Part shown: positions 1 through 64,000 of the stretch, one piece after another
Position numbering within the stretch: the stretch's first letter is position 1
Layout of the letters: every line of letters starts with the position of its first letter
Assembly: GCF_002217395.1 (NCBI RefSeq)
Contig: NZ_MUHD01000001.1
Span: 1-64,000, forward strand
Direction: 5' to 3'
DNA length: 64,000 bases
Origin: Flavobacterium plurextorum
GTDB taxonomy: Bacteria; Bacteroidota; Bacteroidia; Flavobacteriales; Flavobacteriaceae
Position numbers and translations under genes: made by a program
Notes under the pieces: generated by a model
Told to the model about the DNA's origin: nothing
Databases searched by the model: none
The model's input: only the letters and a program-made list of their open reading frames with translations

Positions 1-168
1 TATATTTTAATATTATATTGCGATGAATTATCTATCGGTTCTTTTCGAATCTTACGATTCTATTACTCTTATTCTTTTGTTTTAAAATCTCTCTTAAAAC
101 GGCTGTCAATTCAATATGTCTACGAACGTGTATTTCAATTTTATTTCGCTTGTGTTGCAAAGCGGGTG

Positions 169-198
169 CAAAAGTAGATAGTTTATCCGCATTTACAA
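169..198 (-). promoter_or_regulatory. Bacteroidota-type promoter directed out of the left edge
   Basis: On the minus strand a -7 box TACTTTTG (169-176) is preceded, after 19 bases, by TTG (196-198), matching the Bacteroidota promoter pattern TTG-N19-TAnnTTTG. The transcript would run leftward and leave the window. No start codon with a convincing reading frame is seen in the about 165 transcribed bases, so this looks like a long untranslated leader. A strong consensus promoter with a long untranslated leader suits a stable-RNA operon such as rRNA, but that is inference; the gene lies outside the window. Confidence 0.6.
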
Positions 199-1180
199 TA
201 CTTTTTCTTCATTTTTTTTCACTTTTTTTAGCAAGTTTTACTTAACTTACTGATAATACAAAACTTAAAAACAAAAACAATTACTAATTAGCGTAGGATT
301 ATTCTTTAAATTATTATTTTAAAGCAAAAAACAAACCGCCAAACGTATCGATCTTATAAGATTCACATTATACTTTGAGTAATCATCATATATATAAGTA
401 CAGCAAAGAAATAATAATACTCTCTTTTATTTGAATTATACAAAGTGTTTCTCAAAACCACTTCGCAATCCTGAAAGCTTTCGGGAGTGACTTTGCGCCA
501 ATTTACAAATACGCGATTTAAAACGAATACCTCATAAAGTTGCAGTCTTTAAAACTAAATGTCTTCGATGCATTTTTTAGATAGAGGGAAGAAAACAATA
601 TCAAGAATAATCATTGACATTTTTAATAATAGTATAAAAAGCTCTCTTCATAGTTTATTTTTAAAACTTCATTAAATACCTTATCAATCTTACTTGAATA
701 AAATTAGGTCTTTCAATATAAAGTTCGCTGATTAAAAACTCCATTACAGAATACTTGTAACAGTAAATTCTCCTTGTAAAACTTCATAAAAATAAACATT
801 TACACAAAATCGAAACATTTATAGAAGAATTTGAAATACGATTTTCATCCTCACCTCTAACTTAGCTTTATAAAAATCTCATCAAAACTAAATAATGGTA
901 TAAACATTTACTCTATGAAAGAAAACTTATAACTCTTTCTTACTATTCCTGCTTAATGAAACTTAGAGACAAAATTGTTCTTTCTTAGAATATCCCGTTT
1001 TGCTTATTTAAACAATTCTAAAATTAAATAACTGCGCCTAAAATAAATTGTAACCCACTAAATTAAAAATGAACATTAAAACACATTAATTAAAAACCAC
1101 AAGCTTTTTTTCTAAGCTGGCTGCTAAAGTCTAATTAAAAAAACTGCTGATTTACTAACTCAACCAAAAACCGTTTAATT
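199..1180. other. Long non-coding stretch
   Basis: About 980 bases of very A+T-rich sequence with stops in all frames and no recognisable gene. The one distinct structure is an imperfect palindrome near 472-490 (TCCTGAAAGCTTTCGGGA), a hairpin of the kind scattered through Flavobacterium intergenic DNA. The last 150 bases must hold the promoter and leader of the gene starting at 1181, but I see no clear TAnnTTTG box there. Confidence 0.5.
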
Positions 1181-4100
1181 ATGAAAAAAAGTTTACTTGC
1201 TTTACTTTGTGTCTTTTCTTTACTAGAAACAAAAGCACAAGATTCTAGTTGGGTATATAACTTTGGGGTTACCGCCTCAGGTCAATATACATCTACAACT
1301 TATAGTTCTACTTATTTGCCCGCACCAATGGCTGGCGGCGGCAATGCCAGCGTAAAAGCTTCGTCGGCTACTGAAGGCGCTGTTGAACTTACCTCATCTA
1401 ATTTTGCGGGAGGTGCGGGAGCCGAGCTTAAAATGAATGGAGGTACTACTGTAACGGGTGCTAAATTTGCTCTAGCTCCTTTTACAGCTTCGAATGTCGC
1501 TGCTTTTGAATGCAAAATCAATATCAGCTCAGGAACTAATGGCAGGTTCTTATTATATTTTGGTAATGGCAGTAATTTCAACAATAGCAGCGGAATAAGT
1601 TTACCGCAAACATTTGCTGCCTTGAGATTATCGCCTGCGGCCACTACTGTCAACCTCGATTGGCTCTCGTCGGCTGCAAGTCCAAACTATACAATAAACG
1701 GACTTTCTCAAACAACAATTAACAAAAACCAAGTTTATATTCTGAAGTTTTTTATGAACAACAGTAATAGCACTGCATCATACGTAACTGGAAGCGGTGC
1801 AAGCATGACAACGCATAATCTTTTGGCGGGTACTTATGATATTTGGATTGATACTATAAAAGTACTTACTAATGCAGACCCCGGAACAGGTTTACTCCCG
1901 CAGGGAACTAACATCAGCGGAATGAATTTGTTGAATGTGGGCGCAGGATCATCGGCTCCTATATTGTATATTGATGATATCAGTTATTCTAATTTTTTAA
2001 CCGCTGCGCCTCCAACACCTCCTGCAACGATTACCAATACGCTGGTTAGTATTGATTACGAAAGTGGAACAGAAAATTCTGGTGTTTCAAATTTAACGAC
2101 AACGCATGCCACCGCCGATGATGCAGAATATATCGTAAGTCCTGGTCGTACTGGCAACTATGCTATTGCTCACCGCGTAACGATAGGAGACGAAGGTTAT
2201 TTTTCTGATAACCATTGGCGCAGTGAAGCAGCTACTGCTCAAATGTTTGCTGACGGAAAATACTACCCTGGAGATGAACGTCGTTTTGAAGTTAGTCTTC
2301 AACTGAAAGATTGGGAACCTTATACAGCGGGTATGGCTCAAAGCGGGGATATTATTTTTCAAGGCAAACAAAGTGGAGGTGAAAACCCTGCTTGGTATCT
2401 TAGTGCGAAACGCAATAGTATTACTTTCCGTATACCCAATGATAATATTGAGCCATCTATTATAGGAGATTTTCGTCCATATATCAATCAGTGGATCGAT
2501 TTCAGGATTGACGCAAAAATGACAACTGATGCGACTGGATATTATAAGGTTTATTACAGGTTACCGGGACAAACTGATTATACTTTGGCTTGGCAGATAA
2601 GTAATTTCAGAACTTTTAATCAGGATGTTCCCGAAACTAACCCTTCTGGATACTTAAAATGGGGATTGTACCGCCCTGGACAGTCTATTACTACTGATCC
2701 TCCCAATGTAGCAACACGTATTATTTATCATGATAATATAAAGATTTTTGAACTTAATAATAACAGTGCACCGATACAAATTTGGGGTAATACTTTTACC
2801 AGTACTCCTGTTGACTTTACCTCACCTATTACCACAGGAAATACAACAAATCCTAATATCACCAGCGATGGAAATGCAACACCCAATTTTTATTATGGCA
2901 CTAGTGACGGACTTAATACCGCAGGTCAAATTGGCGGTCGTGTTTTACTAAATGGATGGGCTAATAAAACTACTGCTTCAGATCCTGCTACTGCTCTCAA
3001 TCTTAATCAATATTTTGAGTTCAAACTGCAGCCTAATAGCGGCTACAAAATAGATTTTTCTAACCTTAAATTTACAGCGAGAAAAGGAAATGCAGCTGAT
3101 CCGAGCACATATGTTATGAGATCCAGTGCAGATGATTTTACAAGCGACATCACAGCACCTCAAACCTTTACTGGAACTGCTGCTACACTGCTAACCTATG
3201 ACTTAAGTCCTTTATCTAATATTAAAACTCCAATCACATTTCGTTTATACTGGTACGGATCTAACAAAACCTCTGGAAATTCTTTAGTTGGTATCGATGA
3301 TTTTTCGTTCAATGGTCAAGTTAAACCAACATTTTATCTTCCTGCGAAGTCTAATATTATCACAAGTACCAATGCAGGTTTATCTACGTACACAGCCCAA
3401 ACCAATGAGTTTGATATAACTGCATTGAACAATTGCGATACGACTACTTACAGCTATTTACTTACTGGAGCAACTTCGGCTAGTGGCAGCGGTTCATTAG
3501 CAAATAAAGTTTTTAATAAAGGTAATACCACTGTTACCTGGACAGCAACTGATGGATGCAGCAGTAGTTCTGCTTCTTTTATAATTACTGTTAATGATAC
3601 AGAAAAGCCAATCTTCACGCTACCAACAGCAATAACGATCAGCAATGATGAAAATCAATGTGGTGCGGCATTAGTATTACCGCAGCCAGTGGTTACTGAT
3701 AATTGTTCTGTAGCAAGTATTACCAATAATGCACCAGCAATATTTCCTCAAGGCACAACAACTGTAGTTTGGACTGCTGTCGATGAAAATGGCAATACGG
3801 CTTCGACTACACAAACCGTTACTTTAATTGACACAAAAGCTCCAACAGTAAATTCAATTGCTTCTGTTGTTCTTTGTTACGAATCAAACGGCAACTATAC
3901 TATTCCATCAGCAGCGGCATTCGATAATTGTACTATTAATACTGTTACTTACGAAATTACTGATGCGACCACAAGAACCGGAAGCGGATTGGATGCAAGC
4001 GGAAACTTTAACGTGGGAACATCTCATATAACATGGACAGTTACTGATAACGCAGGAAATAGCAGCACAAACACGACAACTGTAACCATTAATAGCGCAC

Positions 4101-4780
4101 TCTCCGCTAATATTCCTGATGTTTATGCTGTAAATCCTGGTGGAAATGCTAATACAATTTATTTAGGATATGGTGCTTCTTCATTAACACTGACCGCTGC
4201 AACTTCAAACGGAACTGCACCTTTTACTTATTTATGGAGTAATGGAGCAACAACAAACAGTATTTCAGTAAATCCTTCAACAGCAGGAAATCACGATTAC
4301 AGTTTAACCATCACTGATGCACTAGCCTGCCAAGTCACTATAACAAAACAAATAATAGTAACTGATGTTCGTTGTGCCGACAAAAAAGTAACAGTATGTC
4401 ATACCAATAATAAAAGTCTTTGTATTTCGACTAATGCTGTTGCGGCTCATTTAGCACATGGCTGTTCTCTTGGTTCATGCGAAAACACACCAACTTTAAG
4501 TAATTCTTCTTTTAAAATTGCAAAACAACAAATCGATGATTTTATAGTTAGCGGATCTCCAAATCCAACAAAAACCGAATTCCAAATAAACATCACGGGA
4601 GGAGACGACAAACAAGCCATTGTTATTAATGTATTTGATCTTTTAGGAAGAAAAATAGATACATTGAAATCAAGTTACGCATCAGTCATAGCGTTAAGAA
4701 GTAATCTAAGCCCGGGAACATATCTTGTAGAAATACGTAATGGAAGTAATGCCAAAACAATTAAGCTTGTAAAACAATAA
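1181..4780 (+). CDS. T9SS-secreted polysaccharide-lyase-like multidomain protein
   Basis: A 1199-residue secreted protein. Residues 1-19 are a signal peptide ending ETKAQ. Residues about 25-275 form a beta-rich region. Residues about 285-530 resemble the heparin-lyase-I-like Polysacc_lyase family (PF14099 type), with the HWRSEA segment and the closing YHDNIKIFE strand typical of that jelly-roll fold. Residues about 530-715 are a further beta domain, about 720-1010 hold HYR/Ig-like modules, and residues 1066-1100 carry a Cys/His-rich module (KVTVCH ... HLAHG ... GSC) common in Bacteroidota secreted proteins. Residues about 1120-1199 are a T9SS type A sorting domain (SPNPT, DLLGR, LSPGTYLVEI) ending in basic KLVKQ. 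It is convergent with the GH65 gene and separated from it by a terminator, so it is probably not part of that locus. Substrate is unknown; uronic-acid glycans would fit the lyase fold. Confidence 0.75.
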   Translation: MKKSLLALLCVFSLLETKAQDSSWVYNFGVTASGQYTSTTYSSTYLPAPMAGGGNASVKASSATEGAVELTSSNFAGGAGAELKMNGGTTVTGAKFALAPFTASNVAAFECKINISSGTNGRFLLYFGNGSNFNNSSGISLPQTFAALRLSPAATTVNLDWLSSAASPNYTINGLSQTTINKNQVYILKFFMNNSNSTASYVTGSGASMTTHNLLAGTYDIWIDTIKVLTNADPGTGLLPQGTNISGMNLLNVGAGSSAPILYIDDISYSNFLTAAPPTPPATITNTLVSIDYESGTENSGVSNLTTTHATADDAEYIVSPGRTGNYAIAHRVTIGDEGYFSDNHWRSEAATAQMFADGKYYPGDERRFEVSLQLKDWEPYTAGMAQSGDIIFQGKQSGGENPAWYLSAKRNSITFRIPNDNIEPSIIGDFRPYINQWIDFRIDAKMTTDATGYYKVYYRLPGQTDYTLAWQISNFRTFNQDVPETNPSGYLKWGLYRPGQSITTDPPNVATRIIYHDNIKIFELNNNSAPIQIWGNTFTSTPVDFTSPITTGNTTNPNITSDGNATPNFYYGTSDGLNTAGQIGGRVLLNGWANKTTASDPATALNLNQYFEFKLQPNSGYKIDFSNLKFTARKGNAADPSTYVMRSSADDFTSDITAPQTFTGTAATLLTYDLSPLSNIKTPITFRLYWYGSNKTSGNSLVGIDDFSFNGQVKPTFYLPAKSNIITSTNAGLSTYTAQTNEFDITALNNCDTTTYSYLLTGATSASGSGSLANKVFNKGNTTVTWTATDGCSSSSASFIITVNDTEKPIFTLPTAITISNDENQCGAALVLPQPVVTDNCSVASITNNAPAIFPQGTTTVVWTAVDENGNTASTTQTVTLIDTKAPTVNSIASVVLCYESNGNYTIPSAAAFDNCTINTVTYEITDATTRTGSGLDASGNFNVGTSHITWTVTDNAGNSSTNTTTVTINSALSANIPDVYAVNPGGNANTIYLGYGASSLTLTAATSNGTAPFTYLWSNGATTNSISVNPSTAGNHDYSLTITDALACQVTITKQIIVTDVRCADKKVTVCHTNNKSLCISTNAVAAHLAHGCSLGSCENTPTLSNSSFKIAKQQIDDFIVSGSPNPTKTEFQINITGGDDKQAIVINVFDLLGRKIDTLKSSYASVIALRSNLSPGTYLVEIRNGSNAKTIKLVKQ

Positions 4781-4829
4781 GTTAAAGACTAAATCGTAAA
4801 CTTTATAAAATAAGCCATTCAATCAAATT

Positions 4830-4880
4830 AAGAAAGGGATAATAGATGTACTAATTTAATACATCCGTTATCCCTTTCTT
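4830..4880. terminator. Bidirectional terminator between convergent genes
   Basis: A 13-bp perfect inverted repeat, AAGAAAGGGATAA (4830-4842) against TTATCCCTTTCTT (4868-4880), with a second inner stem (GATGTA/TACATC). It lies 50 bases past the lyase-like gene and 78 bases past the GH65 stop, and serves both convergent transcripts. Confidence 0.75.
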
Positions 4881-4957
4881 CTTCCAAAAAACAAAAACAA
4901 AACTAAATCTTGATGCCGCTAAATCAAAGGAAATTGCGACACCAATCTTAATCTTAC

Positions 4958-6964
4958 TTATTTTATTATGATCGTTTTATTCTCAGTTCCAACACCAATT
5001 ATCTTTAAAGATTTCCATTTTTCAGGAAGTAAACCTTTGTTGAATTTCAATCCATTATCTGTTTGTTCTACACCTCCAAAACCATAAATAACAGCTTGCA
5101 GCATTGCTCCTGCTCCGGTAGCAAAATACGGATTGTTACTATTCGCAGATTCTGAGAATACTCCGAATGGCGGACGACTGTTAGGCAAATACGATTTTAC
5201 AAAATATTCATATGCTTTTTTTCTATCTCCTAAGCGCGAATACAAAACGGAGAACACACCAAAAGTCATTGCCGGTCCGTCTTTCAAATCAACTTTTGCA
5301 GCGTAGTAATCTAAATCTGCTTTAATTTGTTTGTCATCATTTACGACGTGCAAAGGATATGCTAACAAATTCACATCGGCTTGTTTTGTCGCTTGACCTT
5401 TGTATCCTTTATAATTTTGAGTAATTCCATTTTCATTATGAATTTTCAATTTATTTGAAACTTCAATCCATTTTGGATTAATCGGCTCATTCAATATCTC
5501 TGCAGCTTTTATCGTATTTTTTAGTGATTCGATCGCAGCTCCATTTGTAAAAGCATTATCATCAACGTTCAAAGCATATTCATCTGCTCCAACCACATTT
5601 AAAATAGAATAACTATCATCTGCATTTTTAACCACTCTGCTAATCCAAAAATCAGCAGTTTCTTTCATTACATTCCATTCTTCACGTAACCATTTTTTAT
5701 CTTGAGTCAAGGCATAATAATTCCAAAAAGCAATAGAAACATCAGCGGTAATATGTTGTTCAAAAATACCCATTGAAGCACTTGTTGGTGTAGCTTCTTC
5801 TCCAGTATCATCAGATTCCCAAGGATACATTGCTCCCTTATAACCATAAATAAATGCTTTCAGTTTTGCTTTCTGCAATCTATCAGATCTGTAGTCTAAA
5901 CATGATTTTGCCAATTCTGGCTGTAATGCTAAAAGCGATGGATACATCCAAAGTTCTGTGTCCCAAAAAATATGTCCGTTGTATCCTTGAGATGATAATC
6001 CCATAGGCGAAATACTTTGTCTGCTTCCTTCGCGTATAAAAGAATATAAGTTATACAAGGCGAATCTAACTCTTTGCTGTGCGTCTAAATCACCTTCTAT
6101 TTGAATATCACCTGTCTCCCACAAATCAGCCCATGCTTTTTTATGTTTAGAAAGTAAGTTATCAATTCCATCTGAAAAAGCGTAGATAGCCTGACGTTCG
6201 GACTCATTTACTGGGTCTAAAATATCTTTAGAATTACAAATTCCTCCCGCAATTACAAAACGATATTTCTTCCCTTTCTCTATTTTTTTTGAAAAGCCCG
6301 CTTCTGATCCTTTTTGTGACACTACTTCTGCAGTACCATCAAAAAGAAAAGTAGTAGAAGCTGAAACAGTCCATTTACCCGTATTTGTCTGAGCAATAGT
6401 TCTAAAAAGAGGTATTCCATAGTTCTTTTTCTTCATCACTCTAAACTCACTTTTGACTACCTTCAATTCCTCTGGAACATTCATATAATTAGATGCGCTT
6501 ATTTCAATATCTCGCATCGGTACAATCTCAACAACGGCCATTGCTGAATAAGGTAATACTCGATTAGCCAAAATGGTATACTTAATTTGGGCTAAATCTT
6601 TAAATTGAAACGAAGTGGTACTTGTTCCTTCTTTCATAGAAACTTGTTGACTCCAGTGATCAATATTAGTACCATCGACCATTTGATTATCAATTGACAA
6701 GTGCAGATTTAAAAACTCAATTCCTCTTACAACTTTACTAATTCCGTTTTTAGGATTAGGCTCGTAAACGCCATTTAGGATGATTTCTTTTGTTTTTAAA
6801 GGTGTATCATCTGTGACAATTCCAATCTTACCATTTGCCATTGCAACTCCAAAATAATTCTCCCTCGAGTTAGCAGTCAAGTTCCATTCGTCTCCTTTTG
6901 TTTGTGCAAAAGCAGCAAAATTCACAAATAATAATACCGTCAAAAATTTTATATTCAAATTCAT
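4958..6964 (-). CDS. Glycoside hydrolase family 65 alpha-glucosidase (kojibiase-like)
   Basis: A 668-residue secreted or periplasmic GH65 enzyme; signal peptide at residues 1-20 (ends AAFAQ). The (alpha/alpha)6 barrel shows HIFWDTELWM (331-340), PWESDDTG (381-388) and GADEY (459-463), where Glu462 fits the general acid. Glu605 in FSESAN sits 143 residues further on, where hydrolytic GH65 members have the general base; phosphorylases of the family lack it and bind phosphate instead. I therefore call a hydrolase. From memory, a Flavobacterium johnsoniae GH65 enzyme with this arrangement acts on alpha-1,2-linked glucose (kojibiose). It is the last gene of the locus, 126 bases after GH97. Trehalase activity is the main alternative. 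Confidence 0.85.
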   Translation of the reverse strand: MNLNIKFLTVLLFVNFAAFAQTKGDEWNLTANSRENYFGVAMANGKIGIVTDDTPLKTKEIILNGVYEPNPKNGISKVVRGIEFLNLHLSIDNQMVDGTNIDHWSQQVSMKEGTSTTSFQFKDLAQIKYTILANRVLPYSAMAVVEIVPMRDIEISASNYMNVPEELKVVKSEFRVMKKKNYGIPLFRTIAQTNTGKWTVSASTTFLFDGTAEVVSQKGSEAGFSKKIEKGKKYRFVIAGGICNSKDILDPVNESERQAIYAFSDGIDNLLSKHKKAWADLWETGDIQIEGDLDAQQRVRFALYNLYSFIREGSRQSISPMGLSSQGYNGHIFWDTELWMYPSLLALQPELAKSCLDYRSDRLQKAKLKAFIYGYKGAMYPWESDDTGEEATPTSASMGIFEQHITADVSIAFWNYYALTQDKKWLREEWNVMKETADFWISRVVKNADDSYSILNVVGADEYALNVDDNAFTNGAAIESLKNTIKAAEILNEPINPKWIEVSNKLKIHNENGITQNYKGYKGQATKQADVNLLAYPLHVVNDDKQIKADLDYYAAKVDLKDGPAMTFGVFSVLYSRLGDRKKAYEYFVKSYLPNSRPPFGVFSESANSNNPYFATGAGAMLQAVIYGFGGVEQTDNGLKFNKGLLPEKWKSLKIIGVGTENKTIIIK

Positions 6965-7090
6965 ATTCTTGATTTTTAATTTATAGTTAACCTAGTTCAT
7001 TAAATGTAACTTAATAATTACTTCTATTTAAGTTTCAGATTTAAGTTCTTATTCATCGCTAAAAGAACTTATAAAATCCTAAACTGCTTT

Positions 7091-9223
<2,133 letters not shown>

Positions 9224-9258
9224 TTATTTGAATTAACCTGTTGGGTACAATTACTTCC

Positions 9259-9416
9259 AACACATAGAAATATAGCTTTTATAGTCGAAAATTAGGCGTT
9301 TCATTTTTTTTAAACACATCCCGTCCCGAAGTTTCGCGATCGGGACTGACTATGCGAAAGAAACGTGTTTCTTTTTGTCTCCTTTTTTAAGTATAAAATC
9401 TATGTTTCTATGTGTT
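9259..9416. repeat. Intergenic element with inverted ends, copy 1
   Basis: A 158-bp element whose first 24 bases (beginning AACACATAGAAA) match the reverse complement of its last 24 at 22 positions. It carries no reading frame. The middle contains a GC-rich hairpin GTCCCGA/TCGGGAC. A diverged 136-bp copy lies at 57967-58102; both sit between a susD stop and the next gene. It looks like a MITE- or REP-type dispersed repeat, and its RNA could fold into one long stem. The rest of the 9218-9646 gap is A+T-rich with nothing else recognised. Confidence 0.7.
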
Positions 9417-9646
9417 GAATTATTTTTTGCAATTACACCCAACGGGTTTGAATTAATATTGTTTTATTTGAATTGTTTTCCCGAAATGGTTTTATAAGGC
9501 AAAAAAGAATAACCCCAATTACAAAAAATAAATGGGGCTATTTTTTTTAGACAAAAACCAAAATTTTTATCTTTTATAATCTCAATTTGAATTAGTATTC
9601 AATCTTCGATTATCAAATTAACTAAGAAAACATACTCTTATCAGGA

Positions 9647-11149
9647 TTAAAATTTATCCCAAAATATTTTAGTGTTCATCAAGTCACCACCAATATCGCT
9701 GGCAGCTTTACTATAATTGGTTTCATTTTTTGTCTGCTCAGCACTAGGATAAAGATAACGTACGGGAACAGTCAAAATACCTCTGTTTACAGCTGCTTTA
9801 GGTGATTTTAAAATTGGAAAATCTAATCTTCGATAAGATGTCCAAGCTTCAAATCCTCTGTTATAAAGTGCAAACCACGATTGATTACCAATTTTTTCTT
9901 TATAAGTTGCTCCACTTTGAACATTTGTGTAAGCAACTTTAGGACTTGCAAGATATGTTGTGATAGCGGTCGCTGTTACTCCCCAATCTAACATTGATGC
10001 AGTTATTGCCGCATCATAGTATGTTTTAGCTTTCACAGAACCACCTGGAATTAAATTTTTCTCAGCTGCTTCAGCCAATAAAAATTGCAATTCAGAATAG
10101 TCAAATAAAGTACCTGGAAACACTGGATTGTTTAATGTTGCCGTTATGTGTGAATAAGTTGAAAAAACATTGGCTTCTCCATAAGTTCCTCCTATAAAAG
10201 TACGTCCTGCTGGAAGCGCCGGAGCTGGCGCTGTTGCATTTACAAAATACTTTGTCATTCTTGGGTCTCCTCCAGGAACTACAGCATCCATTGCGGCAAC
10301 AAACGGTTCAGCCGGAATAAAATCGTTTCTATTGCTGGTTACTAAAGTATTGTATAATGGATTTTGATTGCCGGTAGTAGTTAAATAATTCAACTTGGTA
10401 TTATCGGCATTACTTGCCAATGGACCAGCAGCAAGTGCTGCCTGAACAGTAGTCGCAGCAAACGCAGGATCAACATCTGAAATATTTACGGCTAATTTGA
10501 TGATTAATGAATTAGCAAATTTTGCCCATTTTGCAGTACTTGCAGCATTTCCGCCATAAACAATATCTGCGCTCCCAAAGTTAGCATTAGCAGAGTTTGC
10601 TTTCAGTATAGCAGAATCTTCAATTAATCTTGCGATAAGATCCATGTAAATAGTTTTAGCGTCATCGTAGGCTGGCAAAGGAAATTTCTTAATATCAAGA
10701 GCTTGAGAATAAGGCACATTTCCAAAAGTATCTACCAACATGCTGTAACTATAAACTTCTAAGATATCGATAAGCGCAAGTTTATTCTGCTTAACTGCAA
10801 TATCAGCCGCAGCGCTTGAAGTGGGTGTGTTCTTAATCATTGTTTTTGCAGCAGAAAAGTCTCTTAACACATCTCTGTAAAACACTGTGAAACGTGCATC
10901 TGGAATATCTGGAATAACATATTGACTTGTAGAAGGAATCGTAGTTGATGCCCATTGCTGTGAAAATAATCTAAAAACCTGACTAGTTGTAACAACCTGA
11001 TCAACTAGTGCTTTCTGAGCGCCCGTAAATAAATATTCAGGTTGTGTACTGCTTGGTTTTTTAGGATCAGTATTCATATCTGTAATATCTGAACTGCATG
11101 AAAAAGATATGCTTACAATAGATATTAATAAAAGTATTTTTTTCATCAT
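9647..11149 (-). CDS. SusD/RagB-like glycan-binding lipoprotein (SusD-like_2 type)
   Basis: A 500-residue surface lipoprotein. The signal peptide ends ISFSC, with Cys18 the lipid anchor, followed by SSDITD, an acidic/serine lipoprotein export signal typical of Bacteroidota. The DMNTDPKKPS segment and the C-terminal WFALYNRGFEAWTSYRRLDFP are hallmarks of the SusD-like_2 family, whose TPR-type helical fold caps the partner transporter and binds substrate. Its start codon overlaps the susC stop by one base (TAATG), so the two are translationally coupled. A second Met follows immediately and either could be used. Binding specificity is inferred from neighbouring GH97 and GH65: an alpha-glucan or its oligosaccharides. 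Confidence 0.9.
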   Translation of the reverse strand: MMKKILLLISIVSISFSCSSDITDMNTDPKKPSSTQPEYLFTGAQKALVDQVVTTSQVFRLFSQQWASTTIPSTSQYVIPDIPDARFTVFYRDVLRDFSAAKTMIKNTPTSSAAADIAVKQNKLALIDILEVYSYSMLVDTFGNVPYSQALDIKKFPLPAYDDAKTIYMDLIARLIEDSAILKANSANANFGSADIVYGGNAASTAKWAKFANSLIIKLAVNISDVDPAFAATTVQAALAAGPLASNADNTKLNYLTTTGNQNPLYNTLVTSNRNDFIPAEPFVAAMDAVVPGGDPRMTKYFVNATAPAPALPAGRTFIGGTYGEANVFSTYSHITATLNNPVFPGTLFDYSELQFLLAEAAEKNLIPGGSVKAKTYYDAAITASMLDWGVTATAITTYLASPKVAYTNVQSGATYKEKIGNQSWFALYNRGFEAWTSYRRLDFPILKSPKAAVNRGILTVPVRYLYPSAEQTKNETNYSKAASDIGGDLMNTKIFWDKF

Positions 11150-14100
11150 TAAAATTTTAAAGTAAGGTTAAAACCAATGTTTCTAGTTGAAGGAAGTGAA
11201 CCTCCAGAATAACCTGAAGATAAATTACCTGCACTAACTCCACTCTCTGGATCTGCATCAGGAAGATTTTTACTGATTATCCATAAATTAGATCCAATTA
11301 AAGAAACTCTTAAATCAGTCAATTTCATCTTAGACACAAACTGCGACGGGAATGTATAGCCAAGACTTACTTCTCTCAATTTAACATAGCTTGCATCATA
11401 AATATAGGCGCTTTCTGGATTGGCTTTATAGCCGTAAATACTTCCTGCAACTTCTGGACGCGGTGTTCTAGTCGTATTTGGTGTACCATCTTTATTCACT
11501 CCAGGAAGTATAAGTCCACCGCCATTTGCAAGTGTATTTCTTATTGGATTTCCTAATTCATTATATCCTGCTGTAGATTCATATAAACCTGTATGCTGAC
11601 CATATGCCTGATCTAGAGAGTAAAGATCACCACCATGCTGCACATCGATTAAAAAGCCAAACGAAACTTGTTTGTAGGTAAATTTATTACGAAGTCCACC
11701 AATCCAATCAGGAGTAATGTTTCCAATAACATTGTTTGTTGTAGTTGTCATTACATAAAGACCATTCTCTGTAACTTTTTGTCCGTCTGCGGCATACACA
11801 TAGTCTTTACCAACTATATCTCCATAAGGATGACCAACTTTTGCAACTATACCAATTCCTTGAAATCCACCTATTGAAAGAGTTTCAATTCCTGATGCTA
11901 ATGACACAAGTGTATTCTCATTTTTAGACCAGTTTACAAAAATATCCCAATTAAAATCCTTTGTTTGTATTGGAGTCACATTAAACTGCACCTCGATACC
12001 TTTGTTTTCAACTGACCCTGCATTTACATATCTTGAAGAGTTACCAGTTGCAGTAGAATAATCTACAGGAAATATCTGATCATTACTTAAACTTTTGTAA
12101 ACACTCACGTCAAATCCAACTCTTTTGCGTAAAAACTGCATTTCTAAACCAAGCTCTTGAGAGGTAGTTTTAACAGGGCGCAAATCAGGATTATTACTTC
12201 TATTTGGAATTGAATAAATTTGATTTGAACCAAATGGATTACTTTTATCATAAACATCATTTAATGAATACAAATCAATATTTCCTTGCGGATTCTCTGC
12301 ATAACTTGCTCTTAACTTTCCAAAAGACAACCAATCTGCTTTAACATGATTTGTAAAAACATAACTCGCAGAAGTAGAGAATGTATTTAATGAGTTATTC
12401 CCTTTTGGTAAAGTAGAAAATGCATCATTTCGAACGGTTCCTTCTAAATACAAGAAATCTTTATATCCTAAAGAAACAGAAGCGTAAGAACTGTTTACGG
12501 CCGAATTATTCTCTGTTTCTAACGGAAACGGTGAAGGGTTTACTGAATTTGATAATGCAAAAATATCTGGAATAATTAATCCTCCATCAGTTGAAGCAAG
12601 AGTTGAATTACTTTTTGTTCTCAAAGTATTTACCCCTGCCAAAGCATTAACAGAAAAGTCATCTCCAATTTTTTTATTAAAAGTTAGGATAAACTGATAG
12701 TTTTGCTCAGAAAACGAACCAACATATTTTTGGTATCCTGAAGGAACATTTGCTCTGCTTAAACCAAATGATCCATTGATAGATCCTGTAGCTTTTCTTT
12801 CTTCACGTAACTCTGAGTAACTATCAATACTTGCTTTTCCAGAAGCTGATAACCAATCTGTAAATTTGTAATCCAATTGTCCATAACCAATAAAACGGTT
12901 TCTTTCATCAGATTGGTAATTTTTATATCGCGTAAAGTATGGATTATCCATAGTTTTAGGAGCCGTATTTCCATTAGCAGGATCTCCCATAAGCCAAGAT
13001 ATATTTTGTCCTCCTGAATTTTCAAAAACCTCTTTTTGTGATTTAAGGTCAGCATTTGTACCCCACCATTGACGAAACCAACCTGTAATGTTATCTCCTG
13101 TGTATCCAGAACTATTTCTACCAATTGTACTTTGTGTCATATAATTTGCAAAAACACTTGTAGATAATTTATCTGTAAACTTGTGATTTAACTTTATACT
13201 TGCATTGTTTTTCTTTAATTCACTATTTGGCAAAATACCAGTCTCTTTAAAATTATTGTAATTTAAAATAAAGTTGGTTTTGTCATTAGCGTCTTCAAGA
13301 GATACTGAATTATTGAATGTTGTAGCGGTTTGAAAAAACGAAATTGGACCATTTTTAGCTGCCTGCCATGGTGATTTTTGTCCGTATTTTGAAGAATATG
13401 GGCTGTATGATTCCCATGTATAAACAGAAAGATTTGGATCAAAAGCCACACCATAAGAAGCGTCATCAGTTGTAGTTACAACTTGATTACCATTTTTATC
13501 TATCGTAAAAAAGGCTCCTGTTGGTCCTACTGGAACTCCTTTTGGATTACCTGCTGCATCATAACTTGGACCGTAACCTTGTCCGTATTTATTTTGGTAA
13601 ACAGGAAAAGTTTTCTTGTCAACAGAACCCACACTAAATTCACTTGAAATAGTAATCCCCATACCTTTCGTAGCTTTACCTTTTTTGGTGCTGATCATGA
13701 TTACACCATTACCTGCCTGCCATCCATATAAAGCAGAAGCCGCAGCTCCTTTTAACACGTTTATCGACTCGATATCATCAGGATTAATATCCATAGCCGC
13801 ATTACCATAGTCATAAGTATTTCTTGCTCCTTGCGAAGCTGTACTTGAATTTACTGTTGAATTATTAATAGGAATACCATCAATTACAATAAGCATTTGA
13901 TTGTTTCCTGTAAGACTTTTTACTCCTCTTGAAATTACATTTGTAGAACCTCCGAAGTTTGTATTTTTTCTAATGTACACCCCTGCAGCTTTTCCAGAAA
14001 GATCATTAAGAAAGTTCCCGCTTGCAATTCCTGCCGTTAAATCGGTTCCTTTAACTTCTTGCGAAGCATAACCTAGTGCTTTTTTCTCTCTCTTTATGCC

Positions 14101-14754
14101 TAAAGCCGTTACCACAATATTATCGAGTTCAGTAGTATTCTCCTTTAATTGTACATTTACAACTACTGAGCTCGCTGGTTTTTCTTGCGATACCATTCCG
14201 ATATAACTAAATTCTAGTATGGCATTATTATTTGTTACTTCTATAACAAATTTACCATTGAAGTCAGTTTGAGTGCTGTTCTTAGTTCCTTTTTCAGTAA
14301 CATTTGCCCCAGGTATAGGTATTCCCGCAAAGTCAGTCACTGTTCCTGTTATCTTAACTTTTTGTAAAACCGAAACAACACTTTTAGGCTTTTCTTTAAT
14401 AATTACGGTGTTATTTTTACCTATTACAATATCTATGTTTGCATTTGCAAGACTCTGTTTTAAAAGATCATTAGTTTTTATAGTGCCTTTTTTTAAAGTT
14501 ACCAAAGGAAGTCCTTTAAAAATACCCTCTTCATAAAAAAACTTATAATCTGTTTGATCCATAATCAAGTCGAAAACTTCATCGATAGACATTTTTTTAT
14601 TCTCTTTCACCTCAATTTTTGATTGTTGTGACAAAACATTTTCGGGAGTCAGGGCAAAAAGTGTTGTGCAAAATAAGAAGATGAATGTTCGCATAATATT
14701 CATTAATAGCCCCTTTCTAAAGTAAAAATGGGGATGCTTAAAATTAATTTTCAT
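11149..14754 (-). CDS. SusC/RagA TonB-dependent transporter with N-terminal STN signalling domain
   Basis: A 1201-residue outer-membrane transporter. After a hydrophobic export segment (about residues 18-42) comes an STN domain (about 45-120, KIEVKENKKMSIDEVF ...), a carboxypeptidase-regulatory-like domain (about 130-210), a plug with the family signature IVVTALGIKREKKALGYA and VLKGAAASALYG, then a 22-stranded barrel closing with IGFNLTLKF. The STN domain is the extension that talks to a FecR anti-sigma, and a fecR-sigma pair lies directly upstream, so substrate binding should be relayed to sigma. It forms a SusCD pump with the coupled downstream gene. Several ATGs precede the signal peptide; MKINFKHPH is the longest choice, but the Met of MNIMRTFIFLF may be the true start. 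Confidence 0.92.
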   Translation of the reverse strand: MKINFKHPHFYFRKGLLMNIMRTFIFLFCTTLFALTPENVLSQQSKIEVKENKKMSIDEVFDLIMDQTDYKFFYEEGIFKGLPLVTLKKGTIKTNDLLKQSLANANIDIVIGKNNTVIIKEKPKSVVSVLQKVKITGTVTDFAGIPIPGANVTEKGTKNSTQTDFNGKFVIEVTNNNAILEFSYIGMVSQEKPASSVVVNVQLKENTTELDNIVVTALGIKREKKALGYASQEVKGTDLTAGIASGNFLNDLSGKAAGVYIRKNTNFGGSTNVISRGVKSLTGNNQMLIVIDGIPINNSTVNSSTASQGARNTYDYGNAAMDINPDDIESINVLKGAAASALYGWQAGNGVIMISTKKGKATKGMGITISSEFSVGSVDKKTFPVYQNKYGQGYGPSYDAAGNPKGVPVGPTGAFFTIDKNGNQVVTTTDDASYGVAFDPNLSVYTWESYSPYSSKYGQKSPWQAAKNGPISFFQTATTFNNSVSLEDANDKTNFILNYNNFKETGILPNSELKKNNASIKLNHKFTDKLSTSVFANYMTQSTIGRNSSGYTGDNITGWFRQWWGTNADLKSQKEVFENSGGQNISWLMGDPANGNTAPKTMDNPYFTRYKNYQSDERNRFIGYGQLDYKFTDWLSASGKASIDSYSELREERKATGSINGSFGLSRANVPSGYQKYVGSFSEQNYQFILTFNKKIGDDFSVNALAGVNTLRTKSNSTLASTDGGLIIPDIFALSNSVNPSPFPLETENNSAVNSSYASVSLGYKDFLYLEGTVRNDAFSTLPKGNNSLNTFSTSASYVFTNHVKADWLSFGKLRASYAENPQGNIDLYSLNDVYDKSNPFGSNQIYSIPNRSNNPDLRPVKTTSQELGLEMQFLRKRVGFDVSVYKSLSNDQIFPVDYSTATGNSSRYVNAGSVENKGIEVQFNVTPIQTKDFNWDIFVNWSKNENTLVSLASGIETLSIGGFQGIGIVAKVGHPYGDIVGKDYVYAADGQKVTENGLYVMTTTTNNVIGNITPDWIGGLRNKFTYKQVSFGFLIDVQHGGDLYSLDQAYGQHTGLYESTAGYNELGNPIRNTLANGGGLILPGVNKDGTPNTTRTPRPEVAGSIYGYKANPESAYIYDASYVKLREVSLGYTFPSQFVSKMKLTDLRVSLIGSNLWIISKNLPDADPESGVSAGNLSSGYSGGSLPSTRNIGFNLTLKF

Positions 14755-14857
14755 AAATTTGTCATTATTTTTTAGTTAAAAAATTTAATTAATTGATAAT
14801 TTGATAAGGGGATAGAGTTAGTACTTTGGTCGGTTAAACTCTATCCTTCTTTTTTTA
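14754..14857 (+). ncRNA. Candidate cis-antisense RNA in the susC leader
   Basis: A + strand -7 box TAAATTTG (14754-14761) begins on the last base of the antisense of the susC start codon. About 50 bases on lies a + strand intrinsic terminator: GGATAGAGTT (14810-14819) pairs with AACTCTATCC (14837-14846), then TTCTTTTTTT. A transcript of roughly 80-90 nucleotides would be fully antisense to the susC leader, between fecR and susC. This is the position described for DonS-type RNAs that repress Bacteroides polysaccharide loci. The terminator is seen; the promoter lacks a clear -33 box; the function is inference. The rest of 14858-14980 is featureless. Confidence 0.45.
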
Positions 14858-14980
14858 CTTCATAGGCGATATTTTTATTTTGGTTATAATTAGTTAGTAA
14901 TTTGATTTTATTATTTTCTTCTTTATTCTATTCAAAAACATGCTCTTTTTTTAGATAATTAATACTCGTATCTAAAGGTT

Positions 14981-16156
14981 TTATTTGATCATTAAAGTTT
15001 TGTTTTTAATTTCATAACTGTCAATTGTAGTCGATTTCATGATCGAAAGAATCTCTTCAAGAGATTGTTTTTTATCAAGACTTCCTTTAAACTGCACATT
15101 TTCAAGATTTTTATTTACAAAAACCACGTCGACATCATACCATCTTGATATTACTTTCATAATTTCTTTCAGCGGTTTTCCTTTAAAACTAAAGACACCG
15201 TCTTTCCAAGATATTTCATTATTGGCATCCACCGTTTTAATTATCGAAGTGTTGTTTTTAAGATCTAGATTTAGTTGCTGATTCGGAATTAATCGTATTT
15301 TTTTATTCCCTGTTTCAACATTCACTTTTCCATTTACCAGCGTCGTATAAACATTTGATTCGTCGTTATACGCTTTTATATTAAATTCAGTTCCAACAAC
15401 CTCAACTTTCTGATTTTTGTTATAAACCTGGAAATGAGCTCCTTTATGTTCGGTACTTTTTGACACCTCAAAATAGGCTTCACCATACACCAATTCTACA
15501 TCTCTTGATGCTCCTTCGATAAATGCTACAGGGAATTTTAATTGAGAGGCCGAATTCAACCACACTTTTGTGCCATCTGATAATTTTATAACAAATTGAC
15601 CGCCTCTAGGAATTGTCAAGTAATTGTAAACCAGTTTTGATGGATTTTGTTTACTGTCTTTGTAAATAATCTCGCCGCCATTAATGTGCGCATTTTGAGT
15701 TTTAATTGGAGTTCCTTTTTCTAATGCTATCTTCGAACCATCACCTAAAGTCAAAGTTGCTTTATCCGTTCCTGGTTTAATATTTTCAATATCATTCTTT
15801 ACAACAACTGCAGGAATTTCAGTTGGCGTACTAAATATTTTGTCCTTGTATAAAAAAGTTACAGCCAGCAAACTTGTCACCACAGCGGCGGCGGCGTATT
15901 TAAACAAAGGTTTTTTACTTAATCTAAAAACAGGTTTTTTATTCTTTTCTTGATACTTAGCTTCTAATTTTTCCCATGCTTTTTCTGTATCAATTTCTGA
16001 ATAGGAGTCAATTTTATCTACTAATTTTTTAATCTTAATTTCTTTTACGACCGAATTCTCTTTTGCAAAACCTTTTAATTCTAGTCTCTCAGAATCGGTT
16101 AAGACCTTTAATTTTTTCTTGATTAGCAGTTTGGAAATTTGAAAAATATCTATCAT
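14981..16156 (-). CDS. FecR-family anti-sigma factor
   Basis: A 391-residue inner-membrane anti-sigma regulator. Residues 1-80 are a cytoplasmic sigma-binding helical region, residues about 86-104 a single membrane span (YAAAAVVTSLLAVTFLY), followed by the periplasmic FecR domain (about 185-285; RGGQFVIKLSDGTKVWLNSA, FEVSKS, VVGTEFNIKAY) and a C-terminal DUF4974 domain (about 315-391; FKGKPLKEIMKVISRWYDVDV) that contacts the STN domain of the transporter. It lies between the sigma gene (200 bases upstream) and susC. In such systems FecR also often activates its sigma, with cleavage when the substrate signal arrives. Confidence 0.93.
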   Translation of the reverse strand: MIDIFQISKLLIKKKLKVLTDSERLELKGFAKENSVVKEIKIKKLVDKIDSYSEIDTEKAWEKLEAKYQEKNKKPVFRLSKKPLFKYAAAAVVTSLLAVTFLYKDKIFSTPTEIPAVVVKNDIENIKPGTDKATLTLGDGSKIALEKGTPIKTQNAHINGGEIIYKDSKQNPSKLVYNYLTIPRGGQFVIKLSDGTKVWLNSASQLKFPVAFIEGASRDVELVYGEAYFEVSKSTEHKGAHFQVYNKNQKVEVVGTEFNIKAYNDESNVYTTLVNGKVNVETGNKKIRLIPNQQLNLDLKNNTSIIKTVDANNEISWKDGVFSFKGKPLKEIMKVISRWYDVDVVFVNKNLENVQFKGSLDKKQSLEEILSIMKSTTIDSYEIKNKTLMIK

Positions 16157-16356
16157 CCTATTGTTGATTTATTATAGAACAACTGATATCCCAAAAGGTA
16201 GTATTGAAAAATTATTTTTTTTTCAAAAATTTTAAAAAAAATAATTTTCATTTAATATTCTGATTCATTTGTATCCTTTAATTAAGAGATTAAATCCTTC
16301 TTAGTAAACTAATTAAGACCTAAAAAAACTTTTGAAATAAGTAGTTTTAAAAAACA

Positions 16357-16893
16357 TTAAACCAATAAAAAATAAATTATTGATTCTAAATCTCTAAACT
16401 GATCTCTTAGTATTTTATACGATTGGCTTTTTAATGTTTTAACCGTTTGAAGTTGTATTCCTAATTCTTCTGCAATTTCAGCATTCTTGAGTCCTTTAAG
16501 ACTTAGCTTTATAATTTCTTTTTTTCTATCAGGTAAAATCTCAATTGCCTTATACAGTTGACACACTATATCTTCTTCAAGAATTTGCTTTAAGAACAAA
16601 TCATCATCTTCCAAAGACTTAATAGTATTTTCAGCATATTTATTTTTTACAAGATTATGCTTAATAACATTATAACATTTATTACGAACGGCCTTGTATA
16701 GAAAAACTTTTAAATGCAGCTCATCTTGAAATGCATTCTCTTTTTCCCATATACCTATAAAAATATCCTGAACCAAATCCTCACATTCATCAATGCTCAG
16801 AAAGCGATTTGCAAACTGAACAAGTGATCTATAGTATTGATCAAATATTTTCCTAATATAAAGTTCGCTGGTATTATTTTCTTCCGTAACCAA
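16357..16893 (-). CDS. ECF RNA polymerase sigma factor (FecI-like)
   Basis: A 178-residue extracytoplasmic-function sigma factor with region 2 at about 15-85 (FDQYYRSLVQFANRF, ECEDLVQDIFIGIW) and region 4 at about 115-170 (ILPDRKKEIIKLSLKGLKN, AEIAEELGIQLQTVKTL), the helix-turn-helix for the -35 element. It pairs with the FecR gene that follows and with the STN-bearing SusC, giving a complete trans-envelope signalling set for the alpha-glucan locus. No promoter resembling the duplicated one at the second sigma locus is seen here. The start at MVTEEN is the only sensible one. Confidence 0.93.
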   Translation of the reverse strand: MVTEENNTSELYIRKIFDQYYRSLVQFANRFLSIDECEDLVQDIFIGIWEKENAFQDELHLKVFLYKAVRNKCYNVIKHNLVKNKYAENTIKSLEDDDLFLKQILEEDIVCQLYKAIEILPDRKKEIIKLSLKGLKNAEIAEELGIQLQTVKTLKSQSYKILRDQFRDLESIIYFLLV

Positions 16894-17655
16894 TGCTTAT
16901 TCTTCAATAATTGATTATAATTAGGCAAATTAAATAAATTTAATTTAATATTTCCTAATTAAATAGCGTAATCATATCAAGTGAAGACATTGATTAATAT
17001 TGATTAGAATGAAACAGCTCTATTTATCTTACAATTACTTTAGATATAGAAATATTTGTTTCTCCTAGTAAGATATTAGAAGATTTTTTATTCCTATTTA
17101 TTTTTAAAGAGAAAGCTCCATTGTGAATGCAAGATTTCAAATCTATTACAGCACTTTTACAAAACATTCTAGAAAACGATAAAATTAAAAGAATAGACTT
17201 TCCTTATAGACCAAAGTATAAAAACTTTACCCTCATTTTTCCTTGATAGTTTTACTATTAAATCCTGTTTTCAAATAAAACATTAATATACTATCAGTTA
17301 CACATAAAAATGTCCCCCATTTGTCCCCCCTTTATTTTTCTTAAAAAACCTATTTAAGACTAGTTTTGTGATCTTGTTATAGGCATAAAAACCATAAAGG
17401 TTCCTGAATTATTATAGAATATATAAATGGAGTTGTAAAGTCTTTTTATTTCTGTTCATCTTACTATTTTATTGATTATAAAAATTTACTGCCACAATAA
17501 AAACACGTAGAACTACCCGATATTTAAGAATTTATTTACAATAATTTAGCTTATCATTAAAACTAAACCTCATTTTTAATTTAAACTAAATCTTTAATCA
17601 TTAACACAAACTGATTTTAATAATAAAACATGAAAACCTCAAACACCGTTATAAT
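16894..17655. other. Divergent intergenic region
   Basis: About 760 bases between the divergently transcribed sigma gene and the adhesin gene. A+T-rich, with no reading frame of interest. It contains the TGTCCCCC direct repeat and -7 box annotated separately; otherwise nothing is recognised. Confidence 0.5.
17311..17368 (+). promoter_or_regulatory. Candidate regulated promoter with TGTCCCCC direct repeat
   Basis: Two copies of TGTCCCCC (17311-17318 and 17322-17329) stand 11 bp apart, one helical turn, in a region otherwise almost free of G+C runs. A -7 box TAGTTTTG (17361-17368) follows 31 bases later, with no good -33 box. The arrangement suits a direct-repeat-binding activator in front of the adhesin-OmpA operon; the untranslated leader would be about 280 bases. 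Confidence 0.35.
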
Positions 17656-20600
17656 ATGAAAAAAAATTACTTTCTACTCTTTTTATTATTATTTACGAAG
17701 CTGCTTTTTGCACAAACATCAATAGAAGCATTTGAAACGGAATCAGTTGGTTCTACCAGCTTTACAGATAATGGAGTTATTTTTAACATTATTTCTCATA
17801 GTAGCAAATTTGCAATAGCAAATTTCGCTGGTGCAGGCTGGAATGGAACAGCAAGCGACAACCAATACATAGACAATACTGCATCTGTGGGGACAAACGC
17901 CTCTTTTAGCATTAAAACAACTTCAAATTTATTTAAAGCCAATCGATTTTGGATTCTTCTAGCTAATAATTCAGTAAATCTAACAGTCTCAGGCACTTTA
18001 ACAATAACTGGAAAATTGAGCGGTGTAACTAAATTTACACAGACTAAAACCACTGGTTTTAATACTAGTTTTGGTACTGATAATGGCAATACTTTAATAG
18101 ATTTAACCAATTTAAATGGTCAAAACTATTCTAATATTATAATAGATGAGCTTCAAATTACAACTGGAGGAGCATATACTTATGCTGCACTTGATGCTTT
18201 TACCTGGGTAAAAGATAGTGGTATTATATTACCATGTTTGACCTTTTCAGGTCAGCCTTCTAACAGTAGAATTTGTGCTGGTTCTAATACTACTTTTTCT
18301 GCTTCAGCAAGTGATGCCAGCAGCTATCAATGGCAGGTAAATACAGGATCTGGATTTACCAACGTCTCAAATGGTGGACCTTATTCTGGTGCTGCAACAC
18401 AAACACTTATCATAAGTGGTGCAATTCCTGAAATGAACGGATATCAATATCGGGTGGTTGCATCGGGATCATGCGGACCAAGTGCAACATCGAGTACAGC
18501 AGCTTTAAATGTTGATTCTGCTCCTGCAATAACGGCACAACCAAACGTGAGTACAATTTGCACAGGAGCCAATACTACTTTTTCAGTCTCTGCATCAAAT
18601 GCAACAGCATATCAATGGCAGGTAGATCAAGGAGCTGGATTTACCAACGTCTCAAATGGTGCACCTTATTCTGGTGCTACTACGGCTACTCTAACTATTA
18701 CTGGCGCAACAGCCGCAATGAATGGATATGTTTATAGAGTTGTGGCAACAGGATTATGCAGCCCCGCTGCTACTTCTAGTCCTGCTCCATTAACTTTTTA
18801 TTCTGCTCCTGCAATAACGGCACAACCAAACTTGAGTACAATTTGCATAGGATCCAATACTACTTTTTCAGTCTCTGCATCAAATGCAGCAGCATATCAA
18901 TGGCAGCTAGATCAAGGAGCTGGATTTATCAACGTCTCAAATGGTGGACCTTATTCTGGTGCTACTACGGCTACTCTAACTATTACTGGCGCAACAGCCG
19001 CAATGAATGGATATGTTTATAGAGCTGTCGTAACAGGAATATGTACTCCTAATGCAGTTTCAAGTAATGCTAAACTGACTGTTAACCCTAATCCTAGTAT
19101 TATAACACAGCCAACTTCTATTAATGGAGGTATTTGTGCAGGAGCCAATACTACTTTTTCAGTCTCTGCATTAAATGCAACAGCATATCAATGGCAGGTA
19201 GATCAAGGAGCTGGATTTACCAACGTCTCAAATGATGCACCTTATTCTGGTGCTACTACGGCTACTCTAACTATTACTGGCGCAACAGCCGCAATGAATG
19301 GATATATTTATAGAGCTGTGGCAACAGGCATATGCAGCCCCAATGCTACTTCTAATGCTGCTGTATTATATTTTAATTCTGCTCCTGCAATAACAGCACA
19401 ACCAGGCAATAGTGCAATTTGCACAGGAACCAATACTACTTTTACAGTCTCTGCATCAAATGCAACAGCATATCAATGGCAGGTAGATCAAGGAGCTGGA
19501 TTTACCAACGTCTCTAATGGCGCACCTTATTCTGGTGCTACTACAGCTACTCTAACTATTACTGGCGCAACAACCGCAATGAATGGATACATTTATAGAG
19601 CTGTGGTAACAGGATTATGTACTCCTAATGCCGTTTCAAGTAATGCTAAACTGACTGTTATCCCTAATCCTAGTATTATAACACAACCAACTTCTAGTCA
19701 AGGAGGTATTTGTGCAGGAACCAATACTACTTATTCAGTCTCTGCATCAAATGTAATATTCTATCAATGGCAGGTAGATACTGGTTTTGGGTTTACCGAC
19801 GTCACAAATACTGCACCGTATTCTGGCGCTAATACGTCTACTCTAACTATCACTGGCACAACAGCCGAAATGAATGGATATACTTACAGAGCTGTGGCAG
19901 TAGGAACATGTAATCTTGCTGCTGTTTCAAATAATGTTATATTAGCTGTTAATCATATTAATGTAGCGCTAACAAAAGTTGATGTAAAATGTTACGGAGA
20001 TTTAACTGGACAAGCAACGGCAACTGCAACTAATGGAACTGGATCCTATACCTATTCTTGGTCACCTTCGGGAGGAACTGCTGATACAGCATCTGGATTA
20101 GCTGCTGGAACTTATACTGTAACAGTTACAGATGATAACGACTGTCAAACCAAAGAAACTATTACAATAACACAGCCGCTTACTAGTCTTTCAGCCACTA
20201 CAGCATCAACTGGAGTAAGTTGTTTTGGCGGATCTAATGGTACTGCAAGTGTAAATGTATCAGGTGGAAGCCCTGGATACTCGTATTCATGGGCGCCATT
20301 AGGTGGTGTAACACAATCTATTTCGGGCAGACCTGCTGGAGATTATACGTGTACAATTACAGATGCTAATGGTTGTACTTTAGTTAAAACTGTTGAAATT
20401 AAAGGCCCTGCAGCATTATCTGGGACATATACAAAAACTGATGTTTCGTGCAACGGAGGAACAAATGGTTTTGCAACTGTAACTGCAACTGGAGGAGTTG
20501 GAGGATATAAATACTCTTGGTCACCTACTGGTGGAAGTGCTCGTACAGCATCAGGGCTTGCTCAGGGAACTTATACTGTTACAATTACAGACGCTAATTT

Positions 20601-23600
20601 ATGTTCTACTACTATTACTGTAACAATAGATCAGCCAGATCTTTTAGACGCAACTACATCACAAACTAATGTTCTTTGTAATGGAGGCGCAACTGGTACA
20701 GCAACAGTAACAGCTTCAGGAGGAAAACCAAACTCATATACTTATATATGGTCTCCAACTGGTGGGACTGCCGCTACAGCTACTGGACTTGCTACTGGAA
20801 ACTACAGCTGTTTAATTACAGATGGTAACGGTTGTTCTGTTACAAAAACTTTTAATATCACTGAGCCCGCCGCAGCTTTATCGGCTACAACAAGCCAAAT
20901 AAATGCAACTTGTTCAACAGGCGGTCAGGCTGCTGTGTCTCCTAACGGTGGTACTCTTCCATATTCTTACTCATGGTCAAATGGTGCCACTACACAAATT
21001 GTAACTGGTTTAGCAGCAGGAAATCACAGTGCTGTAGTTACAGATGCAAATGGATGTAAAATAACTAAAGTCTTTAATATTACTACAACCAACACATTAA
21101 CTGCTGTAACAAGTCAAAGTAATATTTTATGTAATGGCGCTAACACAGGTTCTGCTTCGGTAATTCCATCTGGAGCACCAGGTCCTTTTACTTACGTTTG
21201 GGCGCCATCTGGCGGAAATAACGCTACTGCAAACAAACTTACAGCAGGTAATTATTCTGTAACAATAACTGCTGTAAATGGTTGTTCTATTGTAAAAACC
21301 TTTACTATTACAGAACCTTCTGCTTTAGTAGTTACACCATCTCAAACTAATTTAATATGCCATGGTGCAGCTACAGGATCTGCCTCTGTAGATGTTACAG
21401 GCGGAACGGGTTCTTATACATATAGTTGGGCTCCTGCTGGAGGCACTGCCAAAACAGCAACAAGACTTACTGCTGGTACCTATACGGTAACTATTACTGA
21501 TGGTAATTTATGTGAAACCACACAATCATTTACAATTACAGAACCTAACCCTATTAAGATAACTATTAATTCTAAAAATGTTAGTTGTAATGGAGAATCT
21601 AACGGATCTGCAACGGCAGCCGTAATTGGAGGAACCGGCACATATACTTATGCATGGTCACCATCTGGCGGTACTGCAGCAACTGCATCAGGACTTAGTC
21701 CAGGAAATTATAGCGTTACGGTTACTGATGCTAATAATTGTACAACAACTGAAAGTGTCTTAATAACAGAACCAAATACATTAACTGCTTCTATTGGAGC
21801 TCAAATTGACGCTTCTTGCAATGGATCTAACAACGGATCGGCAACTGTAGCCGTATCAGGAGGTTTTGGCACCTATACATACTCATGGTCACCATCTGGA
21901 GGTACTGCAGCAACAGCAACAGGTCTTAGTCCGGGAACTTATACAGCAACAGTAACGGATGCAAACAATTGTACCGCAAAACAAAGTTTTACAATTGGCG
22001 AACCTACAGCATTAAAAGTTACAAGTACTCAACAAAATGTTACTTGTTATAGCGGTAATAACGGAGAGGCAAGTGTTACGATTTCTGGAGGAATTGCTCC
22101 CTATTCTTATAAATGGAGTAACTCTGACAGTACGACTAAAACGGCACAAAATCTTGTAAAAGGTGATTATGTTTGTACCATAACAGATAGTAATAATTGC
22201 AGTATAAATCAGAATTTTACAATTACAGAACCTGCAGCATTAAAAATTACAAGTACTCAAAAAAATGTTACTTGTTATAATGGTGATAATGGAGAGGCAA
22301 GTGTTACGATTTCAGGAGGAATTGCTCCCTATTCTTATAAATGGAGTAACTCTGACAATACGAATCAAACGGCACAAAATCTTGTAAAAGGTGATTATGT
22401 TTGTACCATAACAGATAGTAATAATTGCAGTGTAAATCAGAATTTTACAATTACACAGCCTTCAAATCCAATAGGTTTAATTACCTCTATCCCAACTGAG
22501 TTTACTGCTTCTAGTGTTACTCTAACCGTAAATGCCAGTCAAAATGGAATTGATGGTGATCTAGGAGAATGCACTTCAGAAATAGGAATTGTATTCGCTG
22601 CTGCTTCTAATCCTAAAATCACTGATTCTAAAATTATTTTAGGCAGTAATCCTGGAACATTTACAAAAACTGTAGAAGGCTTGTTAGTAAACACAGTATA
22701 TTATGTTCGAGCCTACGCTGTTGGTAAATTTGGCTATGTAAACTACGGAAATGAAATAAGTTTTACCACTCAAAAAAATATTCTAAAAGTTGTAGCTGCC
22801 CCAGATCAAACAAAAGTATATGGAAGCGCAGAACCGAAATTAACTTACGTGGCAACTGGATTTGCTAATGGAGATAACAACTCAATTATTACAGGTTTAC
22901 TTTCTAGAACTGCAGGTGAAAACACCGGAAACTATCCTATAACAATTGGAAGTTTAAGTGCAGGATCGAACTATACAATTGATTTTAAAACTTCTGATTT
23001 TAAAATTACTAAAGCAAATCAGGTAATTGAGTGGAATCAAGAATTGGATTTTGGATGCAACACGACAGACCAAGTACAACTAACGGCTTCTTCAGATAGT
23101 GGACTTCCAGTATCTTACGCGATCGAAAATTCATCAATTGCCAATATTCAAGGTGATGTCTTAAAAATTAATCGTGCTGGAACAACATCAATCAAAGTTT
23201 CTCAAGAAGGAGATCAAAATCACAATCCAGCTGCACAAATTACAAAACTGATCGAAGTAGGTCAGTCTGGAAATATAAGCCAATATTGGGAAGATACTTT
23301 GTTATTTGATAATTCAGATAAAAACTATTCAGCATTTCAATGGTATAAAAACGGAGTACTTATTCCAGGAGCAAACAGTCAGTATTATAGCGAAAAAACT
23401 CTAAAAGGCACCTATTCAATACAAGCTAAAGATAAAGATGGAAATGTTATCAAATTTTGTCCATTGACAATTGATGGGCAAACTTTTTCAAAAGCTATCA
23501 AACTTTATCCTAATCCAGTTCAAAGCTTAAGAGAATTAACTATTGAATCTGACTATTCAGCAGAAGAATTAAAAGACTCACGTATTAATATTTTTGACTT

Positions 23601-23739
23601 ATCTGGAAAATTAGTAACTACAATAAATAATGTTAGTCCAAAGGTGATTGTGACGGCACCTTCATCATCGGGAATTTATGTAGTCGTTTTGTCATTGGCA
23701 AACGGTCAGCATAAAACAATTAATTTATTGGTACGTTAA
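17656..23739 (+). CDS. Giant T9SS-secreted adhesin with Ig-like and SprB repeats
   Basis: A 2027-residue surface protein with signal peptide (ends LLFAQ, residue 20). An N-terminal beta domain (about 25-190) leads to six Ig-like repeats (about 193-770) with near-identical cores (YQWQVDQGAGFTNVSN). Eleven SprB-type repeats follow (about 770-1600), each with a C.G..G.A.V...GG start and a YSWSP.GG.A..A.GL..G.Y.V..TD core. Then come an FN3-like domain, an MBG-type domain (KVVAAPDQTKVYGSAEP), an Ig-like segment and a C-terminal type A T9SS sorting domain (LYPNPVQ, DLSGK, SGIYVVVL, ending NLLVR). SprB repeats are known from the F. johnsoniae gliding adhesin SprB, but this protein has a type A rather than type B end, so it is a relative in repeats only. 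It shares an operon with the OmpA protein 18 bases downstream. Confidence 0.9.
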   Translation: MKKNYFLLFLLLFTKLLFAQTSIEAFETESVGSTSFTDNGVIFNIISHSSKFAIANFAGAGWNGTASDNQYIDNTASVGTNASFSIKTTSNLFKANRFWILLANNSVNLTVSGTLTITGKLSGVTKFTQTKTTGFNTSFGTDNGNTLIDLTNLNGQNYSNIIIDELQITTGGAYTYAALDAFTWVKDSGIILPCLTFSGQPSNSRICAGSNTTFSASASDASSYQWQVNTGSGFTNVSNGGPYSGAATQTLIISGAIPEMNGYQYRVVASGSCGPSATSSTAALNVDSAPAITAQPNVSTICTGANTTFSVSASNATAYQWQVDQGAGFTNVSNGAPYSGATTATLTITGATAAMNGYVYRVVATGLCSPAATSSPAPLTFYSAPAITAQPNLSTICIGSNTTFSVSASNAAAYQWQLDQGAGFINVSNGGPYSGATTATLTITGATAAMNGYVYRAVVTGICTPNAVSSNAKLTVNPNPSIITQPTSINGGICAGANTTFSVSALNATAYQWQVDQGAGFTNVSNDAPYSGATTATLTITGATAAMNGYIYRAVATGICSPNATSNAAVLYFNSAPAITAQPGNSAICTGTNTTFTVSASNATAYQWQVDQGAGFTNVSNGAPYSGATTATLTITGATTAMNGYIYRAVVTGLCTPNAVSSNAKLTVIPNPSIITQPTSSQGGICAGTNTTYSVSASNVIFYQWQVDTGFGFTDVTNTAPYSGANTSTLTITGTTAEMNGYTYRAVAVGTCNLAAVSNNVILAVNHINVALTKVDVKCYGDLTGQATATATNGTGSYTYSWSPSGGTADTASGLAAGTYTVTVTDDNDCQTKETITITQPLTSLSATTASTGVSCFGGSNGTASVNVSGGSPGYSYSWAPLGGVTQSISGRPAGDYTCTITDANGCTLVKTVEIKGPAALSGTYTKTDVSCNGGTNGFATVTATGGVGGYKYSWSPTGGSARTASGLAQGTYTVTITDANLCSTTITVTIDQPDLLDATTSQTNVLCNGGATGTATVTASGGKPNSYTYIWSPTGGTAATATGLATGNYSCLITDGNGCSVTKTFNITEPAAALSATTSQINATCSTGGQAAVSPNGGTLPYSYSWSNGATTQIVTGLAAGNHSAVVTDANGCKITKVFNITTTNTLTAVTSQSNILCNGANTGSASVIPSGAPGPFTYVWAPSGGNNATANKLTAGNYSVTITAVNGCSIVKTFTITEPSALVVTPSQTNLICHGAATGSASVDVTGGTGSYTYSWAPAGGTAKTATRLTAGTYTVTITDGNLCETTQSFTITEPNPIKITINSKNVSCNGESNGSATAAVIGGTGTYTYAWSPSGGTAATASGLSPGNYSVTVTDANNCTTTESVLITEPNTLTASIGAQIDASCNGSNNGSATVAVSGGFGTYTYSWSPSGGTAATATGLSPGTYTATVTDANNCTAKQSFTIGEPTALKVTSTQQNVTCYSGNNGEASVTISGGIAPYSYKWSNSDSTTKTAQNLVKGDYVCTITDSNNCSINQNFTITEPAALKITSTQKNVTCYNGDNGEASVTISGGIAPYSYKWSNSDNTNQTAQNLVKGDYVCTITDSNNCSVNQNFTITQPSNPIGLITSIPTEFTASSVTLTVNASQNGIDGDLGECTSEIGIVFAAASNPKITDSKIILGSNPGTFTKTVEGLLVNTVYYVRAYAVGKFGYVNYGNEISFTTQKNILKVVAAPDQTKVYGSAEPKLTYVATGFANGDNNSIITGLLSRTAGENTGNYPITIGSLSAGSNYTIDFKTSDFKITKANQVIEWNQELDFGCNTTDQVQLTASSDSGLPVSYAIENSSIANIQGDVLKINRAGTTSIKVSQEGDQNHNPAAQITKLIEVGQSGNISQYWEDTLLFDNSDKNYSAFQWYKNGVLIPGANSQYYSEKTLKGTYSIQAKDKDGNVIKFCPLTIDGQTFSKAIKLYPNPVQSLRELTIESDYSAEELKDSRINIFDLSGKLVTTINNVSPKVIVTAPSSSGIYVVVLSLANGQHKTINLLVR
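18237..19960 (+). repeat. Tandem coding repeats for Ig-like domains
   Basis: Six tandem units of about 280-290 bp inside the adhesin gene. Middle units share long identical stretches, for example around the GGTGCTACTACGGCTACTCT core, while outer units (first and last) have diverged. Such identity points to recent duplication or gene conversion and makes the domain number prone to change. Confidence 0.85.
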
Positions 23740-23757
23740 AAATCAAAAACTTAGAAA

Positions 23758-25080
23758 ATGAAAATTCAATATAAACTAGCAATACTATTTTTAACCTTAT
23801 TTAGTTCTGCTATTAGAGCACAAGAATTCAATATTAAAATTAATGGCGGTCCATCTGGAATTCTTTACGAAAGCACGTTGGGCGACGCAAAACTTAAAAC
23901 TGGATTTGGAATAGGTTTAGGTTACACATATTACATAAGCAAACATTGGGGAATTACAACAGGTCTAGAAGGACAATACAGTCAGAATTCGTTTAAATTA
24001 AACGAAGGAACAACATTTACTTCGTATGAAGTAGATGATCAAGGATCGGCTTTTGAATACCGAGTAAGTCCAAAGAATTATGCCGAAGATCAAAATTTCT
24101 TCTCTATTGTCGTACCTATACTTTTGCAGTACAGAACGGATATATCAACTAAAACAGGCTTCTATTTAGGAGTTGGAGCAAAAGCTTTGTTTCCAGGAAA
24201 ACTAAAATCCAACGTTAGTGCTTCCGAGATTCAGATTTCAGGATATTATCCAGATTTAGATCTTGTTATCGACAATTTACCGTCACACGGTTTTGGAAAA
24301 ATAGCTAATTGGAAAGGCAGTACTCGTACAAGTCTTGCAAACTCTATTTTATTGAGTGCTGAGAGCGGCTTAAGCTTCAAATTAAAAGACAACTTGAACC
24401 TTTATACTGGAGTTTACTTCGATTACGGATTAAACGAGTTGGCTAAAAGTAATTCAGATTCTAACTTGGTAACTTATAGTGCTAAGGATGTGAATATGAT
24501 TGAACCGAATGGTGTCATTAAGAATGAAAAAGTAGTGCAAAAAAGCAATTATTTAGCTGCAGGAATTCAAGTTAAATTAGGTTTTTCAATTAAAAAGAAA
24601 AATCAATTACCAGCACCAGTTCAAAATACGCCGTCAGCAGTACAAACAACAGAACCTGCAAAAGTAGAGCAAAAAACAGAAGCTGCCGTAGTTGAAACTG
24701 CTCCAGAAAAGAAAGAAGTAATTACTGCCGAAAATATAATTTTAATTGAACAGCCTGTAGGTTTTACGACCGTTGGAAATACCGATTTGTCTCCTGATGT
24801 AATACCTCGTCTTGACGAGATAGCAGTAATTCTGAAAAAAGATAAAACCGCTGTATTAGAAGTAACGGGCTACACTTGTAACATTGGAAGCAATGAAAGA
24901 AATCAAGAAATAGGAATGTTAAGAGCTAAATCTGTTGCAGATTATCTTCAAGGAAAAGGCATTGAAAACAATCGAATACATTTAAAATCGAAAGGACAAA
25001 CAGATCCATTAGTACCTAACACTTCTGAAGAAAATAGAATTAAAAACAGAAGAGTTTCAATGGAAGTAATTCAGAATTAA
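23758..25080 (+). CDS. OmpA-family outer-membrane protein
   Basis: A 440-residue protein with signal peptide (ends AIRAQ, residue 21). Residues about 22-280 form a transmembrane beta-barrel of the OMP-beta type (GLGYTYYISKHWGITTGLEG, alternating aromatic strands). Residues about 285-325 are a Pro/Ala/Glu-rich linker, and about 330-440 an OmpA C-terminal peptidoglycan-binding domain (VTGYTCNIGSNERN ... LRAKSVADYL ... ENRIKNRRVSMEV). The Asp and Arg of the diaminopimelate-binding site map to the DPLV and KNRRV regions. It begins 18 bases after the adhesin gene, so the two are co-transcribed, and probably anchors or supports presentation of the adhesin at the cell envelope. A weak inverted repeat (TTTAGCAT/ATGCTAAA, 25080-25128) follows. 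Confidence 0.88.
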   Translation: MKIQYKLAILFLTLFSSAIRAQEFNIKINGGPSGILYESTLGDAKLKTGFGIGLGYTYYISKHWGITTGLEGQYSQNSFKLNEGTTFTSYEVDDQGSAFEYRVSPKNYAEDQNFFSIVVPILLQYRTDISTKTGFYLGVGAKALFPGKLKSNVSASEIQISGYYPDLDLVIDNLPSHGFGKIANWKGSTRTSLANSILLSAESGLSFKLKDNLNLYTGVYFDYGLNELAKSNSDSNLVTYSAKDVNMIEPNGVIKNEKVVQKSNYLAAGIQVKLGFSIKKKNQLPAPVQNTPSAVQTTEPAKVEQKTEAAVVETAPEKKEVITAENIILIEQPVGFTTVGNTDLSPDVIPRLDEIAVILKKDKTAVLEVTGYTCNIGSNERNQEIGMLRAKSVADYLQGKGIENNRIHLKSKGQTDPLVPNTSEENRIKNRRVSMEVIQN

Positions 25081-25256
25081 TTTAGCATTTCCTTTCTTAT
25101 TTCAAATAAAATAACGAATCATGCTAAAAATAAATATTGCAAAGTTCCTTTTTTACAATGAAAAGAAAGTTCTATAATTGTTTCGTTTACTGTTTTTTAA
25201 TCTTTAGAAATTTTTAAAAAAAATAAAAAAAGTAAAACCCGTATATTTTTTTATAC

Positions 25257-25264
25257 TACATTTG
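25257..25264 (+). promoter_or_regulatory. -7 box of the ilv leader promoter
   Basis: TACATTTG fits TAnnTTTG and lies 17 bases before the first leader-peptide ATG, so the transcript would begin just upstream of that ATG. No clear -33 TTG is present at the usual distance. The preceding 25081-25256 has nothing else recognised. Confidence 0.55.
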
Positions 25265-25281
25265 CGCTTTACAAATAAAAA

Positions 25282-25335
25282 ATGAGCACGCAAACTAACA
25301 TCTTTATTATTATCAATTCTATTATTATCATTTGA
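25282..25335 (+). CDS. Isoleucine-rich attenuator leader peptide 1
   Basis: A 17-codon reading frame, MSTQTNIFIIINSIIII then TGA, with eight isoleucine codons, seven of them in its last nine codons, all ATT or ATC. It stands just after the -7 box and 48 bases before an intrinsic terminator. This is the classic layout of transcription attenuation: scarcity of charged tRNA-Ile stalls the ribosome on the Ile run and frees an alternative RNA pairing. Directly after the stop, GGGATTTT (25346-25353) can pair with AAAA and TCCC of the terminator's left arm, with a two-base bulge, and is a candidate antiterminator. Confidence 0.85.
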   Translation: MSTQTNIFIIINSIIII

Positions 25336-25383
25336 TCGTAGTAAAGGGATTTTATATAAAGAAGTATATCATAATACAATTTT

Positions 25384-25412
25384 AAAACCTCCCTAAACCG
25401 GGAGGTTTTTTT
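25384..25412 (+). terminator. Attenuator terminator 1
   Basis: AAAACCTCCC (25384-25393) pairs perfectly with GGGAGGTTTT (25400-25409) around a six-base loop and runs into seven T residues. It lies between leader peptides 1 and 2, so it must be passed for any downstream gene to be read. Confidence 0.9.
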
Positions 25413-25425
25413 ATTTAAAACAAAC

Positions 25426-25482
25426 ATGAAAAATTTAACAGCAATAATTATTATCGCAATTATCATTATTTGTCTCTCATGA
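25426..25482 (+). CDS. Isoleucine-rich attenuator leader peptide 2
   Basis: An 18-codon frame, MKNLTAIIIIAIIIICLS then TGA, again with eight isoleucine codons in two runs of four. It begins 13 bases after the T-tract of terminator 1 and is followed after 27 bases by terminator 2. GAGTTAGGATT (25484-25494), right after the stop, can pair with eight of eleven bases of the left arm of terminator 2 and is the candidate antiterminator. Its sequence differs from leader 1 outside the Ile runs, so the two units are not a simple recent copy. Confidence 0.87.
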   Translation: MKNLTAIIIIAIIIICLS

Positions 25483-25509
25483 CGAGTTAGGATTATATTG
25501 TGTAATACG

Positions 25510-25545
25510 AAACCTTTCTCCGTCAAACGAGAAAGGTTTTTTTTT
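25510..25545 (+). terminator. Attenuator terminator 2
   Basis: AAACCTTTCTC (25510-25520) pairs with GAGAAAGGTTT (25529-25539) around an eight-base loop, ending in nine T residues. It lies 83 bases before the ilvN-like start. Passing both terminators should require a shortage of charged isoleucyl-tRNA at both leaders. Confidence 0.9.
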
Positions 25546-25628
25546 GCGCTGAAAAGAAACAATTCCGAAGATCTTATAAAAAACTACCAAATAAAAATTC
25601 AACTAAATAAAACAGCAGCACAAACAAA

Positions 25629-26153
25629 ATGGAAGAGAAATATACCTTGACAGTTTATACCGAAAATCAACTAGAGCTAATCAACAAAATTGCCATAATG
25701 TTTTTAAGAAAGAAAATTAATTTGGTGAACCTGAATATCTCAGAATGTGAAATTGATAAAATGCATCGGTTTACAATTGTTATTCGTGCAACCTCGGAAA
25801 TCGTGCAAAACTTGGTACATCAAATAGAAAAAATCATCGATGTATTTAGATGTTACTGTAATACTGAAGAGGAAATTTTTTCTGCACAAACTGCATTGTA
25901 CAAACTGCCAACAGATATGATGATAAACAATGAAAGTCTTGAGCTTTTATTTAAAAAATATAATGCCGCTTTTTTATCTATCGAAAAAAAATACACTGTA
26001 TTTGAAGTTACGGCACAGGAAAATGAAATAGATAATTTAACGACTATTCTTAATCAATATGAACTTGTCGAATTTGTAAAAAGTTCAAAAATTGCTTTGA
26101 TTAAAGGCAGCGAAGGATTTGCAAAGGAATTATCGGAGCTGGAAAACTACTAA
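25629..26153 (+). CDS. ilvN: Divergent acetolactate synthase small-subunit-like protein
   Basis: A 174-residue protein matching the regulatory subunit of acetohydroxyacid synthase along its length: an N-terminal ACT domain (YTLTVYTENQLELINKIAIM, then NLVNLNIS) and a C-terminal small-subunit domain (ALYKLP ... FEVTAQENEIDNL ... VEFVKSSKIAL). In the family the ACT loop reads E-N-x-x-G-x-L; here Glu16 replaces that glycine. In E. coli IlvH, as I recall, changing the equivalent glycine to Asp removes valine inhibition, so this copy may give a feedback-resistant enzyme. No catalytic subunit (ilvB), ilvC or ilvD is nearby, unlike the usual ilvDBNCA cluster, so a second set elsewhere is likely. Regulated by the two attenuators upstream. 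Confidence 0.8.
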   Translation: MEEKYTLTVYTENQLELINKIAIMFLRKKINLVNLNISECEIDKMHRFTIVIRATSEIVQNLVHQIEKIIDVFRCYCNTEEEIFSAQTALYKLPTDMMINNESLELLFKKYNAAFLSIEKKYTVFEVTAQENEIDNLTTILNQYELVEFVKSSKIALIKGSEGFAKELSELENY

Positions 26154-26178
26154 GTTGAAAAAACAACACTACGCCAAG

Positions 26179-27471
26179 ATGAATTTATTTAAAGAAATAC
26201 AGCTCGCTCAGAAACAATTAGCTGCTGTAATTGTTCCTACTCCTTTATTAGAAAACTTAAGTCTCTCGAAGCATTATAATGCCGTTGTTATATTAAAACG
26301 TGAAGATCTTCAGGCAGGTTGTTCTTTTAAAATTAGAGGAGTTTATAATAAAATTAATTCTTTATCTATTACAGAGAAAGAGCGCGGAATTGTTTGTGCC
26401 AGCGACGGAAATCATGCACAGGGAGTTGCCTATTGCTGTGAGTTATTAAAAATAATGGGGAAAATATATCTGCCCAAAAATACCTCTAAACAAAAACTAG
26501 AACAAATTCAGAAATTTGGAAAAGAGTACATCAAAATAATCCTAACCGGCGATTATTTTGAAGAAGCTTATTCGATTGCTTTGGGAGATGCTTCGATACA
26601 TCGCAAAGCCTTTATACATCCTTTTGACGATTTAAAAGTAATCGCTGGTCAAGCAACTGCGGGACTAGAAATTCTTGAGGAATATCAAAATCCTATTGAT
26701 TATGTTTTTGTTCCTTTAGAAGGAAGTGGTTTAGCAGCAGGAATTTCATCAGCATTTAAAATGTTAAGTCCGAATACTAAAATTATTGGAGTCACAACTC
26801 AAGAAAATCCATCACTTGAAATTACAAATGAAAACGATCCTTCTTTTGATGCTCCAAAATCCTATTTAAATAATGCATCTATTAAAAAACAAGACGATCT
26901 GACTTCTAACATCTGTAAAGAAAACCTAGACGATGTGATAAAAATTTCAGAAGGAAAAATCTGTTCTACAATTTTAAAATTAGCCAATAATAAAGATACG
27001 AATATAGAACATGAAGGTGTATTAAGTATTGCTGCGTTAGATTTTTATGCTGACAAAATAAAAGGAAAAAACGTGGTTTGTATAATAAACGGCGGTTTAA
27101 AAAATATAGAAAAAGAGGCCGAGATAAAAGAACGCTCTTTATTATATGACGGTTTGGTACATTATTTTATGATTCAATCTCCACAGCGAAGCGAAATATT
27201 GAAGGATTTTATAAGTAACATCCTTGGTCCTGACGATGAAATTACACATTTTCAATTTGTTCAAAAAGAGAACTATGAAACACAATCTGTATTTATACGA
27301 TTAGAAACAAAAGAACCAAATAATATTGAAGCAATAAAAACCAAAATGCAGGCGAAAGAATTTCAATTTCAAAACCTCAACGATCGAAATGATTTATTTA
27401 GTTCGAATATTAATTTGGAAAACATTTTATGGGAAGAAAAACAGGATAATACTGCTTCCTCTTATGTTTGA
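26179..27471 (+). CDS. ilvA: Divergent threonine dehydratase, biosynthetic type
   Basis: A 430-residue PLP-dependent enzyme of the IlvA family (threonine to 2-oxobutanoate, first step specific to isoleucine). Lys51 in CSFKIRG is the PLP lysine. The end (residues about 335-425, with VHYFMIQSPQRSEILKDF) is an ACT-like regulatory domain that normally senses isoleucine. Several usually invariant sites are altered: the phosphate-binding loop PxGGGGL is PLEGSGL (179-185), SAGNHAQG is SDGNHAQG, and AGQGT is AGQAT. The frame is intact. I start it at MNLFKEIQLA, 25 bases after the ilvN-like stop; the longer frame overlapping the preceding gene has no family match in its first 20 codons. It may be a paralogue with altered activity; isoleucine-rich leaders support a role in isoleucine supply. 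Confidence 0.8.
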   Translation: MNLFKEIQLAQKQLAAVIVPTPLLENLSLSKHYNAVVILKREDLQAGCSFKIRGVYNKINSLSITEKERGIVCASDGNHAQGVAYCCELLKIMGKIYLPKNTSKQKLEQIQKFGKEYIKIILTGDYFEEAYSIALGDASIHRKAFIHPFDDLKVIAGQATAGLEILEEYQNPIDYVFVPLEGSGLAAGISSAFKMLSPNTKIIGVTTQENPSLEITNENDPSFDAPKSYLNNASIKKQDDLTSNICKENLDDVIKISEGKICSTILKLANNKDTNIEHEGVLSIAALDFYADKIKGKNVVCIINGGLKNIEKEAEIKERSLLYDGLVHYFMIQSPQRSEILKDFISNILGPDDEITHFQFVQKENYETQSVFIRLETKEPNNIEAIKTKMQAKEFQFQNLNDRNDLFSSNINLENILWEEKQDNTASSYV

Positions 27472-27565
27472 AGATTTATTTTAAATTTATACTTTCGTTT
27501 TTCTTTCCATAATCACATATATACAATCTCTAAAAATAGTAATTGAGTTTAAAGTAAAATAGATA

Positions 27566-28069
27566 ATGATAGTTGTTGAGACCAAAAGAACCTGCATAAA
27601 ACAAATTGAGCAAAATGATCTAGAAGCTTTGTATTCTATTTGCGGTAATAATGAATTAATGAAGTTTGTAGGAGACAGCAAACCTTTGTCAATAGAGCAG
27701 ACACAAAAATGGATTGATGTATCTATTTCAAATTATAAATCGAAAGGTTTTGGTATGTATGGTGTCTTTTTTAAGGATAATAATCAATTTATTGGCTACT
27801 GTGGCTTAGTCCATTCAGAAGATGTAAATGATAATGAACTGGTTTACGCTTTAATGAAAGAATATTGGGGACTTGGTTTAGCTACAGAACTGGCAGATGC
27901 GATTATTAAATATGGCTTTGAAACTTTAAAACTTAAAACAATTTACGCATCTATAGATCCGGCAAACACAGCGTCAGAAAAAGTATTATTAAAAAGCGGA
28001 TTCAAGGAAGTTTTTAAACAAAATGACGAATTTGGAATGGAAACCAGTTATTTTTTAATTCAATACTAA
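27566..28069 (+). CDS. GNAT-family N-acetyltransferase (RimJ/RimL-like)
   Basis: A 167-residue acetyltransferase. The N-terminal VETKRTCIKQIEQNDLEAL is the opening strand typical of Acetyltransf_3 proteins. The acetyl-CoA loop region is YWGLGLATELADAIIKYGF (about 110-130), with the Q/RxxGxG/A motif represented by WGLGLA, and ASIDPANTASEKVLLKSGF (about 133-151) is the characteristic second half. RimJ/RimL-like enzymes acetylate protein N-termini or small amines; the substrate here cannot be told. It is separated from ilvA by 94 bases without a terminator that I can see, so read-through from the ilv operon is possible. Confidence 0.85.
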   Translation: MIVVETKRTCIKQIEQNDLEALYSICGNNELMKFVGDSKPLSIEQTQKWIDVSISNYKSKGFGMYGVFFKDNNQFIGYCGLVHSEDVNDNELVYALMKEYWGLGLATELADAIIKYGFETLKLKTIYASIDPANTASEKVLLKSGFKEVFKQNDEFGMETSYFLIQY

Positions 28070-28121
28070 TTAGATATTATTTGAAGATAAAATTGACCTT
28101 ATCTCTATCAATAAAAAAACA

Positions 28122-28158
28122 AAAACCAGTGACGTAAAATTCACTGGTTTTATTTTTT
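28122..28158. terminator. Bidirectional terminator between convergent genes
   Basis: AAAACCAGTGA (28122-28132) pairs perfectly with TCACTGGTTTT (28141-28151), with an A-tract before and T-tract after. It serves the GNAT gene and the oppositely directed phosphatase gene. The same AAACCAGT/ACTGGTTT core recurs at 30128 and 54526. Confidence 0.85.
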
Positions 28159-28189
28159 ATTAAACTATTCAAAACGAAGTTAGCAACAT

Positions 28190-30013
28190 CTATTTGATAC
28201 TTAGCGCTTTTATAATTCGGCTGTAAATTTCGGTATTTTGATAAACACCCATAAAATTTTGTGCTCCTGCACCGTATGCAAAAACTGGAACCGGAACTGC
28301 TGTATGATCATTTGTACTGAAACTTCCATGCACATAACCTTTCTCAATACTTCCGTCGATTAACGAAAGTCCGCCGGTTTCATGATCAGCTGTTACAATT
28401 AATAATGTTTCGGGATTATTATCTACAAATTCCATTGCCTGCCCTACTAATTTATCAAAATCAAGCATTTCGCGAACTACATATTCTACATTGTTTCTGT
28501 GTCCACCGTAATCAATCTGTGCACCTTCTGCCATTATAAAAAATGGATTTTTTGATTTTAATAACGTACTTGTAGCTTTTGCAAAAGATTTAGTCAGGAA
28601 ATCTCCACGTCCGTCTTTCATAGAAACTACTGCAGCATCATCTAAAACAATAAATTTGCTGTTTTTAATTGTATCTAAACTGTTGAATTTATCTAAAAAA
28701 GTATATCCTCTTTCAGTCAATATTTTAGATAAATCTTTTCCATCCTTTCTAGATTTAAATTCATTTTTGCCGCCTCCAATTAAAATATCTGAAGGATTTG
28801 CTAAGAAATCATTTGCAATAGGTTCGTTGTAACTTCTTTCTGGCTGATGTGCATAAAATGCTGCCGGCGTTGCATCTGTAATATTTCCTGCAGAGATAAC
28901 AGCCGTTTTATAATTTCTCGCTGCTAATTGCTGTGTGATTAATTCTAATGGTTTTCCGTTTTCATCAACACTTATAAATCTATTATTGGTTTTATGTCCC
29001 GTTGCCATTGCAGTTGCTCCTGCAGCCGAATCTGTAATGTAACTATTTGAAGCTTTGGTGATAGAAAGCCCTTGTATTGGAATATTAAAAAGACTTAACT
29101 GCCCTTTATTCGCTGTATAACCTGCATAAATTTGCGTCAAACCCATTCCGTCACCAATTAAAAGAATCACGTTTTTGGGTTTCTTTTTAGTAAAAGCCGA
29201 AGTGTTTTTAGGAACGTAAGCTTGGTGAAATTCCGTATTTTGATAAAATGTTGATTTAATGTTATTGATAAAATGCGTCAATTCTGAAACATTATCTGTA
29301 CCAATAAAATCAACTTTTAAATTCATTAAAGTCATCCAAGTATTTACATTGTCCTGTGTTCCCCAGAATCTTATTTTTTTATTTTGGCTGTGTACTTTTT
29401 TTATTGTTGACTGAATTTTTTCTAAATCATCTTGTGTCAAAACACCTTTTCCATTCCAAACTGTGAACTCTTTCAAATCTTCACTGATCATTTCTACACG
29501 TGCCAATTGTTCGGCAGTATAATTTTCATTCAGTCTACCGTCAAAATAAATAAACTCTGGATAATTGGCATATTGTGATGGCAGCGGTCGGTTTCCTGAA
29601 ATTACGACTTTTATATTTTTATTTGAAATGATTTCTGGAAAAGCCTTTAATTGCTGCACGATTAATTTTAAAGTCGAATCGGCATCAGATTTTATATCGA
29701 TCATTAAAATTAATGGCATACCGCTTTGATAAACTTTCCCTTCTAAACTTTTTAATTTTGAAGATAACGGTTCTAGATATAAACTTTTAAGGGTATTGTG
29801 CATCACAATTTCTTTTGAAGTATGCGATACAAAGAGTTCATTGTTTACTAAAAAAACATCGGCTTCAATAACACCGGTTTCGTTAGAATACGCTCCATAA
29901 AATGGCAGTGCGCCGGCATAATCATTATGCGAATGTATGTTTGATGAACTGTATTCCTGTGCTTGAGCAAAGAGGAAAAAGGAAAGGCAAAAAAGGGTGA
30001 ATATTTTTTTCAT
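28190..30013 (-). CDS. Alkaline phosphatase fused to a glycerophosphodiesterase-like domain
   Basis: A 607-residue exported enzyme from the Met of MKKIFTLFCLSF, whose signal peptide ends LFAQAQ; a 33-codon extension upstream lacks export features and I reject it. Residues about 25-255 resemble PI-PLC/GDPD-type TIM barrels (HSHNDY, EADVFLVNNELFVSH), though with few of the acidic metal ligands visible. Residues about 275-605 are a PF00245 alkaline phosphatase: NVILLIGDGMG, the nucleophile Ser in ITDSAAGATAMATG, and ADHETGG. The pair could cut phosphodiesters and release phosphate. It is the last gene of a sigma-FecR-SusC-SusD locus, which points to uptake of organic phosphorus rather than a glycan. 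A pho-box was not recognised. Confidence 0.88.
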   Translation of the reverse strand: MKKIFTLFCLSFFLFAQAQEYSSSNIHSHNDYAGALPFYGAYSNETGVIEADVFLVNNELFVSHTSKEIVMHNTLKSLYLEPLSSKLKSLEGKVYQSGMPLILMIDIKSDADSTLKLIVQQLKAFPEIISNKNIKVVISGNRPLPSQYANYPEFIYFDGRLNENYTAEQLARVEMISEDLKEFTVWNGKGVLTQDDLEKIQSTIKKVHSQNKKIRFWGTQDNVNTWMTLMNLKVDFIGTDNVSELTHFINNIKSTFYQNTEFHQAYVPKNTSAFTKKKPKNVILLIGDGMGLTQIYAGYTANKGQLSLFNIPIQGLSITKASNSYITDSAAGATAMATGHKTNNRFISVDENGKPLELITQQLAARNYKTAVISAGNITDATPAAFYAHQPERSYNEPIANDFLANPSDILIGGGKNEFKSRKDGKDLSKILTERGYTFLDKFNSLDTIKNSKFIVLDDAAVVSMKDGRGDFLTKSFAKATSTLLKSKNPFFIMAEGAQIDYGGHRNNVEYVVREMLDFDKLVGQAMEFVDNNPETLLIVTADHETGGLSLIDGSIEKGYVHGSFSTNDHTAVPVPVFAYGAGAQNFMGVYQNTEIYSRIIKALSIK

Positions 30014-30127
30014 TGAAAATGTTTTTATTCCTTTAAAGTCGTAGGTAACTTTATTAGAAATTAAGTTGTTGTAATTTGAAAGCGCATTTTTTATATCTCC
30101 TGGGAATAACAAGTTTTACTTAAATAC

Positions 30128-30157
30128 AAACCAGTCTCTTTGGGAAAAGACTGGTTT
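30128..30157. terminator. Hairpin between susD and the phosphatase gene
   Basis: AAACCAGTCT (30128-30137) pairs with AGACTGGTTT (30148-30157). A second hairpin, ACTGCAG/CTGCAGT with a flanking A-tract, lies near 30190-30220. In the minus direction neither ends in a long T-tract, so they may only partly stop transcription between susD and the phosphatase gene. Confidence 0.5.
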
Positions 30158-30252
30158 ACACTATTTAAAATTTGATTGTACTTTTTTACAAACTGCAGAC
30201 TACACAACAAGCCTGCAGTGTAAAAAAAAACTAATCAAAATGAAACTACTAA

Positions 30253-31788
30253 TTACCAGCCTTGATTTTGGGTCAGTGCTCCTTTACTTACTGCGATTTC
30301 ATCTGGCGGTATTGGCCAAACATGGTGTATCGCAGGATTAAAATTACGTGCAGGATAAATTACACTTCCGTTATAATGGTGCAGCGGTTTTGCATAAGTT
30401 TCTTTTGCATCGCCCCAACGTACTAAATCGAAATGACGATCTGTCCATTCTCCGGCTAATTCACAACGTCTTTCCCTTTTTAAGTCAACCATTGTAGCTC
30501 CAGCGATATCTCCAAGTCCCGCACGATGACGAATCAAATTGATTTCTGTATCTGCATTTTGACCTTTCATTAATTTGGCTTCTGCAAGCATTAAAAGTAC
30601 ATCTGCATATCGTAAAAGCGGAACGTTAAGTGCCGTTGAAGGTTTATCTCCATTTGCATTTACATAACGAATATCAATTCCGCCCGATGTCGTTTTTGGA
30701 TAACTAAACGGCTCCATATATTTTTTAAACTGATAACCAGTTCTGTTACTAGAACTTACAATGTTTTTTCCTTCATTAAAAGTAACTACTTCTCCAAAAT
30801 AAGTGAATTTATCTCCTTTTTGTAAAATAGTTGCACTGCGTCTTTTATCTGTTGGAACATAAGTATCAAACAATTCTTTTGTTGGATAAAAATTTCCCCA
30901 TCCATTGTAAACTCCCCATCCTTTATCTTCCAAACAAACGCCTGGAAAAATAGAACCTAAAGAAGTATTTTCAGAACTTGAAGTCACTGACCAAATATAT
31001 TCTGTAGACCAGTTATTTTTAATTTTAAATACATCTTCAAAATTATCAAGCAGTTTGTGTTTACCGCTTGCAACAATCATATTGGCATATTTTATAGCGT
31101 TATCCCAATCTTTTGCATACAAATACGTACGAACTAAATAACCCCAAGCTGCTGTTTTGTGTGCACGCCCATAATTGTCTGGTGTTAATTCATTAAAATA
31201 AGGCAATAAATCTGCCGCTTTTATAAGATCTGCTGCAATGTAAGCGTAGTTTTCGGCTACATTTTTAGCGCGCGGCACATATACGTTCGTTGGATTTTCT
31301 CGGTCCTGAATTGGTATTCCTGCACGATCATCTCCGTAATGATAAGCCAATTCTAAATGCATTACGGCATGATTGAAATAAGCTTCACCCAACATTCCGT
31401 TTTTTGTTTTCTCATCCAAAGCAATATTCGGAATATTACGAATTACATCGTTACAACGTTTCATAACTTCATAATGCAGTCTCCAGATATCTTTTGTGTC
31501 AGATTCCGCTCCATCAACAATAAAGTTTTTTATACGTTCTGCGTTTTGTCTTGGTTTTGTTCCTATATCATCACTGGCATTGTTAAGCCAGAAAAAACCA
31601 CGACCGTACATATTATCATTAGAATACAAATCGTAAATCGCATTTACACCCGCTTTTGCATCTGCCGGAGTTTTCCAAAAATTTCCGCTTGACGGTGCTC
31701 CTTGCGGTACAAGATCAAGTTCGCTTTCGCAAGCTGAAGTGCTTACTAGCAGCACAAAACTTAATAATAAAAGACTTAAATTTTTCAT
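30253..31788 (-). CDS. SusD/RagB-family nutrient-binding lipoprotein
   Basis: A 511-residue lipoprotein; signal peptide ends VSTSAC with Cys20 as lipid anchor and ESELD following, a surface-export signal. The N-terminal SusD_RagB region (GNFWKTPADAKAGVNAIYDLY, about 35-60) and the C-terminal part with LLRYADVLLMLAEA, INLIRHRAGLG and ERRCELAGEWTDRHFDLVRW are canonical for the main SusD family, unlike the SusD-like_2 type of the other two loci. It ends NQGW. It follows susC by 19 bases. With an alkaline phosphatase downstream its ligand may be a phosphorylated compound; glycan binding remains possible. Confidence 0.92.
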   Translation of the reverse strand: MKNLSLLLLSFVLLVSTSACESELDLVPQGAPSSGNFWKTPADAKAGVNAIYDLYSNDNMYGRGFFWLNNASDDIGTKPRQNAERIKNFIVDGAESDTKDIWRLHYEVMKRCNDVIRNIPNIALDEKTKNGMLGEAYFNHAVMHLELAYHYGDDRAGIPIQDRENPTNVYVPRAKNVAENYAYIAADLIKAADLLPYFNELTPDNYGRAHKTAAWGYLVRTYLYAKDWDNAIKYANMIVASGKHKLLDNFEDVFKIKNNWSTEYIWSVTSSSENTSLGSIFPGVCLEDKGWGVYNGWGNFYPTKELFDTYVPTDKRRSATILQKGDKFTYFGEVVTFNEGKNIVSSSNRTGYQFKKYMEPFSYPKTTSGGIDIRYVNANGDKPSTALNVPLLRYADVLLMLAEAKLMKGQNADTEINLIRHRAGLGDIAGATMVDLKRERRCELAGEWTDRHFDLVRWGDAKETYAKPLHHYNGSVIYPARNFNPAIHHVWPIPPDEIAVSKGALTQNQGW

Positions 31789-31807
31789 TTTGTTATTTTT
31801 ATTTTTT

Positions 31808-34800
31808 TTAAAAAGTAGCGTTTAGACCAGTCATGTAAATTCGAGAAAGTGGATATTTCCCTAAGTCCATTCCGAAATTTCTAAGTCCAACTTCTGGATC
31901 CATTCCTGAATAGTTTGTAATTGTAAATAAGTTTTGTCCTGAAACAAAGAATCTTAGTTTAGCTTTTCCGTTTAACCAATTTTCTTTGATTGTATAACCA
32001 ATAGAAAGGTTTCTTAGTCTTAAGAAAGAAGCATCTTCAACATAAAAATCAGAAATACGACCGAAATTATTGTTATTGTCTGTCGATGACAATACTGGTA
32101 TATTGGTGTCTGTATTAGTTGGTGACCAAGCATTTTTAGATTCCGCTAATAAATTGTAACCTGGGAAAGAACCGTTTAAACCTGTATGTTTTACAGCATT
32201 GAAAACACTATTTCCGGCAGCTCCGCTTAAAAAGATATTCATATCGAAACCTTTATATCTAAAGTTGGTGTTTAAACTGAAAGTAGTTTTAGGAAACGGA
32301 CTTCCAAGCACTACTCTATCGCTGTTATTAATTACTCCGTCGCCGTTTACATCTTTAAATTTCATATCGCCGGCAACAGCATTTGGCTGATAAGCAACAT
32401 TGTTAGAATTTACATACGCTTTTGCTTCGGCATTACTTTGAAATAATCCGTCCGTAGCATATCCGTAAAATGCACCAACCGGACTTCCTACTTGATAAAT
32501 ATTCGCCAAAGGCAAACTACGAACTCGGCTTAAGTTTAAAGGTTCCAGAGAAGTTAAATCATCTTTAATAGAAACAATTTTATTACTTAAAAATGCTGCA
32601 TTTGCTGTAATATCAAATTTAAATTCTCCTCTTGTTTTTTGATAAGTCAAACTTGCTTCGATACCTTTGTTTTCAACATCTCCAGAGTTTACAATTCTTC
32701 CTAACGGAGTTCCTGAAACACCCGGCAGCTGATCGCGAACTAACATGTCTTTGTTTGTTTTTACGTAAGCATCAACAGATCCTAATAAGGTATTATTGAA
32801 CATGGTGAAATCTAAACCTAAGTTGGTTTGCTCTGAGCTTTCCCATCTTAAATTTGGGTTTGATAATTCGCTTTCGGCATAACCGTAATTAATAGTTGGA
32901 GTTGCTCCTATTAAAGCTTGAGTCTGCGTTAAAGGCACACTAAACTGATATGGTCCAAGGTTTCCTAAATTTCCAATTTGTCCCCAGCTTGCACGTAATT
33001 TTAAGTTGCTCACAGTTGAACTGATACCTTTCATAAATCCTTCTTCAGATATTAACCATCCTGCAGAAACTGACGGATATACTTTCCAACGGTTTTCTGA
33101 TAATAGTTTTGAAGTTCCGTCACGACGAACGATTCCTGAGATTAAGTATTTTTGATTGAAGTCGTAATTAATCCTTCCCACATAAGATGAGATAATTTCA
33201 TCAGATAAACCTGCTCCCGTTTGTTGAATTAATTTTGCATTTAGCAAATAACGTTGTGATGGATCTTCGCTGTCAAAACCTGTTCCTTCAACGGTATAAA
33301 AATCTCTTTTTGTTTCTTGATACGTATATCCTGCTAAAGCTTTAAGATTGTGTTTTCCAAATGATTTTTCGTAAGAAACAGTTTGCTCACTTAGTAAATC
33401 AGTTGTCGTAGCTGCTTTTTTTGTCAAACGGTTAAAGTCGAAGATCTTTCCTGGTTCTGTAATTTTTGTCGAAAAATCAGTTGCGTTATCTTGAATTCTA
33501 GTATAACCCCAATTCGATTTAACTTTTAAACCTGGTACAATTTCCCATTCTGCATAAGGATTTATCAAAATTGTAGAAACAGGATTTCTGTTGTCTAGTC
33601 TTTTTAAATAAGCTACAGGGTTTATAACGTCTCCGTAAGAACCAATATATTTTTCTGGAACTCCTCCAAATTGTCCAGAACCGTCTTCCCTATAAATCGT
33701 TGCATTTGGCGGATAAAATACTGCTGCCAAAATAGCTCCTGTATAAGCATTTGCTGTATTAGCCGTTTGCCCATCTGTTAATGAATAGGATAAATTTTCT
33801 CCAATTGTAAAATTATCCGCCAGTTTAAAAGATGTATTTGCTCTAACAGTATAACGTTCTCCGTAGGTATTTAGTAAAACACCTTCATTTTTTCTATAAC
33901 TTCCTGAAAGAAAGAAATTTGATTTTTCTGTTTTTCCATTGATAGAAAGTGACAGATCTTGAATTTCTCCTGTACGGAAAATTTCGTCCATCCAGTTTGT
34001 TTTTGTCGTCCTTGCTGTTGGTTCAAAAGCAGGATCAAAAGCAGGAATTCTAGGTAAACCAGCATTATCTCTAGCAGTATTCATAGCATCTGCATATTCT
34101 GCAGCATTTAAAACGTCCAGTTTTTTAGCCACATTCTGAAAACCTCCCTGATAATTTACATTCACATTAATACGATCTGAAATTCCTTTTTTAGAGGTAA
34201 TTAAGATTACACCTCCAGATGCTCTTGCACCATAAATCGCTGCCGAAGCGGCATCTTTCAAAACACTGATCGAAGCAATATCATTTGGATTTAACGTATT
34301 TAATGATCCGCTGTAAATAATTCCGTCCAAAACAATTAAAGGAGTTTCAGCGTTCAAAGAACCAATTCCACGAATATTAATTGTTGGTGAAGCTGTTGGA
34401 TCACCTCCATCATTAATAACGGTAACACCGGCAACAGTTCCTTGTAATAATTCAGCAGCATTATTGTACGTTCTGCTTGAAGTTTCTTTCATCGAAACTG
34501 AGCCTACTGCTCCAAGAACTTCTTTCTTTTTAACACTTCCATATCCCATTACAACTACTTCCTGAAGCTGTTTTACATCAGCCGCTAATTTTACTATAAT
34601 GGTTTCACTTTTGGTTACTTTAACTTCTTTATTGATGTAACCAACGTATGAAAAGACTAATAAAGCTTCAGCTGCATTAATTTCCATTTTAAAAGTTCCG
34701 TCAAAATCTGTTGTTGCTGCTGCACTTGAATTTTTATCTTTAATTCCCACACCCGGTAATGGCATATTATCGTCTCCGCTGAAAACTGTTCCAGAAACAA

Positions 34801-35194
34801 TAATTTTATTTTGATCTACAGCTGCCGTTTTTTGTGTTTTCTTGATAACAATATTGTTGTTTACAATTTCATATCTAAGTAAAAAATTACTGCAGATTTT
34901 ATCTAATGCTTGCTCTAGTGTAACATTAGAAAGTTTTAAACTAATTTTTTGATTGGTATTAATTTGATTGCTTTCGTACATAAAATGTACATCGACTTGA
35001 TTTTCAATTTTTTGAAAAACATTTTTTATACTTTCATTTTCTACCTTTAATGTTACTCTTTTATTTGTATTGTTATTGTCTGCATTTGCTGTAAAACCTG
35101 CAAAAAACAAGGCAATAAGCAGGATTGCTTTTAACCAAGCGGTTTTTATAATACTTTGAAACTTTACGACGCATCGCATTCGTTTTTCATTCAT
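31808..35194 (-). CDS. SusC/RagA TonB-dependent transporter with STN domain
   Basis: A 1128-residue outer-membrane transporter. A hydrophobic export segment (about residues 17-38, ending TANAD) is followed by an STN domain (about 45-118; RVTLKVENESIKNVFQKIE), a carboxypeptidase-regulatory-like domain (about 130-215), a plug (VVMGYGSVKKKEVLGAVGSV, VLKDAASAAIYGARASGG) and the barrel, ending RIYMTGLNATF. The STN domain links it to the fecR gene 83 bases upstream. It forms a SusCD pair with the next gene. The first ATG of the frame is plausible although the n-region is long and basic (MNEKRMRCVVKF). Confidence 0.93.
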   Translation of the reverse strand: MNEKRMRCVVKFQSIIKTAWLKAILLIALFFAGFTANADNNNTNKRVTLKVENESIKNVFQKIENQVDVHFMYESNQINTNQKISLKLSNVTLEQALDKICSNFLLRYEIVNNNIVIKKTQKTAAVDQNKIIVSGTVFSGDDNMPLPGVGIKDKNSSAAATTDFDGTFKMEINAAEALLVFSYVGYINKEVKVTKSETIIVKLAADVKQLQEVVVMGYGSVKKKEVLGAVGSVSMKETSSRTYNNAAELLQGTVAGVTVINDGGDPTASPTINIRGIGSLNAETPLIVLDGIIYSGSLNTLNPNDIASISVLKDAASAAIYGARASGGVILITSKKGISDRINVNVNYQGGFQNVAKKLDVLNAAEYADAMNTARDNAGLPRIPAFDPAFEPTARTTKTNWMDEIFRTGEIQDLSLSINGKTEKSNFFLSGSYRKNEGVLLNTYGERYTVRANTSFKLADNFTIGENLSYSLTDGQTANTANAYTGAILAAVFYPPNATIYREDGSGQFGGVPEKYIGSYGDVINPVAYLKRLDNRNPVSTILINPYAEWEIVPGLKVKSNWGYTRIQDNATDFSTKITEPGKIFDFNRLTKKAATTTDLLSEQTVSYEKSFGKHNLKALAGYTYQETKRDFYTVEGTGFDSEDPSQRYLLNAKLIQQTGAGLSDEIISSYVGRINYDFNQKYLISGIVRRDGTSKLLSENRWKVYPSVSAGWLISEEGFMKGISSTVSNLKLRASWGQIGNLGNLGPYQFSVPLTQTQALIGATPTINYGYAESELSNPNLRWESSEQTNLGLDFTMFNNTLLGSVDAYVKTNKDMLVRDQLPGVSGTPLGRIVNSGDVENKGIEASLTYQKTRGEFKFDITANAAFLSNKIVSIKDDLTSLEPLNLSRVRSLPLANIYQVGSPVGAFYGYATDGLFQSNAEAKAYVNSNNVAYQPNAVAGDMKFKDVNGDGVINNSDRVVLGSPFPKTTFSLNTNFRYKGFDMNIFLSGAAGNSVFNAVKHTGLNGSFPGYNLLAESKNAWSPTNTDTNIPVLSSTDNNNNFGRISDFYVEDASFLRLRNLSIGYTIKENWLNGKAKLRFFVSGQNLFTITNYSGMDPEVGLRNFGMDLGKYPLSRIYMTGLNATF

Positions 35195-35277
35195 GACTTG
35201 TTGTTTTAGTTGTTTTTGGATTTTTTGTTTCTACGTAGTTTATTTTTAAATCTGATTATTAGTCAGACATTTTCTTT

Positions 35278-36201
35278 TTATTCGATCTTATATACTCCAG
35301 ATTCTACTTTGTATTCGGCATTTATAATATTGCACACTAATGCCATTACTTCATTTGCTGAAAGCTCTTTGAAATAACCGTTTATCTTAAGTGTATTTAG
35401 ATTCTTGTTTTTAACTTCTATCGGAATATTATAATTCCTATTTATGGTTGCAATAACTTCAGGTAAAGGCGTTTCTTCAAAAACCATTATGTTTTTTCGC
35501 CATAACGAAATCGTATTTACGGGCACATCTTTAAAAGCTTGCAGTTTGTTGCTTTTTGATTTAAAAATCCCTTTTTGTCCTGGAGTTACATAAACATTTT
35601 CATCTGTAATGGTCGATTTCACATTTACTCTTCCGGTTAAAACTGCAACTTCCTGCGTAGTGTGATCTGGATATGCTTGAACATTGAAACTGGTTCCGAG
35701 TACTTTTGTATCCATTTTATTAGTATGAATTATAAATGGATGTTCTTTGTCTTTTGCTACATCAAAAAAAGCTTCGCCTGTTAAGTAAACTTCACGTGTG
35801 TCTCCATTAAATTCTGTTGGATATTTTAAGAGACTTCCTGCATTCAGCCATATTTGAGTTCCGTCTGCCAAAGTTATTTTAGCACGTTCACCCAACTTTG
35901 TAGCATATTGTTTGGTTTCTCCGTTTGATTTTGAGGTGTAATAAAAAAAACTAGATATACTTATTAATAAGGTTAATGACGCTGCAATTGCCCAGTTTCT
36001 ATTTTGAAGTGAAATTACTTTTGGCGTTTTCTTAATTTGTCTTAATTCTCTTTTTAACTTAGAACGATCTGATACAATAAGTTCATTTTCTTCAGATAAA
36101 TTCTCTGGATGGTCGTACCAATTGTTCCATAATTCCTCTCCTTTTATAGATGGTTTTCCTTTTAAAAACTGTTTTATATCTTGATGTAATTTTTCAGGCA
36201 T
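35278..36201 (-). CDS. FecR-family anti-sigma factor
   Basis: A 307-residue regulator. Residues 1-72 are cytoplasmic, about 73-92 a membrane span (WAIAASLTLLISISSFFYY), then the periplasmic FecR domain (about 103-200; ERAKITLADGTQIWLNAGS, FFDVAKDKEHPF, VLGTSFNVQAYPD) and DUF4974 (about 230-307; MVFEETPLPEVIATINRNYN). It partners the sigma factor upstream and the STN domain downstream. A roughly 60-bp promoter-like sequence before it also occurs before the sigma gene, suggesting both are read from the same kind of promoter. Confidence 0.93.
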   Translation of the reverse strand: MPEKLHQDIKQFLKGKPSIKGEELWNNWYDHPENLSEENELIVSDRSKLKRELRQIKKTPKVISLQNRNWAIAASLTLLISISSFFYYTSKSNGETKQYATKLGERAKITLADGTQIWLNAGSLLKYPTEFNGDTREVYLTGEAFFDVAKDKEHPFIIHTNKMDTKVLGTSFNVQAYPDHTTQEVAVLTGRVNVKSTITDENVYVTPGQKGIFKSKSNKLQAFKDVPVNTISLWRKNIMVFEETPLPEVIATINRNYNIPIEVKNKNLNTLKINGYFKELSANEVMALVCNIINAEYKVESGVYKIE

Positions 36202-36218
36202 TATAATGTCTTTGTCTC

Positions 36219-36280
36219 TTTAATAGTATGTCTTTGAAATAGAAATTTCGGGTAGGCGCTTTAGGTTACGCTTCTGTTAA
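36219..36280 (-). promoter_or_regulatory. Duplicated promoter-like element before fecR
   Basis: On the minus strand: GTAACC, then 17 bases containing CCTACCC, then TTTCTA, then AGACATA and A+T. The same order and spacing recurs at 36987-37049 before the sigma gene. GTAAC-N17-TTTCTA resembles an ECF-type -35/-10 pair more than a housekeeping promoter, so autoregulation by the locus's own sigma factor is likely. Confidence 0.5.
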
Positions 36281-36313
36281 GAAAATCTAAGTTTGTTAAT
36301 GGTTAGAAAATCT

Positions 36314-36871
36314 TCAGTTGAACTCTCCTAAATAGGAACGCATGAATTTCAATGCATACGTAATATGATATTTTACGGTATCAATCGACACGTTGAGTTC
36401 GTCGGCAATTTCTTTGTTGGAATAGTTTTTTATTCGGCTTAGAATAAAAACTTCTTTAGATTTTTTTGGAAGCAGTGCTGCGGCTTTATCTACTGCTTGC
36501 TGTAATTCGTCGTAGTAAATCGAATCTTCAGTTGTATTGTTACTGTTGTACAAATTGGCACTGCTGTCTACAACTTCTTTTATATATTGATCTGTTATAG
36601 TATGCGATTTTATATAATCTAAAGTCATGTATCGAACTGAAGTATAGATATATGCTGCAAATTTCTTTTGAATCAATAAGGTTTTGCGACGCTCCCAAAT
36701 AGTGGTAAAAACTTCTTGAACGATTTCTTCTGAAATAGGGATTGATTTCATTCTGATATAAACAAACCGAACCAGTAAATCGCGATATCGAAAATACAAT
36801 TCATCAAACGCTTTGTCTTTTCCTTGTTTCAATAAATCAACAAGTTCTTCATCAGTAAACTTTTTATACAT
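36314..36871 (-). CDS. ECF RNA polymerase sigma factor (FecI-like)
   Basis: A 185-residue sigma factor from the Met of MYKKFTDEELVDLLKQG; the frame continues 28 codons upstream but those residues have no family match. Region 2 covers about 20-90 (FDELYFRYRDLLVRFVYIRM, EEIVQEVFTTIWERR) and region 4 about 120-180 (AALLPKKSKEVFILSRIKN, SNKEIADELNVSIDTVKYHI). It precedes its anti-sigma gene by about 110 bases and heads the phosphatase SusCD locus. Confidence 0.92.
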   Translation of the reverse strand: MYKKFTDEELVDLLKQGKDKAFDELYFRYRDLLVRFVYIRMKSIPISEEIVQEVFTTIWERRKTLLIQKKFAAYIYTSVRYMTLDYIKSHTITDQYIKEVVDSSANLYNSNNTTEDSIYYDELQQAVDKAAALLPKKSKEVFILSRIKNYSNKEIADELNVSIDTVKYHITYALKFMRSYLGEFN

Positions 36872-36986
36872 AACCATTCGTTTTTGCATTATCAGCCAAA
36901 TAAAAATGGTTTCTACAGACGCTAAACTGAATTGTTTTTTGGAGAAGTATTCCAATTTTTAAAAATGACATATACTACAGTATTTT

Positions 36987-37049
36987 GTTTTATAATATGT
37001 CTGTAAAATTAGAAACGAGGGTAGGTCGACAAGGTTACGGTTATATTAA
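36987..37049 (-). promoter_or_regulatory. Duplicated promoter-like element before the sigma gene
   Basis: Second copy of the element at 36219-36280: GTAACC, 17 bases containing CCTACCC, TTTCTAA, then AGACATA. The two copies agree in GGGTAGG and GGTTACG (as read on the + strand) with the same seven-base spacing between them, while the spacer itself differs. Conserved blocks with a free spacer argue for a protein-binding site rather than a passive duplication. Confidence 0.5.
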
Positions 37050-37150
37050 TAAAACAACCTGATTATAAAACATTGTATTAACATTTGATATTCTAAATGT
37101 TAGTTGATGAAGAAATGGAAAATATAAAGATGCCGCATTTTTCCAAAAAA

Positions 37151-37176
37151 AAAGTATTGTCTTACAAGACAATACT
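37151..37176 (-). terminator. Third of three stacked terminators
   Basis: AGTATTGTCT (37153-37162) pairs with AGACAATACT (37167-37176) and, read on the minus strand, runs into a nine-base T-tract. Distal member of a series of three. Confidence 0.8.
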
Positions 37177-37204
37177 GTATTAGGTTACTTTAGATAAAAC
37201 AAAA

Positions 37205-37227
37205 AAGAAGATTGTGCTTTAATCTTC
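37205..37227 (-). terminator. Second of three stacked terminators
   Basis: GAAGATT (37207-37213) pairs with AATCTTC (37221-37227), followed on the minus strand by six T residues. Weaker than its neighbours. Confidence 0.6.
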
Positions 37228-37271
37228 ATTAAATTACTGAAATTCACTTGTATATTCAGAATTCATATAAC

Positions 37272-37303
37272 AAAAAATTCCCCTAAGATTAGGGGAATTT
37301 TTA
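37272..37303. terminator. First of three stacked terminators
   Basis: AAAAATTCCCCT (37273-37284) pairs with AGGGGAATTTTT (37291-37302), T-rich on both strands. It lies 77 bases past the stop of the 169-residue secreted protein and is the main terminator of the fibre cluster. Confidence 0.85.
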
Positions 37304-37379
37304 CTATTTAAATTGACTTTTTTATGGATAAAATTATAGTGCAAAAATTACAACAAGTGCTATATAATTTTATTCTTTT

Positions 37380-37889
37380 CTATTTCCAGAATGTCCATTC
37401 GGTTCCATTATAGATGCAAACCATCTTTTTTACGGTATCATAACAAATAGTGCCCGTCATTGGTTTTACAATATTAAGATGCGGCGAAACTATTCTAGGC
37501 AGAATCAAAGCTTTATCTGCCGATTCTAAAACTAGAACTCCGTCAACACTGCTGCTTTCTGCTCCAATAACGGTTCCTTTTGTTGCTGCTTCGGGCACTG
37601 ACGCTTGTATAGACAAATCGACTGCTCCTGCGCGTTTTGATAAATCAACCCATGCTGTATCATTATAATAAACGACTTTTTTTAGGTTGGCATCAAACAA
37701 CATTACACCGCCTGTTAAGGCTTTACCAGTTGGTAATGTTGTTACCCATGGCAATACAATACCTGCTTTATCGCCCACATTGAAATCAACTATTCCTGAA
37801 CCTTGCGGCGTTGTTTTTCCAATAACGGCCTGCGCATTTACGGTTAATCCTATCAAAAACGCACCGATTATATACTTGATTTTTTTCAT
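37380..37889 (-). CDS. Small secreted protein with fibre-head-like repeats
   Basis: A 169-residue exported protein, signal peptide ending VNAQ (residue 19). Two copies of a short module are visible: IVLPWVTTLP ... GGVMLFDANLKKVVYYNDTAWVDL (about 44-85) and LILPRIVSP ... GTICYDTVKKMVCIYNGTEWTFW (about 127-168). The same module occurs at the end of the 697-residue protein just upstream and near the start of the 1526-residue repeat protein, and is common in flavobacterial proteins that resemble tail-fibre heads. No T9SS sorting domain is present. Function unknown; co-transcription with the preceding gene (42 bases apart) suggests a joint surface role. Confidence 0.75.
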   Translation of the reverse strand: MKKIKYIIGAFLIGLTVNAQAVIGKTTPQGSGIVDFNVGDKAGIVLPWVTTLPTGKALTGGVMLFDANLKKVVYYNDTAWVDLSKRAGAVDLSIQASVPEAATKGTVIGAESSSVDGVLVLESADKALILPRIVSPHLNIVKPMTGTICYDTVKKMVCIYNGTEWTFWK

Positions 37890-37931
37890 AATTATTTTTC
37901 TTTATTATTCTTAAGAATCAAAATCTATTTT

Positions 37932-40025
37932 TTAATCTGGACAAGTTTGTTGTGACATTGCTTTCCAAGATGTGCCATTGTATAGTTTAATAACTTTGTT
38001 TACGGTATCGTAAACAATCATTCCTTCTACAGGAGATGTAATTGCAGTTTCTGGAGAGGCTATTCTCGTTAATACTAAACCTTTTTCTTTTGATTCTAAT
38101 ATTAAACTTCCTGTTCTTGAATCGGCATAATTACGAGGCGTATCAACTCTGTCCAATGTTGATATAATTGTTTTAATAGGAAGTACTGTTCCTGTAGTAA
38201 CGGCAGGTTTATAACAAACGGCGCAAGATGCATCAAACGAAACGGTAAGACTTGCACTTGGAGAAGAACAACCGTAAAGCTCTGAATAAAATGATACTGT
38301 ATATAATCCCGCTGTACTCACATTTGTAGGATCTGCAACTAATACTCCTGACCCATTTTTCCATTGTATCTCTACGCCCAAAGGAGGCTGCGAAGTTAAA
38401 TAACTGTTTAAATCAAATGTAGTTCCTAAACAGGGTTTAGCGGTTGCAGTGCTCAAAACTGGTGCATCGTCCCCTGCTTCACAGGCAAAAATTAGAGCAT
38501 TTTCACTATTAAAAGTACCAGGAGTTGTACCAAAATCTATCGAAATACCAATACCATTATCAGTACCAGCAGCAGGATTAATCAAATTACCAAAAGCCAT
38601 ATAAGCAGCTGTCGATCTATTCAAATTGCCATTAAGAAGAGTATAAGCTGCGGAAAAATATCCTGACCATGCTACACCGCTTTTGTATTGAAAGGCTTCA
38701 TACGAAGACGATGCTTGTTTAAACACACCCATTACATAATTCGGAGCCGTTCCTCTAACAAATCCTGGCCCATTATCTCCACCACTTAAATAGGTATCCC
38801 ATCCGTGCGCCAATTGCACTTTATCAGTGTTACCAGGTGGTATGGTAACTATGTAATCAATAGTAACAGATGGTTCAGGATAATTATAAGTATATTTTAC
38901 ATCCAGTAAATAGGTCAATCCATTTTTTTCTGCCTTCATTTTAATGGTATTCTCAAAATGTCCGGGAGGTGATTCTATAAGCGACTGCTGTGTACTTGTA
39001 ATAGGAACAAGGCTTTTATCCCCTACAGATCCTGTAGGACTCAAAGTACCACTTTTGAAAATATCCCTGCCAATAGAAAGCGCCAAACCATGTGTACTTC
39101 CAGGTATATCAAATGGTTTTGTTGTACCTTCTATTAAACTTTTAGCAGAACTATAAATTTGGTAAGTATTCTTTCTCATGATCTGCATATTCCCTGCTCC
39201 AGAAATATTAAGTCTAATACCATCGCTGGCATTTTTGCCTCCAGGAGCATTAATAACTGTTTGTCCATAATAACCTATAATGGTACTTTTATTTATAAAA
39301 CGATACAACTGTCCGCTTGCTGGACGAGAAATAATAGGCTTTACAAAGGTTTGTGATGTTCCTGGATTTGTTCCCGGATCTGTGAGCCATAATTGTGCCG
39401 CTGTTTCGCCATATATATCTTCTTTACCAAAATAAAGTCCAATAGCAGCAACAGGAAGATTAGGAAGATTTGCACCTTGCTCATATATATACTCAATATT
39501 ATTAGTCCCTTCGTACAATTTTACTTGAAAGCTTATTACATTAGGGTTACTATTGTAACTCCATTTCCAGCTTTTCCATTCTGCCGTAAGCACTCGATTA
39601 GGTGCAGCACCACTCGTTTGATAGGAAAAAGTTCCTCCCACCCCGCTTAAATCCGCTGCTAAGGGAGCTAAAACAAGCGCATTTCCTGTTGGTGCAACGG
39701 TAAATGCCTTTGTAACACCAGCCTTAAACGTAATATGACCGTTTGAACTAGCATAAAAGGTTGTATGATCCTCACGACCAGTATTGAACGTAAAACCTAT
39801 AGGCAATGCTGTACTCACACCTTCATCAGCATTAACAGCAACTACTTTCGTACCTCCAACTAATGGCACAAATACACTGTTTTCAGCCTGCATTGTTAAA
39901 TCACTTGTTATACGTGCCATTTGCTGTTCCTGAGCTGTAATCTTTGCAGGAAACGATAACAAAAGAGTAAAGAGTATAAAAAAACAAAATCCAATTGCAT
40001 TGCTTTTGTTAACATTTTGTATCAT
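37932..40025 (-). CDS. Large secreted protein of the fibre cluster
   Basis: A 697-residue protein with an export signal at residues about 9-32 (ending ITAQE). The body is beta-rich with repeated GxTF/AxxGHITF segments (about 75-110), an INAPGGKNASDGIRLNISG stretch near 265, and an Ig-like CFDLN/CYKP region near 540-605. The last 90 residues carry the same IVYDTVNKVIKLYNGTSW module as the neighbouring 169-residue protein. I see no type A or type B sorting domain. I do not recognise a family for the body. Transcription is predicted from the operator-promoter module at 40124-40176, which leaves a leader of about 90 bases. Confidence 0.75.
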   Translation of the reverse strand: MIQNVNKSNAIGFCFFILFTLLLSFPAKITAQEQQMARITSDLTMQAENSVFVPLVGGTKVVAVNADEGVSTALPIGFTFNTGREDHTTFYASSNGHITFKAGVTKAFTVAPTGNALVLAPLAADLSGVGGTFSYQTSGAAPNRVLTAEWKSWKWSYNSNPNVISFQVKLYEGTNNIEYIYEQGANLPNLPVAAIGLYFGKEDIYGETAAQLWLTDPGTNPGTSQTFVKPIISRPASGQLYRFINKSTIIGYYGQTVINAPGGKNASDGIRLNISGAGNMQIMRKNTYQIYSSAKSLIEGTTKPFDIPGSTHGLALSIGRDIFKSGTLSPTGSVGDKSLVPITSTQQSLIESPPGHFENTIKMKAEKNGLTYLLDVKYTYNYPEPSVTIDYIVTIPPGNTDKVQLAHGWDTYLSGGDNGPGFVRGTAPNYVMGVFKQASSSYEAFQYKSGVAWSGYFSAAYTLLNGNLNRSTAAYMAFGNLINPAAGTDNGIGISIDFGTTPGTFNSENALIFACEAGDDAPVLSTATAKPCLGTTFDLNSYLTSQPPLGVEIQWKNGSGVLVADPTNVSTAGLYTVSFYSELYGCSSPSASLTVSFDASCAVCYKPAVTTGTVLPIKTIISTLDRVDTPRNYADSRTGSLILESKEKGLVLTRIASPETAITSPVEGMIVYDTVNKVIKLYNGTSWKAMSQQTCPD

Positions 40026-40123
40026 ATAAAAATATTTAAATAATTCATACTTTGCTCATTCTATTTAATCCTATCTAGAATTATCTTATAGTTCTCTAGC
40101 TTAATACGGATTTAAATATGGGC

Positions 40124-40176
40124 AAATTTACTGTGGCTGTGTTCTTTGAAACTGCCATTTAAAATCATAAAATCAA
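40124..40176 (-). promoter_or_regulatory. Fibre-regulon promoter, site C
   Basis: On the minus strand, -7 box TAAATTTG (40124-40131), a spacer of exactly 20 bases, then a 25-bp operator (40152-40176) beginning TGATTTTATGA and ending TGGCAGT. Same design as sites A, B and D. Directs the 697- and 169-residue protein genes. The remainder of 40026-40246 shows nothing else. Confidence 0.7.
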
Positions 40177-40246
40177 TACATAAAGACACAACCCTTTATA
40201 AATCAAAGGCGTATTTATATTTTTAAAGTATTAAAACCAACAATGA

Positions 40247-41482
40247 TTAATTGTTGTTGATATATAAATATCCTGCTTTGTCTTTGTAGTCACCATTGTT
40301 GGTTTTATATTTAAGGACATAAAAATAAGTTCCTGTTGGCAGCCCTTCATTTTTAGCTGTGGTAACTCTTCCTTCAGATATTCCTCTAAACCAATTGCCA
40401 TTGGCGCCGTAATTTGTAGTTTCGAATACTTTTACTCCATAACGATTAAAGATTTGTACAGAGTTATCAGGGAAATTTTCCAGTCCTTCAATGTTGAAAT
40501 AATCATTTTTTCCGTCTCCATTAGGCGATATTGCGTTATAAACAATTACATCAGTTGTTGCAACTGTGGTTTTTACTTTTCCAAGTGTAAAAATTCCTGT
40601 TTTATTTATGGCTGCGGTAACAGTTTCGTTTTGATTATCAACGGCAGATGTATAGTGCACCCATTTTGCTTGTGCTTCATCCCAGTTTACAATAGCCAGC
40701 GTATATCCAGAATCTTCTCTGGTTAATTCGTTTGGTGTTGTATTATTGCTCCATTTTAATGTTAAAGCTAAATCTATTACAGCTTGATTACTTTCAACCT
40801 TCCAATATTCATTGGGATTAATCAAAGTTATCAACTCCTCTTTTTGCATACGAGGACGCAATTCGTTTGAATTTTCGAAAACATATTTACTTTTAAAGAA
40901 GTCTTTGGAAATGCTGTTTTGACTGAAAGCAGATGGCCTGAAATAACCTCCATCTCCTATGGGAAATTGAAATTCATTTTTCCCAATATAGTCCACATAA
41001 CCATCAACATAACTATCATCATTTGTGTTTTTATGAACTGCATTTGCTTCAAAAATGACTATCCCTCCAGAATCTTTATTAGAAACTACTCCTTTGTAAA
41101 AATCAGAAACGCCATGAATACTAATTTCTGTCGACAATAAAAACGCAGGCTGAACCATTCGATTTTCAAACCTAACATTATTGAATTCACTTAACTCACT
41201 GCCCGAAATGACCTGAGCTCCAGCCGAACCTTTAAAATAAGTTAATCCAGAAGTTTCTTTTGGATTAAAGGTTACTAATCCGTCATTATTATAGCTTGAA
41301 TAAATCGTAAATTGTCCATCATTGATAAAATCTCCTGTTGGTTTGTTATCAAAATCTGCCACTGTAGCAAGCTCAGTTCCCGGCAAAATTGACATTTCTC
41401 CTATATTTGTGGTTTGTGCGCTAAGTTTACCAATAATAAAAAATAATACTGTAGCAGCTATTTTAAAAATAACTTTGGTCAT
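40247..41482 (-). CDS. T9SS type B-sorted surface protein
   Basis: A 411-residue exported protein (signal ending GKLSAQ, residue 22). The N-terminal half is beta-rich (TFNPKETSGLTYFKGSAGAQ, YVDGYVDYIGKNEFQFPIGDG). Residues about 318-411 are the gliding-motility-associated C-terminal (CHU_C, T9SS type B) sorting domain: YNAISPNGDGKNDYFNIEG, VQIFNRYGVKVFE, GLPTGTYFYVLKY, ending LYINNN. Type B cargo generally needs a PorP/SprF-like partner for secretion, and one is encoded in this cluster at 48782-49717. It follows the giant repeat gene by 104 bases containing a hairpin and has no copy of the regulon operator, so it is probably read by partial read-through. Confidence 0.85.
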   Translation of the reverse strand: MTKVIFKIAATVLFFIIGKLSAQTTNIGEMSILPGTELATVADFDNKPTGDFINDGQFTIYSSYNNDGLVTFNPKETSGLTYFKGSAGAQVISGSELSEFNNVRFENRMVQPAFLLSTEISIHGVSDFYKGVVSNKDSGGIVIFEANAVHKNTNDDSYVDGYVDYIGKNEFQFPIGDGGYFRPSAFSQNSISKDFFKSKYVFENSNELRPRMQKEELITLINPNEYWKVESNQAVIDLALTLKWSNNTTPNELTREDSGYTLAIVNWDEAQAKWVHYTSAVDNQNETVTAAINKTGIFTLGKVKTTVATTDVIVYNAISPNGDGKNDYFNIEGLENFPDNSVQIFNRYGVKVFETTNYGANGNWFRGISEGRVTTAKNEGLPTGTYFYVLKYKTNNGDYKDKAGYLYINNN

Positions 41483-41539
41483 ACTTTTTAATTTAAAGTG
41501 TTAATCTTAAATGTGACAAATTATACTAAAAACGATATA

Positions 41540-41576
41540 AAACACCTCAGTTATTCTATTCATAAAAGAGGTGTTT
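41540..41576. terminator. Hairpin after the giant repeat gene
   Basis: AAACACCTC (41540-41548) pairs with GAGGTGTTT (41568-41576). On the minus strand the T-tract is short, so termination may be partial, allowing some transcription of the following type B-sorted gene. Confidence 0.6.
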
Positions 41577-41586
41577 ATTCTTTGTT

Positions 41587-44500
41587 TTAGTTTGAACTCA
41601 CAGGAGCTGGATTGCTTGAAGTTGTGTTTTCTTCGATTAATTTTTCTAATCTTTCCAAACGCTCGTTCATTTTTGCAATCTCTTTGTCTTTTGCAATAAT
41701 TGCATTGTTTTGCTCAATTATATGCAAGTAGATCTCTTCTGTTTTTTCCAATAATTGGATTGATAATTCAGACATATTGAATGAATATCCTTCAGAAGTT
41801 CTTTCCAATTCGTTGATCGGCGTAATCCCAGGAAGGTGCTTATGAGTTTTAATATACTGCTCGATTTCTGCTAATCCTTTAAATTTATAATCTGCTTTAA
41901 TATCAGAGTATCCTTGGAAGTAATCTTCAAAAACGTAATCGGCATATGTACTATTAACTGTTGTAATAGAACCATTTATTCTCAGTTTTTCACCCGCTTT
42001 ACCAGATGGAGTATCAAACCCGATACCTACCCAGCCTTGTGTATAAATATTCTCTGTATTTGTAGTTGCTCCCGCTTTTGTAGTTGAACTAAACCAAGGC
42101 TCTTTTACGGCAGCGCTCAAATTAACTGATGTTACAAAATTATTCTCATCTTTATAATCTAATGTACCAGTTGTACCATTTACAGCAAGTGACGTCAGAG
42201 TTTGCGCATCTCCTACCATATCAACAAGATTAATTACTGTTGCTGGACCACTTTCGGCTTGGTAGCTTAATTTTTTTCCTGCAGCATCATAAGCAAGTGA
42301 TGTCAATGTTTCGTTTGATCCTACGAATTGTGTAAGTTCTGTTGCGAACTTAGAATCGTTTATAATTGTGCTTGCATTGTTGATTACATCCGCTACAACA
42401 TCGATTGTAGTTTGTGTATCATTTTCACTCTTATAAACATATTTACCGTCGTTGGCAGCATTTTTATCTAATGTTGTCAGTGTTTCTGCATCTCCAACCA
42501 TATCAACAAGTTTAATTACGGTTGCAGCTCCGCTTTCTGGCTGAAAGGTTAATGTTTTTCCTGTTGCATCATAAGCAAGTGATGTCAATGTTTCGTTTGA
42601 ACCTACAAATTGTGTAAGTTCTGTTGCGAACTTAGAATCGTTTATAATTGTGCTTGCATTGTTGATTACATCCGCTACAACATCGATTGTAGTTTGTGTA
42701 TCATTTTCACTCTTATAAACATATTTACCGTCGTTGGCAGCATTTTTATCTAATGTTGTCAGCGTTTCTGCATCTCCTACTAAATCAACAAGTTTAATCA
42801 CTGTTGCAGCTCCGCTTTCCGGCTGATAGGTTAATGTTTTTCCTGTTGCATCATACGCAAGTGATGTCAATGTTTCGTTTGAACCTACGAATTGTGTAAG
42901 TTCTGTTGCGAACTTAGAATCGTTTATAATTGTGCTTGCATTGTTGATTACATCTGCTACAACATCGATTGTAGTTTGTGTATCATTTTCACTCTTATAA
43001 ACATATTTACCGTCGTTGGCAGCATTTTTATCTAATGTTGTCAGCGTTTCTGCATCTCCAACCATATCAACAAGTTTAATTACGGTTGCAGCTCCGCTTT
43101 CCGGCTGATAGGTTAATGTTTTTCCTGTCGCATCATAAGCAAGTGATGTCAATGTTTCGTTTCCTTTTACAATTTCACTGATGTTCACTGTTTGTGTAAC
43201 TCCCGATGCATCTGCATATGTAAATTCGTTAGTTGTAGAATTAAACGATACTGTACCTTCTGACTTAGTAACAAAATTATTTAGAACATTCGTTACTGCT
43301 GGATTGTTTATGATGGTTTCAAAATTACTTGCAACATCGCCTACTACATTAATAGTAACATTGTCTCCTGCCTCATTTGCATAAGTATAACTTCCGTTAT
43401 TATTGTTTGTTATTGTAGTAACAGTTTCTTTTGCATCTACAAATTGAGTCAGCTCAGTTACAAACTTAGGATCGCTTAAGATTGTGCTTGAGTTATTGAT
43501 TACATCTGCTACAACATCGATTGCTGTCTCTGCACTATCTTCATTTTTATAAACATACTTTCCGTCATTAGCAGCATTTTTTACTAATGTTGTAATCGTT
43601 TCGTTTCCTTTTACAATTTCACTGATGTTCACTGTTTGTGTAACTCCTGATGCATCTGTATATGTAAATTCGTTGGTTGTAGAATTAAACGATACTGTAC
43701 CTTCAGACTTAGTAACAAAATTGTTCAAAACATTCGTTACTGCTGGATTGTTTATGATGGTTTCAAAATTACTTGCAACATCACCTACTACATTAATAGT
43801 AACATTGTCACCTGCCTCATTTGCATAAGTATAACTTCCGTTATTATTGTTTGTTATTGTAGTAACAGTTTCTTTTGCATCTACAAATTGAGTCAGCTCA
43901 GTTACAAACTTAGGATCGCTTAAGATTGTACTTGCATTGTTGATTACATCTGCTACTACATCAATTGTAGTTTGTGTATCATTTTCGCTCTTATAAACAT
44001 ACTTTCCGTCGTTTGCAGCATTTTTATCTAATGTTGTTAGCGTTTCTGCATCTCCAACCATATCAACAAGTTTAATTACTGTTGCAGCTCCGCTTTCCGG
44101 CTGATAGGTTAATGTTTTTCCTGTAGCATCATAAGCAAGTGATGTCAAAGTTTCGTTTCCTTTTACAATTTCACTGATGTTCACTGTTTGTGTAACTCCT
44201 GATCCATCTGTATATGTAAATTCATTAGTTGTAGAATTGAACGATACTGTACCTTCTGACTTAGTAACAAAATTGTTTAGAACATTCGTTACTGCCGGAT
44301 TGTTTATGATGGTTTCAAAATTACTTGCAACATCACCTAGTACATTAATAGTAACATTGTCTCCTGCCTCATTTGCATAAGTATAACTTCCGTTATTATT
44401 ATTTGTTATTGTAGTAACAGTTTCTTTTGCATCTACAAATTGAGTCAGCTCAGTTACAAATTTAGGATCGCTTAAGATTGTGCTTGCATTGTTGATTACA

Positions 44501-46167
44501 TCCGCTACAACATCAATTGCTGTCTCTGCACTATCTTCATTTTTATAAACATACTTTCCGTCATTAGCAGCATTTTTTACTAATGTTGTAATCGTTTCGT
44601 TTCCTTTTACAATTTCACTGATGTTCACTGTTTGTGTAACTCCTGATGCATCTGTATATGTAAATTCGTTGGTTGTAGAATTAAACGACACTGTACCTTC
44701 AGACTTAGTAACAAAATTGTTCAAAACATTCGTTACTGCTGGATTGTTTATGATGGTTTCAAAATTACTTGCAACATCACCTAGTACATTAATAGTAACA
44801 TTGTCTCCTGCCTCATTTGCATAAGTATAGCTTCCGTTATTATTGTTTGTTATTGTAGTAACAGTTTCTTTTGCATCTACAAATTGAGTCAGCTCAGTTA
44901 CAAACTTAGGATCGCTTAAGATTGTGCTAGAGTTATTGATTACATCGGCTACAACATCGATTGCTGTCTCTGCACTATCTTCATTTTTATAAACATACTT
45001 TCCATCATTAGCAGCATTTTTTACTAATGTTGTAATCGTTTCGTTTCCTTTTACGATTTCACTGATGTTCACTGTTTGTGTAACTCCTGATGCATCTGTA
45101 TACGTAAATTCGTTAGTCGTAGAATTGAACGACACTGTACCTTCAGACTTAGTAACAAAATTGTTTAGAACATTCGTTACTGCCGGATTGTTTATGATGG
45201 TTTCAAAATTACTTGCAACATCACCTACTACATTAATAGTAACATTGTCTCCTGCCTCATTTGCATAAGTATAGCTTCCGTTATTATTGTTTGTTATTGT
45301 AGTAACAGTTTCTTTTGCATCTACAAATTGAGTCAGCTCAGTTACAAACTTAGGATCGCTTAAGATTGTGCTAGAGTTATTGATTACATCGGCTACAACA
45401 TCGATTGCTGTCTCTGCACTATCTTCATTTTTATAAACATACTTTCCGTCATTAGCCGCATTTTTTACTAATGTTGTAATCGTTTCGTTTCCTTTTACAA
45501 TTTCACTGATGTTCACTGTTTGTGTAACTCCTGATGCATCTGTAAATGTAAATTCGTTAGTTGTAGAATTAAACGATACTGTACCTTCAGACTTAGTAAC
45601 AAAAGTGTTCAAAACATTCGTTACCGCAGGATTGTTTATGATTGTTTCAAAATTACTTGCAACATCGCCTACTACATTAATGGTTACTGGATTTTCTCCT
45701 GTCTCATTTAGGTAAGTATATGTACCATCATTATTGTTGGTTAAAGTTGTAATTGTTTCGTGTTTTTTTACGGAACTTCCAAAATCCAACGGTTGATTAG
45801 CGCCTGAATCATCTACAAACACAAACTCTTTTGTTACTGCATTATAAATAACAGTTCCTTTGTTAGATTCAACTTCACCGGCAATAACAATTCTATTCCA
45901 TTTGTTATCATACCAATAGTAATATCCTGGTTTAATATCTGCAGCTGTGGCAGTATTAAATACTAATAAACTATTTACATTGCCATTTGCAATTGTACTA
46001 GCATCTGTTGAATTCTTTAGTGGAATTCTAGGAATCAATATACCTTTATCATTTGCCACAACTTCTAATTGAGTAGAAGGATTTGGCATCGTAGTTCCAA
46101 TACCCACCTGGGAATAAGCTGAATAACTAGCTAGGATAAAAAATAATGGAAGTAATTTATTCTTCAT
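41587..46167 (-). CDS. Giant tandem-repeat fibre protein
   Basis: A 1526-residue exported protein (signal ending SAYSQ, residue 19). An N-terminal head module (VGIGTTMPNPSTQLEV, GILIPRIPL, YYYWYDNKWNRIV) is followed by six copies of a unit containing GTVSFNSTTNEFTYTDASGV and NISEIVKGNET, four of them at a strict 148-residue period, then about four 94-residue units with ETLTSLAYDATGKTLTYQP. The C-terminal 120 residues include YSDIKADYKFKGLAEIEQYI and a heptad coiled coil (IIAKDKEIAKMNERLERLEK), resembling trimeric tail-fibre ends where an S74-like chaperone region would sit. No T9SS sorting domain is visible, which is odd for a presumed surface fibre. Read from site B (46267-46319). Confidence 0.85.
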   Translation of the reverse strand: MKNKLLPLFFILASYSAYSQVGIGTTMPNPSTQLEVVANDKGILIPRIPLKNSTDASTIANGNVNSLLVFNTATAADIKPGYYYWYDNKWNRIVIAGEVESNKGTVIYNAVTKEFVFVDDSGANQPLDFGSSVKKHETITTLTNNNDGTYTYLNETGENPVTINVVGDVASNFETIINNPAVTNVLNTFVTKSEGTVSFNSTTNEFTFTDASGVTQTVNISEIVKGNETITTLVKNAANDGKYVYKNEDSAETAIDVVADVINNSSTILSDPKFVTELTQFVDAKETVTTITNNNNGSYTYANEAGDNVTINVVGDVASNFETIINNPAVTNVLNNFVTKSEGTVSFNSTTNEFTYTDASGVTQTVNISEIVKGNETITTLVKNAANDGKYVYKNEDSAETAIDVVADVINNSSTILSDPKFVTELTQFVDAKETVTTITNNNNGSYTYANEAGDNVTINVLGDVASNFETIINNPAVTNVLNNFVTKSEGTVSFNSTTNEFTYTDASGVTQTVNISEIVKGNETITTLVKNAANDGKYVYKNEDSAETAIDVVADVINNASTILSDPKFVTELTQFVDAKETVTTITNNNNGSYTYANEAGDNVTINVLGDVASNFETIINNPAVTNVLNNFVTKSEGTVSFNSTTNEFTYTDGSGVTQTVNISEIVKGNETLTSLAYDATGKTLTYQPESGAATVIKLVDMVGDAETLTTLDKNAANDGKYVYKSENDTQTTIDVVADVINNASTILSDPKFVTELTQFVDAKETVTTITNNNNGSYTYANEAGDNVTINVVGDVASNFETIINNPAVTNVLNNFVTKSEGTVSFNSTTNEFTYTDASGVTQTVNISEIVKGNETITTLVKNAANDGKYVYKNEDSAETAIDVVADVINNSSTILSDPKFVTELTQFVDAKETVTTITNNNNGSYTYANEAGDNVTINVVGDVASNFETIINNPAVTNVLNNFVTKSEGTVSFNSTTNEFTYADASGVTQTVNISEIVKGNETLTSLAYDATGKTLTYQPESGAATVIKLVDMVGDAETLTTLDKNAANDGKYVYKSENDTQTTIDVVADVINNASTIINDSKFATELTQFVGSNETLTSLAYDATGKTLTYQPESGAATVIKLVDLVGDAETLTTLDKNAANDGKYVYKSENDTQTTIDVVADVINNASTIINDSKFATELTQFVGSNETLTSLAYDATGKTLTFQPESGAATVIKLVDMVGDAETLTTLDKNAANDGKYVYKSENDTQTTIDVVADVINNASTIINDSKFATELTQFVGSNETLTSLAYDAAGKKLSYQAESGPATVINLVDMVGDAQTLTSLAVNGTTGTLDYKDENNFVTSVNLSAAVKEPWFSSTTKAGATTNTENIYTQGWVGIGFDTPSGKAGEKLRINGSITTVNSTYADYVFEDYFQGYSDIKADYKFKGLAEIEQYIKTHKHLPGITPINELERTSEGYSFNMSELSIQLLEKTEEIYLHIIEQNNAIIAKDKEIAKMNERLERLEKLIEENTTSSNPAPVSSN
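42190..45750 (-). repeat. Near-identical 444-bp and 282-bp coding repeats
   Basis: Within the fibre gene the unit containing NISEIVKG recurs at 444-bp steps, with one 552-bp step and six occurrences between about 43.15 and 45.75 kb. A second unit recurs at exactly 282 bp, four times between about 42.29 and 43.14 kb. Units differ by only a few bases each, mostly synonymous. All periods are multiples of three, so copy-number change keeps the frame. Confidence 0.9.
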
Positions 46168-46266
46168 AAGATTTAATAATTATGAGTTATCTTTTTATTT
46201 GTAACCTTTATTCTAAAATTTAAACCAGCTGACTTTTTCTCTAACTGTTAAATTTTAAATTCGGGG

Positions 46267-46319
46267 CAAAATTATGTCCTAAGTATTTTTCAGAACTACC
46301 ACATAAACTTTTAAAATCA
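46267..46319 (-). promoter_or_regulatory. Fibre-regulon promoter, site B
   Basis: On the minus strand, -7 box TAATTTTG (46267-46274), a 20-base spacer, then the 25-bp operator (46295-46319) starting TGATTTTAAAAG and ending TATGTGGTAGT. It lies about 100 bases before the giant fibre gene. No -33 TTG is present, as expected for an activator-dependent promoter. Confidence 0.75.
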
Positions 46320-46430
46320 ATACAAAAAGTTACAAATCACCAAAACATCATAAATAATTACACTTCAAATAGTTATCACCACAAAAAACCTCTAAAACCT
46401 CCCATAAAAACGAAAATATATCCAACAAAA

Positions 46431-46465
46431 AAGAGCTTGAACTTACTTAAAAGTCAAACTCTTTT
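46431..46465. terminator. Terminator after the PD40-OmpA gene
   Basis: AAGAGCTTGA (46431-46440) pairs imperfectly with TCAAACTCTT (46453-46462), with A- and T-tracts outside. It ends the porP-ompA transcript and so makes site B necessary for the fibre gene. Confidence 0.6.
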
Positions 46466-46506
46466 TCTTACCAACTTACAAACTACCAAATCTAAATTTA
46501 TACGTT

Positions 46507-48759
46507 CTATTCTTTTATTACAATAATAAATTCCGAACGTCTGTTAAGCTCATGTTCTGCTTCTGAACATTGTACATCATTACTGCATTTATTAATCAAC
46601 TGCGATTCTCCATATCCATCTCCCCATACTCTATCTTGTGCAATTCCGCCTTCCAAAACAATATAATCCACTGTTGTTTTTGCTCTGTTTTTAGAAAGTC
46701 TCATATTGTAGTCATCTTTTCCTCTGCTGTCTGTATGCGATTTTACGAGAATAGAAATACTTGGACGAGTTTTTAATACATTGATAACTTTATCTAATTC
46801 TAATTTTGATGATTTTCGAAGTGTATATCCTCCATAATCAAAGTAAATAGGTCTTAATTTTAATTTCTCTGTCAGATTATCACCTTCTTTAAGAATCAAT
46901 ACTTGATTGTCGACAACAACTTCCAGTTCATTAAATAATACAGCTTGTATTTCTTTCTTTTCACCAATTTTAATTCCCTTCGCAGCTATTTTTTCAGCTG
47001 TATAACCTTTCTTTTTAAACTCGAAAGTGTAATTTTTAAGCGGCTCGAGATCAACGGAAAACTTTCCTGATTCATCGCTGTATATTGTTTTTATTTTCTC
47101 TTTTAAATCATTAAAAATAGTTACCTCAACTTCACGTAATGCTTTACCAGATATACTGTCTTTTATGGTTCCAGAATAAACTGGGTTCAATTTAAAAGGA
47201 AATATTATTGATTTTGTTTCTAAAAATGTGTACAAATCATCATCACCGGTTCCACCTTTTCTATTAGAAGAGAAAAACCCTTTTTTCGAATCACTGTCGA
47301 TGCTGTATGCAAAATCATCACTTGTAGAATTTACAGGCTCGCCAACATTTGCAACTACATACTTATCATCTTTATCTTTTACGGCCGCAAAAATATCTAA
47401 GCCTCCTAAACCAGGATGCCCATCTGATGAGAAGTACAATACACCGCTGTTATCTACAAAAGGAAAAGTTTCTCGACCGTAGGTATTTATTTCTTCTCCT
47501 AAAGGTTCTGCTTTATTCGCAAAACCGCCGCCTTTTTTTCTGCTTACGACATATAAATCAGTGTCGTTTGTTTTCTTTTTTCTGTTCGACACAAAATACA
47601 AGTCATCATTATTCGCGCTCAAAGCAGGATGTGCCGAAGAGGTTCCTTCGACATTTATCGGATAAGGAAGTTCCTTAACATCGCCCCATTTATTGTTTAT
47701 TTTTTGAGCTTGAAAGATTTTCAGGTTAGAAATTGCTTTCTTATTTTTTGCTTTGTTTTTTATTTTGTCATAAACTACCAAGCGGGTAAAATACATCGTT
47801 AAACCATCATTTGTAATTACTGGTGTACTTTGATGGTATTTCGAATTAACATCTCCTGACAACTTCTTAGCATTATGCAAATTTCCGTCTTCGTCGATTT
47901 GCGCTGCATATAATTTAAGAAAAGCTTTTTCGCTCCAATTGTGTTTGCGTTTAAAAATACCAGAATCTTTGGCAGTAGCATAAATCACTTCTTTATACTT
48001 TGGCAGTTTTTCTGAAGATATGATTAGAAGATCAGTATTCTTAGAATCACTTTCCTTACTATTTACAATGAATTTTCCTTGGTTTTCTTTCTTTTTCTCC
48101 TGAATTAAAAACTCTCCTTTGGCTCCAAGTTTATTACCATCGTCACTTCGTCTTTTTTCAGCATTTTCTCTAATTATTCTATCTTTATCAGACTTTTCTG
48201 CTTGAACAATTTCAAGGTTTTGTTTAATTGCTTCTTCATTTGGAATTAATGCCGCTCCAAAGTCTGAAAATGGCGAATTTATTCCTGCTTCGCTCAAATT
48301 ATCGTATCGATCTGATTGTGCTGCAATGGCTTTTAAATAAATAGCTGGATCCCATTTTTTTGCTTCATCTTCTTTTCCTGCTTTCTTATAATAGGCATTC
48401 ATTACCGCCAATCCTTCTTTATGCTGCTCATTTGCTCTCAAACATACAGAATATCTATAATAATATTCTGGCGGAGCAGATGCAACATCTTCCATCATTT
48501 TGGTGTACCATTGCAATGCATTGTAATAATCTGCATTAAAAAAATAGGTATCTCCTAAACGAGCATATATTTCTTTAGAATCATATCCTTTACTCACTAA
48601 TTGCTCGTATAGTTTTCCTGCTTTTACAAATGAAAAATTTTCGTATTCTGCATTTGCTTTTGCTAGCTTTTTATCTTGCGTTTGCTGTTTCTGCGAAAAA
48701 CAAACTGTATTACTCAAACAAAAAAGCAACACAAATACTTTATGTATTTTTATTCTCAT
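46507..48759 (-). CDS. PD40-OmpA envelope protein associated with T9SS export
   Basis: A 750-residue exported protein (signal ending VCFSQ, residue 23). Order: TPR-like helices (about 30-150), a WD40-like/PD40 beta-propeller (about 250-510; STPVITNDGLTMYFTR, AHPALSANNDDLYFVSNR, DNSGVLYFSSDGHPGLGGLD), a carboxypeptidase-regulatory-like domain (about 530-615) and an OmpA peptidoglycan-binding domain (about 640-750; PIYFDYGGYTLRK, VKSHTDSRGKDDYN, LNRRSEFIIV). This architecture is typical of OmpA proteins encoded with PorP/SprF genes, as here (22 bases downstream of one), and similar proteins assist T9SS export of their partner cargo. Confidence 0.92.
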   Translation of the reverse strand: MRIKIHKVFVLLFCLSNTVCFSQKQQTQDKKLAKANAEYENFSFVKAGKLYEQLVSKGYDSKEIYARLGDTYFFNADYYNALQWYTKMMEDVASAPPEYYYRYSVCLRANEQHKEGLAVMNAYYKKAGKEDEAKKWDPAIYLKAIAAQSDRYDNLSEAGINSPFSDFGAALIPNEEAIKQNLEIVQAEKSDKDRIIRENAEKRRSDDGNKLGAKGEFLIQEKKKENQGKFIVNSKESDSKNTDLLIISSEKLPKYKEVIYATAKDSGIFKRKHNWSEKAFLKLYAAQIDEDGNLHNAKKLSGDVNSKYHQSTPVITNDGLTMYFTRLVVYDKIKNKAKNKKAISNLKIFQAQKINNKWGDVKELPYPINVEGTSSAHPALSANNDDLYFVSNRKKKTNDTDLYVVSRKKGGGFANKAEPLGEEINTYGRETFPFVDNSGVLYFSSDGHPGLGGLDIFAAVKDKDDKYVVANVGEPVNSTSDDFAYSIDSDSKKGFFSSNRKGGTGDDDLYTFLETKSIIFPFKLNPVYSGTIKDSISGKALREVEVTIFNDLKEKIKTIYSDESGKFSVDLEPLKNYTFEFKKKGYTAEKIAAKGIKIGEKKEIQAVLFNELEVVVDNQVLILKEGDNLTEKLKLRPIYFDYGGYTLRKSSKLELDKVINVLKTRPSISILVKSHTDSRGKDDYNMRLSKNRAKTTVDYIVLEGGIAQDRVWGDGYGESQLINKCSNDVQCSEAEHELNRRSEFIIVIKE

Positions 48760-48781
48760 AATTAATTTTAATTAGTTTTGG

Positions 48782-49717
48782 TTAGAAAAATCTTGGCGAC
48801 ATCATTCTAGATTTTGAGCCGCCTAATACTTCAAATCTTAAAAAGATTTCATGTGATCCTGAATTATAATTTGCCAATTTGGTTGTTTCGGCATCATAGG
48901 AATATCCTATAAACCAAGAATCTGAAATCTGGAATCCTGCTAGTGCACTTAATGATGCACTCCAACGATAAGCAAGTCCTGCCGTAAATTTTTCATTGAA
49001 TAAAAAGTTCGCAGAAATATCTGTTTGTAATGGAGCTCCTTGCACCGCTTTAGTTAATAAGGATGGCTTAAATTTTAGATTATAATCTAAATCAAAAACG
49101 TATCCTGCCATTAAATAATAATGCATACGCTCTTTTACAACAAAACTCTGCGATTCGTTTTTAGCAGATTTATCGTAATGACTGTTTTCTAACATATTAG
49201 GAATTGAAAGTCCTATGTATGATCTGTCTGAATGAAAATACACTCCTACTCCAACATTGGGAGAGAATTTATTATCGACGTTATTCTGAAATCTTGGGTC
49301 TGAAGGATCGTAAATATTCAATTTTGTAAAATCAACATCTAATAAGTTTGCTGTTCCTTTTAATCCAAATGATAATTTATAAAAGGGTGAGGTATCTATA
49401 GAATAGGAAAGATCTACTGAGATGTTGTTTTCTGTCATTGGCCCAATTCGATCATTGATTACTGATAATCCCAATCCCATATTCTCATTAATAGGTGAAT
49501 TAACAGATAGTGTATTAGTAACTGGAGCGCCTTCCAATCCCGCCCATTGTGTTCTATGCAATCCAAAAACACTTATTGTACCTCTTGAACCTGCATAAGC
49601 AGGATTGATATTAATAGTGTTGTACATATATTGGGTATATTGAGCGTCTTGCTGCCCAAACATAAGGCTCGAATAACAACATAATATAGTTACTATAAAT
49701 AAATTTATTTTTTTCAT
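48782..49717 (-). CDS. PorP/SprF-family T9SS outer-membrane protein
   Basis: A 311-residue outer-membrane barrel from the Met of MKKINLFIVTILCCYS; signal ends LMFGQ. The 42-codon upstream extension of the frame runs through the promoter and is rejected. QDAQYTQYMYNTININPAYAGS is the family signature at the mature N-terminus, followed by barrel strands (FGLHRTQWAGLEGAPVTN, GLGLSVINDRIG). PorP/SprF proteins are needed for secretion of particular type B-sorted adhesins; here the candidate clients are the type B-sorted protein at 40247-41482 and the fibre protein. First gene of its operon, read from site A. Confidence 0.92.
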   Translation of the reverse strand: MKKINLFIVTILCCYSSLMFGQQDAQYTQYMYNTININPAYAGSRGTISVFGLHRTQWAGLEGAPVTNTLSVNSPINENMGLGLSVINDRIGPMTENNISVDLSYSIDTSPFYKLSFGLKGTANLLDVDFTKLNIYDPSDPRFQNNVDNKFSPNVGVGVYFHSDRSYIGLSIPNMLENSHYDKSAKNESQSFVVKERMHYYLMAGYVFDLDYNLKFKPSLLTKAVQGAPLQTDISANFLFNEKFTAGLAYRWSASLSALAGFQISDSWFIGYSYDAETTKLANYNSGSHEIFLRFEVLGGSKSRMMSPRFF

Positions 49718-49743
49718 TTTACTCTTATTTTTAGAAATATGGG

Positions 49744-49796
49744 CAAAATTATAGCAACATAGTTTTTTGGTACTGCCACATAAATTCATAAAATCA
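49744..49796 (-). promoter_or_regulatory. Fibre-regulon promoter, site A
   Basis: On the minus strand, -7 box TAATTTTG (49744-49751), a 20-base spacer starting with an A-tract, then the 25-bp operator (49772-49796) starting TGATTTTATGAA and ending TATGTGGCAGT. The leader to porP/sprF would be about 20 bases. Confidence 0.75.
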
Positions 49797-49910
49797 TCAT
49801 GAAAAGGTTTACCGCATAAACAATTATAAACCAGACACATCAAAACGAAATGGAAGTTTCTATTGGGTTCGTTTTTATTCTAAAATCTAAGTGACTGTTT
49901 ATTTTAAAAT

Positions 49911-49943
49911 AAAAAACCCGATCACTTTACGCAATCGGGAAAT
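49911..49943 (-). terminator. Terminator after AraC module A
   Basis: CCCGAT (49917-49922) pairs with ATCGGG (49934-49939); on the minus strand it runs into a T-rich tract. The equivalent position after module B has a longer hairpin with the same CCCGAT core. Confidence 0.75.
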
Positions 49944-49967
49944 CTAAAAAAAAAGCAATCAAATATA

Positions 49968-50972
49968 TTACCATGTTTTACTTTTAAAAACAGAGCTGGG
50001 TATGTCTCCATAGTGTTTTTTATAAAGTGATGAAAAGTATGCTGTTTTATGATAGCCAAGTTCAAAAGCGATATCACTAATCGTTTTAAACTCGCCGCTT
50101 TTTAATAATTTATTTGCAAGCACTAATTTTTCTTTCTTGAAAAAAGATACGGCACTCATGCCAAATACATTTTCATATAAGATTCTGTATTTTGAAATAG
50201 ACATATTAGCAATCTCCGAAAGAATCTTTACTCCAGGAAAAGGTGATAAAAGATTGGACATTAAAAAATCTTGTGTTTTCATTATTGCTTTTAAATCTTT
50301 TTCTAAAAACAATCCAGTATTAGACATATCAATTTTTAACCGTTCTAGAAAATAACCAAAAAGTTTAAACGCAGTACTTTTTAGCAAAAATTCATAATTT
50401 GAATCACTCATGCTTTGCTGCTTTAAATTATGAAGTTCTACTTTACTTCGGCTGTCTATATGTCCGTAGTAAAACATTTCTCTTTTTTTGTTATCAAAAA
50501 TGTTCTTGAAATCTTTTTCTAAAACTGCACCGTGAAAATAATTTTTAATATATGTTTTTCGAATATACAATCGTAATGAATACGCTCTTTCTCCAACTTC
50601 TGAGACATAAGAACTTTGAAGATGACTGTCAATAATAGCAAAACCCAATTTTGATTTATATCCTGTATTATGTTTAACATTATCTATAAAATGTTTATTC
50701 AAATTGTCGCTCATATCATAATAAACAATCCAAAAATCTTCCTCAGAAGGCATTCTTGTCAAACGCATCGGCTCGTTTAATGTTAAATCAACAATAAGTA
50801 CAGAAACATCTGTAGAAAGTTCAATGAAATACCCAAAACCATTTACCTTTTTCTTCGGAAAATGAATTATTTTATTGTCGATTATTTTACATCCTAAACC
50901 GTCAATAAAATCTTGCTTGCCTTTTAATGTTAACGATGCGGTATGTTTAAATTCTGGTATTGTTAAATCCAT
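49968..50972 (-). CDS. AraC-family regulator, module A, second gene
   Basis: A 334-residue transcription factor. The C-terminal 90 residues form a double helix-turn-helix of the AraC type (ILSEIANMSISKYRILYENVF, then ISDIAFELGYHKTAYFSSLYKKHYG). The N-terminal 240 residues are an uncharacterised sensing domain with blocks PSEEDFWIVYYDMSD and MFYYGHIDSRSKVELHNLKQ, shared almost word for word with the product of 52504-53493. It begins eight bases after the preceding AraC gene. There is no membrane segment, so it is cytoplasmic. Together with its partner it is a prime candidate to bind the regulon operator, whose copy lies before this operon. Confidence 0.88.
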   Translation of the reverse strand: MDLTIPEFKHTASLTLKGKQDFIDGLGCKIIDNKIIHFPKKKVNGFGYFIELSTDVSVLIVDLTLNEPMRLTRMPSEEDFWIVYYDMSDNLNKHFIDNVKHNTGYKSKLGFAIIDSHLQSSYVSEVGERAYSLRLYIRKTYIKNYFHGAVLEKDFKNIFDNKKREMFYYGHIDSRSKVELHNLKQQSMSDSNYEFLLKSTAFKLFGYFLERLKIDMSNTGLFLEKDLKAIMKTQDFLMSNLLSPFPGVKILSEIANMSISKYRILYENVFGMSAVSFFKKEKLVLANKLLKSGEFKTISDIAFELGYHKTAYFSSLYKKHYGDIPSSVFKSKTW

Positions 50973-50980
50973 AATTTCTA

Positions 50981-51964
50981 TTACAGTAAACTTTGATATT
51001 CTTTTGGAAAAACTCCATACATCTGATGAAATCGTTTTGACAAATAAGAAACATTTGCATAATTTAATTTATGCGCCACTTCATTAACGGTAAACTTTCC
51101 TGTTTCTAATAGTTCTTTGGCTTTATTCAATTTATTATTATAGAAATAGGTTCCAGGATTTACACCCGAGATTTTCACAAACAGCTTTTTATATTTTGAG
51201 GGAGACATTCCTATTTGCTCTGCCAGAAAATTAATCCCCGGAAAAGGTCCGTCGATATTATTTTGCATCAATGCTTTAGAAGCAATAATATTCTTTACAT
51301 CAACATTAAATGTTTTTTCAATAATGCTCTTTTTAGTTTGAAGCTGTTTTAAATAACTAGCGGTTAATCCGTACACAAGTCCTTTAAAATATATTTCATA
51401 CAAAGAATTGTCGTAGGCAATTTTTCTAAAATCATTAATTAAAATTAAACTTTCTGTATTCATTCGATCTAAACGAAATGTTGCATTTCTTTTATTATCA
51501 AGAATGTTGTCAATCACCGTCGATGCTGCTTTACTTATTTTAGAGAAATACTCCTTTATATTATCTTTATCAAACAAAATACAAATCACATATATTCGGG
51601 TTCCTTTTTGGACCGTATAATCAGTATCAACTTTAGAGTCAATAATAGATAAATTATGCTTTAATTTTCCAATCGAAGCTGCTTCTTCATTAAGCATAAA
51701 ATCAACATCTGCATCAGTAAGGTAAAAATACAGCCCTATAAAATTGGTGTTTTTATTACGATATTTTAATCGCGTAGTTTCTTTATAAGTTGTATCGACC
51801 AGCATTGCTTTAATACCTTCTTCTATAGGCAGAATAAAATGTGTTCCTTGGTAAATTTCATTGTTTCCTTTAATGAAATTTCCTTCTATAGAACCTCCCA
51901 TTGCTTTCGCAAGAACTTCTATCCAACTTTGCGATGTACTGTAATGATGTGTAATTGTTTTCAA
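50981..51964 (-). CDS. AraC-family regulator, module A, first gene
   Basis: A 327-residue AraC-type regulator. N-terminal domain with WIEVLAKAMGGSIEGNFIKG and GTHFILPIEEGIKAMLVDTT; C-terminal helix-turn-helix pair (LAEQIGMSPSKYKKLFVKIS, VNEVAHKLNYANVSYLSKRF), ending FPKEYQSLL. It is a close paralogue of the product of 53503-54483 (same MGGxxxGxFIKG opening and same ending) and a distant paralogue of its operon partner. The two different but related subunits encoded together could form a heterodimer. It lies 15 bases after the small gene at 51980-52240. Confidence 0.88.
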   Translation of the reverse strand: MKTITHHYSTSQSWIEVLAKAMGGSIEGNFIKGNNEIYQGTHFILPIEEGIKAMLVDTTYKETTRLKYRNKNTNFIGLYFYLTDADVDFMLNEEAASIGKLKHNLSIIDSKVDTDYTVQKGTRIYVICILFDKDNIKEYFSKISKAASTVIDNILDNKRNATFRLDRMNTESLILINDFRKIAYDNSLYEIYFKGLVYGLTASYLKQLQTKKSIIEKTFNVDVKNIIASKALMQNNIDGPFPGINFLAEQIGMSPSKYKKLFVKISGVNPGTYFYNNKLNKAKELLETGKFTVNEVAHKLNYANVSYLSKRFHQMYGVFPKEYQSLL

Positions 51965-51979
51965 AATAAAAACGAGACT

Positions 51980-52240
51980 TTAAATGTTTTCAAATGCTGC
52001 TGATTTATCCTCTTTATACTTAAAAGTAAATTCCAGATTCGAACATTCAAGTACGTAACTTCTGTTTTTCTTTAAAACAGAATCCTTGATAAACAGTGTT
52101 TCATAAACCCCAAAAGCTTCATGCTCTTTTGCAGACAAATCATCGTGACAAGTCCAGTTTTCTAATACATCCTTGTAAACCAAATGTCCATTAACCATGT
52201 ATTGTTTATGATCTGTAAGTGGTATTATTTTTACGCTCAT
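51980..52240 (-). CDS. Small protein of unknown function heading the AraC operon
   Basis: An 86-residue protein without signal peptide or membrane segment. It is mixed in charge, with an acidic middle (HDDLSAKEHEAFGVYETLFI) and a strand-rich second half (YVLECSNLEFTFKYKED). I recognise no family. It is the first gene after site D and is co-transcribed with two AraC genes (15-base gap). Module B has no equivalent. A ligand-binding or anti-activator role is possible but only by position. Confidence 0.6.
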   Translation of the reverse strand: MSVKIIPLTDHKQYMVNGHLVYKDVLENWTCHDDLSAKEHEAFGVYETLFIKDSVLKKNRSYVLECSNLEFTFKYKEDKSAAFENI

Positions 52241-52339
52241 CTTTTAGATTTAAAAAGCAGCACAGCTTTTATCATAACTCTTTATAAAAACAGCACTTTC
52301 TTAAAATTGTTAAGTAACAGTTCTACTGAAAATAGATGG

Positions 52340-52392
52340 CAAAAATAATGTGACCTCAGCTTTTTGAACTACCACACATAATTATAAAATCA
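52340..52392 (-). promoter_or_regulatory. Fibre-regulon promoter, site D
   Basis: On the minus strand, -7 box TATTTTTG (52340-52347), a 20-base spacer, then the 25-bp operator (52368-52392) starting TGATTTTATAAT and ending TGTGGTAGT. It drives the small gene and AraC module A, which implies autoregulation. Confidence 0.75.
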
Positions 52393-52436
52393 ACATTATA
52401 AGCTACATATACTATATTCTTTGCTGTTTTTAAAGC

Positions 52437-52470
52437 AAAAAAAATCCCGATTACAGCCTGTAATCGGGAA
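52437..52470 (-). terminator. Terminator after AraC module B
   Basis: TCCCGATTACA (52445-52455) pairs perfectly with TGTAATCGGGA (52459-52469); an eight-base A-tract on the + strand gives the T-tract on the minus strand. It insulates site D from module B transcription. Confidence 0.88.
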
Positions 52471-52503
52471 AAAGTAAGGTTTAAAATATCTAGTTTTATG
52501 GCT

Positions 52504-53493
52504 CTATTTACGCACTGTATTAGGCAGCACTCCAAAGTAATCTCTATAAATAGAAGAGAAATAAGTGGTTTTATTATATCCTAACTCATAAGCAACATCG
52601 CTGATTAATTTAAAACTGCCGCTTTCTAATAGTTCTTTTGCGAGGAGCAGTTTTTCAATCTTAAAAAATAACGGCGGACTCATTCCAAATATACTGTTGT
52701 ATAAAGCTCTATATTTTGTGGGCGACATATTGGCAATATTGGCTAGGAATTCGATCCCTGGAAACGGAATTAAAAGATTGGATAATAAATGCTGCTGACT
52801 TAACATAACTGCTTCAATATCTTTCTCTAAATGAGTTGCCATACCGGGCATTTTAGTGTTTAATCTTTCTATTAAATATCCAAGTAAATTGTATGCAGCT
52901 CCTTTTAGCAAAAATTCATAATTAGGATTATCAATTTCCCGCTGTTTTAAAGCATTTAATACTACTTTGCTTCTGCTGTCTATGTGACCGTAAAAGAACA
53001 TTTTCTTTTTTTTATCATCAAAAACATCTTTAAAATCCTTTTCAAATTCGGTATCTTTAAAAAATGTTTTTAAATAAGATTTTCTAATAAACAATCTTAA
53101 GGTATAGAATCGTTCTCCCACTGTTGAGAGATAACTACTTTTGATTTTATTATCTACAATCGCGAAACTTAATTTGGATTTATATCCTATTTTATGATTT
53201 ACATCGTCTATTACATGCTTACTAACACTGTCGCTCAAATCATAATAAACGATCCAGAAATCATCCTCAGAAGGTATACGTGTAAATCGAAGTGGTGTAT
53301 TCATAATTGAATCGACAATAACCACTGAAAAATTTGGGTTAATTTCTAAGAAACAGCTTGAACCGCTTGCAACTTCTTCTGGGAAATACATGTTTTCATT
53401 AACAATTGTACATCCTAAATCATCAACAAATTTTTGCCGCCATTCAGGAGTTAAGTAATACGTATGCTTAAATTCTGGAAGTACTTCGCTCAT
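52504..53493 (-). CDS. AraC-family regulator, module B, second gene
   Basis: A 329-residue AraC-type regulator, paralogue of the product of 49968-50972: it shares PEFKHT at the start, IPSEDDFWIVYYDLSD, MFFYGHIDSRSKVVLNALKQ and the C-terminal helix-turn-helix pair (LANIANMSPTKYRALYNSIF, ISDVAYELGYNKTTYFSSIY). It begins nine bases after the first gene of the module. Recognition helices (SPTKYRALY, NKTTYFSS) are nearly the same as in the module A copy, so both modules may read similar DNA. Confidence 0.88.
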   Translation of the reverse strand: MSEVLPEFKHTYYLTPEWRQKFVDDLGCTIVNENMYFPEEVASGSSCFLEINPNFSVVIVDSIMNTPLRFTRIPSEDDFWIVYYDLSDSVSKHVIDDVNHKIGYKSKLSFAIVDNKIKSSYLSTVGERFYTLRLFIRKSYLKTFFKDTEFEKDFKDVFDDKKKKMFFYGHIDSRSKVVLNALKQREIDNPNYEFLLKGAAYNLLGYLIERLNTKMPGMATHLEKDIEAVMLSQQHLLSNLLIPFPGIEFLANIANMSPTKYRALYNSIFGMSPPLFFKIEKLLLAKELLESGSFKLISDVAYELGYNKTTYFSSIYRDYFGVLPNTVRK

Positions 53494-53502
53494 AACCTTT
53501 TT

Positions 53503-54483
53503 TTACAATAAACTTTGATACTCTTTTGGGAAAACGCCATACTTGCTATTAAATCGTTTGGCAAAATAGGAAATATTAGCATAATTCAATTTATCAGAAA
53601 CTTCACTTACAGTATATTGTCCCGTTTCTAATAACTCTTTGGCACGTTCTAACTTACTGTCCGAAAAAAAAGTTCCCGGACTGAATCCAGTAATTTTTGT
53701 AAACAGCTTTTTATATTTAGATGGTGACATATGTACTTGCTCAGCCAAAAATTCTATACCAGGAAAAATTTCTTCAATAATCTTTAGCAATAAAGCTTTT
53801 GAAGCAATAATGCCCTTTATGTCATCGCCTATTACTTTACTAATAATGATTTTTTTCTCTAATAATTGCTCTAGATAATCGCCAATTAAATTATAAACAA
53901 GTCCTCTAAAATAAAACTCAAATAAGAAGTTGTCATAGGGTATTTTTCTAAAATCATTTAATAAAATAGAACTCTCAGTACTCATTCTTCCCATACTGAT
54001 AATTGTATTTTTTTTGGTATTAAAAATATCTTTAGTTACCAATCTAAGTTTTGGCATCTTATCCATATATTCTTTTAATGCCGTTTTATCGATAAAAACA
54101 CAGATAACATATGTTCTCGTTCCCTCGTTTACCACATAATCTGTTTCTAAAGAACTATCCATTATCGCCAAATTATAATCAAATTTACCTACTACAGAAG
54201 TTTCATCATCTGCAATAAAATCGATATTATAATTAGTCATATAAAAATTCAAGCCTACAAATCTTTTTAAATCATTTTTATACTTTACTAATACCTGTTC
54301 CTTATATGTAGTATCAATGAGCATTGCCGAAATTCTTTCCTCTAATATTAAAACGAAATGTGTACCGGTATAGGTTTCATTATCTCCTTTTATAAAGTCC
54401 CCATGAACAGTTCCTCCCATGGCTTCTGCTACTACATCAATCCATTTGGTATCAAGAGAGTACACGTGTTGAATAACTTTCAT
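53503..54483 (-). CDS. AraC-family regulator, module B, first gene
   Basis: A 326-residue AraC-type regulator, paralogue of the product of 50981-51964: WIDVVAEAMGGTVHGDFIKG near the start, LAEQVHMSPSKYKKLFTKIT and VSEVSDKLNYANISYFAKRF in the helix-turn-helix pair, and an identical ending KEYQSLL. The second recognition helix is almost unchanged between the two, while the N-terminal sensing domain has diverged more. Its upstream region (54484-54525) has no copy of the regulon operator, so this module is probably expressed under other control. Confidence 0.88.
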   Translation of the reverse strand: MKVIQHVYSLDTKWIDVVAEAMGGTVHGDFIKGDNETYTGTHFVLILEERISAMLIDTTYKEQVLVKYKNDLKRFVGLNFYMTNYNIDFIADDETSVVGKFDYNLAIMDSSLETDYVVNEGTRTYVICVFIDKTALKEYMDKMPKLRLVTKDIFNTKKNTIISMGRMSTESSILLNDFRKIPYDNFLFEFYFRGLVYNLIGDYLEQLLEKKIIISKVIGDDIKGIIASKALLLKIIEEIFPGIEFLAEQVHMSPSKYKKLFTKITGFSPGTFFSDSKLERAKELLETGQYTVSEVSDKLNYANISYFAKRFNSKYGVFPKEYQSLL

Positions 54484-54525
54484 AGTAAAAAGATTTACTA
54501 TAAAATTAATAAATTATCAATAAAA

Positions 54526-54553
54526 AAACCAGTAAATTAACTTCACTGGTTTT
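54526..54553. terminator. Terminator after the META-domain gene
   Basis: AAACCAGT (54526-54533) pairs with ACTGGTTT (54545-54552), T-rich on both sides. It separates the DUF4377/META gene from AraC module B. Confidence 0.75.
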
Positions 54554-54608
54554 CTAAATATTCTTTGTAAATCTTTAATCTATTTTAAGATGATTTTGCT
54601 GCATTAGT

Positions 54609-55631
54609 TTATTTTGTAATTCCAAACATCATAACTAATCTATCATTAAGATAAAAGTTCAAAGTTTGATCTGCTACATCAAAACGCAGGTCTTTACTGT
54701 TTAGGTAAGATAGTATTTTTTGTTCTGTTTTATTGCCTTCTTCACCAATACAAGCCATTGCTGTAACGGCAACATTATTAAAAGAAATACGATCGTCATT
54801 ACTTTCATAAGTTCCAGCGAAATTATTACAGCCTGTATTTCCACTTACTTTCTTTTCAGCTGGATTAAATTTAATAGAAGCTTTACCGTAATCCTGTCCA
54901 ACATTTTCAAGTGCGATTAGTTTCCAATTGTTTTTACCAATAAAACTCCAAAGTTCGTTTTGAGTTGGAATAGAAAATTCCATAACAATCTTATTCTTTG
55001 AATTTTTGAACTGTACTTTATTGTTTTTCTTTACAATTTTGAACTTTTTATTTGTTATCGCCGCACTAAAATCTTGTTCTAATTTCATGCTTTCAGGATC
55101 ACAAGCCATTAAAGTTCCAACAGGAGCAGCTGTTTTGATCTGATTTTTTGAAGAAAGCTTTGTATACTTTACATTGAAGTTATTACATCCATTTTTACCG
55201 CTGATTGTACCAGTTTCATTATTGATGGTAATAAATGCTTTTCCGTTGTTTATCTTTTTACCATTCAACTGCGTTAAAATCATTTTGGTATCATAAATTC
55301 CTTTTTCCTTGTTTACAGGAGTTTTCGAAATAATCTTTTCTAATTTATAAAGGTATGAAGAAGCATCAGCAGGAATAGGTTCTTGCCTTTTTGTTCTTTT
55401 TACCAATAACTCATATCGATTTCCTTTTTCAAAATTAAAACCTTCAATATGATTATAAAAAAGCTGCCATTCTTTATCATTGTCATATCTTACCTGAAGA
55501 CATTCCATAGGACCAACACCTTGACATGGCACTTTACTTTCTTTCACAAACATTTTTAAACTTTCCTGACCATATGTAAATGTTGATAATAATACTACCA
55601 CAAAAACATACATACTTTTTAATCTTTTCAT
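54609..55631 (-). CDS. DUF4377 and double META-domain protein
   Basis: A 340-residue exported protein (signal ending FTYGQ, residue 22). Residues about 24-100 match the DUF4377 pattern (VPCQGVGPMECLQVRYDNDK, WQLFYNHIEGFNFEKGNRYEL). Two META (HslJ-like) domains follow, about 112-225 (INNETGTISGKNGCNNFNVK, LMACDP) and 228-338 (KKVSGNTGCNNFAGTY, VTAMACIGEEG). META proteins are stress-linked envelope proteins of unclear activity; the conserved G-C-N-N-F motif is intact in both copies. Monocistronic, with a 229-base gap to the MscS gene and a terminator after it. Confidence 0.88.
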   Translation of the reverse strand: MKRLKSMYVFVVVLLSTFTYGQESLKMFVKESKVPCQGVGPMECLQVRYDNDKEWQLFYNHIEGFNFEKGNRYELLVKRTKRQEPIPADASSYLYKLEKIISKTPVNKEKGIYDTKMILTQLNGKKINNGKAFITINNETGTISGKNGCNNFNVKYTKLSSKNQIKTAAPVGTLMACDPESMKLEQDFSAAITNKKFKIVKKNNKVQFKNSKNKIVMEFSIPTQNELWSFIGKNNWKLIALENVGQDYGKASIKFNPAEKKVSGNTGCNNFAGTYESNDDRISFNNVAVTAMACIGEEGNKTEQKILSYLNSKDLRFDVADQTLNFYLNDRLVMMFGITK

Positions 55632-55860
55632 TGTTTTAATTTTTAGAATACTGATTATGCATTCTGATTATTCATGTTTTTTCTGCAGGCATGAATTGTG
55701 CCATTTTAAAATATAGAATGCTTTTAACTTTTTTTTATCACCAATTAATCCCTCTTTTTCTTTAACAATCAAACTACTACATACTGATAATCAACCCATT
55801 TAATCAATTAGAACAATAATCTTACGTTTTATTTTATTTAAGATTATTATAATAGTATTT

Positions 55861-57633
55861 TTATTCTTCTTTTGGCCTAAAACTGCCATCGTCTGGATAT
55901 TTGAGACTGTCTTTTATTTCTTCGACACGTTTAGGATCAAATTTAGGCAGCTGTAATTCATTATTCTCTTTCCATTTTTTAACGGTTTCCGAAATTGCTG
56001 CAGCCTTTTCGCTTGACATCGGTGTATCGCGAGCCATATAAAGTGTTTGCGATGGATAAGCCAAAGATGTTCCGCTTTGTTCTATTATATCCATCATTCG
56101 TAATAATATATCTTCCTGCACTTCCTGCGATATTTCAAAAGTTACGGCTTCTATGTATGCGGTAATCTCAACTTTCAAAGCGTCAGCAGTAATACCTGTA
56201 AAGCGTACGATAGGCGGAGAATTTAGCACCGCAGGATGAGCATACAATAAAGATCTAAGTTCTACCAATAAATATCGCATTTGATCAGGCGTTGTTTCCA
56301 TTCTAAAAGTAAATATCGGATTGAAGATAAAACGATCACGATGAGCATAATTTTCTATTTTACTCGCTGATAACTGCCCGTTTGGAATCGTTACAATTGT
56401 ACGTGCAGAAGTACGAAGCGTAGTCGAACGCATTCCGATTGATTCTACAGTGCCTTTAATATCATCAACTCGGCAATAATCTCCAACTCTCAATGGCTGA
56501 TCTGCAATAAGGCTGACACTGCCTACAAAATTTTCTATTGTTTTTTGCGCTCCTAATGCCAACGCGATACCTCCAATTCCTAATGCTGCAAGTCCAGCGG
56601 TAACATCTACGCCAATAATACCAAGTATTGCAATAATACCAATTATAACGATGGCTACTTTTGTGGTACGACTTAAAAACAAAACAGCAGAAACGGCAGA
56701 AATACGACCGCTTCTATTCATTCTGCTGCGTGTATACATACTCACAAAGTCAGTCATTCTCCAAAGCAAAATCAAGAAAGCTAGAATTCCAATTGTCAAT
56801 ATAATAATACTAAAGCGCTGACGAACTACTATAGAAATTCCCATGCGCTGTGTAAATGCGACAAATAAAATCACCGTAAGATACATATGTATTGGCAGTG
56901 AAAAAGCTTCTATAACGGCGTCGCCCTTCTCGCTTGCAGCTTTTTTCCAAAATTTTTGCACTAGAAAACCAATTACAAAAACCAGCAGCCTGGCAAGCAA
57001 ATAACATACTAAAGTCATGATTACCACAACCGCCCAATGACCAACGGGAACATTTCCTAGTTTTCGCTCTTTTAAAACATCAGGTAATACCCTGTCTAAA
57101 AAAGTTTTTTCTCCAGAAATATCAGCTGAAGCAATTGCTTCAACCGTTTCTGCAGAAAAAAGCCATAATGACGGCTGACTGTCATCGGATTGGTTTTCTA
57201 AATAAAGCTGTATTGCTGTTCTGTCTGTAGATATACTTCCCACGAGATCAACACCAGTTGCCAAATCATCGTCTATACGTCCAATTTCTTTACTGCTGAT
57301 GATTGAAGATGGCGAGAAAGTTCCACCCTGATCTAACAACTGCTGGAAAGTTTTTGCTATACGTATTCTTTCGGCAGTTTTGCGATAGGAACGTTTACTT
57401 AGCACCAAATATTGACTGGCACGTAAATAATTTTGATCACCAAGAGCCTTAATAAATCCGTTAACAGTTCCTTGCGGCGTCCTTCTTCCAAGTGAATCTT
57501 CTGGAATTTTCGCTGGTTCTTCAGTTGCTGCTTTGCTCGTACCTAACAACTGGGCTGTTCCAGTATTTGGTTTTAACAATACTATCAGAAACAACAACGA
57601 ATAAGACAGTAAACGCTTTACATTTATAATCAT
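55861..57633 (-). CDS. MscS-family mechanosensitive channel with periplasmic N-terminal domain
   Basis: A 590-residue inner-membrane channel. Signal-like segment at about 8-28, a periplasmic region (about 30-195), then about four membrane spans (near 200-225, 250-270, 278-300 and 325-345) and the pore helix with VTAGLAALGIGGIALALGAQKTI (about 350-372), the Gly/Ala-packed TM3 signature. The MscS beta domain follows (ADQPLRVGDYCRV, VESIGMRSTTLRT, TIPNGQL) and a C-terminal alpha/beta domain. It releases solutes on osmotic downshock. The coding sequence is more G+C-rich than neighbouring genes. Downstream 55632-55860 has no clear terminator or other feature. Confidence 0.92.
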   Translation of the reverse strand: MIINVKRLLSYSLLFLIVLLKPNTGTAQLLGTSKAATEEPAKIPEDSLGRRTPQGTVNGFIKALGDQNYLRASQYLVLSKRSYRKTAERIRIAKTFQQLLDQGGTFSPSSIISSKEIGRIDDDLATGVDLVGSISTDRTAIQLYLENQSDDSQPSLWLFSAETVEAIASADISGEKTFLDRVLPDVLKERKLGNVPVGHWAVVVIMTLVCYLLARLLVFVIGFLVQKFWKKAASEKGDAVIEAFSLPIHMYLTVILFVAFTQRMGISIVVRQRFSIIILTIGILAFLILLWRMTDFVSMYTRSRMNRSGRISAVSAVLFLSRTTKVAIVIIGIIAILGIIGVDVTAGLAALGIGGIALALGAQKTIENFVGSVSLIADQPLRVGDYCRVDDIKGTVESIGMRSTTLRTSARTIVTIPNGQLSASKIENYAHRDRFIFNPIFTFRMETTPDQMRYLLVELRSLLYAHPAVLNSPPIVRFTGITADALKVEITAYIEAVTFEISQEVQEDILLRMMDIIEQSGTSLAYPSQTLYMARDTPMSSEKAAAISETVKKWKENNELQLPKFDPKRVEEIKDSLKYPDDGSFRPKEE

Positions 57634-57846
57634 GCTCTTATTTATTTTACCGATTTAAAATACTAAAAATAAGAAATATAGCAGATAAAAGGAATCTTTT
57701 TGATAAGAAAAAAGAAAACTGTCTTGTAATAGTAAAGGCTTAGAAATAAATAAAATTCAAATTAAGCCCTTTGAATACGGTATCAAAATCATGATATACA
57801 AGACTGTAAATATTTAAAACATACCCTATTCGTAGATTTTAAAGCC

Positions 57847-57878
57847 AAAAAAAAGTCCTAATTCTCATTAGGACTTTT
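57847..57878. terminator. Terminator after the third susD region
   Basis: AAAAGTCCTAAT (57851-57862) pairs perfectly with ATTAGGACTTTT (57867-57878), and the minus-strand product ends in eight T residues. It lies 275 bases past the susD stop, beyond the repeat element. Confidence 0.85.
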
Positions 57879-57966
57879 ACAAATTGATCACATTGGATCA
57901 GGATAGTGATCTATTTGATTTTTTTTTCAATAGAAAGTAATATCCTATTGAATTGTAATTATTCTC

Positions 57967-58102
57967 AACACGCAGAAACATAGCTTTTGCAACCAAAAAC
58001 TAGACGTTTTACTTTTCCTAAATTCGCATAACTCCTCTATGTGAAAGGAACATATTTCTTTTTTGTTCACTTTTTAATCTAATACCTATGTTTCTATGTG
58101 TT
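57967..58102. repeat. Intergenic element with inverted ends, copy 2
   Basis: A 136-bp relative of the element at 9259-9416. Ends AACACGCAGAAACATAG and CTATGTTTCTATGTGTT are near-perfect inverted repeats. Outer parts align with copy 1 with many substitutions, but the GC-rich central hairpin of copy 1 is replaced by unrelated sequence. It starts 50 bases after the susD stop codon. Confidence 0.7.
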
Positions 58103-58152
58103 AATTATTTTTTCATTACACTAAAATGTGAACACTCTTTTTAGAGTCTCGT

Positions 58153-59577
58153 TTATTTTGCATCAAACCATAATTTTGTTGTAAGCAAATCTTTTCCTTG
58201 AGCAGAAACTGCTGTTTGATAATTAGATCCGTTCAAAGACTGCTCTGTTCCTGGATAGAAGAAACGAGACGGAATTTGTCCATCCAAAACTGTAGATGGT
58301 CCCGCTTTCAACACAGGATAATCTAGTCTTCTCCATTCTGTAAAAGCATCAAGACCTTGTCCGTAAAATGCAATCCATTTTTGCGTGCCTATCGATTTAG
58401 CATAATTCGAAGCATCATACTTTACAGACGCCTGATTAAGATAATTAGAAATAGCAGTCGCATCTGTAATTCCAAATTGATTAAACGACGCGGTAATTGC
58501 ATTTTTATAAAGCTGCTCTGCGTCTCCCGAAATGTAACCGCGCGCTGCTGCTTCTGCAAGATTAAATAATACTTCTGAATAAGAAACAATTACAGCTGGC
58601 GATGATGAAGTCAGGAAATAAGTTCCCGGCTTTGATGTCTTCGCAAAACCTTGAGAATTGGCATCACTATTCGTTAATCCATTACCTGCTCCCACATATT
58701 TAACTACACTTTTATCGCTTGGCAATTGTGCATAAACAGGTAAACGCGGATCAGATAACTCTGTTAATTTATCAACCAATGTTTTCGAAACACGAAAATC
58801 ATCACGCGTTTCAAACCAAGCTGAAGCAGGATTCTGCTGAGGCGAACTCGTATAGGTAAATTTAAAAGTATCGTTATTGCTGCTCAATACTCCTGCAGCA
58901 TCTGTAGTTGCATCAATCGCAGCCTGTTTAGCCAAAGCTGGTTCTTTATCTGAAATTCTCAATGCAATACGCAAACGAAGCGAATTTACCAGTTTTTTCC
59001 ATTTTGTAATATCTCCTTTGTAAGCCAAATCGCCAGTCACAGTACCGTTTGTTGTACTTAAAAATGACTGAGCTTGTTTTAAGTCTTCAAGCAATCCTGT
59101 ATACACTTCTTTTTGTGTGTTATAAGCAGGCGTTACTTTTAAACCTGCTTCTTTGTAAGGAATACTTCCATAAGCATCTGTCAATAATAAAAATGTCCAT
59201 GAACGCAGGGTTAATGCAATCCCTTTATAATTGGAATTTGCCTGTTGATCAGAAAACTTCAAAATCGTATTCAAATCTGTAATCAAAGTGGCATAACCCG
59301 TATTCCATAAAGAAGTAAAAGAAGTATTAGACACATCGTATCTGTCTGGCTCAGTATATTGAATTTTAGCCCAATGCTGCACAAATAACAAAGACGAATT
59401 AAAGTTTGTATTATCTCCCCAATACAAGTCAGCTCCTTGTTTTAATGTTCCAGTTAACAAATAAGGTGCTAAAGGAGTTTCGGTCGCATTTGGATTTTTA
59501 TTAATATCATCCAAAGTATCGCTGCAAGACACGAACGTCAATGCAAATAGCGTTATATATGATAGTTTTTTAAGCAT
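58153..59577 (-). CDS. SusD/RagB-like lipoprotein (SusD-like_2 type)
   Basis: A 474-residue surface lipoprotein; signal ends LTFVSC with Cys18 as lipid anchor, followed by SDTLDD. INKNPNATETPLAPYLLTG and the C-terminal WIAFYGQGLDAFTEWRRLDYP mark it as SusD-like_2, the same subgroup as the protein of the alpha-glucan locus. It follows its SusC by 12 bases. No enzyme gene accompanies this pair in the window, so its ligand cannot be guessed from context. Confidence 0.92.
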   Translation of the reverse strand: MLKKLSYITLFALTFVSCSDTLDDINKNPNATETPLAPYLLTGTLKQGADLYWGDNTNFNSSLLFVQHWAKIQYTEPDRYDVSNTSFTSLWNTGYATLITDLNTILKFSDQQANSNYKGIALTLRSWTFLLLTDAYGSIPYKEAGLKVTPAYNTQKEVYTGLLEDLKQAQSFLSTTNGTVTGDLAYKGDITKWKKLVNSLRLRIALRISDKEPALAKQAAIDATTDAAGVLSSNNDTFKFTYTSSPQQNPASAWFETRDDFRVSKTLVDKLTELSDPRLPVYAQLPSDKSVVKYVGAGNGLTNSDANSQGFAKTSKPGTYFLTSSSPAVIVSYSEVLFNLAEAAARGYISGDAEQLYKNAITASFNQFGITDATAISNYLNQASVKYDASNYAKSIGTQKWIAFYGQGLDAFTEWRRLDYPVLKAGPSTVLDGQIPSRFFYPGTEQSLNGSNYQTAVSAQGKDLLTTKLWFDAK

Positions 59578-59589
59578 GATTTCGTGTTT

Positions 59590-62500
59590 TTAAAATTTAA
59601 GATTAACATTAAGACTGTAACTTCTTGTTGTTGGTAAAGCTAAACTCTCCAACCCTTGAGCATTTCCAGTATTGAAAGCTGTTTCAGGATCAATATTTGG
59701 CGCATCTTTATAGATAAAGAATAGATTACGACCTACAGCAGTTATACTTGCAGCTTCTAATCCCAGCTTCTTAACGAATGATTTATTTAAATTGTAAGCT
59801 AGTTTTACTTCTCTTAATTTTACAAAAGTTGAGCTGTAGACATAGGCTTCACTAATATTGTATGATGCTTTATAGTATTCCTGTGCACTAATCACTTGAT
59901 TGTTTGCAGTTCCATCAGCATACACTCCCTTAAAGATCATTCCGTCATCATATACCGTTACTCCGCTTGGAGCAGTTCCGCCAGCTACTAATGTTTTCGG
60001 ATTTGCAGTGTTATTACTTGGATAATAGTAACTTAATCCGCCATTTGCAGCATCACGACCCGGAAGAGTTTGTGCTAATACACCTGTATAATTACCCGTT
60101 CTATTAGTTCCTGAAAAAAGCTCTCCGCCTACACTCGCGTCAACAAGAAATGAAAGTTCGATATTCTTGTAAGTCAATGTATTTGTCACACCTGCAAGAT
60201 AATCTGGAGTATAATGTCCTAGTACTTTCTTTTGCGGATCAGCTTTTGGTAATCCGTTTGCTCCTACTACAATATTTCCACTTGCATCACGCTGATATGC
60301 TGTACCGTAAAGTGCTCCATAAGCCTGCCCAACAGATGCTAATACATCAACACCTCCAGAACTTCCAATGGTATAATTTTGAATTTGTTTGTCATAATCA
60401 AGAATTTCAACTTTGCTGATATTCTTAGAATAATTCACACCAACATTCCATTTAAAATCTTGCGTTTGAATAGGAGTTCCGTCCAATTGAATTTCTATAC
60501 CACGGTTGTTTATTTTTCCTGCATTGATTAATTGCGAATTATAACCGCTTGAAGCTGTAGTTTTTATTTCTAAAATTTGGTCAAAACTATTCGTATTATA
60601 ATAAGCAGCATCAAAATGCAATCTGTTTTTCCAGAACGAAGCTTCTACACCAACTTCAGTTGAACGAGTTGTTTCTGGTTTCAAATTCTCATTCAGTTTT
60701 TTCTGTGAAGATGTCTGAATAGGATTTCCGTCGAATGCAGTTTGGAAATTATAAACTGTAGACAATTGATACGGATCTGCATCATTACCAACTTCAGACC
60801 AGCCTCCGCGTAGTTTTAAGAAATCAAGCGTATTGCTTTTCAAATTCAAAGCTTCAGACAACACTAAACTACCATTGATAGACGGGTAAAAATACGAACG
60901 GTTGCTGCTCGGTAATGTTGATGACCAATCATTACGAGCCGTAACATTTACAAAAGCATAATTTTTATATCCAAATTGTGCCGAAGCATATGCACTATAC
61001 ACTCTTAATTTTGATAATGTATTGTATGACGTTAATGGGTCTCTTGAATTGTTTAATGTATATAAATCAGGAACCGCTAAACGTGGTGCTTTTTGATAAT
61101 TGTTTGCATCACTGTGATTACGAATATTGAAACCGGCAAGAGCATCCAAACTAAAATCATCGCTTAGTTTTTTAGTATATGTAAAAATACCTTCCGTATT
61201 GCTTTCGCTTACTGTGTAAGCATCTTCGGCATACGATCCAAAAGGAGTTCCATTTGTACCATATTTAATTTGGTATTTTCTGCGATCGTTATAATAATCA
61301 ACTCCTGTGCGGAATTTAAAATTAAGTCCGTCTGCCAGTTTTGCATCCAAATGGATATCTCCTATTAAACGATTACGCTGTTGACTAGTTGTATTGTAAT
61401 AAGCATTCCAGTATGGATTACTATAGTAACTGTTATTCCAATTTACGTCTCTATTATTTCTAAGCTGATTAATATCAACCTGACGACCGAACCAAAGAAA
61501 CTGCAGCATTACACCAGCAGCACGTGCTCCCATTGGACCACCTGGTAAAGCAGGAGCATCTGTAACAATATAATTTCCTGTTACTCCTACTTTTACATTT
61601 TTAGATATTTGATAATTAGTGTTAATCGTAAAGTTCGTTTTATTTACTTCACTATTTGGCACCGTACCATTTTGTTTTTGATTGTTTATTCCTAAACGGA
61701 AATCCGATTTATCATCTGATCTGGCAACAGAAATACTATTATCAAAAGTAAGTCCTGTATTAAAAAAGTCTCTCACATTATCCGGATTAGCGACAAAAGG
61801 AACTGCCTGACCATTAGAGTAAAATTGAGGAATAAGACGTCCGTCTAATTTAGGTCCCCAGCTTTCATCAACACCATCGTTAATTCCGCCTCCTTTACCA
61901 TCTACGTAACTAAATTTTCCGTTTGAACCTTGTCCGAATGAATTTTGAAAACTAGGTAAAGTAGCAACTTGTGAAATTGTTATACCCGAGCTAACACTTA
62001 TCCCAAGTCCTTTTTGACTTTTTCCAGATTTTGTAGTAATAAGAACAACACCATGTGCTGCACGAGATCCATAAAGCGCTGCCGCGTTAGGTCCTTTCAA
62101 TACCGTCAATGTTTCAATATCCTGAGGGTTTAAATCTGAAATTGCATTTTTAAAATCACGAGTTGCACCTCCAGAATTTAACTGTGAGTTATCTACAGGA
62201 ACGCCATCTACAACAAATAACGGCTGATTATTTCCTGCGATAGAAGTTTCTCCACGAATAATAATACGTGAAGATCCCATATCTCCTTGTGAATTTGTAA
62301 TACGAACACCTGCCAATTTTCCAGCAAGACTGTTCAAAAAGTTTGTTTCTTTTGTATCTGCTATATCCTTGTTCTTAAGTGACTGCGTAGTATATCCTAA
62401 AGATTTCTTTTCTTTTGTAATTCCTAGTGCCGTAACCACAACTTCTGACAGTACATTTTGCTCTTCGGTAAGATCAATAATAACTGAATTTTGATTAACT

Positions 62501-62778
62501 ACAACTTCCCTTTTTTTATAACCCAAATAGCTAACTACTAAAGTATAAGGAAATTTTTGTCCTGTTTGGAAGAAGAATCTTCCATCTAAATCTGTTACAA
62601 CGCCATGCGTAGTGCCTTTTATGTTTATTGAAGCGCCAATAACCGGCTCTTTTGTAATGGCATCTATTACTGTTCCTTCAAGTTTAGATTGGATCAGAGG
62701 TTTTGTCTCTTGTGCATTAATCCCTATGGAAATCAACAAAATACACAACCATGTATATCTATTTAATATTTTTTTCAT
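59590..62778 (-). CDS. SusC/RagA TonB-dependent transporter without STN domain
   Basis: A 1062-residue outer-membrane transporter (signal ending GINAQ, residue 22). A carboxypeptidase-regulatory-like domain (about 30-110; KLEGTVIDAITKEPVIGASI) leads directly to the plug (VVVTALGITKEKKSLGYTTQ, VLKGPNAAALYGSRAAHG) and the barrel ending SLNVNLKF. It lacks the STN domain found in the other two transporters and has no sigma/FecR pair beside it, so it is regulated differently. Candidate controls are the promoter at 63166-63196 and an antisense RNA at the start codon. Confidence 0.93.
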   Translation of the reverse strand: MKKILNRYTWLCILLISIGINAQETKPLIQSKLEGTVIDAITKEPVIGASINIKGTTHGVVTDLDGRFFFQTGQKFPYTLVVSYLGYKKREVVVNQNSVIIDLTEEQNVLSEVVVTALGITKEKKSLGYTTQSLKNKDIADTKETNFLNSLAGKLAGVRITNSQGDMGSSRIIIRGETSIAGNNQPLFVVDGVPVDNSQLNSGGATRDFKNAISDLNPQDIETLTVLKGPNAAALYGSRAAHGVVLITTKSGKSQKGLGISVSSGITISQVATLPSFQNSFGQGSNGKFSYVDGKGGGINDGVDESWGPKLDGRLIPQFYSNGQAVPFVANPDNVRDFFNTGLTFDNSISVARSDDKSDFRLGINNQKQNGTVPNSEVNKTNFTINTNYQISKNVKVGVTGNYIVTDAPALPGGPMGARAAGVMLQFLWFGRQVDINQLRNNRDVNWNNSYYSNPYWNAYYNTTSQQRNRLIGDIHLDAKLADGLNFKFRTGVDYYNDRRKYQIKYGTNGTPFGSYAEDAYTVSESNTEGIFTYTKKLSDDFSLDALAGFNIRNHSDANNYQKAPRLAVPDLYTLNNSRDPLTSYNTLSKLRVYSAYASAQFGYKNYAFVNVTARNDWSSTLPSSNRSYFYPSINGSLVLSEALNLKSNTLDFLKLRGGWSEVGNDADPYQLSTVYNFQTAFDGNPIQTSSQKKLNENLKPETTRSTEVGVEASFWKNRLHFDAAYYNTNSFDQILEIKTTASSGYNSQLINAGKINNRGIEIQLDGTPIQTQDFKWNVGVNYSKNISKVEILDYDKQIQNYTIGSSGGVDVLASVGQAYGALYGTAYQRDASGNIVVGANGLPKADPQKKVLGHYTPDYLAGVTNTLTYKNIELSFLVDASVGGELFSGTNRTGNYTGVLAQTLPGRDAANGGLSYYYPSNNTANPKTLVAGGTAPSGVTVYDDGMIFKGVYADGTANNQVISAQEYYKASYNISEAYVYSSTFVKLREVKLAYNLNKSFVKKLGLEAASITAVGRNLFFIYKDAPNIDPETAFNTGNAQGLESLALPTTRSYSLNVNLKF

Positions 62779-62907
62779 TACTTTGTTTTAGTTTAATAAA
62801 TAAGGTGAGCCGAAAACGGATTTACTCCATTATCGCTTTCCTTTTAAGAGATGAACAATTTCTTTAAGCTTCGCCATTTCTGCTGCAACAGAAATGGTTT
62901 TTTATTT
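62778..62907 (+). ncRNA. Candidate cis-antisense RNA in the third susC leader
   Basis: A + strand -7-like box TTACTTTG (62778-62785) begins on the last base of the antisense of the susC start codon, the same offset as at 14754. The + strand terminator CCATTTCTG (62874-62882) against CAGAAATGG (62889-62897), then TTTTTTATTT, would end an RNA of about 110 nucleotides covering the susC leader. The terminator is strong and wrongly oriented for susC itself; no other + strand gene is present to use it. The promoter box deviates from consensus at one position. Confidence 0.4.
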
Positions 62908-63165
62908 GCTGCACATTCGCTTTTTCATTTTTTTTATTTTGGATTACTATTATTTGAACTGATTTCACAAGAACTCGGCCCTAAAACTAAGGCTGTATCT
63001 TGATTAAAAAATTGGTATGAATTTGAGATTGAAGAATTGTTAATCGTGATAACCTTAAAACAGAAACTGTTTATTGGTTCTCCTCATATTCAAAAATGAA
63101 ATATATTTGATAATCTTTAATCTTTGGGTGCCTCTTGCATTTTAAACTCTACTAATTTGATAGAA

Positions 63166-63196
63166 CAAAAGTATATTTTAAAATAGTAAACCCAAA
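63166..63196 (-). promoter_or_regulatory. Promoter of the third susC-susD operon
   Basis: On the minus strand TTTG (63193-63196), 19 bases, then TACTTTTG (63166-63173): a full Bacteroidota housekeeping promoter with the same spacing as the one at 169-198. It leaves an untranslated leader of about 380 bases before susC, long enough for regulation by antisense RNA. The leader holds the + strand terminator described above and nothing else recognised. Confidence 0.65.
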
Positions 63197-63390
63197 ATTT
63201 TAATTGCTTTTTTTACAAAAGAAATGTTAACTCTATTGAATAAGAATATTTAACTCACTAAACACAAGTAATTTAAGGTGTTTCATATTTTCTTATTGAG
63301 TGTAAGATTTTTTTTAAACCAACAGTCTAAAATTAGAAATAGCAGTAGGTTTTAAAGGAATTATCAAAATAATAAAACGTATTAAAACAA

Positions 63391-63419
63391 AAAAACCTCC
63401 AAAATGATCATTTTGGAGA
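63391..63419 (-). terminator. Second terminator after the SIMPL gene
   Basis: CTCCAAAATGA (63398-63408) is directly followed by TCATTTTGGAG (63409-63419), a 22-bp perfect palindrome; the minus-strand product runs into GGTTTTTTTG. The loop would open from the central pairs. Confidence 0.8.
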
Positions 63420-63520
63420 TTCAGTATTTCTAAAATTTTAATTAGGAGTTATGACTTAGCAAACAAGAATAAGATAAAACTCATTAGAAGGAATCTAAAA
63501 TCAAGATCAAAAAAATCAGG

Positions 63521-63567
63521 CAAAAAAAAAAATCCAAATCCCAATTTTACATTGGAATTTGGATTTT
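63521..63567 (-). terminator. First terminator after the SIMPL gene
   Basis: AAAATCCAAATCCCAAT (63529-63545) pairs with ATTGGAATTTGGATTTT (63551-63567), complete on the minus-strand RNA with one G-U pair, and followed by 11 T residues. It starts 21 bases past the SIMPL stop codon. Confidence 0.9.
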
Positions 63568-63587
63568 ATATTGATCTTTTATAAGTC

Positions 63588-64000
63588 TTAGTCTAAAACA
63601 AAACTCACGCTGACATTTGCTGTAACTTCGATTTCTCCAATTGCTAAAGTTTCATTTGAAGCACCTGCAGAATCCATTGCTTCTGCTGATTTCATTGCTG
63701 CATACATTGGTCTTGGGTAATACACCTGAGAGTTATCAGAAATTGTAAAAGCTTTACCCACTTTTTGTCCTAAAACAGAAACATAATCTTCTGCTTTTGC
63801 TTTAGCATCTTTCATCGCAAGTTTACGAGCTTCTGATTGAAGTTGTACTAATTTAGAAGTTTCAAAAGAAACTTTGTCTAAACGATTAATTCCCTGCTGC
63901 ACTAAACCTTCCATTAATTCATCATATTTTGATAAATCTTTCAATACAATTTCAACAGTTTGTGTTGCATTATAACTAGTTTTCTTTTTCTCGTAGTCGT
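63588..64000 (-). CDS. SIMPL-domain (DUF541) protein, cut by the right edge
   Basis: The frame stays open to the end of the window (the next residues upstream read DYEKKKTSYNATQTVEIVLK), so the apparent start at 63944, a TTG, is not the gene start and at least the N-terminal half is missing. Visible are the C-terminal parts of a SIMPL domain: LVQQGINRLDKVSFETSK, EARKLAMKDAKAKAEDYVSV, GQKVGKAFTISDNS and the final strand EIEVTANVSVSFVLD. SIMPL proteins are exported envelope proteins (YggE type) linked to oxidative-stress tolerance; the signal peptide would lie beyond the window. Followed by two strong terminators. Confidence 0.88.
   Translation of the reverse strand, partial: DYEKKKTSYNATQTVEIVLKDLSKYDELMEGLVQQGINRLDKVSFETSKLVQLQSEARKLAMKDAKAKAEDYVSVLGQKVGKAFTISDNSQVYYPRPMYAAMKSAEAMDSAGASNETLAIGEIEVTANVSVSFVLD

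Follow-up and report, generated by a model that had tools for sequence, protein, structure and literature searches.

Rns and ToxT are pilus regulators that exert local control over surface structures, and some AraC proteins act as repressors. At a class II AraC-dependent promoter the operator lies directly upstream of the core promoter and reaches the place of the upstream element; the usual position of an activator is immediately upstream of the core promoter.

A PorP-PorE-type B CTD surface complex and the corresponding operons are described in passages of PMC9143113 and PMC12618676; in neither text does a word begin with 'AraC'. Transcriptional control of an SprF-containing adhesin operon is described, in passages of PMC9723704, for remFG-sprCDBF of F. 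psychrophilum, which has a sigma-54 promoter and another alternative-sigma promoter. Among the open-access matches listed, no title or abstract opening was recognised as describing control of PorP/SprF or type B clusters by AraC proteins; in passages of PMC5714932 and PMC13211072 the 'AraC' words refer to a genomic island and to the genus Arachidicoccus. Nor did we find, in the literature passages available, a description of how a Flavobacterium chooses among its many PorP/SprF-linked surface systems. The genome studied here has 17 PorP/SprF genes above the model cut-off.

We analysed a 64,000-nucleotide stretch of Flavobacterium plurextorum DNA (hereafter the window). Four operator-promoter modules on the minus strand of a single 12-kb stretch (40123-40175, 46267-46319, 49744-49796 and 52340-52392) fit the pattern TGATTTTA-N10-TGGYAGT-N20-TAnnTTTG. 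Judged from sequence comparison, they are probably primary-sigma promoters, each with an operator of ~40 bp, that are activated by adjacent type A and type B AraC proteins. Neighbouring AraC-type regulators most likely switch on secreted cell-surface fibre genes jointly, and the cluster is likely to form a local regulon in which AraC proteins control type IX-secreted surface proteins (Table 1).

Table 1. Predicted genes and promoter elements of the cluster, with positions in the window.
Feature	Position	Strand	Remarks
AraB1, AraC-family regulator, type B	53503..54483	minus	no operator copy before gene
AraA1, AraC-family regulator, type A	52504..53493	minus	
Operator copy A (~40 bp)	52368..52407	minus	precedes p86-AraB2-AraA2 operon
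-7 box TATTTTTG, copy A	52340..52347	minus	predicted start ~52335, leader ~95 nt
p86, 86 residues	51980..52240	minus	no Pfam or NCBIfam match
AraB2, type B regulator	50981..51964	minus	model: cupin-like N-terminal domain and double HTH
AraA2, type A regulator	49968..50972	minus	
Operator copy B	49772..49811	minus	precedes PorP/SprF-OmpA
-7 box TAATTTTG, copy B	49744..49751	minus	predicted start ~49739, leader ~25 nt
PorP/SprF-family outer-membrane protein	48782..49714	minus	TIGR03519 298 bits (cut-off 90.55); PF11751
PorE-like protein	46507..48759	minus	beta-propeller, carboxypeptidase-regulatory-like and OmpA domains; TPR match below cut-off
Operator copy C	46295..46334	minus	precedes 1526-residue repetitive protein
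-7 box TAATTTTG, copy C	46267..46274	minus	predicted start ~46262, leader ~95 nt
1526-residue repetitive protein, putative surface fibre	41587..46167	minus	
411-residue protein, T9SS type B sorting domain (CHU_C)	40247..41482	minus	TIGR04131 43.7 bits (cut-off 35)
Operator copy D	40151..40190	minus	precedes 697-residue secreted protein
-7 box TAAATTTG, copy D	40123..40130	minus	predicted start ~40118, leader ~93 nt
697-residue protein	37932..40025	minus	secreted by eye; no Pfam or NCBIfam match
169-residue protein	37380..37889	minus	secreted by eye

The four modules proposed in the initial annotation are all present on the minus strand; three of its coordinates are exact and the first, given as 40124-40176, is one base off. 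All four sites keep the 25-bp operator, followed after 20 bases by the TAnnTTTG box. As a core, the 25-bp operator is real, but it is too short: the 15 bp upstream of it are likewise conserved, and we therefore put the operator at ~40 bp, spanning about -72 to -33 relative to the predicted start. Starts were placed from the -7 box and the box-to-start distance given in passages of PMC6847099.

We infer the 'fibre' label from the repetitive nature of the 1526-residue protein and from the T9SS type B domain of its neighbour. For the PorE-like protein, the NCBIfam T9SS_PorE model gives 254.8 of 600 bits, and the best match is the CHU_0125 OmpA model (344.2 of 620). The 169-residue gene is likely co-transcribed with the 697-residue gene; the two stand in the same order in F. 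hydatis. Sequence homologous to p86, partial in some cases, occurs in eight of nine genomes with this cluster type (the window counted), and no homologue was found in F. bizetiae. The p86 model, itself of low confidence (pLDDT 67), matched no structure with an E-value of 0.001 or better.

The AraC proteins of the window form two tandem pairs of two types, A and B, and all four score above the cut-off of Pfam HTH_18. The N-terminal part of AraB2 has no Pfam match. In the AraB2 model, the HTH part matches AraC-family DNA-binding domains (Z 12-15), and the N-terminal part matches CuxR (Z 9.5), BgaR (8.4-8.8), RhaR (7.7-8.1) and AraC (7.3-8.0), with other cupins at Z 7.8 and below.

How exclusive is the motif? 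In the window we found four sites against 0.02 expected in shuffles at up to three mismatches, a circular figure in that the pattern was written from the same four sites. Across the 5.06-Mb genome, allowing up to two mismatches adds no site to these four, all in this cluster; three mismatches admit three further sites, the same number as the reversed control. Among 398 genomes of the genus, ten match at one mismatch or fewer (the reversed control gave one site): six have exact copies and four have a single one-mismatch copy that resembles chance. The same six genomes, and no others, have an AraB2 homologue of at least 66% identity; the best match elsewhere is 48%, a wide gap, the threshold having been read from the data. 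These six coincidences are not six independent events, motif and regulators being inherited together in one cluster.

The module sites of other species lie at orthologous places. In F. bizetiae the site departs from the pattern at two positions, and one genome (G313) has a single exact site, with no PorP in the 14 kb fetched. Another genome (G298) has an additional AraC pair, on contig C12, with a three-mismatch copy of the operator just downstream, ~0.43 kb before genes for three tandem proteins of 275-280 residues, of which the first, judged by eye, has a signal peptide.

At 23 of 45 loci with such AraC genes, pairs of this kind adjoin PorP/SprF clusters, both in Myroides and in other members of Flavobacterium; at the other 22 the DNA fetched contains no PorP, and some of these lie at contig ends. 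Pairs of two further clades have other operators in a similar register. One clade has seven sites with 23 of 62 columns invariant (shuffle mean 0.1, maximum 3) and the other four sites with 19 of 62 (mean 2.9, maximum 10), contrasts that are inflated because the sites were picked by eye. Operator type follows AraC clade in three clades, and AraC clades seem to have different operators. For the pairs of Myroides, L103-L105, Pedobacter and contig C23 of our own genome, reading the upstream regions by eye revealed no recognisable operator.

Two attempts at a common signal failed. We rejected the idea that all AraC pairs share one operator: a profile built from the window and G004 sites gave, above 8 bits at 28 loci, 20 matches (the G004 sites themselves included) against 13 in the reversed control. 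We likewise rejected a cross-family word, TTTATGNYTTA before a -7 box, with five matches in our own genome against two in the reversed control.

In one genome (G049) a C19-type operator precedes CHU_C-PorP-OmpA on contig C21, and the AraC pair lies on contig C16, ~175 kb or more from either contig end. This is the only independent match of the C19-type pattern, because the other six of the seven exact sites served to write the pattern. An exact site is absent from 12 of the 19 genomes searched, and four two-mismatch sites resemble chance; our own genome has no exact match, its C19 carrying only a variant, before PorP.

The unlinked pair and operator of G049 would suit a different transcription factor, encoded elsewhere, that binds the four operators of the window and has the AraC proteins merely as targets or neighbours, and one of these operators does precede AraC genes, as it would for any target. 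Against such a factor stand the coincidence of exact motif and close AraB2 homologue in the six genomes, the agreement of operator type with AraC clade and the near-copy beside the separate pair of G298; we consider it rather unlikely. The proposed AraC linkage, the local regulon and autoregulation of the second pair are supported by the exclusive co-occurrence, by the similar-register operators of related pairs and by footprint conservation (below). The G049 operator, the additional pair of G298 and the structural matches of AraB2 also speak for this reading.

The -7 box TAnnTTTG of the Bacteroidota primary-sigma promoter is present at all four sites and in the aligned orthologues. All four lack the -33 TTTG, with no TTG ending 17-23 bases before the box. 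The absence is real, but it is not diagnostic of activator dependence, being common in Flavobacterium promoters; we do not take it as proof, since the -33 element of F. johnsoniae promoters is weak in general according to passages of PMC7366714 and PMC6847099. For the same reason (PMC6847099) it is no bar to membership of the primary-sigma class. The A-tract, which the initial annotation had included in the module, occupies about -28 to -24, close to the -28 centre of an AT-rich motif that passages of PMC6847099 describe as a general feature of F. johnsoniae promoters, and we rejected it as an operator part.

The AraC proteins could bind the operators and mainly repress, blocking polymerase until a signal releases them. 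The operator end at about -33 touches the polymerase footprint and repressing AraC proteins exist, yet each operator lies where activators usually do, directly upstream of the core promoter and reaching the place of the upstream element, as in a class II AraC-dependent promoter, and all four promoters lack an upstream TTG, common though that is in Flavobacterium. Repression as the main mode is unlikely. The register of about -72 to -33 is as expected for class II AraC activation, activation itself being predicted.

Conservation traces a footprint. Between the window and 15 orthologous sites of six divergent genomes, identity is 89% in the core, 80% in the extension, 71% in the A-tract and 97% in the box, against 44% in the spacer, 33% upstream and 45% downstream. 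The claim that the conserved spacing is functional gains support from this comparison, core and box being kept as spacer and flanks diverged. Within genomes (30 site pairs, seven genomes) core and box are again kept (80% and 90%), and spacer and upstream sequence are unrelated (32% and 30%), so that recent copying does not explain the likeness. The possibility that a single promoter was recently multiplied through gene duplications, its four copies sharing no regulation, is largely contradicted and highly unlikely: the similar sequences do lie within one 12-kb stretch that has duplicated AraC pairs, but spacers and flanks are unrelated within a genome, the genes controlled differ in kind, and divergent species keep the operator where the flanks have changed.

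We propose that the ~40-bp operator is bound by the AraC proteins of types A and B encoded alongside, and that the bound regulator would replace the missing upstream promoter element and recruit RNA polymerase by class II AraC activation. No motif copy precedes AraB1-AraA1, the first pair, which probably senses the signal. The first or the second pair would then turn on p86-AraB2-AraA2, giving positive feedback, as well as the genes for PorP/SprF and its PorE-like anchor, for the repetitive surface protein and for the 697-residue secreted protein. The output would be type IX-secreted surface proteins, anchored by PorP and made in coordination. The idea that the AraC proteins regulate themselves fits p86-AraB2-AraA2, but it is limited to that operon because AraB1-AraA1 has no copy; a cascade with feedback fits better than self-regulation of all the AraC proteins. 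As a more tentative possibility, types A and B may form an obligate heterodimer on the asymmetric 40-bp operator, pair and operator making up a modular switch diversified into clade-specific, mutually insulated codes, one per type IX-secreted surface-fibre cassette. If so, a single Flavobacterium genome would carry several surface coats, each switched separately.

With the motif occurring four times, only at one PorP/SprF system and with its likely regulators beside it, the question of control becomes directly testable here. Moreover, type B surface clusters may share a more widespread kind of control unit, to judge from the related pairs that have different operators at a similar register.

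The regulators resemble the AraC/XylS class II activators AraC, RhaS, Rns and ToxT in their double HTH, cupin-like N-terminal domain and proposed operator adjoining the core promoter, and like Rns and ToxT they would control surface structures locally. They differ in that two different AraC proteins stand side by side and that the promoter is of the Bacteroidota TAnnTTTG type; in its best structural matches AraB2 is 12-16% identical to Rns and ToxT, and a T9SS type B cluster takes the place of their pilus targets. An AraC-type regulator tied to a surface protein gene is also what the title of the TIGR04094 model, YSIRK-adjacent, describes. Both AraB2 (43.4 of 200 bits, far below the cut-off) and AraA2 (26.9) score under that model's threshold, and YSIRK-adjacent surface antigens use a different secretion system. 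The cluster shares with P. gingivalis PG1035 and the SprF-like operons of F. johnsoniae its grouping of a PorP/SprF-family protein, a type B sorting domain and a PorE-like domain order, although, unlike in the PorP-PorE-type B complexes, its PorE-like protein falls below the NCBIfam PorE cut-off. As in remFG-sprCDBF, an SprF-family operon would be under transcriptional control; unlike there, it would be read from a primary-sigma box through an AraC-type operator.

The four modules are real. A search of the whole Flavobacterium plurextorum genome (5,062,246 bases, 65 contigs) with the pattern TGATTTTA-N10-TGGYAGT-N20-TAnnTTTG, which joins an operator to a -7 box across 20 bases, returned four exact matches, all inside one 12.3-kb stretch rather than scattered. 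Allowing three mismatches added three further matches, against three in a control search with the pattern reversed. The modules lie where the initial annotation had placed them, except that the first starts and ends one base earlier. Since these same four sites served to define the pattern, their number in the window (4, with 0.02 expected) is not an independent test; that test is comparison with other genomes. The 25-bp operator alone, at up to two mismatches, has six matches in the window against 0.63 expected.

Transcription on the minus strand runs from AraB1 and AraA1 through the four site-headed gene groups in the order tabulated. The four AraC proteins fall into types A and B and form two tandem B-A pairs; AraB2 is predicted to have AraC architecture. 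Sequence homologous to the 86-residue protein p86, which is without a known family, occurs in 8 of the 9 genomes with this cluster type.

Coordinates of the modules, in order of transcription, and of further observations (no prefix, window; G, genome; C, contig; L, extracted locus; G000, F. plurextorum; CHU_C, T9SS type B sorting domain)
Feature	Position	Strand	Genes or remarks
Module	52340-52392	minus	precedes p86, AraB2, AraA2
Module	49744-49796	minus	precedes PorP/SprF, PorE-like OmpA protein
Module	46267-46319	minus	precedes 1526-residue repetitive protein, 411-residue type B (CHU_C) protein
Module	40123-40175	minus	precedes 697-residue protein, 169-residue protein
Operator-only matches, 2 mismatches	18054; 22623	plus	
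Segment type KGLxLxRI...VYDTxxxxxKxYNGTxW (by eye)	37380-40025; 41587-46167		common to 697- and 169-residue proteins and N-terminus of 1526-residue protein
TTTATGTCTTATTGTGGAGG, then -7 box	G000:C20:137054-137101		~2.5 kb downstream of another F. plurextorum PorP/SprF gene
Partly matching operator and -7 box	G004, L028:4118	minus	precedes 1290-residue protein with CHU_C-associated Ig-like match
Operator-like site, 19 instead of 20 bases to -7 box (by eye)	L137:13769; L097:4651		precedes 174-residue protein; OmpH match below its cut-off
AraB-type gene	G121:C21:34313-35281 (L044, L084)		interrupted by one TAA stop codon
Sigma-54 response regulator	L061:16747-18081 (F. plurextorum C19); L068:1955-4373		adjoins C19-clade AraC pairs; in L068 a histidine kinase also adjoins
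Pectin-degradation genes (GH28, pectate lyase/esterase, GH43, GH88)	G049, L068:6809-16339		adjoin AraC pair; genes similar in size in L066, L070, L075

Among 398 genomes of the genus, exact motif copies occur in only six: F. plurextorum (4), G385 (4), G283 (3), G298 and G004 (2 each, plus one 1-mismatch copy each) and G313 (1). Four others hold a single 1-mismatch copy each, and the reversed control gave one site. The same six genomes are those with AraB2 homologues at 66% identity or more, the best match in any other genome being 48%; the six do not count as independent events, since the motif travels with the regulators in a single inherited cluster. In G298, contig C12 carries an additional AraC pair and a 3-mismatch motif copy ~0.43 kb before three tandem proteins of 275-280 residues, the first of which (the one translated) has a signal peptide by eye.

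Scanning named genomes with the B-type alignment yielded 22 loci. Orthologous sites were found in Flavobacterium sp. YO12 (three; locus incomplete), F. oncorhynchi and F. hydatis (four each), sp. KMS and F. frigoritolerans (three each, one with 1 mismatch), sp. ALJ2 (one) and F. bizetiae (one, with 2 mismatches); the remaining 15 loci gave a single 3-mismatch match in total. Identical site sequences identify G385 as the F. hydatis locus, G298 as that of F. frigoritolerans, G313 as that of ALJ2 and G004 as that of KMS. G283 adds three more sites. We compared the window in register with 15 orthologous sites from six divergent genomes. Identical positions number 334/375 in the core, 179/225 in a 15-bp extension and 116/120 in the box, with 96/135 in the A-tract, 73/165 in the spacer, 173/525 upstream and 279/615 downstream. 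Core and extension are kept and the flanks are not; the conserved operator is therefore ~40 bp long, not the 25 bp first proposed. The consensus from 26 sites is T.ta.CTTtt.aTg.TGATTTTAt.a.TtTatgTGGtAGT. The count excludes a G004 site that precedes a 1290-residue protein and deviates from the pattern at its right end; from its position, regulon targets may differ between species.

In F. johnsoniae promoters the T of TAnnTTTG lies at -12, transcription starts 4-5 nt past the box, and an AT-rich motif is general (PMC6847099). The A-tract of the modules falls near the place of that motif. With this start, the operator would span about -72 to -33. Such a location is the class II position of AraC-type activators, and an activator of this type would bind there beside the core promoter. 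The A and B trees agree in their main groups (by eye), which fits joint action of both types, a heterodimer being only a candidate form. The proposal that the AraC proteins regulate themselves stands for the second pair, whose operon a motif precedes; the window search found no copy before AraB1-AraA1, and feedback would act only at AraB2-AraA2. The missing -33 element, once read as a sign of activator dependence, is given no weight. With the operator, feedback and -33 element so corrected, the first reading of the modules is largely right.

Related pairs are found more widely. AraB1 homologues occur in 20 of 199 genomes (E 1e-20) and AraB2 homologues in 39 of 398 (E 1e-60). We examined 45 loci; from the 22 named ones, 6 were dropped, two as weak Segatella matches and four because they duplicated other members of the set. 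In 42 of the 45, each AraC type matches two or more stretches, and the retrieved DNA of 23 includes a PorP/SprF homologue. From the 17 PorP/SprF genes in the 5.06 Mb of F. plurextorum, we infer a chance rate of ~7% for finding one in a 20-kb stretch.

Other AraC clades appear to have operators of their own. In the clade of the F. plurextorum C19 pair, a different operator, with constant spacing to the -7 box, precedes a CHU_C-PorP-OmpA operon. Its seven sites have 23 of 62 upstream columns invariant (shuffle mean 0.1), and the third clade (four sites in three genomes, upstream of three AraB genes and one fibre-like gene) has 19 (shuffle mean 2.9, maximum 10); the shuffles overstate both contrasts because the sites were picked by eye. 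A pattern built from six of the seven C19-type sites, searched over 19 pair-bearing genomes (the 20 with AraB1 homologues minus G159), matched exactly at one site in each of seven genomes and, with 2 mismatches, at four more sites; the reversed control gave none in those 19. The seventh site, on G049 contig C21, precedes CHU_C-PorP-OmpA, and the AraC pair of that genome is on contig C16 instead. Neighbouring regulator and kinase genes suggest a two-component signal above the C19-clade pair.

Visual comparison of the alignments shows a common CTT-like word near -67; a TTTT near -54 is shared by the window type and third clade, and a GG near -37 by the window and C19 types. The best description of the modules is a putative AraC regulon that acts locally on a PorP-anchored surface cluster secreted by the type IX route; Flavobacterium probably has several such units of pair and operator, related to one another.
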